The position numbers and the translations under genes were made by a program. Below, one piece after another: positions 1-64,000 of a DNA stretch of 64,000 nt; position 1 is the stretch's first letter; each line of letters opens with the position of its first letter. Source of the stretch: Bdellovibrio sp. SKB1291214 (GTDB lineage: Bacteria; Bdellovibrionota; Bdellovibrionia; Bdellovibrionales; Bdellovibrionaceae); assembly GCF_002209355.2 (NCBI RefSeq), contig NZ_CP106855.1:3410001-3474000 (forward strand). The letters are read 5' to 3'. The notes beneath the pieces are model-generated. The model made no database searches. It saw only the letters and a program-made list of their open reading frames with translations, and was not told the origin of the DNA.

Positions 1-395
1 AGCCCCCACGCTTCCAATGTTTCCATTGGTTTTGGCTTAAGAGAGGCTTTGGCGAACAGAACTCTGGGAACGACTTTGAAAGCCACTGCCAAAACTTCGA
101 AAGGATTTAAGGGAACTGCTTTGGGAAAACCTCTAAAGATAAATCTTTTCTTAGAGGATTCCAGAGGGAACGCAGGCTCAAGACCGATATCTTGATAAAG
201 TCTCTCCGAGCGATTGGATAGGATCATCGAGTTGGCGGCGCGTTCTGCCATTCCATGCTCTGTATAGTCTGTTCCCAAAAGTCCGCCTAAGCGAGAGGAC
301 TTTTCGTGAAGCTCAACTTGAAATCCTTTTTGAGCAAGCTTTAGGGACAATGTAAGTCCGGCAAAGCCTGCTCCCACCACCGTGATCTTTTTCAT
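1..395 (-). CDS. Protoporphyrinogen oxidase-like FAD enzyme (N-terminal part, cut by window edge)
   Basis: About 131 N-terminal residues are visible and the rest lies beyond base 1. The protein opens with a dinucleotide-binding fold, KKITVVGAGFAGLTLSLKLA, followed by an acidic end of the second strand (VELHEKSSRLGG), the pattern of flavin amine-oxidase/protoporphyrinogen oxidase proteins (HemY/HemG-type). The start ATG overlaps the hemN stop as ATGA, so it is translationally coupled and last in the visible heme operon. Function as the final protoporphyrinogen-to-protoporphyrin step is inferred from this position; another FAD-dependent oxidoreductase or desaturase is possible because the C-terminal domain is not seen. 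Confidence 0.75.
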   Translation of the reverse strand, partial: MKKITVVGAGFAGLTLSLKLAQKGFQVELHEKSSRLGGLLGTDYTEHGMAERAANSMILSNRSERLYQDIGLEPAFPLESSKKRFIFRGFPKAVPLNPFEVLAVAFKVVPRVLFAKASLKPKPMETLEAWG

Positions 396-1744
396 ATCGA
401 TTGAGAGAATATCTTAGTTTGAGGTTGTTTGGTCTTTAAGCGTTCATCAAAGAAGACGCAGGCGTTACGCAAAAACGGACGGCCTGCTTCAAGAACGACC
501 AATTTATGATCTTTGATTACCAACAAATGGTCCTTGATCATCTCGGCCAAGAAATCAGAAGCTTGCGCTTCTTGTTCGGCGCTCAGGAAGTCCACTTCGA
601 ACTCTGTCATCAATTTCAAGATCTGGCGACGACGGACTTGGTCCTCGTCGGTCAGAATGTGACCACGCATCGTCGGCAAAACGCCGTCGTTTAAGCATTG
701 TTCGTATAAAGGCAATACCTTTTCATTTTGATGGAAGCTAAACGGAGTTTCAGAGATCGAAGAGACCCCCAGTCCTAAAAGGACGTCGGTTCTTTGATCG
801 GTGTAACCCATAAAGTTTCTGTGCAGGCGCTTTTCATCCATCGCGATACTCAAGTTATCTGTCGGCAAGGCAAAGTGATCCATACCTACTTCGACATAAC
901 CTGCTTTGATCAGGATGCCGCGAGCGATTTCGTACAACTCACGTTTTTCAGCAGCCTTTGGAAGATCTTCGTCTTTAAATAGACGTTGAGCAGGCTTAAT
1001 CCAAGGAACCAGCGCAAAACTGTACAGAGCAATACGATCTGGACGAAGTTTTACAGTGGCTTCAGCAGTTTCACGGATGGATTCTGCTGTTTGTTTTGCT
1101 AGGCCATAGATCAAGTCAAAATTCACAGACGTATAACCCAATTTGCGAGCTTCTTCTGAAAGGTTCGCTGTGATTTCTAAAGGTTGAATACGATTTACCA
1201 GACGTTGAACTTCAGGATTGAAATCCTGAACACCCATGCTGACACGATTAAAACCCAACGTGCGCAAAGCTTTAAGTTGTTCGGCGGTCGTACGACGAGG
1301 ATCCACTTCAATCGAACCTTCAAAGTGCTCAGTATCCAACTTGCAGTCATTTACGATCGGAGTCAGCAGACGAAGCAACGACTCTGAAGACAAGAACGTT
1401 GGAGTTCCACCACCCAAATGGATGTGTTTCAAAGGAGATTTCAAAAGCTCCGGAACTTGCTCAGTATAAAGTTTCCACTCTTTCAAGAGCATGTCGACGT
1501 AAGGGGACTCTTTGGTGTGGCTTTTCGTGATGATGTTATTGCAACCGCAGAAAGTACAAAGAGTTTCGCAGAAAGGGATGTGGATGTACAAAGACCAACC
1601 GCCATCACCTTTTTGCAACGTTGTTTTCAAATGGGATACCCATTGATCACGAGTGGGATTTGTTTCCCAGTAAGGAACTGTCGGATACGATGTGTAGCGC
1701 GGAGCCGGCACATCGTATTTGGCTAGTAAATTTTTGATCATCAT
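392..1744 (-). CDS. hemN: Oxygen-independent coproporphyrinogen III dehydrogenase HemN (radical SAM)
   Basis: Converts coproporphyrinogen III to protoporphyrinogen IX without oxygen, in the cytoplasm. The 450-residue length fits HemN. The radical-SAM cluster motif is visible at about residues 59-68 (FCETLCTFCGCN, CX3CX2CXC), preceded by YIHIP, and HLGGGTPTFL follows as expected for the SAM-binding glycine motif. The N-terminal RYTSYPT segment is typical of true HemN rather than HemW. It overlaps hemE upstream and the oxidase gene downstream by ATGA junctions. Two adjacent ATG codons begin the ORF; the first one forms the ATGA overlap with the hemE stop. Confidence 0.95.
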   Translation of the reverse strand: MMIKNLLAKYDVPAPRYTSYPTVPYWETNPTRDQWVSHLKTTLQKGDGGWSLYIHIPFCETLCTFCGCNNIITKSHTKESPYVDMLLKEWKLYTEQVPELLKSPLKHIHLGGGTPTFLSSESLLRLLTPIVNDCKLDTEHFEGSIEVDPRRTTAEQLKALRTLGFNRVSMGVQDFNPEVQRLVNRIQPLEITANLSEEARKLGYTSVNFDLIYGLAKQTAESIRETAEATVKLRPDRIALYSFALVPWIKPAQRLFKDEDLPKAAEKRELYEIARGILIKAGYVEVGMDHFALPTDNLSIAMDEKRLHRNFMGYTDQRTDVLLGLGVSSISETPFSFHQNEKVLPLYEQCLNDGVLPTMRGHILTDEDQVRRRQILKLMTEFEVDFLSAEQEAQASDFLAEMIKDHLLVIKDHKLVVLEAGRPFLRNACVFFDERLKTKQPQTKIFSQSI

Positions 1745-2763
1745 GAAAGCACCTCACGCACAGTCTCGATGAATAGTTTTACGTTTTTCTCTGGAGTTTT
1801 AGGAAGAACACCATGGCCCAATCCACAGACCCAACCAGCACGAGTTTCAAGGGACATGTCCTTCATGGGAGCCAGGAAATTTGCGACAGCTTTTTTGAAA
1901 TCGCCATCTTCCATAAATAACAAACTCTGATCGAAGTTACCTTGAACGAAGCCCTTGTTTTGAACTTTGAAGCACTCAGGGATGTAGCAGCGGTGATCAA
2001 AACCTTGTCCAGCCCATGGAAGCTCTGCGAATTCTTTATTAAAGAATGTCGGTTGAGTGCCTTTTGAATAGTAGCCGATTTTCCCTGGGAATTCTTTGGC
2101 AAGAACAGAGATCACCGGTTGGATCCATTCTTTAAAGAACAACGGAGATACTTCACCAGCAGCTGTATCAAAGATCATGACAAGCTCAACGCCACCATCC
2201 AATTGAAGTTGAATGTTGGCTTTTAAAAGCGGAAGCATCTTTTCCAAGAATTTCGGGAACATGTTGATCAATACTTTAGATTGAATCAAAGAACCCGCGT
2301 GGGAACCTTCAACACCGTAAACGAACAATGTCCAAGGACCACCGACAAAACCGATCAAGCTTTTGTCTTTCGGCAGCACTTCACGAGTCGCGATCACAGC
2401 TTCTTTTTGAAATTTCATGAATTCGATCGCAGGGGCTACTTCGCCCAAGTTGTTGATCGTTTCAGGATTAAGTTTAAAGCCTAATTGAGGACCGTGAGCA
2501 TCTGTGTATTTCAAACCCATGCCCAAAGCTTCCAATGGGAATAGGATGTCAGAGAATAGGATTGAGACGTCGAAATCAAATTCAGCAACCGGACCGCGTG
2601 CTACTTCCGCAGCTAGCTCTGGAGTTTTACAAAGCTCTTCGAATGAGTTTTTCTTTCTCATACCTTGGTAATGCTGGTGATAACGACCGGCCTGACGCAT
2701 GAACCAAATAGGAGGAGTTTTCTGAGCTTTTCTTTGAAGTGCGTTGTGAAATAGTGTGTTCAT
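1741..2763 (-). CDS. hemE: Uroporphyrinogen decarboxylase
   Basis: Decarboxylates the four acetate side chains of uroporphyrinogen III to give coproporphyrinogen III. The 340-residue protein has the family N-terminus PPIWFMRQAGRY, the later segment ILFSDILFPLEALGM, and the conserved GFVGGPWTLF. I start it at the ATG of 2763, which overlaps the response-regulator stop (ATGA) and has a GGAGG Shine-Dalgarno about 10 bases upstream; the longer reading frame adds eight unlikely residues. It lies between the response regulator and hemN in one overlapping gene string. Confidence 0.95.
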   Translation of the reverse strand: MNTLFHNALQRKAQKTPPIWFMRQAGRYHQHYQGMRKKNSFEELCKTPELAAEVARGPVAEFDFDVSILFSDILFPLEALGMGLKYTDAHGPQLGFKLNPETINNLGEVAPAIEFMKFQKEAVIATREVLPKDKSLIGFVGGPWTLFVYGVEGSHAGSLIQSKVLINMFPKFLEKMLPLLKANIQLQLDGGVELVMIFDTAAGEVSPLFFKEWIQPVISVLAKEFPGKIGYYSKGTQPTFFNKEFAELPWAGQGFDHRCYIPECFKVQNKGFVQGNFDQSLLFMEDGDFKKAVANFLAPMKDMSLETRAGWVCGLGHGVLPKTPEKNVKLFIETVREVLS

Positions 2764-3440
2764 ACTTGTGTTTCCTCCGGGGACCATTGGTAGCCGATGC
2801 CGCGCACAGAACGAATGTTTTTATCGCCGTCCTCGCCCAACAAGTGGCGCAGACGAACGATGATATTATCAATCGTACGGTGGCTTGGATTTTTATCCAC
2901 CCCCCAAACTTCGTTCATGATTTCATCACGACTTAGCACGCGGGGAGATTTATCAATTAATAACTGTAGGATCTTCATGTCAGTGACAGCAGGGTACTCG
3001 ATTTGCCCCGAGTTCTTACGCACAGACATGTTGGTAAAATTAATCACGCAGCCTGTAAGCTGTATTTCTTTTAGGGGAGCATGAGAATCCAAGACGTTTT
3101 TCACGCGGATCAAAAGCTCTTTTAGATGAAAGGGTTTTGGAATATATTCGGAAGCGCCCAACTCAAAACCTTGCAGTCTGGATTCTGCATCTGCCTGCGC
3201 CGTTAAGAATAAGAATAAAACGGGCGACAGCTTCTTCATTTTTGCTGCGAGTTCAAAGCCGGTTCCATCCGGAAGGCCCACGTCCAATAAGACTAAATCG
3301 AAATCTTTATTTTTACTAAATAAAGACCATGCTTCTGCGACGCTTTTACCCCATGAAACTTCGTAATCTTTGCGCAAGCGTTCCGTAAGTGTCTCACCCA
3401 AAGAAAGATCGTCTTCAACCAGGAGGATTTTTCTCATCAT
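2760..3440 (-). CDS. OmpR-family response regulator embedded in heme operon
   Basis: A two-domain regulator of 226 residues. The receiver domain shows the acidic pair LLVEDD (residues 8-11), the phosphoacceptor Asp near 53 in LLDVGLPDG, a Thr near 80 (FLTAQ) and Lys near 102 (YIPKPF). The C-terminal winged helix matches OmpR/PhoB regulators (DEIMNEVWG, then RTIDNIIVRLRHLLGEDG and IRSVRGIGYQW). It is coupled by ATGA overlaps to the sensor kinase upstream and to hemE downstream. Family knowledge says it binds DNA as a phosphorylated dimer; its targets are unknown, but position suggests control of heme synthesis or a heme-related stress. Confidence 0.9.
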   Translation of the reverse strand: MMRKILLVEDDLSLGETLTERLRKDYEVSWGKSVAEAWSLFSKNKDFDLVLLDVGLPDGTGFELAAKMKKLSPVLFLFLTAQADAESRLQGFELGASEYIPKPFHLKELLIRVKNVLDSHAPLKEIQLTGCVINFTNMSVRKNSGQIEYPAVTDMKILQLLIDKSPRVLSRDEIMNEVWGVDKNPSHRTIDNIIVRLRHLLGEDGDKNIRSVRGIGYQWSPEETQV

Positions 3441-4282
3441 AGATGACCCTCCGTGTGTAGAACCGATTTAAAACCAGCATTTTCAGTGGATTCAAACTTG
3501 ATGTCTCCGCGCATTTTTTCCATCAGACGTTTCGTAATCAAAAGTCCGATACCATTTCCGCGGGAATCTTTAGAATTTAACAACGCAGAACCAAGTTTGT
3601 TCGTTTCACCTTTAAAACCCAGTCCGTCATCCTCAAAGATCACTTCAAGGCGGCTGCTGTTCAAAGCACGCACGCGAATGCGAACAGTGGTAGCTTTGCC
3701 GTGTAAAACGGAATTTTGCAGAAGGTTTCTGACGACACTCATCAAGGCTCTGCGGTCGCCAGAGATTTTGGCGTCTCGCTCAAGCTCAACTGACAGATCG
3801 GCAAATTCGCTGCGAAGGTTGGCCATCAAGTCACTTAACTGTATTTCTTCATGCAAGAGAGGGCTTACCTCAAGATTCGCTAGTAACAAGGAATTCTCAA
3901 GCTGCAAATCCAGGCGCTGAATATCAGAAATCAAACGCTTCATGACTGGCGGGCTGTTACCTTGCAAGTCTTCCTCCAAAACTTCAGCTTGCAGTCTTAA
4001 ACGGGCAATTGAAGTTTTGATATCATGACTGAAAGTCGAGAAAAAGAAACGCAGCCGATCGTGGCGCTGTTTATCGCGGAAGGTGAAGACAATCAGAGAA
4101 ATACCGCCAATAAGGATGGATCCCAACAGAATCGAACCTTCCCACGCGATCATTCGGTGTTGACGAGCTCCTTCAAGCTGCATCAAAAAGAAAACCCACC
4201 ACCAAGCCACAAGTGCAAACGTGAACGCGAACCAGATGATCGCGAGCACTGTTTTCAAATGTGATTTGATGAAGTTTTTCAT
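3437..4282 (-). CDS. Small membrane sensor histidine kinase, partner of the heme-operon regulator
   Basis: A 281-residue kinase with two predicted transmembrane helices (about residues 10-35 and 49-68) separated by only about 14 residues, so there is no room for a periplasmic sensor domain; signal detection in the membrane or through a partner is inferred. The HisKA histidine is near residue 86 (FSHDIKTSIARL). The ATPase domain shows an N box (NLLQNSVLHG), EDDGLGF and a G2-type box (GNGIGLLITKRLMEKM). It starts six bases after the hemL stop with a GGAG sequence upstream and overlaps its regulator by ATGA. Confidence 0.9.
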   Translation of the reverse strand: MKNFIKSHLKTVLAIIWFAFTFALVAWWWVFFLMQLEGARQHRMIAWEGSILLGSILIGGISLIVFTFRDKQRHDRLRFFFSTFSHDIKTSIARLRLQAEVLEEDLQGNSPPVMKRLISDIQRLDLQLENSLLLANLEVSPLLHEEIQLSDLMANLRSEFADLSVELERDAKISGDRRALMSVVRNLLQNSVLHGKATTVRIRVRALNSSRLEVIFEDDGLGFKGETNKLGSALLNSKDSRGNGIGLLITKRLMEKMRGDIKFESTENAGFKSVLHTEGHL

Positions 4283-4288
4283 TACTAA

Positions 4289-5602
4289 TTACTCCGCAGA
4301 ACCTACGATGATATTTGCAGCTTCAGCTAGCAATTCATCTGTGTGAGCCATAGAAACGAAACCTACTTCGTAAGCATTTGGAGCCAAGTAAACGCCCTTA
4401 TCCAAAGCTTTTAGGAACAAAGTTTTGAAAGTAGAGCTTTGGTTGGCAGGGATTTGCTCGATAGTACGGATTGTTTTGCCGCTAGTATCGCCGTGGATCC
4501 AGAATAGAGAAGAATGTTGTTCAACTTTAAGTGGAATACCTTTTTTAGCGAAACCATCACGCAGGCTTTGAACGAATTTTTGAGTACGTTTCTCAAGAAC
4601 ATTCCAGCCATCCAAGCGCTGCATCTTTTTAAGAGTCGTAAGCCCCGCGCGCATACCGATTGGATTCGCTGACAAAGTACCTGCTTGGTAAACATCACCG
4701 CTTGGAGCAACCATGTTCATCAATTCAGCACGACCACCGTAGCAACCCACTGGGAAACCACCACCGATAATTTTACCGTAAGTCACAAGGTCTGGAGTGA
4801 TGCCTGTTTTTCCAACCATGCCTTCAAGGCCTACGCGGAAACCAGAGATCACCTCGTCAAAGATCAACAAAGAGCCGTTCTTTTTGCAAATTTCAGATAC
4901 TTTTTTAAGGAATTCTTGGCGTTGAATCAAAAGACCGTAGTTGGCAGGAAGTGGTTCAATGATCACAGCCGCGATGTCTTTACCTTGAGCTGCGAAGACT
5001 TCTTCAAGTTTCGCTTCGTCATCAAGGGGAGCCACAACAGTCGTGTTTGCTACCTCAGCAGAAATACCCGCTGAAGAAGAAGCCGCTGCACCCGCCAAGC
5101 CTGAACCTGCTTTAACTAGCAAGTTATCAACGTGACCGTGGTAGCAACCTTCAAATTTCAAGATTTTGCTACGACCTGTCGCTGCACGCGCGACACGCAA
5201 TGCAGACATAACCGCTTCTGTACCAGAAGATACGAAACGAAGTTTTTGCATGAACGGAAGAGTTGAGGAAATCCACTCTGCCAATTCCAGAGAATAAATT
5301 TCAGTGGCCCCGAAAGTCCAAGCGGTGTCCACCATGCGATGAACTTCTTCAGCCACTTCAGCGTCACGGTGACCCAGGATCAACGGTCCAAAGCTTTGGC
5401 AGAAGTCGATGTACTTTTTGCCTTCAACAGAAGTAAGAAAAGCACCTTCAGCTTGTTTAAAGAAAACAGGAGCACGATCCAAACCTTTAAAAGAACGAAC
5501 CGGGGAGTGAACTCCTCCTGGTGTCACCTTCAAAGCGCGTTGGAAGAGTTCTTCAGAAGTATACTTCGACAGCGTCGAAGTGGGTTCAGTTACTTTGTGC
5601 AT
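4289..5602 (-). CDS. hemL: Glutamate-1-semialdehyde 2,1-aminomutase
   Basis: A PLP enzyme that isomerises glutamate-1-semialdehyde to 5-aminolevulinate, the second step of the C5 route. The 437-residue protein carries the family features [10 protein letters not shown] near the N-terminus, [14 protein letters not shown], the PLP-phosphate region [17 protein letters not shown], and the Schiff-base lysine in [13 protein letters not shown] use the ATG at 5602, which overlaps the 3' end of the hemC-hemD fusion by 13 bases; the upstream extension in the open frame has no family similarity. Its presence beside hemA shows that this organism makes ALA from glutamyl-tRNA, not from succinyl-CoA and glycine. 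Confidence 0.95.
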
Positions 5603-7098
5603 TGCTGTCTCCAGTTTTCTTGATCCAAGTAGATATTTAATTTTGATTCGTTGAAGTGACCTTGCTCTTGCAGATACTGACGGATGATTTTGAAAGTGTT
5701 GCCAGGACCACAAGCGTGGTGCTTGCTTAGAACTTCAGGATGTTTTTTTGCTGTATCTAGGAACTGACTGCCGCTGCTCCAGAAGAAGCATTCTTTACCA
5801 GTCACAGGCGTCGCATTGTTTTGCTCACCCAAAGTGTAAGTCGCAACCAGAGGCATTTGGCGTGCGCCTTCTTCGTAACCCGTGTCGTGAGTCAGTTTTG
5901 CCCAAGACAAAGATTTACCGGCCAGGATATCGATGCGGGATTCTTCTTGTTCACCCAAACCTTCAGAGCAACCGTGAACCCATACGCCTTTTTGAGCCAT
6001 GGCTTTCCAAGTGCGAGTTCCTGCCGTCCAAATGTATTGGTCAAACTTCAAAGATTCTGGCCAAGATTCAGAACGCGAAACATACAAGGCGTTTGTTCCT
6101 GTCGGAATTTTCCAGCCGTTAAGGACTTTTCTTTCCGCGCGAACTTCGGAAGACCACATTTGATCCGCAGAAAATTTCGGGGACACGACAGAAGGTTTCA
6201 ATTCACGTTTATCTAGAACAGTTCCGCCGTCAGTCAGACCTTTTAGAATCGTGATCTCACCGTAGGGACGGGACAAAACAGCCACACCGATCTTTTGATG
6301 GCAACCGCCACCAAAGCTCGCCAGGATGTCGCGCTCTTTTTGCGCGCATTGGAATGTCGTTGGATTGTCGATTTTAGCTAGTAATGCTTTTAAATCTGCA
6401 CGATCCGCTTTGATCTCGACAGCCAATGCACCTTGAGCGGCTGCATTCGGATTGATGCTTAAAGGAAGAGCGGCGAATTCAACTTGATCCAAGTACGAAC
6501 GAAGCAAACCTTGAACTTCTTTGAATTCAGGTTCTTTCGCCGTCAACAGTCGATCTAATGCCGCTTTCGCAACGATCAAACCGTCTGTTTCAGGAGCTTC
6601 TAAAAGTTTGCGGATACGTGTGGGGATATTTCCACGAACACTTTCGAATTTGACTGATTCCAAGTTGAACGGAAGATGTTCTTTAAAGAAATTCGTCAGA
6701 TTATATTCACGACGAGGTGAAGAGCTGAACACGTTCATTTTTTTAGAAGTGCGCAGTTTTTCAAAGTGTGATTTTTTAACCAGCAACAAGTCACGTTGAT
6801 CGGCGCGAGGAAGTGTCGCTGCAATCACGGTTTCTGTTTTAGCTTCCGTCGGAAGGTCCTTCCAAGAGTGAACCACCATATCGGTTTCACCACGAATCAA
6901 CTCGCCAAAGAAGTCCTCTGTGAAAACACCTTTCTCTGGAATTTGCCAAAGAGGTGTCGTTAGGTTGATGTCACCCAAGGATTCTTTGAACTTGAATTCG
7001 ATTTCAAGTCCCGGATTTTTTTCTTTTAGAATTTCGCCAACCATATAGGCCTGGAGGCGGGCCAGATCACTTTTTCTCGCGGAAATCTTTAAGCGCAT
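5590..7098 (-). CDS. hemC: HemC-HemD fusion: hydroxymethylbilane synthase with C-terminal uroporphyrinogen-III synthase-like domain
   Basis: Residues 1 to about 300 are porphobilinogen deaminase: [12 protein letters not shown] at the start, [10 protein letters not shown] with the catalytic Asp, and the cofactor cysteine near residue 266 in [12 protein letters not shown]. HemC proteins normally end near 310 residues, but this one continues to about 502. The extra 190 residues contain weak HemD-like landmarks: [31 protein letters not shown] and [16 protein letters not shown]. No separate hemD is seen in the window, so a HemCD fusion is the best explanation. The ATG at 7098 overlaps the hemA end by 10 bases; an in-frame start at 7110 is possible. 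Confidence 0.88.
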
Positions 7099-8009
7099 AT
7101 ATCGTCCCACCCAAGTGGACGAAGCTCCGTTCTTTGCGCGAAGGCCAAGGCTTTTTCAAACAAGAACTCGCGGATTTGCTCGATCTTTGTTTGTCTGTCC
7201 TTTTTGGTCTCTTCGATTTCAGCAAAGAACTGTTGAAGGGTCATGAGAGTCACGTGAGGGAACTGACTTTCAATAATTGCAGCTAGATTGTTATCTTCAC
7301 CGCGCAAATCATAAATCACATGCGGACGAGTATCCTGCTTGCTGATCAATTCCAAGATGCGTGCATCAGAAAGAGGCGCGGCAATCACCATCGCTTCTCC
7401 ATGAACGTAAGCTTCGTTGTAGTTAGAAATAGTCAAATTATCGTATTTCTCTGCAAAGCTGCGCATCTTTGTGCATTCACGGCAAAGAACTTGAACGGAT
7501 TTTTTATGTGCCAGCCACGGAAGGATTTCTTGCGCCAATTGTCCGGAACCGCAAATAGAAACGGATTCCATATCCTTGGAGTAGCGGCGCAGAAGGCTGC
7601 CATAACTTTGTGAACCAATTCCCACCAAGTGTTCTGCACGAGTGCGTTTCACTTCAGTCATAACGAAGTTCAACCATTTCTGGTTATCGCCAAACAAAGT
7701 GTCGCCAGCGGCTTTACGAGCATCGATGAAATTACGGAATTGACCTAGAACTTCTGTTTCACCCACGATTGGGGAATGAAGACCACAAAGAATTTCAAGT
7801 AGAAGGCTGAAAGCTTTCTCTCCACGTAGAACCTGATCTTCAGATTCGATAACATCCAACATTGAATTCAATTCGTCTTCGCGGCAGAATAAAATCTGAC
7901 GAAGGCATGTCTTGAACACGGCTGAATCTTGCAGGGATTCTGCAAAATTTTTGCTGGATTTTCTGTGAACGAGAAGTATATCTTCCATCTTGATTATTAG
8001 GTTTATCAC
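7089..8009 (-). CDS. hemA: Glutamyl-tRNA reductase, short form
   Basis: Reduces glutamyl-tRNA to glutamate-1-semialdehyde using NADPH, the first committed step of C5 heme synthesis. The catalytic cysteine is near residue 35 (FKTCLRQILF, compare the usual KTCNRVE), the conserved SPIVGETEVLGQF follows, and an NADPH-binding segment is visible (SICGSGQLAQEIL). At 306 residues it is about 100 shorter than typical HemA; the C-terminal dimerisation domain is largely reduced. The frame opens with GTG at 8009 preceded by AAAGG; an ATG at 7988 is the alternative but has no clear Shine-Dalgarno. First gene of the leftward heme string and divergent from hemB. Confidence 0.88.
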   Translation of the reverse strand: MINLIIKMEDILLVHRKSSKNFAESLQDSAVFKTCLRQILFCREDELNSMLDVIESEDQVLRGEKAFSLLLEILCGLHSPIVGETEVLGQFRNFIDARKAAGDTLFGDNQKWLNFVMTEVKRTRAEHLVGIGSQSYGSLLRRYSKDMESVSICGSGQLAQEILPWLAHKKSVQVLCRECTKMRSFAEKYDNLTISNYNEAYVHGEAMVIAAPLSDARILELISKQDTRPHVIYDLRGEDNNLAAIIESQFPHVTLMTLQQFFAEIEETKKDRQTKIEQIREFLFEKALAFAQRTELRPLGWDDICA

Positions 8010-8021
8010 TAACCTTTCATT

Positions 8022-8043
8022 AAAGTGTCATTGAAATGTCATT
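8022..8043. promoter_or_regulatory. Direct repeat in hemA-hemB divergent region (candidate operator)
   Basis: Two near-identical copies of AAAGTGTCATT / AAATGTCATT lie about 12 bases apart, roughly one helical turn, between the divergent hemA and hemB starts. Such spacing suits a dimeric or tandemly bound regulator, for instance the OmpR-type protein of this cluster, whose family binds direct repeats. This is inference from spacing only. Confidence 0.3.
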
Positions 8044-8096
8044 TACGATGTTTTCCCAAGCTGAGACAACATCTGACATGCGAAGCGAGGATCTAT

Positions 8097-9080
8097 ATGA
8101 AATTGACACACAGACCCAGAAGAAACCGTCGTACGGAAGCTGTGCGCCAAATGGTGGCGGAAACTGACCTCCGACCGTCGCAACTCGTGCTCCCACTGTT
8201 CTTAGTTGAGGGCACTGGACAGAAGCAAGAGATTGCCTCAATGCCGGGCATTTATCGTATGAGCCCTGATTTAATTTTAGATGAGGTGGCTCGCGCGGTT
8301 TCATTGGGAGTGAAAAGCTTCGACCTTTTTCCTGCTCTGCCAGAAACCAAGAAAGATACAACGGGGACAGAGGGGCTTAACCCGAATGGTTTAATGCCCA
8401 CAACTCTGAAGAAAATTCGCGACAAGTTCCCTGATGTAACGCTGATCACTGACGTTGCTCTAGATCCCTACTCCTCGGATGGACATGATGGCGTAGTGAA
8501 AAACGGTCTCATCTTGAATGATGAAACGGTCGAGATTCTGGCAAAAATGAGCGTTCTTCACGCAAAATCGGGTGCTGATATCGTGTCTCCATCAGACATG
8601 ATGGATGGCAGAGTCGGTGCCATTCGTGAAGCCTTGGATGCGGAAGGTTTGATCGACACAGGCATTCTTTCTTATTCAGTAAAATACGCATCTTCGTTTT
8701 ACGGTCCATTCCGTGAGGCTTTGGATTCAGCTCCTAAATTTGGTGATAAAAAAACCTATCAAATGGATTTCAGAAACACGCGCGAAGCTATTCGCGAAAT
8801 CGATTTGGATGTCGCCGAGGGTGCTGACATCGTGATGGTGAAACCTGCGTTGTCGTACCTTGATGTGATCGCAAAAGTAAAAGCGCACACGTCCATTCCA
8901 GTAGCAGCTTACAACGTAAGTGGTGAATACGGCTTGATCAAGCACGGAGCAAAAGTGGGTTTGATCGATGAAACTCGCGCGATGGTAGAAACTTTGTACT
9001 CTATTCGCAGAGCCGGCGCCGACATCATCTTCACCTATTTCGCCTTACCAATGGCAGAGTGGCTCAACAAAAATTCCTAA
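8097..9080 (+). CDS. hemB: Delta-aminolevulinic acid dehydratase (porphobilinogen synthase)
   Basis: Condenses two 5-aminolevulinate molecules into porphobilinogen. The 327-residue protein starts MKLTHRPRRNRR with the classical N-terminal arm. The two active-site lysines are in SYSVKYASSFYGPFR (about K196) and IVMVKPALSYLDV (about K249). The zinc-site cysteines of other HemBs are replaced: the loop reads ITDVALDPYSSDGHDG, so the enzyme should be of the Asp-rich, non-zinc type. The ATG at 8097 has GCGAGGA upstream; a longer frame from 8025 lacks family similarity. Divergently transcribed from the rest of the heme cluster. Confidence 0.96.
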   Translation: MKLTHRPRRNRRTEAVRQMVAETDLRPSQLVLPLFLVEGTGQKQEIASMPGIYRMSPDLILDEVARAVSLGVKSFDLFPALPETKKDTTGTEGLNPNGLMPTTLKKIRDKFPDVTLITDVALDPYSSDGHDGVVKNGLILNDETVEILAKMSVLHAKSGADIVSPSDMMDGRVGAIREALDAEGLIDTGILSYSVKYASSFYGPFREALDSAPKFGDKKTYQMDFRNTREAIREIDLDVAEGADIVMVKPALSYLDVIAKVKAHTSIPVAAYNVSGEYGLIKHGAKVGLIDETRAMVETLYSIRRAGADIIFTYFALPMAEWLNKNS

Positions 9081-9085
9081 ATTCC

Positions 9086-9126
9086 AAAAGGTACGTCCTT
9101 ACCTGCGAGGTAAGGACGTACCTTTT
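9086..9126. repeat. Perfect 18-bp-stem palindrome after hemB
   Basis: AAAAGGTACGTCCTTACC (9086-9103) and its exact reverse complement (9109-9126) flank a 5-base loop. The hairpin begins six bases after the hemB stop and ends in TTTT, so it can terminate hemB. The GGTACGTCCTTAC core recurs as a half-site at 10747-10759, which suggests a dispersed REP-like sequence and not just a terminator. Confidence 0.8.
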
Positions 9127-9160
9127 AAATATGTCCCATTTTTAGATTTATAAATGACGT

Positions 9161-9195
9161 AAAGGGTACGGGACAAAGTGTGTCCGTACCCTTTT
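9161..9195. repeat. Second hairpin, AAAGGGTACGGGACA with inverted copy
   Basis: AAAGGGTACGGGACA (9161-9175) pairs with TGTCCGTACCCTTTT (9181-9195) with one bulged base and a 5-base loop, ending in a T run. It lies only 35 bases from the preceding palindrome and shares its GGTAC core. It can act as a terminator or as a member of the same palindromic repeat group. Confidence 0.7.
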
Positions 9196-9300
9196 TAGTC
9201 TCACTCTGATTCAGTCTTTGTTTCCTAACGAAAAACCACAAGTTTCATTCGGATTCTGCCGAAAAGTCCAGTAGGGAATGTTTTAACCAAGGACTGCCAA

Positions 9301-10716
9301 ATGAAGCATGTTAATAAGATATTGGCCGTAGGCCTACTTGTTGTCGCATTTCAAAACTGCGCACCTAACAATGCGTCTTTCAGTAAATCCGAATTAGCGT
9401 CAACGCAATCCGCTCCCGAAGAGGAAGCAGTACCAAATTGCTTTGGTCGTGCCGAAGGTTCCACTTGGTGGGTTCCATCCAATGATGCCATATCCGAAAA
9501 TGGTGTGTGCCAATATGGCGGCGATCTTAAATATTCCTATATCAAGAATGTCGAGTTGATTTGTTCTAACGGTAACGCCGTTGCAACGGGCAATTGGTCC
9601 AAAGGCAGTTTGATTTCTACAACGGGTGCTTGCTTGCCAGCGACTTGTAACGGCAAAGCTTCTGGCAGCACGTGGACAATTCCAAACGGAACTGTCACTG
9701 AGCCAAAAAGCTGTCCTTCCAGCTCTGTGGTTGTGAACGCAATCTATAATAAAAATGACACGTATATCTGTGACAATGGCAAAGAGAACTTTGTGAAGTC
9801 TGAAAAGGGCTCTTACATCGGTCTTGATAAGGCATGTCCTTCTCCAGATTTAGATGCTTCATTCTCGAGTGAAAAGGTAGCCATCAATGGTTCAGCGGCT
9901 TTGATCACGGCGGGTTACAACGTCAGTAACTTGGCTTATTCTTGTAATGATGGTCAGTCAGGTGCATTACCAGTGACGGCAACTTCGACGACTTTAAAAA
10001 TCACTCAGGATCTTTCATGCAATGTGAAAGGGACGAACTCCATTGGGGAGTCTATTACAAAAACGGCTTCGATCTCTGTTACATGCGGAAGCAATGAAGT
10101 GAAATCGGGTGGTAAATGTATCACTTATTCTTGTAAGTCTTTCGTTGAAATTAAATCATTCCCTGTCGTAATTCCAGAGCGTACAGTGGATGGAGTTTGT
10201 TACTATGCGAAGTTGTTCGATAAGATTGCGACAGCTCCTTCCTCAGGAAATCGTTTGTCGAATGTGGTTGCCCGCGATCACAGCACGGCAAATGGAGGAG
10301 CTGGCAGCACGGCTTTGACGAACGTGGCTGCTCCGTATGTGCTAGGTTCATTTACAAATAAAGTAACTTTAAACGGGGAGCGCTCCGTAAAATTGTCAGG
10401 TTCAAGCCAAGCATTGACTTCGATCTTGGTAGATAACTTTGTCTTGATGGGCAGTCGTTTGGCTTCCTCATCAGCAGCTATCTCAAATTATCGCGCATTC
10501 GGTTCTGGTGACTCGGCAATCGGTACAACAGGTAAAATCAAAGTGAACAATGCAGACGTAGCATTGCAAGCTTTCGAATCTGGCGGTACGGCAACGATCG
10601 GTACATTGCTTCTGACAAGTGATTTCAGTGTTGGTAAGCAGTATGAATTGAATGTGAATGCACTAGATTGCGGTGGCTCGAAAGCCATGTCGGATATCTA
10701 CTTGGTATTCCAGTAA
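9301..10716 (+). CDS. Predicted lipoprotein with two Cys-containing GSTW modules
   Basis: A 471-residue predicted lipoprotein. The signal sequence ends in VVAFQNC, making Cys20 the likely lipidated residue. Two related modules follow: CFGRAEGSTWWVP near residue 47 and CNGKASGSTWTIP near 116, each followed by further cysteines that could form disulfides. An Ig-like stretch with cysteines follows, and a C-terminal beta-rich region with many Ser, Gly and Ala. The ATG has AAGGA seven bases upstream. I do not recognise a family or function; surface exposure is inferred. It is bounded by related palindromic sequences at 9086-9195 and 10744-10759. Confidence 0.75.
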   Translation: MKHVNKILAVGLLVVAFQNCAPNNASFSKSELASTQSAPEEEAVPNCFGRAEGSTWWVPSNDAISENGVCQYGGDLKYSYIKNVELICSNGNAVATGNWSKGSLISTTGACLPATCNGKASGSTWTIPNGTVTEPKSCPSSSVVVNAIYNKNDTYICDNGKENFVKSEKGSYIGLDKACPSPDLDASFSSEKVAINGSAALITAGYNVSNLAYSCNDGQSGALPVTATSTTLKITQDLSCNVKGTNSIGESITKTASISVTCGSNEVKSGGKCITYSCKSFVEIKSFPVVIPERTVDGVCYYAKLFDKIATAPSSGNRLSNVVARDHSTANGGAGSTALTNVAAPYVLGSFTNKVTLNGERSVKLSGSSQALTSILVDNFVLMGSRLASSSAAISNYRAFGSGDSAIGTTGKIKVNNADVALQAFESGGTATIGTLLLTSDFSVGKQYELNVNALDCGGSKAMSDIYLVFQ

Positions 10717-10743
10717 TCAGAAAGGTTCGGCTGACCTGCAATC

Positions 10744-10759
10744 AAAGGTACGTCCTTAC
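10744..10759 (+). repeat. Half-copy of the hemB-downstream palindrome
   Basis: AAAGGTACGTCCTTAC matches the left arm of the palindrome at 9086-9103 over 16 bases but is not followed by its inverted copy. It may be a decayed or single-unit form of the same repeat. Confidence 0.6.
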
Positions 10760-10794
10760 ATTCAACGTTGCGGAAACACATTTTTTAGCTTTCA

Positions 10795-10829
10795 ACAAAA
10801 CCTCTTTGTTTGACACAAAGAGGTTTTGT
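10795..10829 (+). terminator. Terminator-like hairpin, 15-bp perfect stem
   Basis: ACAAAACCTCTTTGT (10795-10809) and its exact reverse complement (10815-10829) surround a 5-base loop, and the 3' arm ends in TTTTGT. It can terminate the lipoprotein gene, yet the next gene begins only 10 bases after it, so a promoter for that gene must overlap it or lie before it. Confidence 0.7.
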
Positions 10830-10839
10830 CGTTTTGATC

Positions 10840-11235
10840 ATGAGCATGAAAAAACTCATCTGCTCTCTTATTGCATCTTTGGTTATGACTTCCGCAGCTC
10901 ACGCTGAAATCTCTGAGCTTTACAATGCTGTTCGCTGCCGTACAGAAGGTAAGAAAATCCAGATTCACTTCGCGGTGACAAAGAATCAACCGTTAGCTTT
11001 GTATTGGATTGAAAACGATCGCGTGACCGTTCTATCGAATCAAGTTCAAGAAATGGATCATGTCGTTGTGGGTGAGGGTTGGCACGGACTAAAACACATC
11101 TTAAACATCGACCAGGGTTTCTATCGAGAGGTGGAAAAAGCCACGGGCCGCGTGACTAAAGATGTTCGTGGCATGGAATGCGTATTTTGCCCCGTCGAAG
11201 TGGATCACTGCCCAGGTCAGTTCGATAATAATTAA
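10840..11235 (+). CDS. Small secreted cysteine-containing protein, unknown function
   Basis: A 131-residue protein starting MSMKKLICSLIASLV with a signal peptide that probably ends after SAAHA. The mature part has four or more cysteines (AVRCRTEG, MECVFC, VDHCPG), suggesting disulfides in the periplasm or outside the cell. Two in-frame ATG codons (10840 and 10846) are possible starts. No family was recognised. It sits alone between a hairpin upstream and a convergent terminator downstream. Confidence 0.7.
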   Translation: MSMKKLICSLIASLVMTSAAHAEISELYNAVRCRTEGKKIQIHFAVTKNQPLALYWIENDRVTVLSNQVQEMDHVVVGEGWHGLKHILNIDQGFYREVEKATGRVTKDVRGMECVFCPVEVDHCPGQFDNN

Positions 11236-11245
11236 ATATAAAAGT

Positions 11246-11276
11246 AAAGGCACCCTTGAGGTGCCTTTTATTTTTT
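11246..11276. terminator. Bidirectional terminator
   Basis: AAAGGCACC (11246-11254), loop CTTGA, GGTGCCTTT (11260-11268), then TTATTTTTT. It separates convergent genes and the mirrored A tract (11236-11248) allows use on both strands. The stop codon of the leftward gene lies in its right arm. Confidence 0.85.
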
Positions 11277-11828
11277 CAGAGATGGTTTTTCTTCAGGAGT
11301 GACCCAAGAGAAGGTCTTGATGATCTGATTACACTCTTTCAGTGATTTGCTGAAGGTGTCTTTGCTATCCAAACAAGTCATAATTGCCACTTTGTCTTCG
11401 TTTTTCAAAACCACTTGGCGGATCTGTTTGTTTTTAGCTCTTGAAAGCATATCGACGATCAAAGCATTGTTGCCATTTAGGTTGAACTGTTTTGTCGCTA
11501 AAACTTCAAAACCATAATTGGGGTAATCACGCATCCACTTGCGAGTGTAAAGCTCAAGCGAAGCATTTTTAGCAACGCGATCTGTGCGAACGCTTAGTGA
11601 AGCTGCGTCTGGGGCATTCTTGTCAGCAAAGCGAACGGTATCAAGCAGGCTGTCTTCAGAAGTCGCAATCGGAGCCCAAGTGCTACCTTCTGTTTTTACT
11701 GAAAAGCCTTTGTGAAGAAAATAAAGTCCCTTTTCTGGTGCTGTCAGCGCAGAAGTGCTTGTCGCCGGATAAGGGGCTGCAAAGCTTATTAGAGGACTTA
11801 AAAAAATAAAGGCAATGAACGCTCTCAC
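11268..11828 (-). CDS. Secreted protein of unknown function
   Basis: A 186-residue protein with a signal peptide (MRAFIAFIFLSPLISFAA, cleavage near AAPYPA). The mature protein is mixed alpha/beta; a segment around ARKWMRD-type basic residues precedes NGNNALIVDMLSRAKNKQIR, and two cysteines (TCLDSK, ECNQI) near the C-terminus could pair. The start codon is GTG. The pattern of a short secreted domain ending in a Cys pair resembles many small periplasmic proteins, but I recognise no family. It ends in a terminator shared with the convergent neighbour. Confidence 0.7.
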   Translation of the reverse strand: MRAFIAFIFLSPLISFAAPYPATSTSALTAPEKGLYFLHKGFSVKTEGSTWAPIATSEDSLLDTVRFADKNAPDAASLSVRTDRVAKNASLELYTRKWMRDYPNYGFEVLATKQFNLNGNNALIVDMLSRAKNKQIRQVVLKNEDKVAIMTCLDSKDTFSKSLKECNQIIKTFSWVTPEEKPSLKK

Positions 11829-11875
11829 TCTTTTAGCCTAGCAAGCCTGGGAGTCCCCAGCAAGAGTAAAGGTCT

Positions 11876-13225
11876 TTATTTAACCGGGGATGGCGCTGGC
11901 GTTGGAGTTTCTACAGGAACTGGACTTGCAGCAGGTGAGGCGTTTGTTTTCACTGCCGGTGTTTCGGCCGGCGTCGTTGCTGGCGAAGGCTCTGGAGCAA
12001 TTGTACGCGGAGCCGGCGTAACTTCGGGTTCTGGCACTGGTTTAGAAGGAGGAATCGGCTTTCTTTTTACCGCACGTTTTGCAGCAGGTTTGAGCTCCGC
12101 TTTTTCTGACACTGCTGAGTTCTGTGTTGCTGGATTCGCTGCTGCAGGTATAAGGGTTGTTTGCTCAATGACTGGTGAAATTGTGTTGGTATTCACGACT
12201 GATTTGTCTGTTTTTATTTCAACGACTGGTTTTTCCAAACAAGGTCCCAATTCAAGAGGCAAATCGACAATGTAGATCTGCTTTTTATCTTGAAATGTTC
12301 GTGTGAAAGCCACGCGTTCTTTTAATTCGTTAGAAACTGAAGGATACATCAACGAATCAGATCCTTTGAAAACGACTTGTGTGCACTTAGTGTCCAAGTT
12401 GTAGACTTCAATCTGATGTTTCTTTTCACCTTTTCTTAGGATGCTATAGAACAAACGTGCCGGAGAGCGGGGAGCAAAGAACAAATCCCGGTACTGTCCT
12501 TCGTCAGACTTTAGCAACGCCGTTTGCTTGGTGCGGATATCAACCAGTTGCAGGCTCTGCTGTTTGCTTTCCAAATTAGTATCAATAAACGCCACTGCAG
12601 ATTTATCCGGAGACAACGTAGGCGAGCGACGATCCCTGCCAGTTTCTGCAGAAAGTAGTGAAACATAACCGGTTTTTAAATCCAAGTGAAAGATACCTGT
12701 TACTTCTCCCCGACGAGAAGTAAAAATTACTGTTGGCTTTGTTGGGTGTTGCAGCAGAAAGGATTCCGCATCATAGCCCGGCTGTTTTGTGATACGCAAA
12801 ATCTCTGCACCAAAGCGATCACTCATGTATAAATCTGCGGGAGGATATTCCTTGCTAGGATTGCGATTTAAGAACGGACTTTCCTTGATCTCATCGGTAG
12901 TTGAGGAATAAATCATTTCCATTTCACTGATGTAGCTAGGATCGAAAGCATCGCCGTCTTGAAATGTCACGCGACGTTCTTTGTTACGGATTAAATCCGT
13001 TTCGTAAATTTGTAGATTTTTTTGATTGCCGCGACCGCGAGATGAGTAAATAAGGCGGTTGCTGTTGGCAGAAAATCGAGGGCGTTCGTTATCACCTTGG
13101 AAAGTGATTTGCTTAACATCTTTTTGCAGAAGGAAGTCCGTGGTCAGAAGATCTTTTGTTGGGCTGTGTGAACATCCGACGAGGATGCTGCCCAAAATAA
13201 AGATCTTCAAACCTGTTTGCTTCAT
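11876..13225 (-). CDS. TolB-like beta-propeller lipoprotein with Pro-rich tail
   Basis: A 449-residue predicted lipoprotein (lipobox ILVGC, Cys18). The mature protein contains PD40/TolB-type propeller repeats, for example PRFSANSNRLIYSSRG, SPTLSPDKSAVAFID and a final DSLMYPSVSNELKERVAF. The last 110 residues are Pro, Ala, Thr and Lys rich and low in complexity (VPEPEVTPAP, PAETPAVKTN), likely an extended envelope-spanning or peptidoglycan-proximal linker. The start ATG overlaps the mutY stop (ATGA). It is not TolB itself, which is not lipidated and lacks such a tail. The role is unknown. Confidence 0.8.
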   Translation of the reverse strand: MKQTGLKIFILGSILVGCSHSPTKDLLTTDFLLQKDVKQITFQGDNERPRFSANSNRLIYSSRGRGNQKNLQIYETDLIRNKERRVTFQDGDAFDPSYISEMEMIYSSTTDEIKESPFLNRNPSKEYPPADLYMSDRFGAEILRITKQPGYDAESFLLQHPTKPTVIFTSRRGEVTGIFHLDLKTGYVSLLSAETGRDRRSPTLSPDKSAVAFIDTNLESKQQSLQLVDIRTKQTALLKSDEGQYRDLFFAPRSPARLFYSILRKGEKKHQIEVYNLDTKCTQVVFKGSDSLMYPSVSNELKERVAFTRTFQDKKQIYIVDLPLELGPCLEKPVVEIKTDKSVVNTNTISPVIEQTTLIPAAANPATQNSAVSEKAELKPAAKRAVKRKPIPPSKPVPEPEVTPAPRTIAPEPSPATTPAETPAVKTNASPAASPVPVETPTPAPSPVK

Positions 13226-14193
13226 ATATCTACCTTGTGAAGTACTTTTTGTAACAGCGAAGAAGGATTTACCTTCTTTAAGTTTTTCAACTCAACCCAC
13301 TGGATGTTTCGGTCGCTCACACTCTTTTTATGAGCGATTTTTATGAAGATGTCATGATGTGTGATGTTGTGTTTAGCATCATAGTCTTTGGGCTTGTCAT
13401 CATTTTGAGAAATGGTTCCGGGAAAAATCATCTGACCCTTAAGGAACGGAGCATAGTCATTTGCTATCAATGCGACTTTATTGTTCTTGATTGAAACAAC
13501 AGGATTCCACACCCAGACTTCACTTTGTTTGCGTGGTTTTTTCAGAGGTAATTTCTCGACCAAATTCTTTTCGCGAGCAACACAGTCCGTGGACCAAGGG
13601 CACATCAAACACATCACTTTTTGTGGAGTACAAACTGTTGCTCCCAATTCCATCAGACCTTGATTGACGGAGTCAGAATTTCCGAACGCGGAAAGTTTGT
13701 CAGAAAGTTCCTGCAATTGTTGACGAGCTTTTGTGTTCCACCATTCAACTTTTAAACCATACTTGCGCGAAAGGACTCGGATCACGTTGCCATCAAGAAC
13801 GCCGACCTTTTCCCCAAATGCGATACTTGCAACAGCTCGGGACGTATAAGGCCCAAATCCTGGCAGTTCCAAAAGTTCGGCTGCGGTTTTTGGAAAACCA
13901 TTTTCAGCTAACGCCTTTGCAGCTTTGTGAAGATTGCGCGCACGGGAGTAATAACCTAGACCTGCCCAGGATTCTAAGACGTCATGTTCTGGAGCAGAGG
14001 CTAGGTCCTGTACGGTCGGGAAGTTCTTCAGAAATTTTTCGAAATAAGGAATAACCGCGACCACGGTGGTTTGCTGCAACATCACTTCAGAAAGCCAGAT
14101 TCTGTAGGGGTCTTTATTTTCTCGCCAAGGAAGTGCGCGGCGGTTCTTTTTGTACCACTGAATCAATTGTTTTTGGTCGCGTTGATAGTCCAT
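13222..14193 (-). CDS. mutY: A/G-specific adenine glycosylase
   Basis: Removes adenine mispaired with 8-oxoguanine in base excision repair. The 323-residue protein has RALPWRENKDPYRIWLSEVM with the catalytic Glu region, the helix-hairpin-helix ELPGFGPYTSRAVAS, the catalytic Asp in VLDGNVIRVLSR, and the iron-sulfur ligands CTPQKVMCLMCPWSTDC (CX6CX2CX5C). A NUDIX-like C-terminal part follows (WVWNPVVSIKNNKVAL). It is divergent from the agmatinase-like gene across 37 bases and overlaps the downstream lipoprotein by ATGA. Confidence 0.95.
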   Translation of the reverse strand: MDYQRDQKQLIQWYKKNRRALPWRENKDPYRIWLSEVMLQQTTVVAVIPYFEKFLKNFPTVQDLASAPEHDVLESWAGLGYYSRARNLHKAAKALAENGFPKTAAELLELPGFGPYTSRAVASIAFGEKVGVLDGNVIRVLSRKYGLKVEWWNTKARQQLQELSDKLSAFGNSDSVNQGLMELGATVCTPQKVMCLMCPWSTDCVAREKNLVEKLPLKKPRKQSEVWVWNPVVSIKNNKVALIANDYAPFLKGQMIFPGTISQNDDKPKDYDAKHNITHHDIFIKIAHKKSVSDRNIQWVELKNLKKVNPSSLLQKVLHKVDI

Positions 14194-14230
14194 CGGCGGT
14201 AATGTAGTCTAGATAAATGAGGAGTCAATA

Positions 14231-15163
14231 ATGGATTACAAACCTCTGAGTGGACGCGAGTTTCCCCGATTTTCTGCGATTAAAACCTTCTTCCGTTTGC
14301 CCTATGTGGCGATTGACGCGGACTATGAAGTCGGAATCTTTGGTATTCCTTACGACGGCGGCGTTTCATATCGCCCTGGTGCTCGTTTCGCACCAACTAA
14401 AATGAGAGAGGTTTCATCTTTGGGACGCGGTTTCCATATGACCCGTATGGAAAATTTCTTTGAAAAATTGAAAGTGGCCGATATTGGTGATTGCCCGACA
14501 GTTCCTATTGATCAGGGCCAAACTTACGAGCGCATTGAAAAGTTCGTGGGCGAGCTTATGCAGCACAATAAGAAATTCGTCTCTATTGGTGGTGACCATT
14601 CCACGACCTTGCCAGTGCTTCGCGCTTTAAGAAAAAAATATGGTAAGCCGTTGGCGTTTATTCACTTCGATGCTCACTTAGATACGTATCCTGCGGCATG
14701 GGGCTGTGAATACCACCACGGTGCTTTTGCTCGTCACGCGGTCGAAGAGGGTTTGGTAGATCCCAAGAAAATGGTTCAGATCGGTATTCGGGGTCCTTTG
14801 GCTGCTGGCGGAGACTTAGATTTCGTAAACAAACACGGCATTCGCGTAATCACAGTTGATGATGTTCGCAATTTACCAATCAACGAATTTCTAAAAACGT
14901 TGCCAACATTTGACGACACTCCGACGTACATCAGCTACGACATCGACAACTTGGACCCCAGCTGCGCACCCGGCACGGGCACTCCAGTTCCAGGTGGCTT
15001 GACGACGTACGAAGTGCAACGCATCTTCCGCGCATTGAAAATTCCAAACTTAGTCGGCTGCGATATCGTAGAAATTTCGCCACCCTTCGACCACGCCGAC
15101 ATCACCGCCTTAGCCGGCATGGACGCCATGTTCGAAATGCTCCACCTATTTAAATCAAAATAG
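14231..15163 (+). CDS. speB: Agmatinase / ureohydrolase-family enzyme
   Basis: Hydrolyses a guanidino substrate, probably agmatine to putrescine and urea. The 310-residue protein has all metal-binding signatures of the arginase/agmatinase fold: IGGDHSTTLP, FDAHLDTYP with HFDAH, and SYDIDNLDPSCAPGTGTP. GIPYDGGVSYRPGARFAP near the N-terminus is agmatinase-like. Arginase, formiminoglutamase or guanidinobutyrase activity cannot be excluded from motifs alone. Single gene, with a strong terminator after it. Confidence 0.88.
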   Translation: MDYKPLSGREFPRFSAIKTFFRLPYVAIDADYEVGIFGIPYDGGVSYRPGARFAPTKMREVSSLGRGFHMTRMENFFEKLKVADIGDCPTVPIDQGQTYERIEKFVGELMQHNKKFVSIGGDHSTTLPVLRALRKKYGKPLAFIHFDAHLDTYPAAWGCEYHHGAFARHAVEEGLVDPKKMVQIGIRGPLAAGGDLDFVNKHGIRVITVDDVRNLPINEFLKTLPTFDDTPTYISYDIDNLDPSCAPGTGTPVPGGLTTYEVQRIFRALKIPNLVGCDIVEISPPFDHADITALAGMDAMFEMLHLFKSK

Positions 15164-15167
15164 TTTC

Positions 15168-15199
15168 AAAAAAACCCGGAAATCCAACCGGGTTTTTTT
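15168..15199 (+). terminator. Rho-independent terminator after the agmatinase-like gene
   Basis: AAAAAAACCCGG (15168-15179), an 8-base loop, and CCGGGTTTTTTT (15188-15199): a 12-bp stem ending in a T run, starting five bases after the stop codon. Confidence 0.92.
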
Positions 15200-15380
15200 A
15201 TCCCATCCAAACTCACCACAACTGGTTCAATCCCTTCTGCCAGACCAGGCGCGACTGACCCAAGCCAAGCTGAGCCCTTAGGATATCGGTCACGTTCCAA
15301 TAATCGGACGGCACCTCCCTCAGATACACAGCATAGCTACATGAGTGTGTCCTGCCTCTTGCATCCTCACTCCCGGAAAA

Positions 15381-15393
15381 GGGGTACCGGTCA
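15381..15393 (+). repeat. Left 13-bp inverted repeat of the transposase-like gene
   Basis: GGGGTACCGGTCA is the exact reverse complement of 15968-15980. It lies 25 bases before the start of the transposase-like gene. Confidence 0.75.
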
Positions 15394-15418
15394 TGTGCTT
15401 CTTCGTGAGGACGAAATA

Positions 15419-15970
15419 ATGAAACAAAGGATATTCTCGGGGCTCGATACCAACTGGAAATTTCGCTACTGCCATGGCGGCACATTGAGGAAATCATCGA
15501 AAGGTCGGGGAGCTCGGCCTCTCTCAACCAAAGATCCCATCCATCTTGTGTTTAAAATTAATAAAGCCGCAGTGACGAAGGGACTTCGCCACCCGCGCAA
15601 TTTCAATTTGATGAATGCGTTGATGAAAAAGTATGCGCGGAAGTTTTTCGTGAAAATTGAGCAGGCCTCCGTGCAGACGGATCACATTCATATTTTGATT
15701 CGTGGTGGGCGGCGCTCGGCCATGCAAAGTTTTTTTCGGGTGGTGGCTGGGCAGTTTGCTCAGTGTTTGACCGATACCTTCACGAAGGGGCATGAGGGAG
15801 AGCGTATCTGGAAACACCGTCCCTTCACGCGCGTGATACGTGGGTTTAAACCTTACAGAATCGTGCGGGATTACATTCAGTTGAATGAATTAGAGGCGTT
15901 AGGGAGGCCCTATTCGAAAACGCGTTTGCGAGGTTTATCCGAGGAGCAATTGCGGGAGTTATGGGTGTGA
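15419..15970 (+). CDS. REP-associated tyrosine transposase-like (RAYT/Y1-type) protein
   Basis: A 183-residue protein with features of HUH-type Y1 transposases: the metal-binding His pair in TDHIHILIRGG (about residues 89 and 91) and a C-terminal VRDYIQLNELEALG in which Tyr152 would be the nucleophile (compare the Y..N of the family). It is basic throughout (RYCHGGTLRKSSKGRG, YARKFFVKIE). I use the ATG at 15419, with GAGGA seven bases upstream. It is flanked by 13-bp inverted repeats, the arrangement of REP-bounded RAYT genes, which act on their own palindromic repeats. No IS-type duplicated target is seen. Family assignment is moderately confident. Confidence 0.72.
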   Translation: MKQRIFSGLDTNWKFRYCHGGTLRKSSKGRGARPLSTKDPIHLVFKINKAAVTKGLRHPRNFNLMNALMKKYARKFFVKIEQASVQTDHIHILIRGGRRSAMQSFFRVVAGQFAQCLTDTFTKGHEGERIWKHRPFTRVIRGFKPYRIVRDYIQLNELEALGRPYSKTRLRGLSEEQLRELWV

Positions 15971-15980
15971 CCGGTACCCC
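15968..15980 (+). repeat. Right 13-bp inverted repeat of the transposase-like gene
   Basis: TGACCGGTACCCC is the exact reverse complement of 15381-15393 and includes the stop codon of the gene. It runs into a C- and G-rich stretch ending near 16005. Confidence 0.75.
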
Positions 15981-16010
15981 CCCCGGCCGGCAGGAGGCGG
16001 AGCGGAGGAT

Positions 16011-18230
16011 TTAGAAGTAGGAGTCAGCCCAGTCGATCAGGTGGCCGCTGATCCAGCCGATTTTTTCTTCGGTGGTTAGGAGGCGGCTGCGGCTTAGGTA
16101 GCTTAGGACTTCCTTGCGCAGGTCTTGAGAGGTGGGTTCGTGTAAGATCAGGACGCCGCTTTCGGTGTCGTGAATGAAACTGCGGCGGTTTAAGTTGACG
16201 CTGCTGACGAAGCTTAGTTTGCCGTCGATCACTAATATCTTGGCGTGCATGATTGAATTCGATTCGGTCCATTCATAAATCATCACGTTTTTCAGGTGGC
16301 GATTGATGCCTTCCTTATTCACTTCCTCGGCGATTTGCGGTGTGCCGTCGCCAGCCAAGTGGATACGGGTGACAACTTTGACATTTACGCCACGGGCATG
16401 GGCACGATCTAAAGCCGCGCTGATCGCAACCGAGGGACGGAAGTAGGGCGTCGTTAGCAGCAACTCTTTTTGGGCTGAATCAATCATCTCGATGTAAAAA
16501 CGTTCCAATTGATAGCCATCAAAATAAGGCAAGGACATGATATGACGAACCATGGGTGTCGTTTTCGGCAAAGTGTTCAATCGTCCCACTAATTCTTTAT
16601 TACCAGTAATGGGAATATTCACGTTGGAGGACCGGAAGCGGTGAGTGGATCCTTCGCGGTTCCAGAAGTTGAGCATCTGAGCCAGTGTATGTTTCACCAC
16701 ATCCGACCCGCGCAGTTCAATTTCGAAATCGTTGTAATAGATATAAGCCTCTTCACCATCACCATAGTTTTTCAAGTTCTTATAAGCGCGGTAAAAAGGC
16801 GTTTCCGGAAAAATATAGGAGTCGCGAATATTTCGACCGCCGGTAATTAGGAAGTTCGCATCGGGTTGGGTGGAAGAGTAACCCAATAAAAGCTTCGTGT
16901 GATTCACACGGTGTAAACGATCAAACCAAGTGCCGTCACCGTCATCAGTGACTGAATATTTATAATATTGAACTTTGACGTTCGGAAGATCCCGCATCAA
17001 CCAATTGACGATCTCGCGATCTTTACGGGTCATGGTTACCTGGGGAACCAAGATTCGAACTTGGGTGCCGCGTTCTGCGTGATAGCGAACGGCGCGCGCC
17101 GTGACCATTCCTGAAAAATCTGCCGAGAAATTTAAGGACGAAATCCAAATAATATCAAAGCGCGGGGCCTTGTCGAAATTCAAGGGGGCCATCGGAAACT
17201 TGTTATTAAAATCCAAACGGTTTAATGGCGAGCCTGTCAAAGAGATCACGCGGCGATTCATTGCTAAATACGGATCGCGCAAGTTCGTATATTTATCGAA
17301 TGTCTGTGGACACGTCGTAAAATTGAAGTCTTGCATCCAAAAGAAGCCATCGGGATTTTTACCCATGCCATCAGCAAGCTGTGGGCAAATATCAATTTGC
17401 TGAGTCAGCTTCATCCACTCCGGAGAGATCTCGCGAAGGCTGGCCAAAGGAAATCCGTTGGTCCAAGTGGAAGCGTGTTCAGGATCGTAGTACTTGAATT
17501 GGCAACGGGACACATTCAAGTCGAATTGCACTGATACATTCTGATTGTTTTCGTTGGAATAGTACCAATTGAAATCATACGAGCGAACACGCTGCCGTCC
17601 CTGCCAAAAAAATTTACCAGGGGCCAGGATATCGCCGTCGCATTCTAGCCGAGCTTTCAGAAATCTCTTGTTGATACGATCGTCTTTGTCTTTTGCAAAC
17701 GCACCTCTTTCAGTCACCATTTCATTTTTGAAGCGCACAGAATAGTCGGCAAAGAAACGATGTTCTAACGGAAAAGGATTCACAGATTTTCCGCTTAACC
17801 GGTATTCCTCAAGGTCTTTAATGCTGATAATCTCTTGTTTTTCAAACAGAGGACGGCGGAAGGTGCTTTGGAACCAAGGACCAACACCACTCCAACCTCG
17901 TACATCAAATTTGCGGGATAAAGAATCCCGCAAGGATTGTCTTTCGGAAAGCAGCACAGAAATCTGACTGCGAATTTGAGGGTCCGATATTTTAGAAAGA
18001 TCAAAAAGTGGAGCATTGGAAGTCATCACTTGGGAGGGCGCTACTTGAAATAACTTTTGGCTGTAGCGCCAGTCATTGTTCCAATATTGCGAGAGTTGTA
18101 AATCGATTTCTTGAATACGAACGATGCGATCTTCATCTGTTTGGATAGAGCTGGGCCCACGTTGCGCGCTGGTGCAGGCAAGCAATCCAAAAAGTATTGA
18201 AATTGTGAATGAAATCAATAATCCACGCAT
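16011..18230 (-). CDS. Phospholipase D-superfamily lipoprotein
   Basis: A 739-residue predicted lipoprotein (SILFGLLAC lipobox) in the phospholipase D superfamily. Two HKD-type sites are visible: NHTKLLLGYSS followed by FLITGGRNIRDSYIF in the middle, and MHAKILVIDGK (His near residue 660) followed by SSVNLNRRSF near the C-terminus. The arrangement resembles cardiolipin-synthase-like PLDs, but the long N-terminal part (about 350 residues with its own Cys residues) is unusual. Lipidation predicts an envelope-anchored enzyme acting on phospholipids or phosphodiesters, plausible in a predator. ATG at 18230; the preceding TTG is less likely. Single gene with no partner overlapping it. Confidence 0.88.
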   Translation of the reverse strand: MRGLLISFTISILFGLLACTSAQRGPSSIQTDEDRIVRIQEIDLQLSQYWNNDWRYSQKLFQVAPSQVMTSNAPLFDLSKISDPQIRSQISVLLSERQSLRDSLSRKFDVRGWSGVGPWFQSTFRRPLFEKQEIISIKDLEEYRLSGKSVNPFPLEHRFFADYSVRFKNEMVTERGAFAKDKDDRINKRFLKARLECDGDILAPGKFFWQGRQRVRSYDFNWYYSNENNQNVSVQFDLNVSRCQFKYYDPEHASTWTNGFPLASLREISPEWMKLTQQIDICPQLADGMGKNPDGFFWMQDFNFTTCPQTFDKYTNLRDPYLAMNRRVISLTGSPLNRLDFNNKFPMAPLNFDKAPRFDIIWISSLNFSADFSGMVTARAVRYHAERGTQVRILVPQVTMTRKDREIVNWLMRDLPNVKVQYYKYSVTDDGDGTWFDRLHRVNHTKLLLGYSSTQPDANFLITGGRNIRDSYIFPETPFYRAYKNLKNYGDGEEAYIYYNDFEIELRGSDVVKHTLAQMLNFWNREGSTHRFRSSNVNIPITGNKELVGRLNTLPKTTPMVRHIMSLPYFDGYQLERFYIEMIDSAQKELLLTTPYFRPSVAISAALDRAHARGVNVKVVTRIHLAGDGTPQIAEEVNKEGINRHLKNVMIYEWTESNSIMHAKILVIDGKLSFVSSVNLNRRSFIHDTESGVLILHEPTSQDLRKEVLSYLSRSRLLTTEEKIGWISGHLIDWADSYF

Positions 18231-18299
18231 CAAAAACTCTTCGGATTTTCAGTCAGAAAATGAAGTCACAAGGCTAGATCAAGGTCTGGTTTCACAATC

Positions 18300-18330
18300 A
18301 AAAAAAGCGACGAAGATAACTTCGTCGCTT
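18300..18330 (-). terminator. Terminator of the NtrC-type regulator gene
   Basis: AAGCGACGAAG (18305-18315), loop ATAA, CTTCGTCGCTT (18320-18330). On the minus strand the stem is followed by a T run, so it stops the leftward regulator gene. Confidence 0.87.
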
Positions 18331-18348
18331 CATTGTCTCAATCAGAGA

Positions 18349-19761
18349 TTAAAAGTTTGCAGGATTGATATCGTTGGGAGGAGTAAGACCTTTTTTCTTA
18401 ATCTTCTCCACCAATGTCGTACGATTCAACCTTAACAAAGCTGCAGCTTGGTTACGATTCCAACCGGTTTTTTCTAAAGCTTTCAAGATCAGATTGTTTT
18501 CAAAGTTATCCACGGCCGTGTTGAAGTCCATTCCGCTATCGGGGATTTCCAACTGACTCGCATCCATGGACGCTGTCGGCTTCATCGACTTGTACTTAAT
18601 TGGAAGGTCGCTCATTTCGACGATACCTTGGCCCTTTAAGATGGTCATGCGCTCAACCAAGTTTTCAAGTTCACGGATATTGCCGGGCCATGGATAATTC
18701 ATCAACGCATCCAAAGAGTCAGCGGCAATACCTGTCAGACCGCGACCTTTGTTTTTGTTAAAGATCTCCATAAAGTGATTCAACAACAAAGGAATATCGC
18801 TTTTACGTTCACGCAAAGCAGGAACGTGGATAGGGATGACATTCAAACGGTAATACAAGTCTTCGCGGAACTTATCTTGTTCAACAGCTTCTTCCAAATT
18901 GATATTTGTAGCTGCGATCACGCGAACATTCACAGAAACAGTTTTCGTAGAGCCAACCGGTTCAAAGCTTCTTTCTTGAAGAGCACGCAAGAGTTTCACT
19001 TGCAGTGACGGCTCAAGATCACCAATTTCGTCCAGGAAGATCGTTCCGCCATCAGCCATTTCAAAACGACCGATGCGGTTCGCGATGGCACCTGTAAAGG
19101 CACCTTTCATATGACCGAACAATTCACTTTCCAAAAGCTCCGAAGGAATCGCACCGCAATTGATTGGAACGAAAGGATTATTGGCACGAGGGGAGTTGTA
19201 GTGAATCGCACGAGCGATCAACTCTTTACCGGTCCCAGACTCGCCCGTAACCAAAACAGTTGAATCGGAATCAGCGACACGTTCAATCAAACGCAGAACA
19301 TTTTGAATAGGTTCTGAAGAGCCCACGATTTGATCGAATTTGTATTTTTTGTTCAGTTCAGAGCGAAGTTGCTGATTTTCTTGCTGAAGTTTTTTGTGAG
19401 TCAGAGCTTTTTCGATCAAGCTCATCAGCTCTTCCAAGTTGAATGGCTTTGTCACAAAGTGGAAGGCACCTTTTTGTGTCGCGCGGATTGCAGACTCAAT
19501 CGTCGCGTGACCCGTTAGGATGATAACTTCAGTCGCCGGATTCAAAGACTTTAAATAAGTCATGAATTCAATGCCATCGCCATCTGGAAGATTCAAATCA
19601 ACGATCGCCAAATCAACAGGAGTATCTCCTTGTGATAATGCTTTTGCTTCTTCGATTTTGTTGGCAGTGATGACGTTCAAACCTTTTCTATCGAGCACTC
19701 TGAACAGAGCGGTACGCAGAGACGATTCGTCATCCAGGATTAGAACACGTTGTGAACGCAT
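18349..19761 (-). CDS. NtrC-family sigma-54-dependent response regulator
   Basis: A 470-residue activator: receiver with ILDDES and phosphoacceptor Asp near 55 (IVDLNLPDGDG), Lys in VTKPF; AAA+ domain with Walker A GESGTGKE, the sigma-54-contacting GAFTGA, Walker B GGTIFLDEIGDL and arginine-finger region (FREDLYYRLNVIP); and a Fis-type helix-turn-helix (GWNRNQAAALLRLNRTTLVEKI). All sigma-54 activator elements are intact. The ATG at 19761 has AAGG upstream. Its cognate kinase is likely the PAS/GAF kinase directly behind it (19877-21733), transcribed in the same direction but separated by a terminator-like hairpin. Confidence 0.95.
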   Translation of the reverse strand: MRSQRVLILDDESSLRTALFRVLDRKGLNVITANKIEEAKALSQGDTPVDLAIVDLNLPDGDGIEFMTYLKSLNPATEVIILTGHATIESAIRATQKGAFHFVTKPFNLEELMSLIEKALTHKKLQQENQQLRSELNKKYKFDQIVGSSEPIQNVLRLIERVADSDSTVLVTGESGTGKELIARAIHYNSPRANNPFVPINCGAIPSELLESELFGHMKGAFTGAIANRIGRFEMADGGTIFLDEIGDLEPSLQVKLLRALQERSFEPVGSTKTVSVNVRVIAATNINLEEAVEQDKFREDLYYRLNVIPIHVPALRERKSDIPLLLNHFMEIFNKNKGRGLTGIAADSLDALMNYPWPGNIRELENLVERMTILKGQGIVEMSDLPIKYKSMKPTASMDASQLEIPDSGMDFNTAVDNFENNLILKALEKTGWNRNQAAALLRLNRTTLVEKIKKKGLTPPNDINPANF

Positions 19762-19834
19762 GAACCTTCCTTCCATGGTGGGTTCTTAGAGAGACAGCCG
19801 ACGTGCATGTCAGCCTTGGTAAAAGGATATGGTA

Positions 19835-19856
19835 TTTTTGACGGGCCTGTCAAAAA
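19835..19856 (-). terminator. Terminator-like hairpin between the kinase and NtrC-type genes
   Basis: TTTTTGAC (19835-19842), loop GGGCCT, GTCAAAAA (19849-19856). With flanking A/T runs it can stop the leftward kinase gene; it may also be read through to the regulator. The stem is only 8 bp. Confidence 0.55.
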
Positions 19857-19876
19857 ATCCGCGCCCAGCGCGCGTT

Positions 19877-21733
19877 TCAGGACCTTAAAACTAGACGGTT
19901 GAAGGAAATTTTTGCCACGTTTTCCTGGCCTGGACCTGTGTAAAATTCGAGGTCCGCCTCGTGATCGCGCAGGATCTGTGAGGCAACAGGAACACCTAAA
20001 CCTATGGGAAGACTTGGATTTTTCTCTGGAGTTCCATCATCTTTGATTAAAATGTTGGCAATATCTTCAGCGGCAGAAATTTCGATATCGAGGGAGCCTC
20101 GGAATCCCTTTTCCTGGCGACTGCGGTCGGTCAAATGGTCGATGGCATTTTGGAACACGTTTTTCAAAGCTTGGGCCAAAAGATTCAAATGTCCTTTTAC
20201 ATAGATCTCATCCGCAGGAAAGTGGAGGCGCACTTCGATACCTTGAGATTTGGTTTGAAGCTCGACGATCTTGAAAGCTCTTTGGCAGACGTCTTTCAGG
20301 CTGATGTCACCTTCTTGATCTGACGTTGAGCTGCGAGTGAAACCCAAAAGATTAATCACGATCTCTTTGCAACGTTGAACACCCGCTTCCATTTCTAAAA
20401 TATCTGGATAAAGAGGATGATCGCCGGGCATATCCATTTTAATTAACTGAGTAAATGATAGAATACCACCCAGCGGATTATTCAATTCATGTGCGATGGA
20501 GGAACCAATTGTTCCAAGCTCTGCCATACGTGCCGATTCAAGAATCTGTTTTTCCATTTTCAGTTGATGAGTAATGTCGTGATAAAGATTCACGAAGACG
20601 GCGGGTTTATCACTGTCTAAGATCAAGCTTTGGCTGAAAACGTCAAAGGTGCGTGGTGCAGGATCTTTGGAGCGCATTCGGAAATTTCGCCCTCGCTGGC
20701 AACCCGGGCAGGGCTCTTCGCGGTTGTACAATAAAGCATAACACTTGCGAGTGTTATGAGGATGCTCGCGCTCTTGCAGTCGTGCTTCTGCGGCTTTATT
20801 TGATTGGATGATATCGTAATTTTGATCGATCAATACGACGGGGTCTGACATCGAATTGAATGTCGCTTCCCATTGTTCTTTCATCGATTCCGACTCTTTC
20901 AGTTTTTGAATACGATCCAAGGCCAACGCCACAGCTTCGGCCACGCGGGTCAGAAAATCGCTTTCTTCTTTGTTGAAAGGATGATCGGGAGCTCTAAGAA
21001 AGAACACCGACCCTATACGATCATGCTGTTTGAAAAGTGGAACTTGTAATTGGGTAAAGCTTAATTGTGCCGTCACTTGGCTTGCGAACTGCTCATCTTG
21101 TGGAGAAAAGAAAATACGAATCCACGAGGTTTGCACGCTACTAGCTAGCGATTCATTCAAAAGCTGCTCGATCTCTGCCACGGAACTTGCCTGGTGGACA
21201 GCCATCAAAGCGACCTTGAAACCCTCGATACGAGAATTGGTTAAGTAAAGCTTGCGACGAGCCTCCGTTAGAAAGCGCGTTCTTTTCTGAACACGTTCTT
21301 CCAGTTCAATTTGCAGGCGTTTTAATTTTTCGGTCTGCTCGCGAATCAGCACAGCTAAATTTTCATCTTGCTTGCGCTGATTGGCTTCCTCTAAAGCCGT
21401 GAACAGATGGGTCTCTAAATCCGTGTCGTTAAAACTATGCATCACGCGAATGAAAGAATAGTCTTCGTGCAACCGGCTGAGTTGATTCGCAGAAAAGTCC
21501 GGCGGCACAACTGCAATGAATTGGGTCGCCGGGCTGTTCTGTTTAATCTCTTGATAAAATTCGTTGAAACGTTTTCCTAAGATCACAGTCACTGAAACAG
21601 CAACTACGTTATAGGTAGAATCCTGCACCCAATGCCATGCCTGCTGCAGGTCAGACGCAATGTGCGCTCCCAACTCTTGCAGTCTGGCATCCCATGGGCC
21701 AATCAGCAGGAAACTGGCTTTTAAAGTCCGCAT
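19877..21733 (-). CDS. Soluble sensor histidine kinase with receiver-like, GAF and PAS domains
   Basis: A 618-residue cytoplasmic kinase without membrane helices. Visible in order: a receiver-like domain lacking the usual acidic triad (about 1-115), a coiled-coil linker rich in Glu and Arg (EEANQRKQ, LEERVQKRT), a GAF-like domain (150-300), a PAS domain (295-400) carrying a Cys motif (KCYALL, then EEPCPGCQRG), HisKA with His near 420 (IAHELNNPLGG) and an ATPase domain with an N box (LKNVFQNAIDHL). The HATPase glycine boxes are degenerate (IKDDGTP, IGLGVPVASQIL). It overlaps the HAD gene by 13 bases. Likely partner: the adjacent NtrC-type regulator. Confidence 0.88.
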   Translation of the reverse strand: MRTLKASFLLIGPWDARLQELGAHIASDLQQAWHWVQDSTYNVVAVSVTVILGKRFNEFYQEIKQNSPATQFIAVVPPDFSANQLSRLHEDYSFIRVMHSFNDTDLETHLFTALEEANQRKQDENLAVLIREQTEKLKRLQIELEERVQKRTRFLTEARRKLYLTNSRIEGFKVALMAVHQASSVAEIEQLLNESLASSVQTSWIRIFFSPQDEQFASQVTAQLSFTQLQVPLFKQHDRIGSVFFLRAPDHPFNKEESDFLTRVAEAVALALDRIQKLKESESMKEQWEATFNSMSDPVVLIDQNYDIIQSNKAAEARLQEREHPHNTRKCYALLYNREEPCPGCQRGRNFRMRSKDPAPRTFDVFSQSLILDSDKPAVFVNLYHDITHQLKMEKQILESARMAELGTIGSSIAHELNNPLGGILSFTQLIKMDMPGDHPLYPDILEMEAGVQRCKEIVINLLGFTRSSTSDQEGDISLKDVCQRAFKIVELQTKSQGIEVRLHFPADEIYVKGHLNLLAQALKNVFQNAIDHLTDRSRQEKGFRGSLDIEISAAEDIANILIKDDGTPEKNPSLPIGLGVPVASQILRDHEADLEFYTGPGQENVAKISFNRLVLRS

Positions 21734-22404
21734 ACGGAGATTAAATCCTTATGCTGCTGGATTGTAAAATCAGGATGGTCTTCGGGGAACACGGCGTTTT
21801 CACCAACGTGTTCACCGTGGGCGAAATAGCACGTGGTTGCGCCGACACGTTTTCCGTCACGAATTTCACTGGAAAGACGATTGCCGATGCTTAGAAGTTC
21901 TTCGGGTTTGTGGCCTTCATTAGCAAGGATGTCCAAAAATGCAGATTCTTTTTTTTCTCCGATGAAGCCATTCAGGATATAAATCTTTTTAAAGAATTTT
22001 TCGACTCCCAAGGCTTTGATTTTTTCCACTTGGGCATCGAACGATCCCATTGTAACCAGATAAAGATTGTAGTGCTCTTTCAGGTGAATCAGATTTTCGG
22101 TAGCCCCTGCAAGCAAAGGTAAAACCGATGGAACTTCGGGATTGTAAAACTCTTCCAAGGCATCGTGCACGGCTTTACCGGGTTGGGTCGCACCGAACTG
22201 GTTCACAATTCGGGTAAAAATTTCTGTATGAGAGAGGTTCGCTGCCAACTGTTCGCGGATCTTCATGCACTCTTCCAGCGTGACACAGACACCGGCTGCA
22301 ATCATCGCTTCGCAAGCACGTTGAGATGCCATCGGCACCAACAGCCCGGAGGTGTCGAGCAAGGTATCATCCAAATCGAACGCGATGGATTTGATCATGG
22401 ACAT
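21721..22404 (-). CDS. HAD-superfamily hydrolase
   Basis: A 227-residue HAD phosphatase-type protein. Motif I is AFDLDDTLLDTS, motif II lies around LYLVTMGS, and motif III/IV appear as GEKKESAFLD and SIGNRLSSEIRDGKRVGATT, placing it near YjjG/phosphoglycolate-phosphatase-like HADs. The substrate is unknown. Start: ATG at 22404, with GAGG seven bases upstream; a second ATG at 22398 is possible. It directly abuts the murein-amidase-like gene upstream and overlaps the kinase gene downstream, so three unlike genes share one transcript. Confidence 0.87.
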   Translation of the reverse strand: MSMIKSIAFDLDDTLLDTSGLLVPMASQRACEAMIAAGVCVTLEECMKIREQLAANLSHTEIFTRIVNQFGATQPGKAVHDALEEFYNPEVPSVLPLLAGATENLIHLKEHYNLYLVTMGSFDAQVEKIKALGVEKFFKKIYILNGFIGEKKESAFLDILANEGHKPEELLSIGNRLSSEIRDGKRVGATTCYFAHGEHVGENAVFPEDHPDFTIQQHKDLISVCGL

Positions 22405-23100
22405 CTAAACGCCTCTTCCTGTGAGTAACATTTCCAAACCTTTGCCGAAGTGGGGCCACACAAGATCGAGATCCACTCCGCTGTGTTCTTCGATGCAAAC
22501 TACCGGAGTTTTTTTGTCGATCCATCCGTACTGGCCAAGGCTTCCCGGTGTCGGGTAACCAATATCCTCGCGATGCTCATATCCAGTGCCAGTGGCCAGG
22601 ATTTCCGCGGCCTTTTTGCCGGGTTCGCCGGTATAGACAACGCAAGGCTCCCACGAATGAAAGTGTACTATGAGATGTGGCTTTTCGTCCTCAATGAGTT
22701 TTACCAAGGCCTGTACTTCAGGCTCGCTTCCGGGCGAAGGACCGGGATAATATCGCGGAGCCTTTGCTTCGGCCGACCAATCACTGCTTGGAAAGTTGCG
22801 GTTTAGGTCGACCCCACGACCGTTTGTGCGTTGGTTCTTAGAGGAGCCATCAGGGTTTATGTTCGGAATAAGAATCCAAGGGCGAATATTTTGGCTTTGA
22901 GTTTTTTCATTGTCATGAAGCCATTGCAATAGTTCCTGAGCCAGGCGAACTCCCTCGGGTTCATCGCCGTGGACGCCCCCGATGAAGAGGATGGGCCGTT
23001 CGGAAAAGTCACTCAAGCTGTGTGATTTTTTATACAGCTCGATACTTGTTCCCAAAGCGGTCTTAGCCCAAGAAGTTAGATGAAAAATTCTTTGTTGCAT
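22405..23100 (-). CDS. M14-family zinc peptidase, MpaA-like murein peptide amidase
   Basis: A 231-residue metallocarboxypeptidase. Zinc ligands are in FIGGVHGDEPEGVRLA (HxxE) and IVHFHSWEP (His); NPDG, NGRGVDLNRNFP, and the catalytic Glu region CIEEHSG are all present. Length, HGDEPEG and the lack of a signal peptide resemble MpaA, which cleaves the gamma-D-glutamyl-diaminopimelate bond of murein tripeptides in the cytoplasm. In a predator this could recycle peptides from prey or own cell wall; that is inference. It abuts the HAD gene and is divergent from glmU across 57 bases. Confidence 0.88.
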   Translation of the reverse strand: MQQRIFHLTSWAKTALGTSIELYKKSHSLSDFSERPILFIGGVHGDEPEGVRLAQELLQWLHDNEKTQSQNIRPWILIPNINPDGSSKNQRTNGRGVDLNRNFPSSDWSAEAKAPRYYPGPSPGSEPEVQALVKLIEDEKPHLIVHFHSWEPCVVYTGEPGKKAAEILATGTGYEHREDIGYPTPGSLGQYGWIDKKTPVVCIEEHSGVDLDLVWPHFGKGLEMLLTGRGV

Positions 23101-23157
23101 GCGATAATTAAGCCTGTTTTTTTAAGAGAAGAAAAGCATTTAAAAGGAAGTTTCTGA

Positions 23158-24585
23158 ATGTCAGGAAATGCCACAAGTAATACGACCTCGAAAATTACCG
23201 ACAAGTTGACTGTGATCGCCCTAGCCGCTGGTAAGGGAACACGTATGAAGTCACCCCTTCCAAAAGTTCTTCACCCGGTCGCGGGTCGCCCGATGATTGA
23301 AAAAGTCATTCAAGCTTCTAAAGGCGCCGGCGCGAGCGAAGTGCGCGTGATCGTTGGTCATGGCCAAAATCTGGTTCGTCAGGTGGTGGAGCCAATGGGT
23401 GTTACTTGTTACGCTCAAGACGAACAATTGGGGACGGCGCACGCAGTACGTTGCGCAAAACCAGAAACTATCGAAGGCGACGTTGTTATCATGAACGGCG
23501 ACCATCCTTTGATCGAGGCTTCTGACGTTAAAGAATTCCTTCGCATCTTCCGCGATGAAAAATGTGATTTGGCGGTGGTAACAGCTGACGTAAAAGTCCC
23601 AGGAGAAATGGGTCGTATCGTACGTAACCGTGGTGACTTGGTTGCTATTGTTGAAGCGAAAGACGCTTCCGCCGACACGCTGAAAATTCGTGAGATCAAT
23701 ACAGGGATTTATATCGCGAAAGCTTCGGTATTGGCTGAGTACTTGCCACAAATCAAAAACAATAATTCTAAAAAAGAATACTACATCACAGATCTGATCT
23801 CGATGTGCATTAACGACAGAATGAAAGTTCAAGCGATCAAATCCACTCCTAAAGTGGCATTGGGTGTGAACAATCAGGTTGAGCTTGCTAAAGCGACTCG
23901 TTTGTTATTTAAGCGTAAAGCTTTGCGTTTGATGGAAGAAGGCGTGTTGATGATTGATCCACGTACAGCTTACATCGAGGAAAGCGTACAAATTGGCGCA
24001 GGCACGGTGGTTTATCCAAATGTGTTCATGCGGGGGCGTACAAAGATTGGCTCTTTCAGCGTGATTGAATCTAACTGTTTCATCTCTGATACCGAAATTG
24101 GTGACAGCGTCCAAGTGCGTGGCGGGACCTATCTGGAAAGTTCAAAACTTCACAACAAGGTTTCTGTCGGACCTTACGCTCGTCTTCGTCCTGAAACGGA
24201 AATCTTCGAAGAAGCCCACGTGGGTAACTTTGTGGAAATGAAGAAAACTAAATTCGGCAAAAAATCTAAAGCAGGTCATTTGACCTACTTGGGTGACGCG
24301 GAAATCGGCGAGGAAGTGAACGTGGGTTGCGGAACTATAACTTGCAACTACGCCGCTGATAAAAAGAAATATAAAACTAAAATTGGTGATCGTGTGTTTG
24401 TGGGCAGTGACACTCAATTCGTGGCTCCGATTGAAATCGGCAACGATGCGGTGATTGGCTCGGGTTCTACAATCACAAAAAACGTACCGGCGAATGCTTT
24501 GGCAGTCGCGCGTGGTAAACAGTTTACGAAGGAAAACTACGTGGTGAAAGCTACGGAAGTCGCAACGGAAACTGAAAATAAGTAA
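23158..24585 (+). CDS. glmU: Bifunctional GlcNAc-1-P uridyltransferase / glucosamine-1-P acetyltransferase
   Basis: Makes UDP-GlcNAc, the precursor of peptidoglycan and lipopolysaccharide. The N-terminal nucleotidyltransferase half has ALAAGKGTRMKSPLPKVLHP, QLGTAHAV and IMNGDHPL. The C-terminal half is a left-handed beta helix, with RLRPETEIFEEAHVGNFVE and HLTYLGDAEIG around the acetyltransferase active site. The 475-residue length is normal. ATG at 23158 with AAGGAAG upstream. glmS follows 27 bases later in the same direction, so the pathway from fructose-6-phosphate to UDP-GlcNAc is nearly continuous in one operon. Confidence 0.97.
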   Translation: MSGNATSNTTSKITDKLTVIALAAGKGTRMKSPLPKVLHPVAGRPMIEKVIQASKGAGASEVRVIVGHGQNLVRQVVEPMGVTCYAQDEQLGTAHAVRCAKPETIEGDVVIMNGDHPLIEASDVKEFLRIFRDEKCDLAVVTADVKVPGEMGRIVRNRGDLVAIVEAKDASADTLKIREINTGIYIAKASVLAEYLPQIKNNNSKKEYYITDLISMCINDRMKVQAIKSTPKVALGVNNQVELAKATRLLFKRKALRLMEEGVLMIDPRTAYIEESVQIGAGTVVYPNVFMRGRTKIGSFSVIESNCFISDTEIGDSVQVRGGTYLESSKLHNKVSVGPYARLRPETEIFEEAHVGNFVEMKKTKFGKKSKAGHLTYLGDAEIGEEVNVGCGTITCNYAADKKKYKTKIGDRVFVGSDTQFVAPIEIGNDAVIGSGSTITKNVPANALAVARGKQFTKENYVVKATEVATETENK

Positions 24586-24612
24586 TTAGGACTGAAAGTT
24601 AATAGGTGAGTT

Positions 24613-26499
24613 ATGTGCGGAATCGTTGGTTATCTGGGACCTCAAAGTCCTAAAGACATCATTATCAGTGGTTTAAAAAAGCTTGAATATCGCGGCTATG
24701 ACAGCGCGGGGATTGCAATCTTGGATAAAGGCACGACGAAACGTGTTCGTGCTCAAGGTAAGCTGAAAAATCTTGAAGAAAAGCTTGTGGGTGAAAAATT
24801 TGACGGTCACTTGGGGATCGGTCACACTCGTTGGGCCACTCACGGTAAACCTTCCGAGCGCAATGCCCATCCTCACCAAGTACGCGGCATTAACTTAGTT
24901 CACAATGGTATCATCGAAAACTACCTTGATATCCGTGAAGAGCTTTTGGCACAAGGTGCAGAGATCACGTCCGACACAGACTCTGAGTTGGTTGCGCATT
25001 TGATCGCAAATGAAATCGAAATCACCAAGGATTTATACAAAGCTGTTGAAAGCACTTTGACGAAGTTGCGTGGTGCATTCTCGATCCTGGTCATGTGGGA
25101 TAAAGAACCTGATCACTTGATCGCTTTTAAAGATGGCCCACCTTTGGTTGTGGGCTTGGGTAAGGACGAAGTTTTCGTTGCGTCAGACGTTCAGGCGTTA
25201 ATCCAGTACACAAAAACTTTTGTATACTTGGATGACCGCGAGATCGCGAATATCAAAGGCAACAAGGTGGAGTTCTTCTCCGCAAATGGTTTCCCGATCC
25301 AAAAGAAATCTGTTGAGCTTAACTGGAATCCTGAGATGGTCGAAAAACAAGGCTATGCTCACTACATGTTAAAAGAAATCTATGAGCAACCACGTGCGGT
25401 GGCTGCTGCAATTGAACCCCACGTGAATACAGAAGCTTTCACGGTGGCTTTGAAAAACGTAGGTTTCGGTGGTCAGCCTGTTCAAAAACTGGAAGAGCTT
25501 GATGCAAATACAGATTGGGCAAAAACTCAGGAAGTGTTCAAAGGCATTGACCGCGTGTTTATCATCGCTTGCGGTACCAGCTTCTATGCAGGTCTTGTTG
25601 GTAAATACCTGATTGAACAGTTGGCGCGTATTCCCGTTGAAGTGGACGTGGCTTCTGAGTTCCGTTACCGCAATCCAGTGATCCCGCCAAAGACTTTGGT
25701 GATGACGATCTCTCAATCGGGCGAGACGGCGGATACCCTAGCTGCGATTCGTATGTCTAAAGAAGCGGGCGCGACGACTATGAGTATCTGTAACGTGCGC
25801 AACTCGACAATCGATCGTGAAGCTCACGGTCACTTGTACATGAACTCGGGGCCGGAGATCGGTGTTGCTTCAACTAAAGCATTTACATCGACGCTGGCAG
25901 TTTTGAACTGTGTGGCCGTGGCAATGGCTCGCAGCCGCGGCGTGATGGAAGCTAAGGAAGAAAAAGAACTTGTTCAAAGTTTGCTAGCAACTCCAGCACA
26001 AATGGAAAGCGTTCTGGCATACGACAAATACTTTGACGAAGCAGCAGCTAAGTTGAAGCTATTCCGTGGCTTCTTGTACATGGGTCGTGGCACAAGCTAT
26101 CCAATCGCGATGGAAGGTGCTTTGAAGTTGAAGGAACTGGCTTACATGCACGCTGAAGGCTATGCTGCCGGCGAAATGAAGCACGGTCCTTTGGCGCTTA
26201 TCGACGAGCGTATGGCGATCGTGATGGTGGCTCCAACTGATCACTGGTACGAAAAAACGATCAGCAATCTTGAGGAAGCTCGCGCGCGTGGTGGTAAGAT
26301 TATCTCTATCGGTACGGGTGAAAATGAAAAGCTTCGCGGTATCAGTGAATACTATTTGGCATTGCCAAAAGCTCACTGGACAGTGAATACGATTTTAACT
26401 GTGATTCCATTGCAGTTGATGAGTTATCACTTGGCTTCGAACTTGGGTTACGATGTGGATCAACCACGCAACCTTGCCAAGTCCGTCACTGTTGAATAG
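24613..26499 (+). CDS. glmS: Glutamine--fructose-6-phosphate aminotransferase
   Basis: Makes glucosamine-6-phosphate from fructose-6-phosphate and glutamine. The protein starts MCGIVGYLG, with Cys2 as the glutaminase nucleophile after Met removal. TRWATHGKPSERNAHPH and NGIIENYLD follow in the glutaminase domain, then two SIS domains (ACGTSFYAGLVGK, TISQSGETADTLAAIR, SGPEIGVASTKAF), and the C-terminal PRNLAKSVTVE. The 628-residue length is normal. AGGTGA sits upstream of the ATG. No GlmS ribozyme-type structure is expected or seen, as the glmU-glmS spacing is only 27 bases. Confidence 0.97.
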   Translation: MCGIVGYLGPQSPKDIIISGLKKLEYRGYDSAGIAILDKGTTKRVRAQGKLKNLEEKLVGEKFDGHLGIGHTRWATHGKPSERNAHPHQVRGINLVHNGIIENYLDIREELLAQGAEITSDTDSELVAHLIANEIEITKDLYKAVESTLTKLRGAFSILVMWDKEPDHLIAFKDGPPLVVGLGKDEVFVASDVQALIQYTKTFVYLDDREIANIKGNKVEFFSANGFPIQKKSVELNWNPEMVEKQGYAHYMLKEIYEQPRAVAAAIEPHVNTEAFTVALKNVGFGGQPVQKLEELDANTDWAKTQEVFKGIDRVFIIACGTSFYAGLVGKYLIEQLARIPVEVDVASEFRYRNPVIPPKTLVMTISQSGETADTLAAIRMSKEAGATTMSICNVRNSTIDREAHGHLYMNSGPEIGVASTKAFTSTLAVLNCVAVAMARSRGVMEAKEEKELVQSLLATPAQMESVLAYDKYFDEAAAKLKLFRGFLYMGRGTSYPIAMEGALKLKELAYMHAEGYAAGEMKHGPLALIDERMAIVMVAPTDHWYEKTISNLEEARARGGKIISIGTGENEKLRGISEYYLALPKAHWTVNTILTVIPLQLMSYHLASNLGYDVDQPRNLAKSVTVE

Positions 26500-26520
26500 T
26501 TTCGAACTAAATTTTAAACG

Positions 26521-26556
26521 AAGAAACCCATGACGAAAATCATGGGTTTTCTTTTT
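26521..26556 (+). terminator. Terminator after glmS
   Basis: AAGAAACCCATGA pairs with TCATGGGTTTTCTT (one bulge) and ends in CTTTTTT. It also overlaps the last codons of the convergent membrane-protein gene. Confidence 0.87.
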
Positions 26557-27082
26557 TGTGAGTTGATGCCAGGAAGTTGTTTCTTGGTGTGTCTCTGCCA
26601 GAACCCGCTCTTCTTAAGGCAGCTAAGATTAAGCAAAATCCCAGGAGGTTTGTCGCAAAGTGAAAGTTCATAAAATATACCCACTCTTCGCGCAGACCAT
26701 AGATTTCTCCCCCTAAGGTCCGAGTTTCCGCAAAGGATCTGAGCAAAGTGTTGATGCGATAGTGACCGAAGTAAGACAAAAAGATTTCCTGTAAGACGCA
26801 AAGGAATGCTCCTAATACGAAATAGAAATCTACCATGCGACAACGGCGGATCCAGCAAAGAAGCCATATTCCAGTCGACACACCCATGACGATATAAAGA
26901 AACAAAACGTTCTGATCAAATGCGTCGCGATCGTACCGAAATATTTCAAGAAAGCTAATGGGCGAAAGTTCTTTCATCGCCGGACCAACTGTTAAGGAAA
27001 AAAACATCGTGAATCCCGCAAACAATCCTGTCGACAGAACGGCAAGGTACATAATGAATTTGCGAAATACGATTGCGATCAT
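26540..27082 (-). CDS. Small integral membrane protein, unknown function (DUF1772/DUF4149-like)
   Basis: About 180 residues with four predicted membrane helices: around FIMYLAVLSTGLFAGFTMFF, VLFLYIVMGVSTGIWLLCWI, FVLGAFLCVLQEIFLSYFG and FHFATNLLGFCLILAAL. The VGPAMKELSP segment after helix 1 recalls DUF1772/DUF4149 proteins, but the match is weak. The tail is polar. The ATG at 27082 has AAGG seven bases upstream. It ends inside the glmS terminator and is convergent with glmS. The function is unknown. Confidence 0.65.
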   Translation of the reverse strand: MIAIVFRKFIMYLAVLSTGLFAGFTMFFSLTVGPAMKELSPISFLEIFRYDRDAFDQNVLFLYIVMGVSTGIWLLCWIRRCRMVDFYFVLGAFLCVLQEIFLSYFGHYRINTLLRSFAETRTLGGEIYGLREEWVYFMNFHFATNLLGFCLILAALRRAGSGRDTPRNNFLASTHKKENP

Positions 27083-27124
27083 CAAGAAACCTTAACAAGA
27101 TTCCTCGAAAAGAGAGAGTGAAAT

Positions 27125-28501
27125 TTAGCCTGCAGACATTAAGCTATAGAAAGACTTAACGCGCTCAACGAACTCAACAGTTTCGTACCCACGGGCGTAA
27201 CCGTATTCTAATTTTTCTGTGTAATCCGGATCTGCCAACAGAGGCAAAATCTCTTTCATATGGCGCCAAGAGTAAGGATCGCGTCCCATGCTCTCTGCCA
27301 ATTTTTGAGCGTCACGAAGATGAGCGTAACCTACGTTATACGCAGCCAGCGCTAAAGCCATGCGGTCTTTGGAATTCAAAGTGCGCGGCATTTTATCGAA
27401 AAGATATTTTAAGTACTTCGATCCACCCCAAATACTTTGCAAGGGGTCCGTACGGTCATCGATTCCCACGTGGTCAGCAGTGTCCAACGTCAATTGCATC
27501 AAACCGCGAACCCCGGTAAAGCTGCGCGCATCGGGATTCCAGTGGGATTCTTGATAAGCCACAGAGGCAATCAATTGCCATGGCAGTCCGTGCTCAACAC
27601 CGGCTTCTTTGAAAGCTTGGCGATAAGTTGGCAAAATCTCTTCGATATTTCTGAAAAAGCGAGAGATGTCAGCTTTATCAAGCTGGTTTAAAGTAGTCTT
27701 ATAGCGATCCATGATTCGCATCACGCTGTCTTCACGCGAAGCTGACTGATACCAAGCTTGCATCAAGCGAGCGAGATCTTGGCTGTCAGGAGTCAGCAAC
27801 CAACTTAATGAGTAAGAGTCAGTCAATGAAGTGATCTTTTCGATATTCTTATGGAAACGAACATAAAAATCGCCGCTGACGTTCTCAGAGATCACGCAAT
27901 CGAACTTCTTGCTGTTCAGCTGCATAAGCAGATCCTGAGTGCGAGAGTTTTCAATAAGTTCAATTTTCGTTGTTGGGCTTAACTGAGTCAGGCGTTGTGA
28001 AAAGCCTTCGTAATTATCTTTTTTAAGCAGGGCCACGCTTTTCCCCGCAAGATCTTGAATGTTCGCAATCTGGGAGTTGCGCTGGCAATAAAGACTTAAA
28101 GTCGTGTCTTCGTAAGCCGGGCCGGTCAAAAAGCCCACGCGATTTTCAGGAGTACGGAAACGGGCCGCTGCGACATCGCCCTCACCTTTGGATAAGGCTC
28201 TGAGAACCGCAGACTCATCCTTTAGGATTTTAAATTTTACTTTAAGGCGATAGTGGTTGGCGAAGTTTTGGATCAAGTCGTAATCGATTCCGCTGGTTTC
28301 GCCTTTTTTACTCTTACTATATATAAGAGGATTTTGCGTGGTAAGGACCGTGATCTCACCCTGCTTCTGCACACGGGTCAGGCTGTCTTGTTCGTCCCAG
28401 TAAATAGCATCGCAACCGTTCATAAAGAACGTCATTGCTGCCAATCCACCGACGACGCAGAACTGTTTGAATTTCTGTCTTAATCTTAAATCCCTACCCA
28501 T
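27125..28501 (-). CDS. mltF: Lytic murein transglycosylase, MltF-like lipoprotein
   Basis: A 458-residue predicted lipoprotein (MTFFMNGC lipobox) with two domains: an N-terminal amino-acid-binding-protein-like domain (ITVLTTQNPL, EGDVAAARF) and a C-terminal SLT lysozyme-like domain with the catalytic Glu in SVAYQESHWNP, and GVRGLMQLTLDTA. This is the MltF layout: the N domain senses cell-wall fragments and the C domain cleaves glycan strands. ATG at 28501 follows a longer frame without a signal. In a predator, the enzyme may act on own or prey murein; that is inference. Confidence 0.93.
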   Translation of the reverse strand: MGRDLRLRQKFKQFCVVGGLAAMTFFMNGCDAIYWDEQDSLTRVQKQGEITVLTTQNPLIYSKSKKGETSGIDYDLIQNFANHYRLKVKFKILKDESAVLRALSKGEGDVAAARFRTPENRVGFLTGPAYEDTTLSLYCQRNSQIANIQDLAGKSVALLKKDNYEGFSQRLTQLSPTTKIELIENSRTQDLLMQLNSKKFDCVISENVSGDFYVRFHKNIEKITSLTDSYSLSWLLTPDSQDLARLMQAWYQSASREDSVMRIMDRYKTTLNQLDKADISRFFRNIEEILPTYRQAFKEAGVEHGLPWQLIASVAYQESHWNPDARSFTGVRGLMQLTLDTADHVGIDDRTDPLQSIWGGSKYLKYLFDKMPRTLNSKDRMALALAAYNVGYAHLRDAQKLAESMGRDPYSWRHMKEILPLLADPDYTEKLEYGYARGYETVEFVERVKSFYSLMSAG

Positions 28502-28532
28502 AGTGTTCGGGCTGAGTACCTGATGGCGCAGC

Positions 28533-28565
28533 GCTTGCGCAAGCAATAAGCACCCTCATGAGGGT
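28533..28565. other. Two short perfect palindromes upstream of mltF
   Basis: GCTTGCGCAAGC (28533-28544) and ACCCTCATGAGGGT (28552-28565) lie in the 244-base space between mltF and tdk. They may be operator-like sites or part of the mltF leader. The rest of the space is AT-rich with no obvious gene. Confidence 0.4.
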
Positions 28566-28745
28566 TTCAAATATGAAAAAATGCCGTTTTTGGCGTCGTT
28601 TCAGAAAAAAATTCAGTATCCCCAAGCCCTTGATGCGCGCGGGTAACAACGCTTTTTTTCCTCAATTTTTTAATGCAATGCAATCATTTGACACTTTTTC
28701 GCCCCCGTCCGATGCTTTGTCCGGTTCATTTTGAGGGGATTTCTC

Positions 28746-29393
28746 GTGTCTGAATTTTCATATGTAGTAACTCGTGGTTGGATTGAAGTGATCGTTGGCT
28801 CTATGTTCAGCGGCAAAACGGAAGAGTTAATCCGTCGTTTGCGTCGTGCTGAGTTCGCACGTTTGCCAGTTCAAGTTTTCAAACCAGTTATCGATAAACG
28901 TTATAATGAAATGGCGGTTACTTCTCATAACTTCACGACAATGGATTCCACTCCAATTGAAGATGCTGAACATATTTGGGACCATCTAAAACCTGAAACG
29001 AAAGTTGTGGGGATTGATGAAGGTCAGTTCTTCTCTAACAATTTGGTTCAGGTGGCTCAGGATCTGGCAGAGCGCGGTCTTCGCGTGGTGATTGCCGGCC
29101 TGGATACCGACTGGCAGGCCAAACCTTTCGAACCGATGCCGACTTTGATGGCAATTGCTGAAAACGTAACCAAGCAACACGCGGTTTGCGTAGTTTGCGG
29201 AGCACCGGCTTGCCGCACACAGCGTACGGCAGGGGGAGAAGGCCAAGTTCAAGTGGGCACTCACGAGGCTTATGAAGCTCGTTGCCGCTCTCACTTCAAA
29301 CCGGTCGTGGACTTGCCCACACTGGATTTCAAACTAAAGCGATCCCATTCCGCGGAGTTGGATCCTAAGTCAGGCCAAATCGAGCTCGCGTAA
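28746..29393 (+). CDS. tdk: Thymidine kinase
   Basis: Phosphorylates thymidine in nucleotide salvage, useful for a predator consuming prey DNA. The 215-residue type II enzyme has P-loop GSMFSGKTEELIRR, the lid and base-contact region DEGQFF and FTTMDST, AGLDTDWQAKPFEPM, and zinc cysteines CVVCGAPACRTQR and ARCRSH. I start at GTG 28746, because GAGGGG lies seven bases upstream; the longer frame from 28731 uses TTG. No terminator is seen before the next gene, 80 bases on. Confidence 0.95.
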   Translation: MSEFSYVVTRGWIEVIVGSMFSGKTEELIRRLRRAEFARLPVQVFKPVIDKRYNEMAVTSHNFTTMDSTPIEDAEHIWDHLKPETKVVGIDEGQFFSNNLVQVAQDLAERGLRVVIAGLDTDWQAKPFEPMPTLMAIAENVTKQHAVCVVCGAPACRTQRTAGGEGQVQVGTHEAYEARCRSHFKPVVDLPTLDFKLKRSHSAELDPKSGQIELA

Positions 29394-29473
29394 TAGTCTA
29401 CATAAATAGAAGAGTTTTCAATATCCTGGCGGCAGGTTTGCGTGGTCGCAGGCCTCTGGGTATGTACATTTCC

Positions 29474-29926
29474 ATGAAAACAATTTTAGCTATTCTATTT
29501 GTTGCCGCGCCTTTTTCTGCAAATGCTATCACTTGGAAAGTTATCGGGGCGTGCTCTGAAACGCCTCTGTACCAGGGAACTGCAGCAGCTGATTTGAGCA
29601 AATCCGTGGGTGACAACACGATTCAGATTTTTGATGCGAACAAAGTAAACTACACGGGTGTTGCTGAAGGAATCAGTTCTGTAAATGATTCCCCGGTCGG
29701 TTTGGATGCGGTTGAAGTTGTTTCCGATACTCTGATGCGTGCGTATGGCTGGTGTTATTCGGTGAATGGCAAAGTTCCGTTAGCGATGCCACACAAAGTT
29801 TCTTTCACTTCACAAAATGACGAGTTGGTTTGGTTCTATGCGTACTCGACGAACGATAAAAACCAATGGATCGACATGTGTGTGCCAGGCACGAAGATCA
29901 AGCCAGATCAGTTCTGCAAGAAATAA
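29474..29926 (+). CDS. Secreted protein with DUF4430-like domain
   Basis: About 150 residues with a signal peptide ending near FSANA-ITWK. The mature part has a GWCYSVNGKVPLAMP segment and LVWFYAYST, a pattern of DUF4430/transcobalamin-C-like domains, plus four cysteines. ATG at 29474 gives the best signal peptide; an ATG 12 bases earlier (29462) is in frame. Role unknown. It converges with the solute-binding gene three bases away. Confidence 0.65.
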   Translation: MKTILAILFVAAPFSANAITWKVIGACSETPLYQGTAAADLSKSVGDNTIQIFDANKVNYTGVAEGISSVNDSPVGLDAVEVVSDTLMRAYGWCYSVNGKVPLAMPHKVSFTSQNDELVWFYAYSTNDKNQWIDMCVPGTKIKPDQFCKK

Positions 29927-29929
29927 CTT

Positions 29930-30730
29930 TCACTTTTTGATAAGGGCAGGAGTTTTAAAGTCGGCATAGTTGTCGGTGATCTTCTGCCAAGTTCCGTCTT
30001 TGACCATGTCATTCAAGGCTTGAGTGATCACCTGAATATCTTCGACTCTTTCTTTATCGCGATAGTAAATTCCAATATCGAAAAAATTTTTCGTATCAGG
30101 GATGGTTTCATAGCCCACCAAGGATTGCGTTTTTTCGAAATATTTGTGAACCCAGTCATTCTGAACGACAGCTCCATGGGGAGTCTTTTTCAAAGTCTGA
30201 TAGCAAGACTGCAGCGAAGGTGCTGTGATAAAGCGTTCGGCTTTCCTGAGTTTTTTAATCTCCTCTGAAGTAAAAAAGAACGCTGCAGCGGGCAGGACGA
30301 TAAAACTGACTTTCGGATCATCAATCATCTCCTGAAATGTTTTGTGTTCGTTTGCGATCGCCTTAGAGGTGAATGCTTGGCGCTGAACTTTTTGAATAGG
30401 GACGAAGTTGGCAATCTCGTCAAAGACGGGGTTTTGAACCGTGACCACGACGAGGTCGACACGATACGATCTTAATTCAGATCGCAAACGGGACCGATTG
30501 ATCGGAATGGTTGCAAACTTGCAGGTTGTGCGCGCTCTGAGTTCATTCACAGTATCCAAACTGACACCTACAAAATCGCGCGAATTTTCCGGCTGGAAAT
30601 AAAGGGGCTCTGACTCGTTAACAGCCACTTTGTAAGATCCCATGCAAGTGGCCGGGGGAGTGACTGCCAGGGTTTTATCAATCCCCGCAAAAATAAAGAG
30701 GAATATCAAAGCTAAAAGGCGCATATCCAC
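29930..30730 (-). CDS. Periplasmic amino-acid-binding-like (SBP family 3) protein
   Basis: A 266-residue protein with an N-terminal signal peptide (RLLALIFLFIFAG, cleavage near TLAV). The mature protein follows the family-3 solute-binding fold: YKVAVNESEPLYFQ at the start, LDTVNELRA, TAP-type central linkage and FDIGIYYRDKERVE near the end. Orphan binding proteins of this kind often lack a permease, as here. The frame starts at GTG 30730 with AAGG six bases upstream; ATG at 30724 is an alternative. Ligand unknown. Confidence 0.8.
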   Translation of the reverse strand: MDMRLLALIFLFIFAGIDKTLAVTPPATCMGSYKVAVNESEPLYFQPENSRDFVGVSLDTVNELRARTTCKFATIPINRSRLRSELRSYRVDLVVVTVQNPVFDEIANFVPIQKVQRQAFTSKAIANEHKTFQEMIDDPKVSFIVLPAAAFFFTSEEIKKLRKAERFITAPSLQSCYQTLKKTPHGAVVQNDWVHKYFEKTQSLVGYETIPDTKNFFDIGIYYRDKERVEDIQVITQALNDMVKDGTWQKITDNYADFKTPALIKK

Positions 30731-30783
30731 ATCATGCCTTAAAGTAAAATAATCCTCCCAGTGTTTTTAAGCAGTCGGGAACA

Positions 30784-32103
30784 TTAAATCCAAGACTGTA
30801 TTGCTGTGCGGGCAATCTCGATCTGTTTTTTCTTACGCGTCTCTTTGTCACGCTCTTTTTCAGCCAGTGGCGGAAGCAGCGCCATATTGATGTTTGTCGG
30901 TTGGAAGTGCTCCGCGCGGCTTTCATCAGTGATGGCTTCAAGCAAAGAACCAAATGCAGAGGGTCTTGGGGGAGGCGCGAAGGTTTTGTCTTTCAGTTTT
31001 TGATCCAAGAATTTCGCGACCATCAGGCCCACACAAGTGGATTCAAAGTAACCCTCAACCCCTGTGATTTGACCTGCAAAGAATAGCCAAGGATCGTTCT
31101 TAGAGGAAAGATCCTTGTTCAATCGCTTTGGTGAATTAATGAACAGATTTCTGTGAATGGAGCCAAGTTTTAGAAACTCTGCATTTTCAAGACCCGGGAT
31201 CATGCGGAAAACGCGGACTTGATCAGCATAAGCCATACGGGTTTGGAAACCTACCATGTTGTAAGCTGTGCCTTCTTTGTTGTCTTGGCGTAATTGAACA
31301 ACAGCCCATGGGTAACGGTTCGTACGAGGATCATCCAAACCAATTGGTTTCATCGGACCAAAGCGCAACGTCTGTGGACCACGATCCACCATCACTTCGA
31401 TCGGCATGCAGCCTTCAAAGAATTCGGTTTTTTCAAAATCCTTGGGTTCAATTTTTTTAGCATCAATAACCGCTTGGATGAAGTTATTGTATTCCTCTTT
31501 GTTCATGGGGCAGTTGTAGTAATCGTTCGTGCCTTTGCCCCAGCGGTCAGCCTTCCAAGCGATTTCTGTGTTGATGGATTCGGCATCGATGATCGGCGCA
31601 ATGGCATCAAAGAAATACAAGAACTCGTCACCGAAATGTTTGCGTAGGTCTTCTGCCAGCTCGTCATGAGTCAATGGACCTGTTGCGATAACCGCGGGGC
31701 GAGGAACATCGTTCAAAGACTTAATCACATCATTGCGGATTTCGATATTCGGGTGGCTTTTGACTTTATCGGTAACCAGTTGGGAGAAAACCTCGCGGTC
31801 CATACCCAATGCCTGACCGGCCGGCACTGCAGCCTCTTTAGCGAGCTTTAGGATGTGAGAACCTAAATGTTCGGCCTCCCATTTTAATTGGCCGGGAGCG
31901 GAAATTTCGTTCAATGTTCCGAATGAATTGGAACAAACCAGTTCCGCAAATTTGTGGGTTTTATGCGCTGGGGTCATTGTTTTATCACGCATCTCGCAAA
32001 GAACGACCTTATAGCCCATATCAGCAAGCTGTAATGCGCATTCAGAGCCCGCGAGCCCCGCGCCAACCACGGTAATTTTTTGATCTGGTGTGATATTAGT
32101 CAT
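30784..32103 (-). CDS. trmFO: Methylenetetrahydrofolate--tRNA (uracil-5-)-methyltransferase TrmFO
   Basis: Methylates U54 of tRNA using methylene-THF and FAD. The 439-residue protein begins ITVVGAGLAGSECALQLAD with an FAD site. The two cysteines known to matter in the family are present: HKFAELVCSNSFG and FFEGCMPIEVMVDRGP. FAGQITGVEGYFEST completes the signature. It is divergent from a DciA-like gene across only 33 bases. Confidence 0.96.
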   Translation of the reverse strand: MTNITPDQKITVVGAGLAGSECALQLADMGYKVVLCEMRDKTMTPAHKTHKFAELVCSNSFGTLNEISAPGQLKWEAEHLGSHILKLAKEAAVPAGQALGMDREVFSQLVTDKVKSHPNIEIRNDVIKSLNDVPRPAVIATGPLTHDELAEDLRKHFGDEFLYFFDAIAPIIDAESINTEIAWKADRWGKGTNDYYNCPMNKEEYNNFIQAVIDAKKIEPKDFEKTEFFEGCMPIEVMVDRGPQTLRFGPMKPIGLDDPRTNRYPWAVVQLRQDNKEGTAYNMVGFQTRMAYADQVRVFRMIPGLENAEFLKLGSIHRNLFINSPKRLNKDLSSKNDPWLFFAGQITGVEGYFESTCVGLMVAKFLDQKLKDKTFAPPPRPSAFGSLLEAITDESRAEHFQPTNINMALLPPLAEKERDKETRKKKQIEIARTAIQSWI

Positions 32104-32136
32104 CTTTTGTCGAATCCTTTGCTAGCTTAGACCTGC

Positions 32137-32544
32137 ATGAATAAAGACGATCCAAGCAACCCTAAAAATAAAAAGCGCAAGCTCACTCTAGGATCTGAAG
32201 TCCTACAGAGTCTTTTTGAAAATGGCAAGTCGCCATTGTCAGAACAGTTTATGCGCTGGAAACTATGGGCGAAATGGGAAGAAGTTGTGGGTCCTACGAT
32301 TGCAAAAAATGCAGAGCCCGTGGGTTTCCAACGAGGTGTTCTGTATGTTTGGGTTAGAAATTCGTCGTGGATGCAGCAGATGATCTTTTTGAAGGATCAA
32401 ATCCGCAATACCATAAACGAAAAATTTGAGAATAACTTTGTTCGCTATATCAAGTTCACCCTGGATCGCCATGAAGTTCCTCAAGACGACCAATTGGGTA
32501 TCAAAGAGATGATCCAGCGCTTGGCGCCAGATACAGAAGATTAA
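32137..32544 (+). CDS. DUF721 / DciA-like protein
   Basis: A 135-residue protein of the DUF721/DciA family: WKLWAKWEEVVGPTIAKNAEP, then GVLYVWVRNSSWMQQM. DciA-like proteins help load the replicative helicase in bacteria without DnaC/DnaI. The N-terminal 25 residues are Lys-rich. Its stop codon shares bases with the stop of the convergent protease gene (TTAA). Function is inferred from family. Confidence 0.85.
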   Translation: MNKDDPSNPKNKKRKLTLGSEVLQSLFENGKSPLSEQFMRWKLWAKWEEVVGPTIAKNAEPVGFQRGVLYVWVRNSSWMQQMIFLKDQIRNTINEKFENNFVRYIKFTLDRHEVPQDDQLGIKEMIQRLAPDTED

Positions 32545-33479
32545 TCGTCTAGTTTTTGATCGGCTGCGATCATTGGCTCGGACGTCTCTGTCGCGGTCGT
32601 GCTTGTACTGGCTTCAATTTCTGCTGTCAAAGTGGCCGTTGTTTTTTCAATCCAAGTTTTAAACTTTAGCAAATTCACGTAAGCACCACGGAAGCTACAA
32701 GTTGCTATGGTTGCTTCAGAGGATTTGTGTTCCTCAGGGAAAACCGTTTTGGAAGCGACACCCATTACATAGTATTTGTCCTGATGTTTAAATAAACCAG
32801 GACCGCCAGAATCACCTTGGCAAAAGCCTTTGCCATTGGATTGATCGACTAAGAATTTACTATCTGAAAACTCATAGCCAGAAATTTTTAAAAGGACCAC
32901 ACGTAATACGCCAAGTCCATCTTTCAAGTCCGCTCCTGGGGCATCGGTGTCTTTACCATAACCGGCCGAGATCAAATCCAATTTCTGTAAATCGATTTGC
33001 ATGTCGGGATTGGGAATAGAAACAGTGATTGTGCTGGCTGGAAGGTCTTCTTTTAAGACGGCCAAGGCGATGTCTGCATAGGCGTCTGTTTTAAATTCAT
33101 CAATCACGGTCGTTTTCACAACAGGGATTGTTGTGACCGTAGTACCTTCCATGATTTCAACGTAGCTGGGATTTTCACCATTCAAGCAATGGGCCGCCGT
33201 CAAAACGATTCGACGAGTAAGCGCAGAGGCTGTGCATTGAGTGATTGCAACTTTTTGATGACCTGTTTGGTTATCCAAAGGGTGAAGCAAAGACTTAAAT
33301 GACAAAACCATCTTAGAAACATCGCTGCCCGGTTGTACGACTTCACCGCCGATAATTGTATCACTGGTCGTGCTGGCAGATTTTTTAGCAGTTGTTGCTA
33401 TGGGCTGCGGGGACTGAAATCCACCTTCTGCACAGGCCGCTAATGCCAGTAAGGATAAAAGCACTAATGATTTTCTCAT
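32541..33479 (-). CDS. Trypsin-like serine protease lipoprotein
   Basis: A 312-residue chymotrypsin-fold protease. The lipobox LLALAAC puts the lipidated Cys at 16. IIGGEVV marks the mature protease start; the triad is visible as TAAHC (His), DAYADIALAV (Asp) and GFCQGDSGGP (Ser). A C-terminal Thr/Ser-rich tail follows. Outer-membrane anchoring and activity on proteins outside the cell are inferred. It is coupled by ATGA to the unknown secreted gene upstream, which may be its partner. The gene ends in the stop codon shared with the convergent DciA-like gene. Confidence 0.9.
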   Translation of the reverse strand: MRKSLVLLSLLALAACAEGGFQSPQPIATTAKKSASTTSDTIIGGEVVQPGSDVSKMVLSFKSLLHPLDNQTGHQKVAITQCTASALTRRIVLTAAHCLNGENPSYVEIMEGTTVTTIPVVKTTVIDEFKTDAYADIALAVLKEDLPASTITVSIPNPDMQIDLQKLDLISAGYGKDTDAPGADLKDGLGVLRVVLLKISGYEFSDSKFLVDQSNGKGFCQGDSGGPGLFKHQDKYYVMGVASKTVFPEEHKSSEATIATCSFRGAYVNLLKFKTWIEKTTATLTAEIEASTSTTATETSEPMIAADQKLDD

Positions 33480-34318
33480 GCCGTTTTTCCTTTTTTAAGA
33501 TGAAGCTCTTCAAGAACTTTTACCCAAAGATCTTTTAGTACTTCATCGTGTTTTTCTTTAAAGAAATCGTCGCCTTTTTCCCAAAGTACCACGAATACCA
33601 CGGCCATCGCGACGCGAGTGTAATAGCGATTGAACATCGCGTACCCACGATAAACTTCCTGAGAGATTTGGTATTTATTTAGGATCTCGCGACCTTCTTT
33701 CGAATCAAGTCCGCGCAGTAGCAACACTGTCATGTCCTCAACTTTGATTTTCATATAGGCGTCAGGCAACAAAATCGGGAGGTGGCCATTGGGAATACCT
33801 GTGGCACCGATGATACCAGAAATCATATTCGTGATCGGGGAGCGATTGAGTGTTGTGATTTTTGAAATCAACGTGGAATTATCAAGCAAGATTCCTTCAC
33901 TGTGGAAGTAATCAATTAAACCCATGTGAGTGACTTTTTCGCCCACCATACGGGCCAAGGCACTTTCCGTACGCTCTTGAGCGGTCATTTTATAATAATC
34001 AGCCAGCTTGTAAGTGGGGCCTTCCTCTTCGCGGTATACTTTTTCGACGATATATTGAAGGTCTTTCGTGGAAAGTCCATCCGTATCACTGAATTCGCGA
34101 ACGGATTTAGTCATCGCGCGTTCTAGGGCGATATCATAGTAAGGAGCACGCTCATCACGAGTGGAAGAGCTGAATAGTTGGCTGCAGGCATTAACCTCGC
34201 CATGGGCTGATACGGACGAAACAAGAGGGATGATGAACGCCATAGCCAGACGCAAACCTGTGTCTAATTTTAAGACACCCTGACGGCGAGCGCGGTTTGT
34301 CTGAGGACCAAATGGCAT
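33476..34318 (-). CDS. Secreted protein of unknown function, coupled to trypsin-like protease
   Basis: About 280 residues. The ATG at 34318 has a strong AGGAGG five bases upstream, so the open frame's earlier codons are not used. After a basic stretch, LRLAMAFIIPLVSSVSA forms a signal peptide. The mature protein is mostly helical, with a hydrophobic stretch near residue 230 (VAMAVVFVVLW) that could be a membrane helix, and a Lys-rich C-terminus. No family recognised. It overlaps the protease start by ATGA, so the two are likely made together. Confidence 0.72.
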   Translation of the reverse strand: MPFGPQTNRARRQGVLKLDTGLRLAMAFIIPLVSSVSAHGEVNACSQLFSSSTRDERAPYYDIALERAMTKSVREFSDTDGLSTKDLQYIVEKVYREEEGPTYKLADYYKMTAQERTESALARMVGEKVTHMGLIDYFHSEGILLDNSTLISKITTLNRSPITNMISGIIGATGIPNGHLPILLPDAYMKIKVEDMTVLLLRGLDSKEGREILNKYQISQEVYRGYAMFNRYYTRVAMAVVFVVLWEKGDDFFKEKHDEVLKDLWVKVLEELHLKKGKTA

Positions 34319-34436
34319 ATATTCCTCCTGACCCATAAAATGGGTACGACAGGGAATATAATTGCAATCCAAAGGCCTTTGCGGACTTGCGGATTCTCAA
34401 CGTACCTCGATTTTTTTTGCGGGTTAAATTCGGGAT

Positions 34437-34469
34437 AAAAAAAGCCTGTTTCATCAACAGGCTTTTTTT
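34437..34469 (-). terminator. Terminator of the mla-like operon
   Basis: AAAAAAAGCCTGTT (34437-34450), loop TCATC, AACAGGCTTTTTTT (34456-34469). It starts a few bases after the mlaD stop on the minus strand and has A/T runs on both sides. Confidence 0.9.
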
Positions 34470-34471
34470 AT

Positions 34472-35281
34472 TTAGTCTTCTTTTTCGATCGATGTTCTTA
34501 GCAAGCTCTTCACATTGTTTTTGCGTTGAGTTCCGCCGAGCAGCGCTTTTAACTGATTGTGGATGCTTGGGTCGTTGATCAGGGCGCCCAGGGTTCCTTC
34601 ACCACGGTCTACTTTAGCGATGATGGCATCAAGTTTGTTGATGGTATTTTTAAGTTTTTCACCGCTATTGCCCTCGTTTAGCTGGCCCATCACTCGTGAA
34701 GCGTCACCGCTGACTTTGCTAAGGTTGGCGGATGTTGATTCAAAGTTTGCCATGATTTTCCCTAAGCGATTGTTGTCGTTCATCGCTTTCACAGCTCGGT
34801 GCATTTCGTTAATGACGTCGAATAGTTTTCCGGCTTCGCTGCCGCGCTCAGAGATAACGCCGATCAAGTCTGTTGGCTTTGCGACTTCTAAGATTGTACC
34901 GTCTTTGATTTCTGGATTGCGTGGATCACCGGGAATGATGAATACGAATTTGTCCCCCAAGGCACCTTGTGTGCGGATTTCAACTTGAGAGCCTTCGCGC
35001 AAGCGCGGCAGAAAGTCTTTATCCACGCGCATAACGACATCAAGGGCATTTTTCTCTGACAAGAATTCAATCTTTTGGACGTTACCAATTGTCACACCCG
35101 ATAAAGAGACTACGCTTCCTTCAGCCAAACCTTGAACTTGGTCAAAGTGTGCGTGAAGGTTCACATAGGATTTAAAAACCGATTTTTCGCCACCGATGAA
35201 AAAAATCGAAGCCAGAATGATCACGATACCAATCGCTAAGAAAATTCCGACTTTTACTTGTGTGCTGTTTGATGATTCCAT
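34472..35281 (-). CDS. mlaD: MlaD-like MCE-family lipid transport protein
   Basis: A 269-residue protein with one N-terminal helix (VGIFLAIGIVIILASIFFIGG) and one MCE domain (VQGLAEGSVVSLSGVTIGNV), followed by a helical tail. MlaD forms a hexamer that works with the MlaFE transporter to move phospholipids between membranes. It starts at the last base of the MlaF stop (TAATG), so it is coupled. Confidence 0.93.
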   Translation of the reverse strand: MESSNSTQVKVGIFLAIGIVIILASIFFIGGEKSVFKSYVNLHAHFDQVQGLAEGSVVSLSGVTIGNVQKIEFLSEKNALDVVMRVDKDFLPRLREGSQVEIRTQGALGDKFVFIIPGDPRNPEIKDGTILEVAKPTDLIGVISERGSEAGKLFDVINEMHRAVKAMNDNNRLGKIMANFESTSANLSKVSGDASRVMGQLNEGNSGEKLKNTINKLDAIIAKVDRGEGTLGALINDPSIHNQLKALLGGTQRKNNVKSLLRTSIEKED

Positions 35282-36030
35282 TACGCACTCTCTCCGTTGA
35301 TAAATTCTGTCATCGATCCGCTTGGTTCTTTTTTCAAGGTGTCGATGGTGTATTGCTCACTGATACGACCATTTTGCAGCAAAGCGACTTTGTCGCACAC
35401 AGCATATACCGTGGGCATATCATGGGTGACTAAAATCGAAGTCATCCCTTTGGATTTTAATTTCAAAATAGATTCCTGGATCTTTTTGGTATTATACGGG
35501 TCCAAACCAGCTGTCGGTTCATCGTACAGAACCACTTGCGGATGAATCATCATCGCTCGGGCCAGTCCCACGCGCTTTTGCATACCACCGGACAGATTAC
35601 CTGGATAAAGTTTTTCTGTGCCTGGTGCCAAACCAAATTCTTCTAGTTGGGCTTTGATTTGATTAGCGATCTCTTGTTCAGAGAATTTAAAATGTTCTCT
35701 CAGAGGATAAGCTAGATTTTCATAAACAGTCATCGAGTCAAAAAGAGCCCCGCCCTGGAAGGCATAGGCGACTTTTTTACGGATATCGATCAGTTGGCTT
35801 TCTGACATGCTTTGAATTTCAGTGCCATCAACGATCACTGTGCCCTTGTCAGGTTTTTCCAATCCCACCAATGTGCGCAGCAGAACGGACTTACCAGTAC
35901 CAGATCCACCAATCAGACCCAGGCATTCGCCTTTGCGCACATAAAAGCTCACTCCTTGGTGAACTTTTTTATCGCCAAAGGTCTTATGGAAATCAACAAC
36001 TTCAATAAAGGCTTGCGGCTTTTGGCTCAT
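35281..36030 (-). CDS. mlaF: MlaF-like ABC transporter ATPase
   Basis: A 249-residue ATPase with Walker A GGSGTGKSVLL, signature LSGGMQKRVGLARAM, Walker B VVLYDEPTAGLDP, and a D-loop/H-loop (LVTHDM). The MCE-associated ATPase family is recognisable. It overlaps mlaE by ATGA and mlaD by TAATG, so the three are one transport unit. Confidence 0.95.
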   Translation of the reverse strand: MSQKPQAFIEVVDFHKTFGDKKVHQGVSFYVRKGECLGLIGGSGTGKSVLLRTLVGLEKPDKGTVIVDGTEIQSMSESQLIDIRKKVAYAFQGGALFDSMTVYENLAYPLREHFKFSEQEIANQIKAQLEEFGLAPGTEKLYPGNLSGGMQKRVGLARAMMIHPQVVLYDEPTAGLDPYNTKKIQESILKLKSKGMTSILVTHDMPTVYAVCDKVALLQNGRISEQYTIDTLKKEPSGSMTEFINGESA

Positions 36031-36815
36031 AGGGCTTTCTCCACAATCCAGAAAAGTTTTGATAAAAAGAAATCACCGATCAAAATCAAGATCGAAGAAA
36101 CCACAACGGCTTTTGTCGTTGCAATACCGACTTCTTTGGTTCCGTTTTGAACATTCAAACCGAAGTAACAAGCGGGTATCGAAATAAACAAAGAGAAAAA
36201 GAACGTTTTACCGAAGCCAGAAACGTAGTCACCCAGCGAAGACGTCGACAAAACTTTCAAAAGATAAAAGCTTGGATCCAGTTTAAGCTCAACGGCACCA
36301 ATGAACAAGCCACCCGCATTCGCTACAACATTCGTTACAGCACACAGAATTGGCAGAGTAATCAAACAGGCCAGAACGCGAGGAATAACGATTTTACGAA
36401 TCGGCGAGGTGCCCAAGGCGCGGATCGCATCCACTTGCTGAGTCACAACCATCGAGCCAATTTCAGAAGCGATACCGGCGCCCACCCGAGCCGCCAGCAT
36501 TAAGCTTGTGAACATCGGACCCATTTCGCGTAAGATTGTTACGGCTAAAAGTTTTGGCACGTACATTTTACCACCGAACTTTTCCAGGCCCAGACCGAAT
36601 TGCAGGGACATCACCGCACCAATTGTAACTGCAGTCACCACAATAAGGGGGGCAGAGCGGATGCCGACTTGATAAATTTGCTCGCCCAACAGACGCCAGT
36701 AAATTTTCGTCGTTGTAAGCTCTTTGAAAATATCACGAGTCAAAAGACCAATCCCACCTAAGAAGTGGAAGATCTCGATCGTGAAATGAGTGAGGGGTAG
36801 AAGTGCTTGAAGCAT
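36027..36815 (-). CDS. mlaE: MlaE-like permease
   Basis: A 262-residue MlaE/YrbE permease with five or so hydrophobic segments. The family signature is TREMGP-like (TILREMGPMFTSLMLAARVGAGIASEIGS split by the linker), and the QVDAIRALGTSPIR segment. It begins at the base after the stop of the upstream lipoprotein gene. No MlaB (STAS) or MlaC (soluble shuttle) gene is seen nearby. Confidence 0.94.
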   Translation of the reverse strand: MLQALLPLTHFTIEIFHFLGGIGLLTRDIFKELTTTKIYWRLLGEQIYQVGIRSAPLIVVTAVTIGAVMSLQFGLGLEKFGGKMYVPKLLAVTILREMGPMFTSLMLAARVGAGIASEIGSMVVTQQVDAIRALGTSPIRKIVIPRVLACLITLPILCAVTNVVANAGGLFIGAVELKLDPSFYLLKVLSTSSLGDYVSGFGKTFFFSLFISIPACYFGLNVQNGTKEVGIATTKAVVVSSILILIGDFFLSKLFWIVEKAL

Positions 36816-37304
36816 TTACGGAGCCTTGAAATTAGCTTTAAAAGACTCAAATACGGGAAGTTCCGAATTGAATTGCTTTTCGACCCCACCGTAGCTCAGC
36901 GTGTAGTTGCAGCCGTTCTTTTTAAAGACCACCAACGCCAATGCCACTGGCACGCCATCGATTGTTCCTGCTGAAACAGACTGACGAGACTCACGTCCAT
37001 TATATGTCGCAGTCTCGGTTTTTAAAATCTGAAGTTTGTTAAGCGCACTCAAAGAATCTGTTTCTAGAGTTTGCAGACTTGCGTCTGAGGTGCTGCCACA
37101 TTCAGAAATATAGGAAATGGTGTTTCCAGTTTTTGAACTCTGCCATGCACGATCAGCACTTTTAGATTTGATTTTTTGAAAAGGCTCGCTGGGTTCTGAG
37201 AACTCCACATTTTTCGCGGATGTTACCTTGCCACCGGGAAGCTCCACCGATACGCAACTGCCAAGAAGTAAACTCATGATGATTAATTTGAAGTGGTTTC
37301 TCAT
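36816..37304 (-). CDS. Lipoprotein leading the mla-like operon
   Basis: A 162-residue predicted lipoprotein (SLLLGSC, Cys at about 17). The mature region has AWQSSKTGNTISYISEC and a second Cys (KNGCNYTLSYGG). It abuts mlaE with zero bases between stop and start, so it probably belongs to the lipid-transport unit. Whether it replaces MlaA or MlaC, or binds the outer membrane, is unknown. AGGCGAT lies just before the ATG. Confidence 0.75.
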   Translation of the reverse strand: MRNHFKLIIMSLLLGSCVSVELPGGKVTSAKNVEFSEPSEPFQKIKSKSADRAWQSSKTGNTISYISECGSTSDASLQTLETDSLSALNKLQILKTETATYNGRESRQSVSAGTIDGVPVALALVVFKKNGCNYTLSYGGVEKQFNSELPVFESFKANFKAP

Positions 37305-37382
37305 ATCGCCTATCTATCGGAATCTTCTAAGGGAAAATTCAGTCCAACAAATTCAATCCAGACCTAAGTCGCTGTCATCGCT

Positions 37383-37398
37383 TTGTCAGGCCTGACAA
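37383..37398. promoter_or_regulatory. 16-bp perfect palindrome TTGTCAGGCCTGACAA
   Basis: A perfect 16-base palindrome in the 200-base divergent space between the mla-like lipoprotein gene and the flagellar-cluster TPR gene. It has the size of a dimeric repressor site and could serve either gene. No T run follows, so it is not a terminator. Confidence 0.4.
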
Positions 37399-37457
37399 TA
37401 ATTCTATGAAACATTTTGCCCATCTAGAACCTATTTGCCAATAGACCTTTACAAGGC

Positions 37458-37473
37458 TGGCATCGTATGTGCA
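37458..37473 (+). promoter_or_regulatory. Sigma-54-like (-24/-12) promoter before the flagellar cluster
   Basis: TGGCATCGTATGTGCA matches the sigma-54 consensus TGGCACGNNNNTTGCW at most fixed positions, with the essential GG and GC spaced 10 bases apart. Transcription would start near 37484, just before AAGGGG and the GTG start at 37506. It fits with sigma-54-type regulators in this window. A search for more copies is needed. Confidence 0.5.
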
Positions 37474-37505
37474 AAAGCACACTGCAGGGAAAAGGGGTTC
37501 TAGGA

Positions 37506-40292
37506 GTGAACAACTTGCGAAACGTAATTTTGGCAGGATGCCTTTGCTTTAGTCTAGTGGCTATTGCAGCGAATAGTAAAGTGAATGGCTTCATTAACTT
37601 CCAAGGCGATACTGTGCATTTGGAGTTACTGGGTCAGCAGAATTGGGATTACGACGTGAAGCGTTTGGACGTCAAAGGCCAGACTATCGTCCGTATGACT
37701 GTTCCTGCTCTTGATGAATCCACTGTGAAATCCCTGAGCACTTTTAAAAGTGATATGGTGACTAATGTAACTGTCGACGCTCAAGGCGCCGACGGTAAAT
37801 CTGTGATCTCCTTCACTTTAGCTGGAGAAAGTATTGATACTTTCGATTATCTGACAGATCAGCCTTCGCGGTTGATCATGGATTTTTATTTGAATCCTAG
37901 CATGGCAAAAGCTACAGCTAAAGAGCCTGCGAAAAAAGACGAAACCGCAAAGGTTGAAGAATCCCCTAAGACTGTAAAACCAGTAGCGAAAACAAAAACT
38001 GGAACTAATCGCAAGCCCGCGACATCGGATGCATTAGAAATAAAGAATGCAGGACCTACCGTTGCCCAAGCAGATCAAATTCAAGCGGGTATCTTTGATG
38101 GTGGCGATCCAAACTACGAACGCTTTTCTATCAAGCCTTACGATATTAAAGAAGAATCGATCATCCGTTCGAAGGATAACTACTATATTACTTTCCCAAT
38201 GCTGGAAACGCCTGTGACTCAATGGGAAAAGTTGAAGATCACTCCGACGATTTACGAAATTACTCCCAAATCCACAGAAGAAAACAAACAGGCACGTCTG
38301 TTGTTAACACTGTTCGAAAAGGAACGTTACGCCGTCTATTTGAAGACGCGTAATTGGTTCCAAGAAAAGTATCCGCAATCTGAATACAACGAAATCATCG
38401 ATTTCATGACGGGGGACGTAAATCTTGCTTTGTATAAACAAAGCGGAAAAATGGAATTTTTTGACGAGGCCATTCAAAAATATAGAGAAGCCATCGAAAA
38501 ATATCCAACCTCTCCGTTGTCTGAAAGAACGTCTTTAAAGGTTGGTTACCTGACTCTTGAGCGTGGTGACAACTTAGCGGCTCTTCGTCTATTCAAAGAA
38601 CATATCGAAAACAAAAACTTCGGCGGTAAAGATTCCATTTCTAAGGATTTGGCTCGTATGGGTATGGGCTTGGCTTTCATGCGCCTGAACAAATGGGACG
38701 ACGCCATTGCTCAGTATGACAGTGTTGAAAAAAATTCGACGAACCGTGATCTAAAAGTTGAAGCAGCTTACCGCAAAGGCGACGTATGGGTTCGTGCTAA
38801 GAACTATGCAAAGTCTGTTGATGAATACAAAAGTGCGTTAAAGAAATACCCAGAGGGTCAGAACTCCTATCCCAATGCCTTCTATAACCAAGCAGAATCA
38901 ATGTTTGGTTTGAAGCAGTATCCACAAAGTTTGGATATGTACCGTGAGTTCATTAAGAAATTCCCATCAAGTGATCATGCTCCTTATGCGATGACTCGGT
39001 TAGGAGAGTTGTTGGATATCTTGGGTGCAGATAAATCTCGCGTGATGGGTGCATATCTTGAGACTTATTTCCGTTACGGTGAAACTCCAAGTGCCGTTAT
39101 TGCTCGTTTGCGTCTGTTAAGTGCTCGTATGAAGGGCATGAAACCTAAAGAGACCGCTAACGCCGTTAAAGAAATCATGGAGCTTGCGAAAAAAGTCGAT
39201 CTTCCGAATATGGAACAATTCGCAACTGTGATGGTGGCTGACGGTTATTCTCAGCGTGGTGAGTTTGATAAATCTGTTAACTTGTTATCTAAGTACTATA
39301 AAGAACATCCAGGTTCTGTAGATGCTCCGCTATTGACCGGCAGAATTATCGCTAACATTAATGGAAAATTGGATGACCAAGTTGAGAAAGGCGACTTTAT
39401 CGGCGCTTTGAAAACACACAGTCAATACGCTGACAACTGGTTGAAAAACTCCAACCGTTTAGATACGAAATTCAACGTAGGTCGCGCCTTTGAAATGGCT
39501 GGAACTCCCGTGGAGTCCGAGCGTTATTATAAAGAAGTACTGAATCGTGTGTATGCTTTGCAAGGTACACCTGAAGCCAAAGAAATTGCAGTGAAAGAGG
39601 AAGTTCCATCTGTCGAAGAATTGAATCTTCGTCTGGCTGCGGTTTCCACGAATGAGCAAAAATATAATCAAGCTTACGAATATCTTAAGAACATCAAGAA
39701 TCCTGAAAAATTGGATGAAAATGACCAGATCGAACGTGTGGGTATTGCTGTGAAACTGCTTGAAAGACGTGGCGACACAGACTCTGCAATCCGTTATTTG
39801 GGCGAGCTGCTAAGAACTTGGAAAGGCCAGCCAGAACTGGTAGCTGAGCCTTACTTAAAATTAGCTGAGCTACAATTGAAGCAGAACAAAAAGGACGAAG
39901 CCCTTCAGTCTTTAAGCATGATCGACAAGCTGATGACAGATTCTAAAAAAGTTTCTCCGGTGGTTCATGCCAAAGCATTAGAAATGATGGGCAACGTCTA
40001 CATGGAGTCGAACCAGAAGGACAAGGCAATCAGCGCTTATAAAAATCTTTTGGAACAATACGAGGATACAAGACCTCTTTCTTCCATCAGATATAAGCTG
40101 GGACAAATTTATTTTAATCGCGGCGAAGTTCAAAAAGCAGCCGAGGTTTGGAACGAATTCAAAGGTCAAAAAAGTGGATTCTGGAAAAATCTTGCGCAAG
40201 AGCAGTTAAAGAACTCCGAGTGGCGAGACGGTTATAAAAAGTATATTCAAAGAATTCCGGCAATGGCCGCTGATAAGCAGGAAAGCAAGTAG
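37506..40292 (+). CDS. Periplasmic AMIN-like and TPR-repeat protein at the head of the flagellar cluster
   Basis: A 928-residue exported protein. Signal-like start LRNVILAGCLCFSLVAIAANS, then an AMIN-like beta domain (about 25-140), a Lys/Glu/Pro-rich linker, and more than ten TPR-type repeats (AIQKYREAIEKYPTSPLS, SVDEYKSALKKYPEGQNS and similar) up to the C-terminus. I choose GTG at 37506, preceded by AAGGGG; an ATG at 37467 is in frame but lies inside the promoter-like site. The protein is followed 12 bases later by the AAA+ regulator and flgB. It may scaffold flagellar assembly or link it to the cell wall; this is inference. Confidence 0.8.
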   Translation: MNNLRNVILAGCLCFSLVAIAANSKVNGFINFQGDTVHLELLGQQNWDYDVKRLDVKGQTIVRMTVPALDESTVKSLSTFKSDMVTNVTVDAQGADGKSVISFTLAGESIDTFDYLTDQPSRLIMDFYLNPSMAKATAKEPAKKDETAKVEESPKTVKPVAKTKTGTNRKPATSDALEIKNAGPTVAQADQIQAGIFDGGDPNYERFSIKPYDIKEESIIRSKDNYYITFPMLETPVTQWEKLKITPTIYEITPKSTEENKQARLLLTLFEKERYAVYLKTRNWFQEKYPQSEYNEIIDFMTGDVNLALYKQSGKMEFFDEAIQKYREAIEKYPTSPLSERTSLKVGYLTLERGDNLAALRLFKEHIENKNFGGKDSISKDLARMGMGLAFMRLNKWDDAIAQYDSVEKNSTNRDLKVEAAYRKGDVWVRAKNYAKSVDEYKSALKKYPEGQNSYPNAFYNQAESMFGLKQYPQSLDMYREFIKKFPSSDHAPYAMTRLGELLDILGADKSRVMGAYLETYFRYGETPSAVIARLRLLSARMKGMKPKETANAVKEIMELAKKVDLPNMEQFATVMVADGYSQRGEFDKSVNLLSKYYKEHPGSVDAPLLTGRIIANINGKLDDQVEKGDFIGALKTHSQYADNWLKNSNRLDTKFNVGRAFEMAGTPVESERYYKEVLNRVYALQGTPEAKEIAVKEEVPSVEELNLRLAAVSTNEQKYNQAYEYLKNIKNPEKLDENDQIERVGIAVKLLERRGDTDSAIRYLGELLRTWKGQPELVAEPYLKLAELQLKQNKKDEALQSLSMIDKLMTDSKKVSPVVHAKALEMMGNVYMESNQKDKAISAYKNLLEQYEDTRPLSSIRYKLGQIYFNRGEVQKAAEVWNEFKGQKSGFWKNLAQEQLKNSEWRDGYKKYIQRIPAMAADKQESK

Positions 40293-40304
40293 GAGTAGGA
40301 CAGG

Positions 40305-41147
40305 ATGTCGTATTTTGATTTTGATGCCTTGAACATCGAAGACAGAAAAATGAATGAAGCAAAGCAATTGGGTTTGCAGTTAGCTGCAACACAAGCGAGT
40401 TTGCTTGTCGTCGGTGAAGCGGGTGTAGGTAAAACAAGTTTTGCCCGTTATATCTACTCAAAAAGTCGTTCGGGAAAAATTCAAGTTCTTGAATGCAAAA
40501 ACGCTGGTGGCTTCAACTTTGATAAAGTTGATGGCGGCACCCTTTTGATTGAAGACTTAGATTGCGCATCTTCACATGTGCAGGCGGAGCTGATGAAGCT
40601 AGCCGAAAGAACGGATGGCACTCGTCCGCGTTTTATTTCTACATCCCGTCGTGATTTACGTGCCATGGTGAAACAAGAACAATTCAGGCAGGATCTGTTT
40701 TACAAAATTGCGGTCGTGCAGTTGGAAGTTCCTCGCCTTGAGGACCGTACTCACGATTTCTCGACGATCGCGAGTTTCATTTTAGAAGTAACTCAAATTA
40801 TGCACGGTCGTTCTGGGTTGCATTTTTCTGCTGATGCGTATGCTCGTTTAAGTGGTTGGAATTGGCCGGGGAATATTCGTGAGCTTGAAAATGTTATAGA
40901 GCGTGCGGTGGTTCTGACTAAAGGCCAGGTCATTGAAGTCGCTTCTATTCAATTTGAGTCTGTGCAGGATGAAACGGCATCAGATTTTGCGCCGGGAATG
41001 TCCCTTTCTGCGGTTGAAAAGCGTCTGATTCTTCAGACCCTGGAGTTGACGGCACAGAACCGCACCCGTGCGGCTCAAATGCTTGGAATCAGTATCAGAA
41101 CTTTAAGGAATAAACTTAACGAATACAGGGAAGAAGGTGTCGCGTGA
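40305..41147 (+). CDS. Sigma-54-activator-like AAA+ protein lacking the GAFTGA loop
   Basis: A 280-residue protein with Walker A GEAGVGKTSFARYI, Walker B GGTLLIEDLD, FRQDLFYKIAVVQLEVPRL, WPGNIRELENVIERAVVL, and a Fis-type helix-turn-helix (QNRTRAAQMLGISIRTLRN). The N-terminal receiver is absent. The stretch between Walker A and B is shortened by about 30 residues and has no ELFGH-GAFTGA region, the part that contacts sigma-54. It should therefore bind DNA without the normal activation step, or regulate another activator. It overlaps flgB by a GTGA junction, so it belongs to the flagellar operon. Confidence 0.85.
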   Translation: MSYFDFDALNIEDRKMNEAKQLGLQLAATQASLLVVGEAGVGKTSFARYIYSKSRSGKIQVLECKNAGGFNFDKVDGGTLLIEDLDCASSHVQAELMKLAERTDGTRPRFISTSRRDLRAMVKQEQFRQDLFYKIAVVQLEVPRLEDRTHDFSTIASFILEVTQIMHGRSGLHFSADAYARLSGWNWPGNIRELENVIERAVVLTKGQVIEVASIQFESVQDETASDFAPGMSLSAVEKRLILQTLELTAQNRTRAAQMLGISIRTLRNKLNEYREEGVA

Positions 41148-41557
41148 GTGGTGATATTTTCGATAAAACGTTAAACGGCCTCGCAACGTCAATGCGTATG
41201 AGGCAGCTTCGCAATAATATTACTTCTTCGAATATTGCGAATGCAGAGACTCCTGGTTATCACGCTAAAAAAATGGATTTCGAAGAGGCATTGTCTCGTT
41301 CGATGAACATGGATGGCATGAATGCCTTAAGTGCAACAAGTGGTGATCACTTTGCATTGGGTGGTGTTTCGGTGGCTAAGACTCGTCCTGATATTTATGA
41401 AAATCCAGAGGGCGCTGTTAACAATGACGGCAACACTGTGGATCTTGAGAAAGAAATGTCGGCGTTGTCAGAGAATGCCATCATGTACAAAACGGCTCTT
41501 CAATTGATTAATAAAAAAATGGCAGCGTTAAAGTACGCGGCTTCTGAAGGTCGATAG
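41144..41557 (+). CDS. flgB: Flagellar basal-body rod protein FlgB
   Basis: A 137-residue proximal rod protein. NITSSNIANAETPGYHAKKMDFE is the rod/hook N-terminal signature; the C-terminus has NTVDLEKEMSALSENAIMYK. It starts with GTG overlapping the upstream TGA. It heads the run of structural flagellar genes. Confidence 0.95.
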   Translation: MSGDIFDKTLNGLATSMRMRQLRNNITSSNIANAETPGYHAKKMDFEEALSRSMNMDGMNALSATSGDHFALGGVSVAKTRPDIYENPEGAVNNDGNTVDLEKEMSALSENAIMYKTALQLINKKMAALKYAASEGR

Positions 41558-41583
41558 TCGAACAGGATGTTCGGGAGTAAGTC

Positions 41584-42027
41584 ATGGCTGATTTTTTAAC
41601 TGGGATGAGAATTAGTAGCAGTGGTATGGCAGCGCAAAGAATGCGCATGAATACGATTGCGAGTAATATCGCAAATATCAATACCACCCAGACCCCTGAG
41701 GGCGGCCCGTACCGCAGGAAAGACGTCGTGTTCGAGTCTATGCCTGACGCTAAAAATTTCGGCGAAATCGTGACAGGCACAGACCCTATGGGGAATATGC
41801 AACGAGTCCAGGTGACGGATGTCGTCTCTGATCGCAAAGCTCCGCTAATGAAATATGAACCGGATCATCCTGATGCAAATCCAGAGGGTTACGTCGCATA
41901 TCCGAATATCAATCTGATGGAAGAAATGACCAATATGATACAATCGTCGCGTTCCTACGAGGCCAACGTATCGGCCATGCAAGCGTCAAAAGATATGGCT
42001 ATGAGTGCTTTGGAGATAGGAAGATAG
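41584..42027 (+). CDS. flgC: Flagellar basal-body rod protein FlgC
   Basis: A 147-residue rod protein. RMRMNTIASNIANINTTQTPEGG at the N-terminus and MIQSSRSYEANVSAMQASKDM at the C-terminus are the FlgC marks. GGGAG precedes the ATG by about six bases. Confidence 0.96.
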   Translation: MADFLTGMRISSSGMAAQRMRMNTIASNIANINTTQTPEGGPYRRKDVVFESMPDAKNFGEIVTGTDPMGNMQRVQVTDVVSDRKAPLMKYEPDHPDANPEGYVAYPNINLMEEMTNMIQSSRSYEANVSAMQASKDMAMSALEIGR

Positions 42028-42113
42028 TTCCTAGACTAGGTTGAAAAAGCAGGAATTTTTAGAACGTTTAGAATATAATTTCTAGAGTACTCAGTACAAG
42101 GAGAAGTAAAGCC

Positions 42114-42452
42114 ATGGAAGGGTTTACTGTATCAAATGCCAACAGATTCCTCGAGACAGGAAATCTGCGTGACTCAAAGTCACTGTCCATCTCGGGAGAG
42201 ACGACACCACTAAGTAACACATCAGAATCCGGTAAGAGCTTCGCTGACACCTTGAAAGATGCTGTTAGTTCCGTGAATGAGTTGCAAAAGTCTTCAGACA
42301 AATTTGCACAAAACATTGCTACAGGAAAAACAGACGATGTCGCTGGAGCGATGATTGCTGCAGAAAAAGCGGATATCGCTTTGCGCGTAATGGTTCAAGT
42401 GCGCAACAAGATCATTGATGCGTATCAAGAAGTCATGAAGATGCAAGTTTAG
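42114..42452 (+). CDS. fliE: Flagellar hook-basal body protein FliE
   Basis: A 112-residue protein whose C-terminal half matches FliE (SFADTLKDAVSSVNELQ, KADIALRVMVQVRNKIIDAYQEVMKM). It links the MS ring to the rod. AAGGAG is 10 bases upstream of the ATG. The 86 bases before it contain a TATAAT (42074-42079) that could be a -10 element of an internal promoter, but no good -35 is seen. Confidence 0.94.
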   Translation: MEGFTVSNANRFLETGNLRDSKSLSISGETTPLSNTSESGKSFADTLKDAVSSVNELQKSSDKFAQNIATGKTDDVAGAMIAAEKADIALRVMVQVRNKIIDAYQEVMKMQV

Positions 42453-42494
42453 TTTTTAGTATATAATTACCTAAAGCAAACAGAGTGATCGAGT

Positions 42495-42513
42495 GCTTCG
42501 GCGGAGCCGAAGC
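42495..42513 (+). other. GC-rich hairpin in the fliF leader
   Basis: GCTTCGGC (42495-42502), loop GGA, GCCGAAGC (42506-42513): a perfect 8-bp stem. It ends 10 bases before the CCGGAGGG Shine-Dalgarno of fliF. No T run follows, so it is not a terminator; it may tune translation or mRNA stability. Confidence 0.5.
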
Positions 42514-42534
42514 GAAAAGCCCCGGAGGGATTCT

Positions 42535-44187
42535 TTGAATAAAATTTTTGGTGGATTGGTTGTCCAGTTTCGTGAGTTCTTTAAAAATCTGGGTCCAACC
42601 AAAAGACTTTCAGTTGTTGCCGTAACTCTTATTGCGGTAGTGGCTCTATTGACGATGCTATTCATGGCTTCGGGCAAAGATTACGTTCCTCTATTCACGA
42701 ACATCCCAACCGAACAAGTTTCCTCTATCGTTGCTAAATTGAACGAAAAGAACATTCCGTTCCAATTGCGTGATGGTGGTAAAACAGTAGCGATTCCTAA
42801 AGAACTTCTGCATTCAACGCAAATGACGTTGATGGCTGAAATCGGTTCTCCAAAAATGGGTAACATCGGTCTTGAGCTTTTCGATAAGCAAGATTTTGGT
42901 GTGAACTCTTATGCTCAAAAAATCAATTACCAAAGAGCTTTGCAAGGTGAGTTGATGAGAGCAATCAACACTTTGACAGCGGTAAAGCAGTCTAAAGTTA
43001 TCTTGGCTCTTCCAAATAAAAAAACATTCCTTGAAGAGGGTGGTTCAGCTTCTGCGTCCGTTGTTGTTGAACTTCACTCTGGTAAAGAACTTACTGCGGA
43101 CCAAGTTCGTGGTATCCGTTACCTAGTTGCCAATGCTGTTGAAGGTATGGATGCAGATAAAGTCGCGGTTCTTGATGAACGCGGTAAAGTTTTGACTCGT
43201 ACTTCAGATGGCTCAACAGGTGGTTCTAACGAATTATTGGATCTGAAAGCAAAAGTTGAAAGAGATTTCGAAGATCGTATCGAAGACATTCTTTCGAAAG
43301 TTGTCGGTCACGCTAAAGTCGTAGCTAAAGTTGATGCGACTTTGAATCACCGTGTGATCTCTTCTGTTGAAGAACTTGTTGATCCAGATAAAACAGCGAT
43401 TCGTTCTCAACAATCTGAAGAGGAATCTTTGGATGGTGCTCGTACGAACCCCGCTGGGGTTCCGGGTTCTCGTTCCAACATTCCAGGTGCTGAAGACAGC
43501 TCGGGCCAAGTTGGTTTCAAACAAGACGTTAAAAAAGAATTGAAGACAATTAATTATGAAGTTCCGAAAACTGTGCGCAACATCCGCGAAACTGCGGGTA
43601 ACCTAGAGCGCTTAAGTATCGCAGTAGTTGTTGACGGTGTGGCCGTTACAACTAAAAAAGACGACGGTACGACAGAGACCAAGTGGCAGCCCCGTTCGGC
43701 TGAAGAAGTTAAAAAGTACGAAGACCTGATCAAGGGTGCAGTTGGTTTCAATGCGGCTCGCGGTGACTCTGTTAAAGTTGAAACGATCCAGTTCCAACCA
43801 GAAGATTTCTCCGAAGCGGAAAAAATCCTGACGACGCTTGAGCGTAAAAAATTGATCCACGCTTTGTTCAAATGGGCTTTGCTGGGTTTCTCCTTGGCTC
43901 TGTTCTTCTTCATCGTGGTTCGTCCATTCATGCAATGGATCACAGACAGCTTCCAAGACTCTGTTGAGGAAATGCTTCCACGTACTATCGAAGAACTTGA
44001 AGAATTGCAATCGGTGGATAATACGCTTCCGGGTATGTCGACGGCTCTTCCTGTATTGCAGGAATCTATTGACCCTGAGAAAGCTGAATCTGAATTGTTG
44101 AAAGATCGTATTATGGCCACTATGGGTCGTGATGAAGAAAAAGCAGCCAATGCTTTCGGCATGTGGTTGGTTAGGAAGGATTCTTAA
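42535..44187 (+). CDS. fliF: Flagellar MS-ring protein FliF
   Basis: Forms the membrane ring that carries the rod, export gate and FliG. I start at TTG 42535 because GGAGGG lies about six bases upstream; a GTG at 42493 lies before a hairpin. The 550-residue protein has an N-terminal helix (LSVVAVTLIAVVALLTMLFMAS), PLFTNIPTEQVSSIVAKL, a second helix near residue 460 (FKWALLGFSLALFFFIVV), and a C-terminal FliG-binding tail (RDEEKAANAFGMWL). Its TAA overlaps the fliG ATG. Confidence 0.95.
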   Translation: MNKIFGGLVVQFREFFKNLGPTKRLSVVAVTLIAVVALLTMLFMASGKDYVPLFTNIPTEQVSSIVAKLNEKNIPFQLRDGGKTVAIPKELLHSTQMTLMAEIGSPKMGNIGLELFDKQDFGVNSYAQKINYQRALQGELMRAINTLTAVKQSKVILALPNKKTFLEEGGSASASVVVELHSGKELTADQVRGIRYLVANAVEGMDADKVAVLDERGKVLTRTSDGSTGGSNELLDLKAKVERDFEDRIEDILSKVVGHAKVVAKVDATLNHRVISSVEELVDPDKTAIRSQQSEEESLDGARTNPAGVPGSRSNIPGAEDSSGQVGFKQDVKKELKTINYEVPKTVRNIRETAGNLERLSIAVVVDGVAVTTKKDDGTTETKWQPRSAEEVKKYEDLIKGAVGFNAARGDSVKVETIQFQPEDFSEAEKILTTLERKKLIHALFKWALLGFSLALFFFIVVRPFMQWITDSFQDSVEEMLPRTIEELEELQSVDNTLPGMSTALPVLQESIDPEKAESELLKDRIMATMGRDEEKAANAFGMWLVRKDS

Positions 44188-45221
44188 TGAAACTGCAAAA
44201 ATCTGACCATATTGAGTACGAACAACTCAAAGGTTTCGACAAAGCGGCGATCCTTATCAATTACCTTGGTAAGGATGCAGTTAAGGTTCTTTTGCGTCGT
44301 ATGGACGACGCGGATATCCGCAAACTTATCAATCAAATGAGTAAGTTGCGTGTCGTTCCAGTCCACGTAACAAAACGTGTGCTTGAAGAGTTCTATGAAA
44401 TGATTTCTGAAACTGAAGATTACATTTTCTCCGAATCGATCTCTGCGAAGGAAACTATCGTAGACGCGTTGGGTGAAGAACGTGCCAGAGGTATCCTGGG
44501 TGGTTTGAATATCACAACAGGTGGCTCTCGTTCATTGGAATCTTTGGAGATGGTGGATGCAAAATCTTTGGCGACGTTCTTAGTGAACGAACATCCACAG
44601 ACTGTGGCAGTTATTTTGGCTCACCTAGAGCCTGAGAAAAAAGGAGAGGTTTTGAAACGTCTTCCAGAAGCACTTCAAGCTGAAGTTGTTCTGCGTATGG
44701 CGAACCTTGAACACGTTGACCCAGAGTTGATCGGTGAGATCGACCGCGTGTTAAAACACCAATTGTCCAATACAGCAACGGTCGAACAAGCAGCCCTTGG
44801 CGGCGTTCAACCGGTGGCAGAAATGCTCAACGTTATGGACAAAAACACGGAAACAGCGATCATGTCTCGTTTGGAAGAAAAAGATCCTCTTCTTGCCGAA
44901 GAGATCCGCAAACTTATGTTTGTCTTCGACGATATCAGCAAAATCGACGACCGTGGTATTCAAGCGCTTCTCAAAGAAGTACCGAACGACAAACTTCTTT
45001 TGGCTCTCAAAACGTCCAGCGAAGAGATTCGTACGAAAATCTTCAAAAATATCTCCGCTCGTGCGGCAGAGATGTTACGCGAAGACCTTGGGAACATGGG
45101 ACCTTCTCGTCTATCAGACGTCGAAGGCGCTCAACAAGAGATCGTCAATGCTGCTCGTCGCCTAGAGGCGGAAGGCAAGATTATGATCGCAAGAGGTGGT
45201 TCAGAAGATGCAATGGTCTAA
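44187..45221 (+). CDS. fliG: Flagellar motor switch protein FliG
   Basis: A 344-residue switch and torque protein. FDKAAILINYLG at the N-terminus, NEHPQTVAVILAHLEPEKKGEVLKRLP around the middle domain, and a charged C-terminal domain (VFDDISKIDDRGIQALLKEV) that interacts with the stator. ATG overlaps the fliF stop. Confidence 0.97.
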   Translation: MKLQKSDHIEYEQLKGFDKAAILINYLGKDAVKVLLRRMDDADIRKLINQMSKLRVVPVHVTKRVLEEFYEMISETEDYIFSESISAKETIVDALGEERARGILGGLNITTGGSRSLESLEMVDAKSLATFLVNEHPQTVAVILAHLEPEKKGEVLKRLPEALQAEVVLRMANLEHVDPELIGEIDRVLKHQLSNTATVEQAALGGVQPVAEMLNVMDKNTETAIMSRLEEKDPLLAEEIRKLMFVFDDISKIDDRGIQALLKEVPNDKLLLALKTSSEEIRTKIFKNISARAAEMLREDLGNMGPSRLSDVEGAQQEIVNAARRLEAEGKIMIARGGSEDAMV

Positions 45222-46014
45222 TAGTTCTAAGCAAGGCCCGGGTGCGCATACAAAGGCTGTCCTTAAAAAGGAAGTTGCTGAGAAAACTGTATTGGAGTTC
45301 GTGCCAGCTAAAATTGAACTGGGAACTCCATCGCAGGCCATGCAGTATTTGACTGAAAAAAAACGTGGTTCTGATTTCCGCATGAATGATGCGATCCGTG
45401 TTCAAACGGGCGTGGATCAAGTCGAGCGTGTAGATGAAGAAGAAAAAATCGAAGCTGCGGCCTTAGATAAACTTAAGGAAATTCAAGAGCAAGCCTACCA
45501 AGAAGCCTATAATTTGGGTCTGGAAGAAGGTCGTAAAGAGGCTTTCGAAAAAGTTTCTGCAGAGATTATAGCGCGTATGCAAGGGCTAGATGAGCTTTTG
45601 TTGGGTGTAAAAGAATTAAAAAAAGATCTGACTTCTTTCAATGAAAATCACTTGGTGACCTTAGCCTATAAAATGGCGGGTCGTTTAGCTAAGGCTGAGC
45701 TAGCAACAAATAACGATGCTATGATTCAGATATTGCGTGATGCCGTTGCATTGGCGCAGGACGAAGAACAAATCACTGTTCATGTTTCTCAAGAGCAATT
45801 CGATTTCTTAGAAGAGCTTAAAAAAGAAACGGGCCGTGATCTTGAATTCACGAAAAAGATCCGCTTTGAACCAAGTGCTGAAATTATCGCTGGTGGTTGC
45901 ATCGTGGAAACAAATTATGGCGAAGTCGATGCTCGCGTTGAACAACGTCTTGAGCAGTTGTGGACTGTGCTTTCTGAAAACATGCCTAAAGTGAAAGATA
46001 AGGTTGCCAGTTAA
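45208..46014 (+). CDS. fliH: Flagellar assembly protein FliH
   Basis: A 268-residue regulator of the FliI ATPase. The first 100 residues are variable; EEEKIEAAALDKLKEIQEQAY forms a coiled coil leading into GLEEGRKEAFEK, and the C-terminal part has IRFEPSAEIIAGGCIVETNYGEVDARVEQRLEQL, the FliH/YscL signature. It overlaps fliG by 14 bases (the frame permits a GTG at 45196) and shares TAATG with fliI. Confidence 0.92.
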   Translation: MQWSNSSKQGPGAHTKAVLKKEVAEKTVLEFVPAKIELGTPSQAMQYLTEKKRGSDFRMNDAIRVQTGVDQVERVDEEEKIEAAALDKLKEIQEQAYQEAYNLGLEEGRKEAFEKVSAEIIARMQGLDELLLGVKELKKDLTSFNENHLVTLAYKMAGRLAKAELATNNDAMIQILRDAVALAQDEEQITVHVSQEQFDFLEELKKETGRDLEFTKKIRFEPSAEIIAGGCIVETNYGEVDARVEQRLEQLWTVLSENMPKVKDKVAS

Positions 46015-47342
46015 TGAGCGATTTCTCCCTGGATCTGGATAAGTATTCTGACTTGGTTAACTCCATCCACTTGACCCGCGATAGCGGCAAGGTGACAGAG
46101 GTTAACGGAATGCTGATCAAGGGATATCTTCCCGGCGCAAGCGTGGGAAGTGTGGTGCAAATCATTCCGAATGGATTGGAGCGCTCGTTCCTTGCTGAAG
46201 TGGTGGGCTTTAAAGACAAGCATGTCTTGATGATGGCCCTCAACGATATGAGAGGCGTAGCACTCGGTTCTAAGATTATTCTTTCCCGTCAAATTGCCAC
46301 TGTTCGCGCCGGCGATGAGCTATTAGGTCGCGTGGTGGATGGTCTAGGTCGTCCTTTGGATAACAAAGGCGAAATAGAAAATTTCCGTGAAGTTCCTTTA
46401 TACAGCGAGATTCGTAACCCCCTTGAAAGACAGCCAATTCGCCAACCTTTGGATTTGGGCATTCGCGCTATCAATGGCGCATTAACCGCGGGCCTTGGTC
46501 AGCGTGTCGCTATTATGGCCGGTTCTGGTGTGGGTAAGTCCGTTTTGTTGGGAATGATGGCTCGTAATACCAGTGCCGACGTCAACGTCATCGCTATGAT
46601 CGGTGAACGTGGTCGTGAGGTGCGTGAGTTTATCGAGCATGATTTGGGACCTGAAGGTATGGCTCGCTCGGTTGTGGTTTGTGTGACGAGCGACCAATCT
46701 CCTCTTCTGCGTATGCGTGGTGCTTATGTGGCAACGGCAATGGCAGAGTACTTCAGTGCTCAAGGTAAAAATGTTTTATTGATGATGGATTCGGTGACTC
46801 GTTTTGCAATGGCTCAACGTGAAATCGGTTTGTCAACGGGGGAGCCACCTTCTCAAAAAGGTTATACTCCGTCCGTATTTGCAACTCTTCCGAAACTGCT
46901 GGAACGCGCGGGTAATTTTGAAGGCGAAGGCAGTATTACTGGTTTCTATACCACACTCGTAGAGGGTGATGACATGAATGACCCGATCGGGGACTCTGTT
47001 CGTTCCATCGTTGATGGACATATCGTGCTTTCACGAGCTTTAGCGGCTCGTGGTCACTATCCTGCGATCGATATCATGCAAAGTGCATCGCGTGTTATGA
47101 AAGCTGTGGCTTCATCCGAACACGTTCGACTTGCACAGAAATTGAAAGAGACATTGGCCATTTATAAAGACGCCGAGGACTTGATTAACATCGGAGCTTA
47201 TAAGCCAGGCTCTAATCCAAAGATCGATAAGGCAGTCAAGGTCATCGATCAAGTGAATGACTTCTTAAAGCAAAGAGTCGAAGACCCAACGAACTTTAAC
47301 AACACGGTTCGTATGCTTCAGCAGATCCTGATCAACGCATAA
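46014..47342 (+). CDS. fliI: Flagellum-specific export ATPase FliI
   Basis: A 442-residue F1-ATPase-like enzyme. Walker A GSGVGKSVLLGMMA, Walker B NVLLMMDSVTRFAMAQRE, and GYTPSVFATLPKLLERAG are visible. It powers flagellar export with FliH and FliJ. ATG overlaps the fliH stop. Confidence 0.97.
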   Translation: MSDFSLDLDKYSDLVNSIHLTRDSGKVTEVNGMLIKGYLPGASVGSVVQIIPNGLERSFLAEVVGFKDKHVLMMALNDMRGVALGSKIILSRQIATVRAGDELLGRVVDGLGRPLDNKGEIENFREVPLYSEIRNPLERQPIRQPLDLGIRAINGALTAGLGQRVAIMAGSGVGKSVLLGMMARNTSADVNVIAMIGERGREVREFIEHDLGPEGMARSVVVCVTSDQSPLLRMRGAYVATAMAEYFSAQGKNVLLMMDSVTRFAMAQREIGLSTGEPPSQKGYTPSVFATLPKLLERAGNFEGEGSITGFYTTLVEGDDMNDPIGDSVRSIVDGHIVLSRALAARGHYPAIDIMQSASRVMKAVASSEHVRLAQKLKETLAIYKDAEDLINIGAYKPGSNPKIDKAVKVIDQVNDFLKQRVEDPTNFNNTVRMLQQILINA

Positions 47343-47355
47343 TCGGGGGTGAGTG

Positions 47356-47805
47356 ATGAAATTCAAATTCCCCCTTCAGAAAGTTCTAGAACACCGTAAG
47401 GTCGTTGAAAACATCGCCCAGAAAGACTTTCAGGATGCGGTAGCTGTTCTTAATGAATATCAGACTAAGTTAGATAAAATGCGTCAAGATATACTAGACG
47501 CTCAAGCCCGCGCTGGCAGCCTGCTTCAAGCAGGGGGGGCTCAAGGTCCAGCGCTTGTACAGATTCATGAATTCCTAAAAGGTCATAAAATTCGCATCCA
47601 GCAACAAGAGCAAAATATTCACGAGATCGAGAAAATAGTCGAGGCCAAGAGAGAAATTTTGCGACAAGCCGCTCTAGACTATAAAATTATGGAGAAGACG
47701 CGGGAGAATCAGTTCGAGGAATATAAAGCCGAACGCAAGATTCAGGATCAGAAAGAAATGGACGAACAGGCCATTCTTCGCTTCAAAGGAATGAAGGAAT
47801 CTTAA
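47356..47805 (+). CDS. fliJ: Flagellar export chaperone FliJ
   Basis: A 149-residue coiled-coil protein (KFPLQKVLEHRKVVENIAQK start, AERKIQDQKEMDEQA end). Its place between fliI and a MotE-like gene and the FliJ-type coiled coil support the name. ATG at 47356 follows GGGGGTGA; a GTG three bases earlier is also possible. Confidence 0.88.
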   Translation: MKFKFPLQKVLEHRKVVENIAQKDFQDAVAVLNEYQTKLDKMRQDILDAQARAGSLLQAGGAQGPALVQIHEFLKGHKIRIQQQEQNIHEIEKIVEAKREILRQAALDYKIMEKTRENQFEEYKAERKIQDQKEMDEQAILRFKGMKES

Positions 47806-47808
47806 TTG

Positions 47809-48639
47809 ATGAAAACTGGATACGATCAGTTCTTTAAGAATGCACGCAAAGTCGCAGATGAAAATGGTGGAGCAGTTAAATTCCAAAAGAATCCTGCGGC
47901 CGCTCGCTTGCATCTTGATCTATCCTCTGAAGACGTTGAACAACAAATTCGTCGTCGCATGAAAATGTCAGCTCCCAAAAAGAAGAAAAAGAAATCTGGC
48001 GTTCATTGGAAAATGGCGGGATTTTCATTCATCGGTTTACTGTTGGCAGTCGTGGGTTTTCAAAATCATGAACAGATTGATGAAATCCTAAAAAGAGTGG
48101 AAATTACTCTGACCGGTGAAGCCGTTGCGGAAACAGCTCCAGCAAAACCTGCGGCAAAAGCGGAAGACAAAAAAGCAGAAGCAGCACCGACAGAAAAAGA
48201 AGTCGACACCAGAGCTGCCGCTCTTTCTTCGGATGAAATTGATCATCTGACCAAATTGAATGATAGAAAAAAAGAATTGGATGCACGCGAAGAAGAACTC
48301 AATCGCCAAGAGGCAGAGTTGCAAGCTCAAAAGATCGAGCTTGATAAGCGTTTAAAAGATCTTGAAGACATGCGTGGAAAAATCTCTAGCATGCTTGAAG
48401 ACCGCGTCAAGGCTGACGACCAGAAGGTCGATACCTTGGTACAGATGTACACCAATATGAAGGCACCACAGGCGGCCAAAGTCTTTGAGACGATGGACGA
48501 GGATTTGGTGGTCGAGATACTTGGTCGTATGAAAAAGAAAAATGCTGCTGATATCATGAATTTATTAAAACCGGAAAAAGCTCAGACTATATCTGAGAAG
48601 TATGCCGGTTATAAACGTGCTCCAGCATCTGAAAAATAA
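47809..48639 (+). CDS. MotE-like membrane protein
   Basis: A 276-residue protein: a polar N-terminus, six lysines (PKKKKKKSG), one membrane helix (MAGFSFIGLLLAVVGF, about 67-84), an Ala/Glu/Lys-rich linker, a long coiled coil (REEELNRQEAELQAQKIELDKR) and a C-terminal helical domain (MKAPQAAKVFETMDEDLVVEILGRMKKKNAADIMNLL) of the MgtE_N/FliG-C-like type found in MotE. MotE-like proteins help MotC or stator assembly in some bacteria; the role here is inferred. ATG at 47809; the TTG at 47806 has a better-spaced AAGGA. Confidence 0.82.
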   Translation: MKTGYDQFFKNARKVADENGGAVKFQKNPAAARLHLDLSSEDVEQQIRRRMKMSAPKKKKKKSGVHWKMAGFSFIGLLLAVVGFQNHEQIDEILKRVEITLTGEAVAETAPAKPAAKAEDKKAEAAPTEKEVDTRAAALSSDEIDHLTKLNDRKKELDAREEELNRQEAELQAQKIELDKRLKDLEDMRGKISSMLEDRVKADDQKVDTLVQMYTNMKAPQAAKVFETMDEDLVVEILGRMKKKNAADIMNLLKPEKAQTISEKYAGYKRAPASEK

Positions 48640-48672
48640 ATAAAAGCAATTCTCTAAGGAAGGAGGATCGTT

Positions 48673-50514
48673 TTGTTAAACATAGTCGGCCCCCCAATGG
48701 TGGGTGCGACCGAATTGAAGTCTCAGACTGACAAGCTTCAGGCAAAAGATTTCAAGGGTTCCGGTGCGACGGATTCTAACTTCAACAAAGCTCTTCAGGA
48801 TAAAATCAACCTGAGAAGCCCGAAAGAAGCGAAAGAGTCGCCAAAGCAAGAAGCAAGAGCGAAAGACTCGAATGACTCGAAAGAGACACGAGACGAAAAA
48901 GCTCCCGCGAAGGATGCAAAACCAGAACGCAAGGTCAGCACGAACGATGGGAAAGAAAAGCGGGCGGCGAACAGACAGCAGGCAATCAAAGAATTCATGG
49001 ACTCATTCGAGAGTGAATTTGAAATCCCTCCCACACGACTTGTGGAAGCGATGGCCGAACTGGATGACAGCCAGCTCAAACAATCCCCAGAAGTAACAGC
49101 GAATGCTGTGATTGACCAATTGAACTTGGACGATGACCAGGCAGAAAAAGCCGCGGCCATGTATGCAGGTTTGTTGGCGCAATTGCAGCAGATGCCACAA
49201 CAGCAACAACCAAAGGCAATGACAGAAATGTCAGTGGGCGCTGGTATGTCTGCGCAAAGCATGCAAATGCGTGTGGCAGCCGCTCAAGATAAGCAGACTC
49301 AATTGGGTGCTGCTGCTGAAAATGTAAATAAGAAATTCTGGATGAAGCAGGAACCGGCAGCGAAGATGTCGACAATGCCGGACCTGAATGGCGATCTTGC
49401 ATCACGTATGATGATGGATGATTCCTCTCTTCAAGAGGCTCCGCCCGTTGAAATGCCGGCGCAGCAGGCTCCAGAATCAATGAATCAACAAAGTTTGTTG
49501 GACAAGTTGCCTCCTCATTTGCAAGGTCAAATGAAGGAAACGATGTCCCCGGCATTGTTGGCGGCTTTAGCTGCGAAGCAAGCGGCAGCAGCTGCCGAAA
49601 AGGCAGAAGGTGTAGCTGCTGAAGATTCTTCGTCTGATTTGACGAATGAGTTCACGAAAGCTCTTGAGGCTCCGCAAATGGATAAACCTCAACAAGCAGA
49701 TATGATGAACAAAGCGGTGGCGCCAAAAACGTCTCCGGAGTCTTTCTTCCAACAGCAAGGTCAGGGACAGTCTGCGATGCAAGATTCAGCCAATGAATAC
49801 ATGCAACAGGGAATGGCCCACGGCAAAGAAGCTGCGAAAGAAAAACTGACGGCTAAAGCGGCCGATTTTAAAGCAGAGATGACGGGACTTGAGGGTTTGC
49901 AAGCGCAACCACTAAAGGGTGAAGCATTGAAGTTTGACCCGGCAATGGCGGCGATGGCTCCGAAACCAGCTCCGGCAACAGAGGCGCAAAACGAAGCCAA
50001 TGTGAAGCAACTGATGAATCAGGCGCAGTACTTGATTAAGCAGGGTGGCGGTGAAGTGAAAGTTCAAATGACCCCGGAGGGCATGGGAACAATTCATCTG
50101 AAAGTCATGCTTCAGGACGGAAAAGTAAATCTTCAAATGCAAGCGGACTCACAAGAGGCGAAGAAGTCGATTGAGTCTAGTCTAGTTGATCTGAAGAACA
50201 GTCTTGCTGCTCACAAATTGTCTGTAGAAAATGTTAAAGTGGATGTTGTGAACAACACGTCTGCGGATACTGCGACACAGAACCAAAATAATACGAACGG
50301 CCAAGATCAAAGAAATCAGGCACGTCAGTTCTGGAATAACTTCAACGACAGCTTTGGTAATCAAGGTCGTCGGGAATCCTTTACTGAAATGCAGGGCGTT
50401 CGTGGTTACGGCGGTAAACGTCGCGATCCATTGCAACCTATTGACACGGCTTCTGTTAAAGCAGCACCGCGCGCAATAGAGGGCAAAGGCAGCGGATTGA
50501 ATTTAGTGGCTTAA
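48673..50514 (+). CDS. fliK: Flagellar hook-length control protein FliK
   Basis: A 613-residue protein. The N-terminal three-quarters are low-complexity (Ala, Gln, Glu, Lys; QQMPQQQQPKAM) as expected of a ruler domain. The C-terminal domain has QYLIKQGGGEVKVQMTPEGMGTIHLKV, the FliK hook-length signature. It starts at TTG, with a perfect AGGAGG six bases upstream. Confidence 0.92.
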   Translation: MLNIVGPPMVGATELKSQTDKLQAKDFKGSGATDSNFNKALQDKINLRSPKEAKESPKQEARAKDSNDSKETRDEKAPAKDAKPERKVSTNDGKEKRAANRQQAIKEFMDSFESEFEIPPTRLVEAMAELDDSQLKQSPEVTANAVIDQLNLDDDQAEKAAAMYAGLLAQLQQMPQQQQPKAMTEMSVGAGMSAQSMQMRVAAAQDKQTQLGAAAENVNKKFWMKQEPAAKMSTMPDLNGDLASRMMMDDSSLQEAPPVEMPAQQAPESMNQQSLLDKLPPHLQGQMKETMSPALLAALAAKQAAAAAEKAEGVAAEDSSSDLTNEFTKALEAPQMDKPQQADMMNKAVAPKTSPESFFQQQGQGQSAMQDSANEYMQQGMAHGKEAAKEKLTAKAADFKAEMTGLEGLQAQPLKGEALKFDPAMAAMAPKPAPATEAQNEANVKQLMNQAQYLIKQGGGEVKVQMTPEGMGTIHLKVMLQDGKVNLQMQADSQEAKKSIESSLVDLKNSLAAHKLSVENVKVDVVNNTSADTATQNQNNTNGQDQRNQARQFWNNFNDSFGNQGRRESFTEMQGVRGYGGKRRDPLQPIDTASVKAAPRAIEGKGSGLNLVA

Positions 50515-50558
50515 GAAAGTGAGAGTTCAAGCAGCTCTCAAGGAAAAAGGGGATTTGA

Positions 50559-51569
50559 ATGACAATGGTTAATGCGAAATTAGGAGTGAATGCTTTCGGT
50601 ACGACACAAGACAAGCCGACGAGCACTGTTGGTACTCCCAGCAACCTGAGTGTTCAAGATAAGAAAAAAGTTGGTGAAGAAGATCTTGGCGCAGTGGCCA
50701 ATAAACTTGCTGATCCAAATTGGACTGATCCCACTAAAAAAGTTCGCACAACTGGCAATCCCAATTTGGATAAAGATGCTTTCTTCAAATTGATGCTTGC
50801 CCAAATGAAAAATCAAGATCCAACGAATCCGATGAAGTCCCATGAGATGGCTGCTCAATTGGCGAATTTTTCGTCACTCGAGCAAATGCAGAACATGAAC
50901 AGAACACTTGAAGAGTTGAAGAATGCACAAAAGCCTTCTGAAAACTTCCAAGCGTTGAATTTGATCGGCAAAGCTGTTGCGGGTGATTCTTCGAAAGTAG
51001 TGCGCGGAGCAAATGACAAAGATCACGATTTCAAATTCTCTCTGCCAATGGCAGCAGACGAAGTCACAGTGAAAGTGCGCGATGCGGATGGCGCCGTTGT
51101 TAGAACATACAATTTGAAAGGTCTGAAACAAGGCGAGAACAAACTCACTTGGAATGGTGAAGACGAAAAAGGTATGAAGGCAGCAATGGGTGAATACCAG
51201 TTCATCGCAGAAGCAAAAACTGCTGACGGGAAAAAATTGGGAATCAAAACAGATTTCGACGGAGTTATCACTGGGGTAAGTTACTCTGCTGATGGCCCGG
51301 TTCTAAATGTTGGAAACCAGGCGATTCGCTTTAGAGACGTGAAAAAGATCACAGACCCTCGTCTTATGAGAAACGACCAGAATGTAAATGACGTCACCAA
51401 CCTAGACTTGAAAAAGGATGATGCCACAGGACAAACTAAGAAAGAGCCGAATGTAGTACAACAAAGTTCTACTACTGAGCAAGCTCCTGTAGCAAAATCG
51501 AAGATCATGGATACGGTGGGTTTATCTCGCGACATGATGGATAAGATCGCGAAGGAGATGGCGAAGTAA
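50559..51569 (+). CDS. flgD: Flagellar hook assembly protein FlgD
   Basis: A 336-residue hook cap. NPTNPM-type segment (KNQDPTNPMKSHEMAAQLANFSSLEQMQN split by the linker) is the FlgD signature, followed by a FlgD Ig-like domain (TWNGEDEKGMKAAMGEYQF). The C-terminal 60 residues are extra and helical. AAGGAAAAAGGGG lies upstream. Confidence 0.94.
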   Translation: MTMVNAKLGVNAFGTTQDKPTSTVGTPSNLSVQDKKKVGEEDLGAVANKLADPNWTDPTKKVRTTGNPNLDKDAFFKLMLAQMKNQDPTNPMKSHEMAAQLANFSSLEQMQNMNRTLEELKNAQKPSENFQALNLIGKAVAGDSSKVVRGANDKDHDFKFSLPMAADEVTVKVRDADGAVVRTYNLKGLKQGENKLTWNGEDEKGMKAAMGEYQFIAEAKTADGKKLGIKTDFDGVITGVSYSADGPVLNVGNQAIRFRDVKKITDPRLMRNDQNVNDVTNLDLKKDDATGQTKKEPNVVQQSSTTEQAPVAKSKIMDTVGLSRDMMDKIAKEMAK

Positions 51570-51570
51570 A

Positions 51571-52008
51571 ATGGTAGACTTAAAGAAGATACAGACATTC
51601 GAACAACTCGTTCCGAAGCCGCAACCCAAGGTTCAACCTGAGGTTGGCGCAGGCACGGGTCCTTCCTTCAAGGAGACTCTTGATAAGCTCGGTGGGCCGA
51701 TCGCGACCCCTGCAGCAGTTCCGGTGGCTCCACAAGGCTTAACAAAGCCCGCTGAAGGAGTGAAGTTCTCGAATCATGCGATCGAGCGAATGGGTACTCG
51801 CGGGATTAGTTATAGTCCTGATGATATCAGCAAGCTGAATGATGCGGTGACGAGAGCAGCGGCGAAAGGTTCCAAGGATTCATTGATTTTAATGAATGAC
51901 TCGGCACTGATCGTAAGCGTGAAGAATAAGACTGTTGTGACAGTGATGGACAAGACCGCATTGAAAGAAAATGTGTTCACGAACATCGATTCAACAGTAG
52001 TTATTTAA
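51571..52008 (+). CDS. Flagellar operon protein, TIGR02530 family
   Basis: A 145-residue protein with the family core FSNHAIERMGTRGISYSPDD, KDSLILMNDSALIVSVKNKT and KENVFTNIDSTVVI. These proteins sit between flgD and flgE in many bacteria; the exact job is not known. The ATG starts two bases after the flgD stop. Confidence 0.85.
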   Translation: MVDLKKIQTFEQLVPKPQPKVQPEVGAGTGPSFKETLDKLGGPIATPAAVPVAPQGLTKPAEGVKFSNHAIERMGTRGISYSPDDISKLNDAVTRAAAKGSKDSLILMNDSALIVSVKNKTVVTVMDKTALKENVFTNIDSTVVI

Positions 52009-52025
52009 CCGCAAAACGCACTGAA

Positions 52026-52180
52026 GCTGTCCCGAAGAGACAGATAAAGTGCAAACACCAAGAACATAGAATGTGTTCGAGGTAGCAGGTTGGTAAATCA
52101 TCCTGCGGATGAATAAAAACTAAATATTAGGGCTGGTCCTCGTAGAGGAGGCCCTCCAAACGGTGGTTCTCGACTAGAAC
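52026..52180 (+). promoter_or_regulatory. Structured leader of flgE with tandem hairpins
   Basis: In the 193 bases before flgE: CTGTC/GACAG (52026-52042), GCAGG/CCTGC (52085-52106), GGGC..CCTC GTA GAGG..GCCC (52130-52154) and a GGTGGTTCT/AGAACTGCC hairpin (52162-52183). No T run follows any of them. They may be regulatory or mRNA-stabilising. No clear promoter was found. Confidence 0.4.
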
Positions 52181-52201
52181 TGCCAACGACATGGAGGTCA
52201 C

Positions 52202-53485
52202 ATGGGTATTCTTTCTTCATTGTACACGGGTGTGTCTGGTATGACTGCACAGGGCGAAGCCCTTGGCGTTATCGGTGACAATATCGCGAATGCAAACACT
52301 ATCGGTTTCAAAGCGTCTCGCGCTGAATTCCAAGATATCATTTCTAAAAGCTTAAAAGGTGTTCTTGGTGGTAACCAAATCGGTCGTGGTGTGAAGATCG
52401 GTGCTGTGAATCCAATTCTTACTCAAGGTAACGTAGACGCAACAGAAAAAGTAACTGACCTTGCTATCTCTGGTGACGGTTACTTCAAAGTTAAAGGTTC
52501 TGATGGCGAGTCTTACACTCGTGATGGATCTTTCCACTTTGACCGCGAAGGTTACTTGGTAACTAACGACAATCAAAAAGTTCAAGGTTTCGGTACTGAC
52601 GAAAAAGGTAACATCTTGAACAAAATGACTGATATCAAATTCCCACGCGCTTTGATCCCAGCTAAAGCGACTAAAGAAATCAAAATGGATTTGAACTTGG
52701 ATTCTCGTATGGAACCAACTAAAAAGTTCGATCCGAAAGATCCATACTCCACTTCTCATTACTCTACAGGCGTTGAGATGTACGATTCTCAAGGTAATAA
52801 ACACTTGTTGTCATTGTTCTTCAATAAGACAGCTGACAGACAATGGGAATACAAAGGCTTGGTAGACGGTAAAGAAGTTACTGGTGGCGAAGAAGGCAAA
52901 ATGTCTGAAGTAGTTGCTGGTAAACTGATGTTCACAGTTGATGGTAAACTTGATGAACAAACAGTGACATCTTCGAACTTCAACTTCAAAGGTGGCGCTC
53001 TTCAAGGTCAAGAAATCAAAATGAACTTCGGTGATGCTATCAAAGCTGGTGGTAAAGGTTTGGACGGTACTAAACAGTACGGTAAAAACTCTGACCTTAT
53101 CTCTTGGCACCAAGATGGCGCGGCTGCTGGTACAATCAACAGCTTGTCATTCAATGACGAAGGTATCTTGACGGCAGTTTACTCAAACGGTCAGGCTCAA
53201 GATTTGGCGCAAATCGCCCTTGCTAAGTTCGAGAATCCAGAAGCTCTATTCAAAGTTGGTAACAACCGTTTGAAAGAATCTAGAGACTCTGGTGGCGCAT
53301 CTATCGGCGGTCCGGGCACAGCTGGTCGCGGTAAGTTGTTCGCTAAATCTCTTGAGAGATCAACAGTAGACTTGGCCACTGAATTCGTAAACATGATCCA
53401 AAATCAACGTGGTTTCCAAGCGAATGCTAAGACAATCACTACGACGGACGAACTTCTTAACGAAGTGATCCAGTTGAAACGTTAA
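52202..53485 (+). CDS. flgE: Flagellar hook protein FlgE
   Basis: A 427-residue hook protein with the N-terminal rod/hook motif VIGDNIANANTIGFKASRAEF, TQGNVDATEKVTDLAISGDG, and the C-terminal AKSLERSTVDLATEFVNMI and GFQANAKTITTTDELLNE. Base usage is strongly biased towards frequent codons, as for a highly expressed protein. GGAGG lies four to five bases before the ATG. A strong terminator follows. Confidence 0.97.
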   Translation: MGILSSLYTGVSGMTAQGEALGVIGDNIANANTIGFKASRAEFQDIISKSLKGVLGGNQIGRGVKIGAVNPILTQGNVDATEKVTDLAISGDGYFKVKGSDGESYTRDGSFHFDREGYLVTNDNQKVQGFGTDEKGNILNKMTDIKFPRALIPAKATKEIKMDLNLDSRMEPTKKFDPKDPYSTSHYSTGVEMYDSQGNKHLLSLFFNKTADRQWEYKGLVDGKEVTGGEEGKMSEVVAGKLMFTVDGKLDEQTVTSSNFNFKGGALQGQEIKMNFGDAIKAGGKGLDGTKQYGKNSDLISWHQDGAAAGTINSLSFNDEGILTAVYSNGQAQDLAQIALAKFENPEALFKVGNNRLKESRDSGGASIGGPGTAGRGKLFAKSLERSTVDLATEFVNMIQNQRGFQANAKTITTTDELLNEVIQLKR

Positions 53486-53555
53486 TCTCCCTAAATAGGG
53501 GTGGGCTTGCAGAAGAACGAGCTCACGGTTAAGATTTAATCAAAGAACCATGTCG

Positions 53556-53590
53556 ACAGGCCCGTGACCCCGGGCCTGTTTCTTTTTCTT
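53556..53590 (+). terminator. Terminator after flgE
   Basis: ACAGGCCCG (53556-53564), loop TGACCC, CGGGCCTGT (53571-53579), then TTCTTTTTCTT. The remaining 190 bases before the response regulator are AT-rich and carry a TATACA (53738-53743) that may be a -10 element, without a clear -35. Confidence 0.87.
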
Positions 53591-53784
53591 AATGGTCAAC
53601 CCGAAATGCCCCACATAAGCTTTAAAAGCCCGTAATATTGGGCAATAAGCCCCAAAAACAGCGATTAAATGTGTGTAATAATAGGCTTTTTAGCAATGTT
53701 TATTAAAATTGATCCTTTTGTTTAGAAACAAACCTGATATACATTGGATCAAGTTTTAAACAATGTTCTGAGGGGTTTTCGAAA

Positions 53785-54459
53785 ATGAGATGCTTAGTAG
53801 TTGAAGACGACAACGAGATCGCAACGATTGTAAAGCAAGGCTTGGGAGAGCTGGAAGGTGAAGTCGAAGTTGAATCAAACGGTAGACGTGCCTACGAAAG
53901 AGCTCTAACAAATCATTACGACATCATCGTCCTAGATTTGATGCTTCCAGAAATGGATGGTTACACGTTCGCCAAATCTTTGCGTGAAAAAGAAATCAAC
54001 ACGCCAATCCTTATCTTGAGTGCATTGCGCGAACTTGATGACCGTCTTAAAGGTTTGAGCATGGGTGGCGATGACTACCTAACAAAACCATTCGCTATGG
54101 CAGAACTGCAAATCCGCGTTAAAAACCTTTTGAAACGTGCTCAGAAAGCTTCTGAAGTTACTCAATTGGTATTCCAAGATTTGAAATTGAACCGCTTGAA
54201 CCGTGACGTTGTACGTGCGGGCCGCAAGCTTGATCTTCAAGAGCGTGAATTCGTTCTTTTAGATTTATTCATGAGCAATCCAAACAAGATCATCGGAAAA
54301 CAAACGATCCTTAAGGAAGTTTGGAATTATGATTTCGATCCACAAACAAACGTGGTAGACGTATTGGTATGCCGCTTAAGAAACAAATTGGAAAAAGACT
54401 TCCCTACAAGACTTATCTATACTGTCAGAGGTGTAGGTTATGTCCTTAAAGGGTCTTAA
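53785..54459 (+). CDS. OmpR-family response regulator
   Basis: A 224-residue regulator: receiver with VVEDDNE, phosphoacceptor Asp in VLDLMLPEMDG and Lys in LTKPF; then a winged helix (EREFVLLDLFMSNPN, KEVWNYDFDPQTNVVDVLV, RLIYTVRGVGYVLK). GAGGGG lies nine bases before the ATG. Its partner kinase overlaps it by 20 bases. Sits between hook and membrane-protein genes; target unknown. Confidence 0.93.
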   Translation: MRCLVVEDDNEIATIVKQGLGELEGEVEVESNGRRAYERALTNHYDIIVLDLMLPEMDGYTFAKSLREKEINTPILILSALRELDDRLKGLSMGGDDYLTKPFAMAELQIRVKNLLKRAQKASEVTQLVFQDLKLNRLNRDVVRAGRKLDLQEREFVLLDLFMSNPNKIIGKQTILKEVWNYDFDPQTNVVDVLVCRLRNKLEKDFPTRLIYTVRGVGYVLKGS

Positions 54460-55852
54460 ACCCACGTTATTCAGAATCAGTACCAAGCTGACGCTTGCGT
54501 ACTCGATGGTACTGATTCTAAGTTCTACGTTGATCTTTAGTTTCTTATACTTTCAGATCACTCACTCGCTCCAAAATCAGGAGCGAGCTATCCTTGAATC
54601 AAAAACAGAAGAATTCGCAAATCGCATAGAAGTAAACGGCATGGCCGACTTTAAGCAGTATTTCGAATTGCTGCGCAAATATGACCGGGATGCTTCACTC
54701 ATGGTGGAGGTTTACGGCGGTCGCAGCGAGCTGTTATTTGCTCACAGTCCAACTCCTAATTTTGAGATTAATAAAGATCTTTTGTTGAACGAGCTGAATC
54801 GTCACGGCGAAAAGTCCTTTGATTTTTCATTGCCAGAAAAATCAAGCACTGAAGCGGTTTTGGTTTTAGGTCGCAACTTGAAAAATGGCGAACGCTTAGT
54901 TGTCGCGAAAAGCACTGAAGGCATGGGGAAACAGCTTCGCAATTTGCAAAAGCTATTTTGGTGGTCTTTAGTTCCGGTGGCATTGATCGGTTTCTTGGGT
55001 GGATTGTTTCTATCAAATTCCACACTCAGCCCGGTGCGTGAGTTGATCAACTCAATGAAAAAGATCGAGCGCGGTTCGTTGTCTACTCGTGTACCGATTG
55101 GTGGCAGTGACGATGAATTGGAAGAGCTGAAACTTCTGTTCAATAAGGCTCTCGATAAAATTGAAAATCTGGTAAATGGTTTGAAAGAAGCCTTTGACCA
55201 CTTAGCTCACGATATTCGTACGCCGGTGACTCGTTTACGTGGTCGTGCAGAGATTGCGTTGACCAGTGAAGGCGACGTGGAATCCTATCGGGAAGCTCTA
55301 CAAAGCTGTTTTGAAAACTCAGATAAGATTCTAAGCTTTTTGCAGGTTTTGACGGATATCACTGAGGCTGAAAACCGCAGTAAGAAACTTAAGATCGAAA
55401 AGAAATTTGTGAGCGACCTGGTCCGCGAAATCATGGACTTGTACGAGATGGCTTTCGAAGAGAAAAACATCATCGTGACTCAAAAGCTTGATTCTCATGA
55501 TTGGGCAATGGTTGATCCGCGTTTAATCAGCCGAGTGATCGCAAATCTTTTAGATAATGCCCATAAGTACACTCCGCCAGGCGGTGAAGTTATTATTGAA
55601 ACCATCAATCAAACAGAAAGCGTGATTTTAAAGGTCACAGATTCTGGCCCAGGCATTGCGCCTGAGGAGCACAGTTTAATCTGGCAAAAGCTTTATCGCA
55701 GTGACAAGAGCCGTTCTGAATACGGAATGGGTTTGGGTCTCACGTTCGTGAAGGCGGTCGTTGAAGCTCACGATGGTAAAGTCAATATCAAGAGCCCGGT
55801 TAAAGATGGCCGCGGTACCGAGATGGAAATCACTCTTCAAAAAATGGCTTAG
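54440..55852 (+). CDS. Membrane sensor histidine kinase
   Basis: A 470-residue kinase. Two membrane helices (about 15-37 and 172-193) enclose a periplasmic domain of about 135 residues; a HAMP domain (SPVRELINSMKKIERGSL) follows; HisKA His in FDHLAHDIRTPVTRLRG; and an ATPase with N box NLLDNAHKYTPPGGE, and G boxes DSGPGIAPEE and GMGLGLTFVKAVVEAH. Overlaps its regulator. The periplasmic domain has no recognised family. Confidence 0.93.
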   Translation: MSLKGLKPTLFRISTKLTLAYSMVLILSSTLIFSFLYFQITHSLQNQERAILESKTEEFANRIEVNGMADFKQYFELLRKYDRDASLMVEVYGGRSELLFAHSPTPNFEINKDLLLNELNRHGEKSFDFSLPEKSSTEAVLVLGRNLKNGERLVVAKSTEGMGKQLRNLQKLFWWSLVPVALIGFLGGLFLSNSTLSPVRELINSMKKIERGSLSTRVPIGGSDDELEELKLLFNKALDKIENLVNGLKEAFDHLAHDIRTPVTRLRGRAEIALTSEGDVESYREALQSCFENSDKILSFLQVLTDITEAENRSKKLKIEKKFVSDLVREIMDLYEMAFEEKNIIVTQKLDSHDWAMVDPRLISRVIANLLDNAHKYTPPGGEVIIETINQTESVILKVTDSGPGIAPEEHSLIWQKLYRSDKSRSEYGMGLGLTFVKAVVEAHDGKVNIKSPVKDGRGTEMEITLQKMA

Positions 55853-55879
55853 TAGAACAGATCTTGTCTATGCAGCGTT

Positions 55880-55903
55880 AAAACCCGCAGAAATGCGGGT
55901 TTT
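55880..55903 (+). terminator. Terminator after the two-component pair
   Basis: AAAACCCGCA (55880-55889), loop GAAA, TGCGGGTTTT (55894-55903), followed by GTCGTTTT. GAAA is a stable tetraloop. Confidence 0.87.
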
Positions 55904-55962
55904 GTCGTTTTGGCAGCTGCGCGTTTCATTGCCTTCCTGGAATTTTATGCGAAAGTAGGCCC

Positions 55963-57363
55963 ATGCCTGAAAACCAAGAAAATGCCTCCTGCCTGAAAGT
56001 AAGCAAAGTGATTCTCTTTGCTATGGGACTTCTATTTAGCTGCGTGTTTTTCACGTTTCTGACTATGCATAATGATCACGTGCAAATGTTGTTGAAAGCC
56101 TTCCGTGTTATCGATGAGGGGCAGTGGTCCCACTTTGGGAATGCTACTACGGGTATGGGATTTTTACCGGGGAGTTTCTTAACGGCAGTTTCTGCTATTC
56201 CGATGCAGATTTATTTCTCTCCTTATTCTGCGTTGGCAGTGATTCTTTTATTCCATGTGATTTCTTATTTTCTTTTTGCCGACGTCCTTAAGAAAAATTT
56301 TAAACCCATTATCTTGGTGGATTTCCTGTTGCTGTATTGGTTAAGTCCATGGCGTGTTGAGCAAACGGAGCTTTATAATCCAGCTTATCTTTTCCTTTTT
56401 TCGGCGGTGCACTTCTATACCTCTTATCATATGAACAAGAAAAGTTTCTGGATGACGTTTTTCCATGTGATGGCCGTGGGATTCTGTGTTCAGGTTCACT
56501 TTTCTGTTTTGATGTTGGGTTTATTGTCCTTGGCTTTGTGGGGATTTAGATACCTAAAGGTGAATTGGTGGGGATTCATCGCGGGGAGTGCCGTTGTCGG
56601 ACTAAGCCTTGTACCCTGGTTCCTGGCATATCTGGGACATCGCGAACTGGCGGTGACGGTGAATAAAGATTCTTCAGGGTTTATTGGTAAGAACTTCGTT
56701 CTGGTTTATCCTGTTTTGAAAGGTATTTCCTATTGGATTCGTTACGGGGCTATTTCATACGGACGACATATCTTTAGTGAGATTAATTTCTTGTGGATAC
56801 AAGATTTGACTGTTCAAAAGGTCGTGGGCGGAGCCTTCCATGGAGCGAAGTATTTGTTCTCAGCAGTGACAGTGGTTTTCAGTGCCGTGGTTCAATGGCG
56901 TATTTTTAAAAATGTGTGGAAGCAGGACCATCCCTTCCGTCGCGGGCAAGATCGCACCGAGATTCGTGGTGAAAAAGGCATTTATCTTTACGCGTTTTAT
57001 TTCTTTTGCGCGATGATTGTTGCGACGGGATTATCACCTGTGGAGTTTAATCATTGGCATTTGATTTTGGCGTTTCCAATTATCACAGTTTTGATCACGA
57101 TTGCTTTCAATAAGCTTAGAGATAAAATGCCAGCGAAGCGTTTCAAATGGATTTATGCCAGCATCCTAGTCGTGTTTTGTATGTTCAATATTTTTGGAGC
57201 TTTGGGCAGTCGTGTGCATTCTTACCAGTCAAACTTCCACAGGGAAGTTTTGCAGCTGTATAAGGAGTATCACGAGTTCCCAGAGAATAAGACCAACAAT
57301 AACTATTTGAACTGGCATCGCGAAGAAAAAGCGGTAGAACCGCCCACAGGTCCGCAAGAATAG
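55963..57363 (+). CDS. Polytopic membrane protein, possibly GT-C-like; function unknown
   Basis: A 466-residue protein with about ten predicted membrane helices (for example VILFAMGLLFSCVFFTFLTM, YSALAVILLFHVISYFLFA, WIYASILVVFCMFNIFGAL). It resembles GT-C glycosyltransferases or lipid-modifying enzymes in architecture, with a large periplasmic loop after helix 1 (NDHVQMLLKAFRVIDEG); the conserved Asp-Glu pair of GT-C enzymes may be DE in this loop. I cannot name the family. Alone between two terminators. Confidence 0.65.
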   Translation: MPENQENASCLKVSKVILFAMGLLFSCVFFTFLTMHNDHVQMLLKAFRVIDEGQWSHFGNATTGMGFLPGSFLTAVSAIPMQIYFSPYSALAVILLFHVISYFLFADVLKKNFKPIILVDFLLLYWLSPWRVEQTELYNPAYLFLFSAVHFYTSYHMNKKSFWMTFFHVMAVGFCVQVHFSVLMLGLLSLALWGFRYLKVNWWGFIAGSAVVGLSLVPWFLAYLGHRELAVTVNKDSSGFIGKNFVLVYPVLKGISYWIRYGAISYGRHIFSEINFLWIQDLTVQKVVGGAFHGAKYLFSAVTVVFSAVVQWRIFKNVWKQDHPFRRGQDRTEIRGEKGIYLYAFYFFCAMIVATGLSPVEFNHWHLILAFPIITVLITIAFNKLRDKMPAKRFKWIYASILVVFCMFNIFGALGSRVHSYQSNFHREVLQLYKEYHEFPENKTNNNYLNWHREEKAVEPPTGPQE

Positions 57364-57365
57364 AG

Positions 57366-57390
57366 AAGGCACCCGTAGGTGCCTTTTTTT
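57366..57390. terminator. Bidirectional terminator
   Basis: AAGGCACC (57366-57373), loop CGTA, GGTGCCTT (57378-57385), then TTTTT. It lies between the membrane-protein gene and the end of livF. Confidence 0.85.
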
Positions 57391-57398
57391 ATCTAAGA

Positions 57399-58112
57399 TT
57401 ATACACCTAAATAAGACTTTCGAACTTCATCGTTGTTCAAAAGGTTGATACCTGAGTCCTGCATTACCACACGACCTGTTTCCAATACATAGGCACGGTG
57501 GGAAATTCTTAATGCTAAACGCGCATTCTGCTCAACCAAAAGAATCGTCATTCCGTCTTGGTTCAGTTTAGTGATGATTTCAAAGATTTGATTCACGATC
57601 AAAGGTGCTAGGCCCAGTGACGGTTCGTCCAGCAGCAGGATTTCGGGTTTGCACATCAGTGCTCGACAGATCGCAAGCATCTGTTGTTCGCCACCTGACA
57701 ATGTGCCAGCCATTTGCCACAGGCGTTCTTTGATGCGTGGAAAAAGCTCCAAGCACATCTCAAAGTCTTTCTTAATGCCGTCCTTGTCGCTGCGGTGATA
57801 AGCGCCCATTTCAAGATTTTCTAAAACTGACATTTGAGCAAAGACTCCGCGGCCCTCAGGGGACTGCGCGATACCAAGCTTTACGCGTTCATGAGTTGGG
57901 ACTACCTGCAGGTTTTTACCATGCAAAGTGATGTTACCTTGCGATGGCACCAATCCCGATAGGGCACGCAAGGTCGTTGTTTTACCTGCGCCGTTGGCTC
58001 CAATAAGGCTTACGATCTCGCCCTTGTTCACGTGGAAAGTGATGCCTTTAAGCGCTTGGATGGAGCCGTAATAAACGCTCAGGTTTTCTGCAGAAATAAT
58101 TGGCGGTTGCAT
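57399..58112 (-). CDS. livF: Branched-chain/neutral amino-acid ABC transporter ATPase LivF
   Basis: A 237-residue ATPase: Walker A GANGAGKTTTLRALSGL, signature LSGGEQQMLAICRALM, Walker B LLLDEPSLGLAP, typical of LivF. Starts within the LivG stop (TAATG). Works with LivG on the LivHM permease. Confidence 0.96.
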   Translation of the reverse strand: MQPPIISAENLSVYYGSIQALKGITFHVNKGEIVSLIGANGAGKTTTLRALSGLVPSQGNITLHGKNLQVVPTHERVKLGIAQSPEGRGVFAQMSVLENLEMGAYHRSDKDGIKKDFEMCLELFPRIKERLWQMAGTLSGGEQQMLAICRALMCKPEILLLDEPSLGLAPLIVNQIFEIITKLNQDGMTILLVEQNARLALRISHRAYVLETGRVVMQDSGINLLNNDEVRKSYLGV

Positions 58113-58888
58113 TAGTGAGTCTCCTCGACGCCCAGGTAAGCCTCGATCACTTTTTTAGAGTTTTGAACGTGTTTAGGAGTGCCCTCTTCGATTTTAACAC
58201 CGTGATCTAAAACCACGATGTTTTCGCAGATACCCATCACCAATTTCATATCATGCTCGATCAACAGAACTGTCAGATTAAACTTTTGACGAATTTGCGC
58301 AATCGTTTCCATCAACTGATGAGTTTCGGAGTGATTCATCCCCGCGGCTGGCTCATCCAGCAAAATGATCTTAGGATCTGTGGCCAACGCACGAACGATT
58401 TCCAGCTTACGTTGTTGTCCATAGGGCAGACTGCTCGCAGATTCATGGGCTTTAGATTGCAGGGAGAAAACTTCCAACAAAGACATTGCCTTGTCAGTCA
58501 TCTCTTTCTCGGTTTCGATAAAGCGCTTTGTTTGGAAAAGGGCATCCATGATCCCGTACTTCACATGTTGATGAGTCGCGATCAGAACATTTTCCAAAAC
58601 GGTCAGATTTTTAAACAGGCGGATATTTTGGAAAGTACGAGCAATGCCTTGTTGAGAAATTTGCCAAGGCTTCAACCCGTTCAAAGAATGACCGTCCAAA
58701 TGAACTTCACCCTTAGTGGGTTGATAAACTCCGGTCAGCATATTGAAGGCCGTCGTTTTACCGGCACCATTCGGTCCGATCAAACCTGCAAGTTGTCCTT
58801 TTTTAATTTGAAAGGACAAGTTGTCGACGGCTTTTAGCCCGCCGAACTGCATAGTAATACCTTTAGCTTCTAGCAGAACGTCGGACAT
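58112..58888 (-). CDS. livG: Branched-chain/neutral amino-acid ABC transporter ATPase LivG
   Basis: A 258-residue ATPase: Walker A GPNGAGKTTAFNMLTG, LivG-type signature SLPYGQQRKLEIVRAL, Walker B ILLDEPAAGMN and GIARTFQNIRLF. ATG at 58888 has GGAGA upstream and overlaps livM by 26 bases; the longer frame adds an unlikely N-terminus. Confidence 0.96.
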   Translation of the reverse strand: MSDVLLEAKGITMQFGGLKAVDNLSFQIKKGQLAGLIGPNGAGKTTAFNMLTGVYQPTKGEVHLDGHSLNGLKPWQISQQGIARTFQNIRLFKNLTVLENVLIATHQHVKYGIMDALFQTKRFIETEKEMTDKAMSLLEVFSLQSKAHESASSLPYGQQRKLEIVRALATDPKIILLDEPAAGMNHSETHQLMETIAQIRQKFNLTVLLIEHDMKLVMGICENIVVLDHGVKIEEGTPKHVQNSKKVIEAYLGVEETH

Positions 58889-59843
58889 ATTTTCTCCACA
58901 AGTCAGTAATCTCAAGTTCACCCATGATGCCTTTTGGACGAAGAATCATCACAAGCACCAAAGACAAAGAATAAATAACCATACGTAAATCCACGCCCGT
59001 CAGTTCCTGTAAAGGACGAAGAGCCTCTGGCAAGGTCGTTACAAAGATGGCTGCGATAATCGAACCCGTCATCGAACCCATGCCACCCAAAACAACCATG
59101 ATCACCGCATTTACACTTTGCAGGAAGGTGAACGACGATGGATTGATAAAGTTTGTAAAGTGGGCGAATAAAGCTCCTGCAACGCCAGCAAAAAAACTTG
59201 AAAGAACAAAGGCGCGAACTTTCATACCTGTTGTATTGACGCCGGTTGATTCTGCGGCGATTTCGTCTTCACGAACGCTGAGGAAGCCGCGACCCCACGA
59301 AGACTTCATGACTCGCCAGATTGTAAAGAAGCAGATCAAGATCCAAAGTACAGCAAAGGCATAAGACATATAGAAACTAGAAAATCCTGGGATATTGGCG
59401 AAACCGCGAGGTCCACCCAAGAAATCCATGTTCAAAAGGGCAACACGAATAATTTCCCCGAAACCTAAAGTAACAATCGCAAGATAGTCACCTTTAAGAC
59501 GAAGCGAGGGAAGACCGACTAAAAATCCTGCCGCTGCAGCGACCAATCCGCTGCCAATAGCGAAAACAAAAAATGACAGACCTTGCAGGTTTTCGGGCAA
59601 AAAGTTCCAATTCACTGAGGCGTATGCCGTAAAGTACGCGCCAATTGCCATGAAGCCCGCATGACCCAGCGAAAACTGTCCTGTGTAACCATTGACCAAA
59701 TTTAAGCTCATTGCCATCAAGCAGTTCACGGTGATGAATAAAACCATCAGCTGAATGTATTCATCAAAACCATATTGAAAGACAAGACCGAAAACTAGAA
59801 TGGCAATAAAAGAGAGAAGGGGATTCTTGAGAGCGCGAACCAT
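58863..59843 (-). CDS. livM: Branched-chain/neutral amino-acid ABC transporter permease LivM
   Basis: A 326-residue permease with about nine membrane helices. LVNGYTGQFSLGHAGFMAIGAY and RLKGDYLAIVTLGFGEIIR are the family signatures. The C-terminus is basic. Starts at the base after the livH stop. Confidence 0.96.
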   Translation of the reverse strand: MVRALKNPLLSFIAILVFGLVFQYGFDEYIQLMVLFITVNCLMAMSLNLVNGYTGQFSLGHAGFMAIGAYFTAYASVNWNFLPENLQGLSFFVFAIGSGLVAAAAGFLVGLPSLRLKGDYLAIVTLGFGEIIRVALLNMDFLGGPRGFANIPGFSSFYMSYAFAVLWILICFFTIWRVMKSSWGRGFLSVREDEIAAESTGVNTTGMKVRAFVLSSFFAGVAGALFAHFTNFINPSSFTFLQSVNAVIMVVLGGMGSMTGSIIAAIFVTTLPEALRPLQELTGVDLRMVIYSLSLVLVMILRPKGIMGELEITDLWRKYVRRSARS

Positions 59844-60746
59844 CTACACTTTCTCCACAGAATATTTGCCAAGCAAGCCGGCAGGTTTAAAGATCAAAAT
59901 CGCAATCAAGATACCGAATGCTAAAGCATCGCGGTAAGTGGATGAAAGGTATCCAACGACCATTTCTTCGGATAAGCCCATGATCAATGCACCCAGGACG
60001 GCACCACGAACATTGCCGATGCCACCCAGGACGGCAGCAACGAAGGCTTTCATACCAATCATCATACCCATCAACGGATCGATTTTTGGATACTTCATTC
60101 CCACCAAAACACTGCCCACGCCCGCAAGTGCCGAACCGACGATGAATGTGAAGGCAATAATTTTGTCGGGATTTACACCCAGCAAACTTGCCACCGACGC
60201 ATTCGCGCTGACGGCGCGCATGGCTTTGCCAAGTTTTGTTTTATAAATAAGAAATTGCAGTCCTATCATTGCTAGGACTGAAACTGCCAGGACCGTCAGG
60301 TCAAAAGATTTTAATTCAACGTTGCCGAACGAGATGATCACAAAATCTTTCATCACTTCAGGAAAAACTTTAGGATCGGCTCCAAACACAACTTGTCCGC
60401 CGTACTCTAATAACAAGCTCACACCGATCGCTGTGATCAGGATATTTAACTTGGGAGCATTGCGAAGAGGGCGGTAAGCGAACCTTTCAATCACAAGACC
60501 TAAAAGGCTGCAGATAACCATGGAGGAGATAAGAAGGATTGCCAATGAACCCACGCCCGGTTCAGCTTGGATTCCAAGAGCGCGAGCGATATAGAAAGCT
60601 CCAAAGGCGCCCACCATGTAAACGTCAGAGTGGGCGAAGTTGATCATTTTCAAGATTCCGTACACCATGGTGTAGCCAAGGGCGATCAGTGCATAGATGG
60701 AGCCAAGGCTAATACCATTTATCAAATGCTGTACGAAATCGTGCAT
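59844..60746 (-). CDS. livH: Branched-chain/neutral amino-acid ABC transporter permease LivH
   Basis: A 300-residue permease: GISLGSIYALIALGYTMVYGI, MINFAHSDVYMVGAFGAF and AFVAAVLGGIGNVRGAVLGAL are LivH signatures. AAAGGACAGAC precedes the ATG. Forms the membrane pore with LivM. Confidence 0.96.
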   Translation of the reverse strand: MHDFVQHLINGISLGSIYALIALGYTMVYGILKMINFAHSDVYMVGAFGAFYIARALGIQAEPGVGSLAILLISSMVICSLLGLVIERFAYRPLRNAPKLNILITAIGVSLLLEYGGQVVFGADPKVFPEVMKDFVIISFGNVELKSFDLTVLAVSVLAMIGLQFLIYKTKLGKAMRAVSANASVASLLGVNPDKIIAFTFIVGSALAGVGSVLVGMKYPKIDPLMGMMIGMKAFVAAVLGGIGNVRGAVLGALIMGLSEEMVVGYLSSTYRDALAFGILIAILIFKPAGLLGKYSVEKV

Positions 60747-60786
60747 GTCTGTCCTTTGTAACAGGGCCTTTGAAGCGGGTGGCCTC

Positions 60787-61908
60787 TTACGGAGTTACCG
60801 TCGTAATGTACTTACGATTTGGTCCATCTACTTGAATCACCACAGCACTTTTCACGGCGTCGCGATTATCATTCAATGAGATTTTTCCAGTCACTCCCGG
60901 GAAATCTTTTGTTTTCGCTAGTTCATCACGAATAGCTTTGCCTGACAAGTCTGGAGCGCGTTCTATCGCGGCTGCCAAGATTTTTGCAGCATCGTAACCC
61001 AAGGCTGCCAATGAATCCGGAGTTTCGTTGTATTTAGCTTTGAATTTTTTGATGAACTCAGTCACTGCAGGATCTGTCGACTCAACCGTATAATGATTAG
61101 AGTAGTAATTTCCGTTGATCGCTTCTTTGCCAATCTCATGAAGTTTGTCAGAATCCCAGCCGTCGCCACCCATCAATGGGGCTTTGATTCCCAATTGACG
61201 AGCTTGTTGTGCGATCAAGCCTACTTCAGTGTAGTAGCCTGGAACGTAAACAGCTTCTGGATTTTTAGAGCGGATTTGCGTCAATTGAGCTTTGAAATCA
61301 ATATCGCCTGCTTGATAAGAAACGTCAGCGACGATTTCACCGCCACGTTTTTTGAAGTCATTTAGGAATGCATCAGCTAAACCTACAGAGTAATCGTTTT
61401 TTACATCACGAAGGATCGCTACTTTTTTAACTTTCAAAGTTTCATTGGCAAATTTCGCCATCACAGAGCCTTGGAAAGGATCGATAAAGCAAACGCGGAA
61501 AACATAGTCACCGATTTTAGTGACATCTGGATTCGTGGAGGCGGGAGAAACAAAAGGAACACCTTTTGCTTGAGCAATGGGAGCTGCCGCTTTCGAGCGA
61601 CCGCTGGCAACACCACCAAGGACAGCTACCACTTTATTTTGAGTAATCAAACGAGTTGTCGCGGCAGCGGCCTCTTCGTTTTTACCTTGGTCGTCCATGG
61701 TTTTAAGTTCGATTTTTTTACCTTTGATACCGCCAGCCGCATTGATCTCGTCAAATGCCAAGCGCACGCCTTTGTTAGAGCTTAATCCGAAAGTGGCATC
61801 GCTACCGGAGAGTGAATCGTATTCACCGATCATGATGACGTTATCTTTTTTTGTACAGCCAGCTAGCAAAGGAAGAGCTAGCAAAAGGGAGACGAACAGA
61901 CGTTTCAT
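60787..61908 (-). CDS. livK: Branched-chain/neutral amino-acid-binding lipoprotein LivK/LivJ-like
   Basis: A 373-residue type I periplasmic binding protein. A lipobox (LALPLLAGC, Cys18) is clear, so the protein is probably membrane-anchored rather than free. VIMIGEYDSLSGSDATFG, AVLGGVASGRSKAAAP and VYVPGYYTEVGLIAQQAR are family features. It leads the liv operon. Its Shine-Dalgarno (AAGAGG) lies inside a long inverted repeat at 61914-61977, so its translation may be controlled. The ligand may be any branched or neutral amino acid; for a predator, prey-derived amino acids are a natural substrate (inference). Confidence 0.93.
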   Translation of the reverse strand: MKRLFVSLLLALPLLAGCTKKDNVIMIGEYDSLSGSDATFGLSSNKGVRLAFDEINAAGGIKGKKIELKTMDDQGKNEEAAAATTRLITQNKVVAVLGGVASGRSKAAAPIAQAKGVPFVSPASTNPDVTKIGDYVFRVCFIDPFQGSVMAKFANETLKVKKVAILRDVKNDYSVGLADAFLNDFKKRGGEIVADVSYQAGDIDFKAQLTQIRSKNPEAVYVPGYYTEVGLIAQQARQLGIKAPLMGGDGWDSDKLHEIGKEAINGNYYSNHYTVESTDPAVTEFIKKFKAKYNETPDSLAALGYDAAKILAAAIERAPDLSGKAIRDELAKTKDFPGVTGKISLNDNRDAVKSAVVIQVDGPNRKYITTVTP

Positions 61909-61913
61909 TTAAA

Positions 61914-61977
61914 GACCTCTTATGTAAGTGCTAGAACGCGAATAGCGTTTAGAATTCAAGCATCTACAAAAGAGGTC
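61914..61977 (-). promoter_or_regulatory. Long stem-loop that contains the livK ribosome-binding site
   Basis: On the transcribed strand, GACCTCTTTTGTAGATGCT pairs with AGCACTTACATAAGAGGTC: 17 of 19 positions pair, one of them G-U. An inner AACGC/GCGTT stem lies around the loop. The 3' arm holds the livK Shine-Dalgarno AAGAGG, 7 bases before the ATG, so the folded state would hide it. It also lies at the pfkA 3' end and could double as a terminator, although only TTT follows. Confidence 0.6.
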
Positions 61978-61985
61978 AAGAGTTT

Positions 61986-62975
61986 TTAAGTCGCTAAAAC
62001 ACTTGCAAGGCTGATAAGGTCAAGTTGGGCTTTTTTCTCGTTTTTCGTTACAATGTCGAGAGGTACTTCGATCAACTTTTCACCGTCAGTGCCGATCATG
62101 ATGTCGCAATGACCTTTTAGCAATGAATCCACGGCGGCAGCACCCATGCGGCTTGCAAGGATACGGTCTGCTGCAGTTGGGGATCCACCACGCTGTTGGT
62201 GACCCAAGATGCAAACTTTTGCATCCCAGCCAGTTTTCTTACGAATGGCATCGGCCAAATCGTAAGCGCGTCCCGGTTTTTGTCCCTCTGCCGTTACAAG
62301 GATAGAGCTTGTTTTACCACGAGCGATGCCGTCTTTGATGCGATCAACAGCTTTATCCACTGTTGTTGAAGATTCAGGGGCGAAGATTTCTTCAGCACCG
62401 CCAGCAAGGCCCACGTAAGAAGCGATGAAGCCAGAATTGCGACCCATCACTTCAACGATGAACAGACGATCATGAGAAGCCGCTGTATCACGGATTCTGT
62501 CAATCGCTTCCAAAGCCGTGTTCACAGCCGTATCAAAGCCGATGGTTTTATCAGAACCAAAGATGTCGTTATCGATTGTGCCCGGCACTCCCACGATCGG
62601 AATTTGATGTTCTTCCCAAAGAGCATGAGCCCCGCGGAAGGAACCATCACCACCGATACATACAAGGGCGTCGATGCTGTGAGCTTTCAAGTTAGCAGCG
62701 GCTTTTGCGCGGCCTTCGGGCTTTGTGAATTCAGTCGAGCGACCTGTTTTAATAACAGTACCGCCACGCTGAATGATGTTGGCAACATAACGTTGGTCGA
62801 TAGATTCAATGTGATTTTCGATCATGCCGACATAGCCTTGCATAACACCGAACACATCGAGTTTGTTTGCGATCGCCGCACGAACTACTGCGCGAAGAGC
62901 TGCATTCATTCCCGGAGCATCGCCACCGCTTGTATAAACACCTAATCTTTGGATTTTTTTACTGAAAGTCGCCAT
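61986..62975 (-). CDS. pfkA: 6-phosphofructokinase, ATP-type
   Basis: A 329-residue kinase of glycolysis. VYTSGGDAPGMNAALR at the N-terminus, GGDGSFRGA (glycine in the ATP-type position), VPGTIDNDIFGSD, MGRNSGFIA, and GHQQRGGSPTAADR are present. Expected allosteric sites are not resolved by eye. The Shine-Dalgarno is weak. It reads into the livK leader. Confidence 0.95.
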   Translation of the reverse strand: MATFSKKIQRLGVYTSGGDAPGMNAALRAVVRAAIANKLDVFGVMQGYVGMIENHIESIDQRYVANIIQRGGTVIKTGRSTEFTKPEGRAKAAANLKAHSIDALVCIGGDGSFRGAHALWEEHQIPIVGVPGTIDNDIFGSDKTIGFDTAVNTALEAIDRIRDTAASHDRLFIVEVMGRNSGFIASYVGLAGGAEEIFAPESSTTVDKAVDRIKDGIARGKTSSILVTAEGQKPGRAYDLADAIRKKTGWDAKVCILGHQQRGGSPTAADRILASRMGAAAVDSLLKGHCDIMIGTDGEKLIEVPLDIVTKNEKKAQLDLISLASVLAT

Positions 62976-62999
62976 TGCGAAAGATTAGCTCTGTGCGCC

Positions 63000-63149
63000 G
63001 GAAATTTCAAAGGGAATCCCCGTGCTCTACGCATTCCGCGACACGCCATCCGGGCTCAGCCGTGGCTCGCCTTCGGCGAGTGCGCGCCATCCGGGCGCCC
63101 ACGGAGGTCGCTGCATGCGCAGAGCACGGGGATTCACTTTGAAATTTCC
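63000..63149. mobile_element. 150-bp inverted-repeat element (MITE-like or large structured RNA)
   Basis: The terminal 29 bases (63000-63028 and 63121-63149) are inverted copies with 28 matches; the left arm begins GGAAATTTCAAAGGGAATCC. Inside, 14 more bases pair imperfectly (11 of 14), CCGTGG (63060-63065) faces CCACGG (63099-63104), and CTCGCC TTC GGCGAG (63066-63080) forms an inner hairpin. CGCCATCCGGGC occurs twice as a direct repeat (63044 and 63085). The centre is GC-rich against an AT-leaning flank. It carries no plausible gene and no target-site duplication is obvious. Confidence 0.65.
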
Positions 63150-63346
63150 TGTTCAGTGCTAATTAACGGTGGGGATCTTTAGAAAATGTATCGCATGAAG
63201 CGGAGTGTTGTATCCTGCGCTGGTGGTAGATCCAGTGGTGTCGCGGGTTGCGTACGTTTTGGTGGGGATTGTGTAACTGGATGTTTATGGGTTTCTTGGG
63301 GCGTAGGATGAAATGGTGGAGAGTGAGTAAGTGTTTTGGGAAATAA
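63150..63346. other. G/T-rich non-coding spacer
   Basis: About 200 bases between the inverted-repeat element and the HU terminator. The plus strand is unusually rich in G and T (GTTTTGGTGGGGATTGTGTA). I see no ORF with a start and Shine-Dalgarno, no promoter pair, and no stable hairpin. It may be decayed sequence. Confidence 0.5.
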
Positions 63347-63374
63347 AAAAGGCGCTCCCGGGGGAACGCCTTTT
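63347..63374 (-). terminator. Terminator after the HU gene
   Basis: AAAAGGCG (63347-63354) and CGCCTTTT (63367-63374) enclose a CTCCC/GGGGG pairing interior. On the minus strand a run of T follows. Confidence 0.85.
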
Positions 63375-63399
63375 AATGATTTTAATTAGTGTTAACTAA

Positions 63400-63672
63400 T
63401 TACTTAACCATTGATTTGAATTCAGCGCCAGCGCGGAATTTTGGAGCCCATGCAGCTGGGATTTTGATTGCTTTACCAGTTTGTGGGTTGCGACCAGTGC
63501 GAGCTTTACGTTTAGCTTTAGTGAAAGTACCGAAGCCTACTAGTTTAACATCGTCACCTTTTTTAACTGCTTTTTTGATGTTCTCTACTGCGCAGTCAAG
63601 GATAGTTTCTGCTTGAGCTTTAGAAACTTTAGTTTCGCCAGCGATTTTTTCGATCAATTGAGCCTTGTTCAT
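63400..63672 (-). CDS. hup: HU-family DNA-binding protein
   Basis: A 90-residue histone-like protein. MNKAQLIEKIAGETKVSKAQ at the start, the beta-arm RKARTGRNPQTGKAIKIPA and the final FRAGAEFKSMVK match HU (type beta/alpha). ATG at 63672 with GAGGAG five bases upstream. It binds and bends DNA without strong sequence preference. It has its own promoter and terminator. Confidence 0.96.
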   Translation of the reverse strand: MNKAQLIEKIAGETKVSKAQAETILDCAVENIKKAVKKGDDVKLVGFGTFTKAKRKARTGRNPQTGKAIKIPAAWAPKFRAGAEFKSMVK

Positions 63673-63756
63673 GTGAACTCCTCTTTGTGACACATTTGTG
63701 TGTCCCCGTTGTTAATACATCCTGATGATAAATTCTCGTCTTCCAATGACTTTCAA

Positions 63757-63785
63757 ATAACAAATTAAAAATGCTTGTTCGTCAA
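63757..63785 (-). promoter_or_regulatory. Sigma-70-like promoter of the HU gene
   Basis: On the minus strand: TTGACG (63785-63780) and TGTTAT (63762-63757) separated by 17 bases. Transcription would start near 63750, leaving a leader of about 78 bases with a GACACA/TGTGTC hairpin at 63689-63704. Confidence 0.55.
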
Positions 63786-63843
63786 TAGCATTTTGCGAAA
63801 AAGGCTCGCACAGCCAATTTCGCGTGCATGTAATTAACGTTGA

Positions 63844-64000
63844 TTAATGTTTGTGACTGCTTCCATCTTCATCATCGTCGTAAGCATCATCGATGGAAGT
63901 TAAAGAATCACTTGAAGATTGATTGCTCACGGGAATGCGATATCCCTCGGAAGCCCATTCACCAAGATCAATCAGACGGCAACGTTCCGAACAGAATGGT
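63844..64000 (-). CDS. yacG: YacG-like zinc-ribbon protein (C-terminal part, cut by window edge)
   Basis: The last 51 or so residues are visible: [20 protein letters not shown] is the YacG (DUF329) C-terminal zinc-binding and adjacent motif, followed by an acidic tail ([15 protein letters not shown]). YacG inhibits DNA gyrase in E. coli. The N-terminal CPxC part lies beyond base 64000. Confidence 0.88.

Follow-up and report, generated by a model that had tools for sequence, protein, structure and literature searches.

A FlbD-like protein without the sigma-54 contact loops in a flagellar operon of Bdellovibrio, a possible feedback modulator

Second in a flagellar operon (TPR gene, regulator, flgB, flgC, fliE through flgE) of Bdellovibrio sp. 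SKB1291214 stands a gene for a relative of the sigma-54 activators (bEBPs) that has lost the loops by which such proteins engage sigma-54. The operon lies in the 64,000-nucleotide stretch of DNA that was analysed (below, the window), and its features are listed in Table 1. The reading that we prefer, with a probability of about 0.45, is that a FlbD-like sigma-54 activator has here become a modulator that binds DNA and acts by feedback, probably as a repressor, on its own operon; we infer both the repression and the site at which it would act.

Table 1. Features of the operon, its regulator and the candidate activator (positions in the window)
Feature	Position	Strand	Remarks
Enhancer-like element TGTCAT-N4-TTGTCAGGCCTGACAA	37373..37398	+	some 85 bp before the -24 box
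Promoter-proximal element CATTTTGCCC-N10-TATTTGCC	37412..37439	+	nearly confined to loci with the loop-less gene
Predicted sigma-54 promoter of the operon TGGCATCGTATGTGCA	37458..37473	+	conserved upstream of the TPR gene
Exported TPR protein, first gene of the operon	37506..40292	+	ORF from 37467; GTG start at 37506 by promoter position and conservation
Loop-less FlbD-like bEBP relative, 280 aa	40305..41147	+	degenerate AAA+, lid, Fis-type HTH (ORF calling, Pfam)
Walker A GEAGVGKT, residues 37-44	40413..40436	+	kept (alignment); GKT here, GKE in loop-bearing orthologues
L1 (GAFTGA) deletion junction, residues 64-79	40494..40541	+	23 residues shorter than GAFTGA-bearing orthologues
Walker B region GGTLLIEDLD, residues 77-86	40533..40562	+	DE changed to ED (alignment)
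L2 deletion junction, residues 97-110	40593..40634	+	10 residues shorter
Fis-type HTH NRTRAAQMLGISIRTLRNKLNEY, residues 230-275	40992..41129	+	near-invariant across the order
flgB	41144..41557	+	overlaps the regulator stop codon by 4 bases; Pfam
flgC	41584..42027	+	Pfam
fliE, fliF, fliG, fliH, fliI, fliJ, fliK, flgD, flgE	42114..53485	+	fliF, fliG and fliH by reading, others by Pfam
Intact REC-AAA+-HTH activator with GAFTGA, FleQ-like HTH	18349..19776	-	candidate activator of the operon
Histidine kinase upstream of this activator	19877..21733	-

Domains, loop deletions and ATPase motifs

Pfam matches in the regulator were Sigma54_activ_2/Sigma54_activat, AAA_lid_14 and HTH_8, which is the architecture of a bEBP, a Sigma54_activat-type AAA+ domain with lid and HTH; the HTH_8 match bears out the Fis-type DNA-binding part that an earlier note had ascribed to the protein. 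A receiver domain was found neither by Pfam nor in the AF2 model, and there is no space for one N-terminal of the AAA+ domain. The model, built from 35 sequences (window plus relatives), has a mean pLDDT of 88.6. The solved structures nearest to it are AAA+ domains of sigma-54 activators, that of FlrC (6luf) being the top match (Z 23.1, rmsd 2.0 A, 212 of 247 residues aligned), and for the HTH alone the top solved matches are Fis proteins. Among NCBIfam models the protein matches FlbD (NF050807) best, at 188 bits and far under the cut-off of 750, and a search with its LGISIRTLR-type HTH placed alphaproteobacterial relatives at the top of the list.

The bEBP loops that engage sigma-54 are L1, which carries GAFTGA, and L2. 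GAFTGA is not present anywhere in the regulator. In the alignment its L1 region (C64-T79) has 14 residues, against an invariant 37 in the loop-bearing syntenic orthologues, and its L2 region (L97-F110) has 12 against an invariant 22. The loss of about 30 residues including GAFTGA that the earlier note described is therefore real, but it consists of two deletions (23 residues in L1 and 10 in L2, 33 in total) and not of one. Since both are genuine and family-wide, they support the view that the protein would be unable to remodel the polymerase in the standard way.

Walker A and B and the sensor had also been thought to be retained, which proved correct for Walker A but neither for Walker B, which reads IED in place of the usual LDE, nor for the sensor I Asn, which is substituted. 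Among the loop-less orthologues Walker A is kept in nearly all as GxxGxGK[TS] and Walker B is lost, its DE having become ED, EN or EG. The switch Asn is Glu in the window protein and Asp or Glu among these orthologues. At the second arginine finger the protein and its genus have Lys, and the first is retained in 30 of 32 sequences. The residue set for hydrolysis in bEBPs (Walker B DE, switch Asn, two arginine fingers) is thus incomplete in this protein, and with Walker B, the switch residue and the second arginine finger altered, ATP hydrolysis of the usual type is unlikely to occur, judging from the motifs. Nucleotide binding is possible.

Conservation, erosion and loss of the regulator

In 22 of the 23 other genomes of the genus that were searched, the gene was found at the same locus, with 70-94% identity, the loop missing and the reading frame open; the remaining one is a draft that yielded no flgC either. 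No loop-bearing orthologue was seen in a survey of 66 genomes of the Bdellovibrio family, and family orthologues were aligned in two sets (32, then 18 more). Outside the family but within the order, the gene at the syntenic place mostly has GAFTGA or GSFTGA, in the gene order TPR gene - bEBP - flgB - flgC. The earlier note had proposed to check conservation in relatives, and had held that a relative with GAFTGA at this locus would indicate an error here. Such relatives do exist, but only in other families, and the deletion is common to the 22 genus genomes and to the family orthologues found outside the genus, so the objection does not apply; a sequencing or assembly error in this genome was rejected as scarcely conceivable.

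Relaxation of the motif was also seen outside the family. One locus of another family of the order (L047) has GAFVGA. Its sister in the tree, the regulator of genome G045 in family f2 (L054/L081), has eroded independently, with ANGF-GN in the GAFTGA region and LIKD for Walker B; its L2 loop and its length are retained.

Median pairwise dN/dS in the genus was 0.078 for the whole protein, 0.083 for the AAA+ domain and 0.028 for the HTH (41 to 152 usable pairs, with synonymous sites near saturation). Judged from these ratios, the gene is under purifying selection and is no pseudogene within the genus. Synonymous differences are nearly as many in the HTH as elsewhere (pS 0.62 vs 0.70), and its conservation is therefore mainly at the protein level. 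Between genera, mean identity of the AAA+ domain is 26% among loop-less regulators vs 63% among GAFTGA-bearing ones. The corresponding HTH values are 70% and 75%, with 66% between the two groups. Purifying selection on the AAA+ domain in genus g1 suggests that it does something there beyond what a plain HTH would do.

Elsewhere in the family the AAA+ domain has eroded further. Genus g3 has lost the Walker B segment and the arginine-finger region, and two family genomes have only 143-155 residues left, a lid remnant and an HTH that still reads LGISIRTLRNK. Erosion down to this remnant points to DNA binding as the part kept longest by selection. Between species of genus g3 the regulator ranges from about 260 to 143 residues (loci L270-L276, L337-L341, L347 and L351), a series that is usable material for studies of stepwise domain loss.

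In eight family genomes the regulator is missing and the TPR gene is directly followed by flgB. A tree of TPR protein, FlgB and FlgC places the family in one clade (SH-aLRT 100), in which these eight genomes sit at about five places, corresponding to about five losses. The operon stays in all of them, and in most its sigma-54 promoter stays too. Repeated loss of the gene with the operon, and mostly the promoter, kept argues against a required activator and favours a modulator.

It may tentatively be proposed that this one family holds living steps from a sigma-54 AAA+ activator to a Fis-like DNA-binding regulator at a sigma-54 promoter. The series would run from a ring ATPase with GAFTGA through a loop-less, hydrolysis-dead AAA+ protein and a protein without Walker B to an HTH alone and finally to loss, the promoter and enhancer being mostly kept by a second activator.

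The operon, its control region and a candidate activator

FlgB of B. bacteriovorus HD100 is Bd3407 (PMC12546842), and by position the HD100 orthologue of the regulator gene is probably Bd3408. In the open-access literature we came upon no Bdellovibrio paper that deals with this gene. Synteny of the TPR protein with flgB extends over the whole order, beyond that of the regulator, and the protein is possibly a periplasmic part of the flagellar motor such as PflA. An OmpR-type response regulator and histidine kinase pair lies immediately after flgE (53785-55852).

Upstream of the TPR gene, TGGCA[CT] with a -12 TGTGCA was present in 22 of 22 genus regions read, the window included. With a matrix written from the published consensus and not trained on this order, such a sigma-54 site has the top score in almost every orthologous locus of 10-20 kb in the order, whether the regulator is loop-less, loop-bearing or absent. 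The enhancer-like element (consensus TGTCA-N5-TTGTC-R-N3-5-YGACAA) is spaced alike across most of the order, and nowhere else in the genome does its palindrome (TTGTCAGGCCTGACAA in the window) occur together with a sigma-54 site. As for other flagellar sigma-54 promoters, none of the 20 exact TGGCACNNNNNNTGCW sites in the genome precedes a gene readable as flagellar. One genomic sigma-54 site before an ExbB/TolQ-like gene (C1:2805334-2805349) has TTGTCTCTCAGTGACAA upstream, which resembles the flagellar enhancer-like element. The palindrome was rejected as a private operator of the regulator, because the element persists in four of the eight family genomes from which the gene is missing.

The promoter-proximal element (pattern TTTTTKCCC-N12-TATTTGCC), between the enhancer-like element and the promoter, was found at 23 of the 32 family loci that carry the gene (the other nine have no clear copy), at none of the eight without it, and at none of the loop-bearing loci. 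It was spotted by eye, and among phylogenetically independent pairs its link with the gene is concordant in three to four and discordant in none (p 0.125-0.25, not significant), so that the association is suggestive only; the element is a candidate for the regulator's own site. In the search for second copies only the operon site recurred at an orthologous place, a weak negative given that the pattern was one base off in spacing.

A loop-less protein would not be able to open the sigma-54 promoter of the operon, and another bEBP must then do so. The genome contains rpoN and, besides the regulator, ten bEBPs in which the motif reads GAFTGA or GSFTGA; in one more it reads GAMPGV, and this otherwise complete receiver-AAA+-HTH protein is encoded outside the window (C1:3612567-3613064). 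The best candidate is plausibly the activator at 18349-19776, which the earlier note had rightly seen as intact in GAFTGA but had ended at 19761. It gave reciprocal best hits in three of three family genomes tested, two of them without the loop-less gene; seven other bEBPs are also conserved in these genomes. The best solved match of its HTH is FleQ (E 1.3e-4). The FleQ box is GTCAAT/ATTGAC (PMC10723142), and it has GTCA in common with the half-sites of the enhancer-like element, which is a resemblance only. The paralogue with the HTH closest to that of the regulator (genome position 3596883, 368 aa) was weakened as the needed activator, as it gave no reciprocal best hit in genome G033, which keeps the promoter.

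Feedback modulation, its alternatives and related systems

In the mechanism that we favour, the ancestor would have been a FlbD-like bEBP without a receiver, of the kind that other families still have at this locus, GAFTGA included. The ancestor of the Bdellovibrio family would have lost L1, L2 and the catalytic Walker B, and with them normal ATP hydrolysis and remodelling of the sigma-54 polymerase. What was retained would be DNA binding through the Fis-type HTH; in its own genus the protein would probably also bind nucleotide and keep an AAA+ fold that can multimerise. The operon would be read from its sigma-54 promoter with the enhancer-like element, activated by a second intact bEBP, best that at 18349-19776. 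The loop-less protein would most likely bind the control region, at the proximal element, the enhancer or both, and limit activation, as product feedback by a FlbD locked in a repressor-only state. Caulobacter FlbD represses fliF via ftr sites and activates later flagellar genes through sigma-54 (PMC3930126, PMC3096577). A FlbD-like protein without its engine would keep only the repressing function, and its own operon contains fliF; hence our preference for feedback limitation. Competition with the activator, or repression at flagellar promoters, fits an HTH that is kept and an AAA+ engine that is lost.

The main rival, which we consider unlikely though deserving of attention, is a positive accessory factor that binds between enhancer and promoter and bends DNA like IHF or Fis, or that forms mixed rings together with the intact activator and directs these to the operon. 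Bending would suit the Fis proteins among the best solved matches of the HTH, the position of the proximal element roughly whole helical turns from -24, and the fact that a positive role of this kind would leave the same traces as a feedback repressor. Mixed bEBP rings are known from FleQ/FleT (PMC11999139), and the retained first arginine finger would be consistent with them, but hydrolysis-dead, loop-less subunits are expected to poison rings, and members without the AAA+ core could not join them. The repeated loss of the gene from an operon that persists argues against a positive role of either kind.

Slightly less probable is that the protein mainly regulates other promoters, of sigma-70 or sigma-28 type. 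Known GAFTGA-less bEBPs such as HupR, TyrR and VpsR, and NtrC of Caulobacter and Rhodobacter, act at sigma-70 promoters (PMC3162934, PMC10274813), and FliA is behind most attack-phase promoters of Bdellovibrio (PMC3627812). Against this, weak searches of the genome revealed no second conserved proximal or enhancer-like site, and gene and cis-element go together in a single operon throughout the family. A functionless, decaying remnant retained by its operon position and translational coupling to flgB, as the AAA+ erosion, the repeated loss and the overlap with flgB might suggest, is improbable in view of a genus dN/dS of 0.08 for the whole protein and an HTH almost invariant across the order.

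Feedback modulation by a former FlbD-like activator can be compared with several known systems. The protein resembles FlbD in its LGISIRTLR-type HTH, its setting among flagellar genes and the repression of fliF of which FlbD is capable, but it lacks the receiver and GAFTGA, its ATPase is altered, and it is not FlbD itself. Functional GAFTGA-less bEBPs include HupR, TyrR, DhaR and VpsR (PMC3162934) and NtrC in Caulobacter and Rhodobacter (PMC10274813). The regulator is like these proteins, which have dual or repressor roles, in combining a bEBP fold and a conserved, retained HTH with the absence of the sigma-54 contact motif; unlike in them, L2 and Walker B are changed as well, the sigma-54 promoter of the operon is kept, and some family relatives lose the AAA+ core altogether. 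With FlrC, FleQ and FlrA it shares flagellar control, and the fold of its AAA+ domain is nearest to FlrC; unlike them it is no usual sigma-54 activator and has a different HTH. In FleQ/FleT of Cereibacter (Rhodobacter) sphaeroides an incomplete bEBP likewise modifies a complete one in flagellar control (PMC11999139). FleT is without a DNA-binding domain, and the Bdellovibrio protein is the reverse, with DNA binding kept and the activator loop lost. We regard as new that a flagellar, FlbD-like bEBP is GAFTGA-less and has lost L2 and Walker B along with L1, that the sigma-54 promoter has persisted, and that the protein erodes by degrees to an HTH-only form.

Bacterial enhancer-binding relatives without GAFTGA have been known singly, and here the origin, the loop-bearing orthologues, the intermediates and the losses can be compared at one locus. 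The survival of a regulator after the loss of its activating engine thereby becomes testable. How predatory Bdellovibrio changes from a feeding cell into a swimming attacker is understood only in part, and the regulator is likely to mark a point at which production of its flagellum is controlled.
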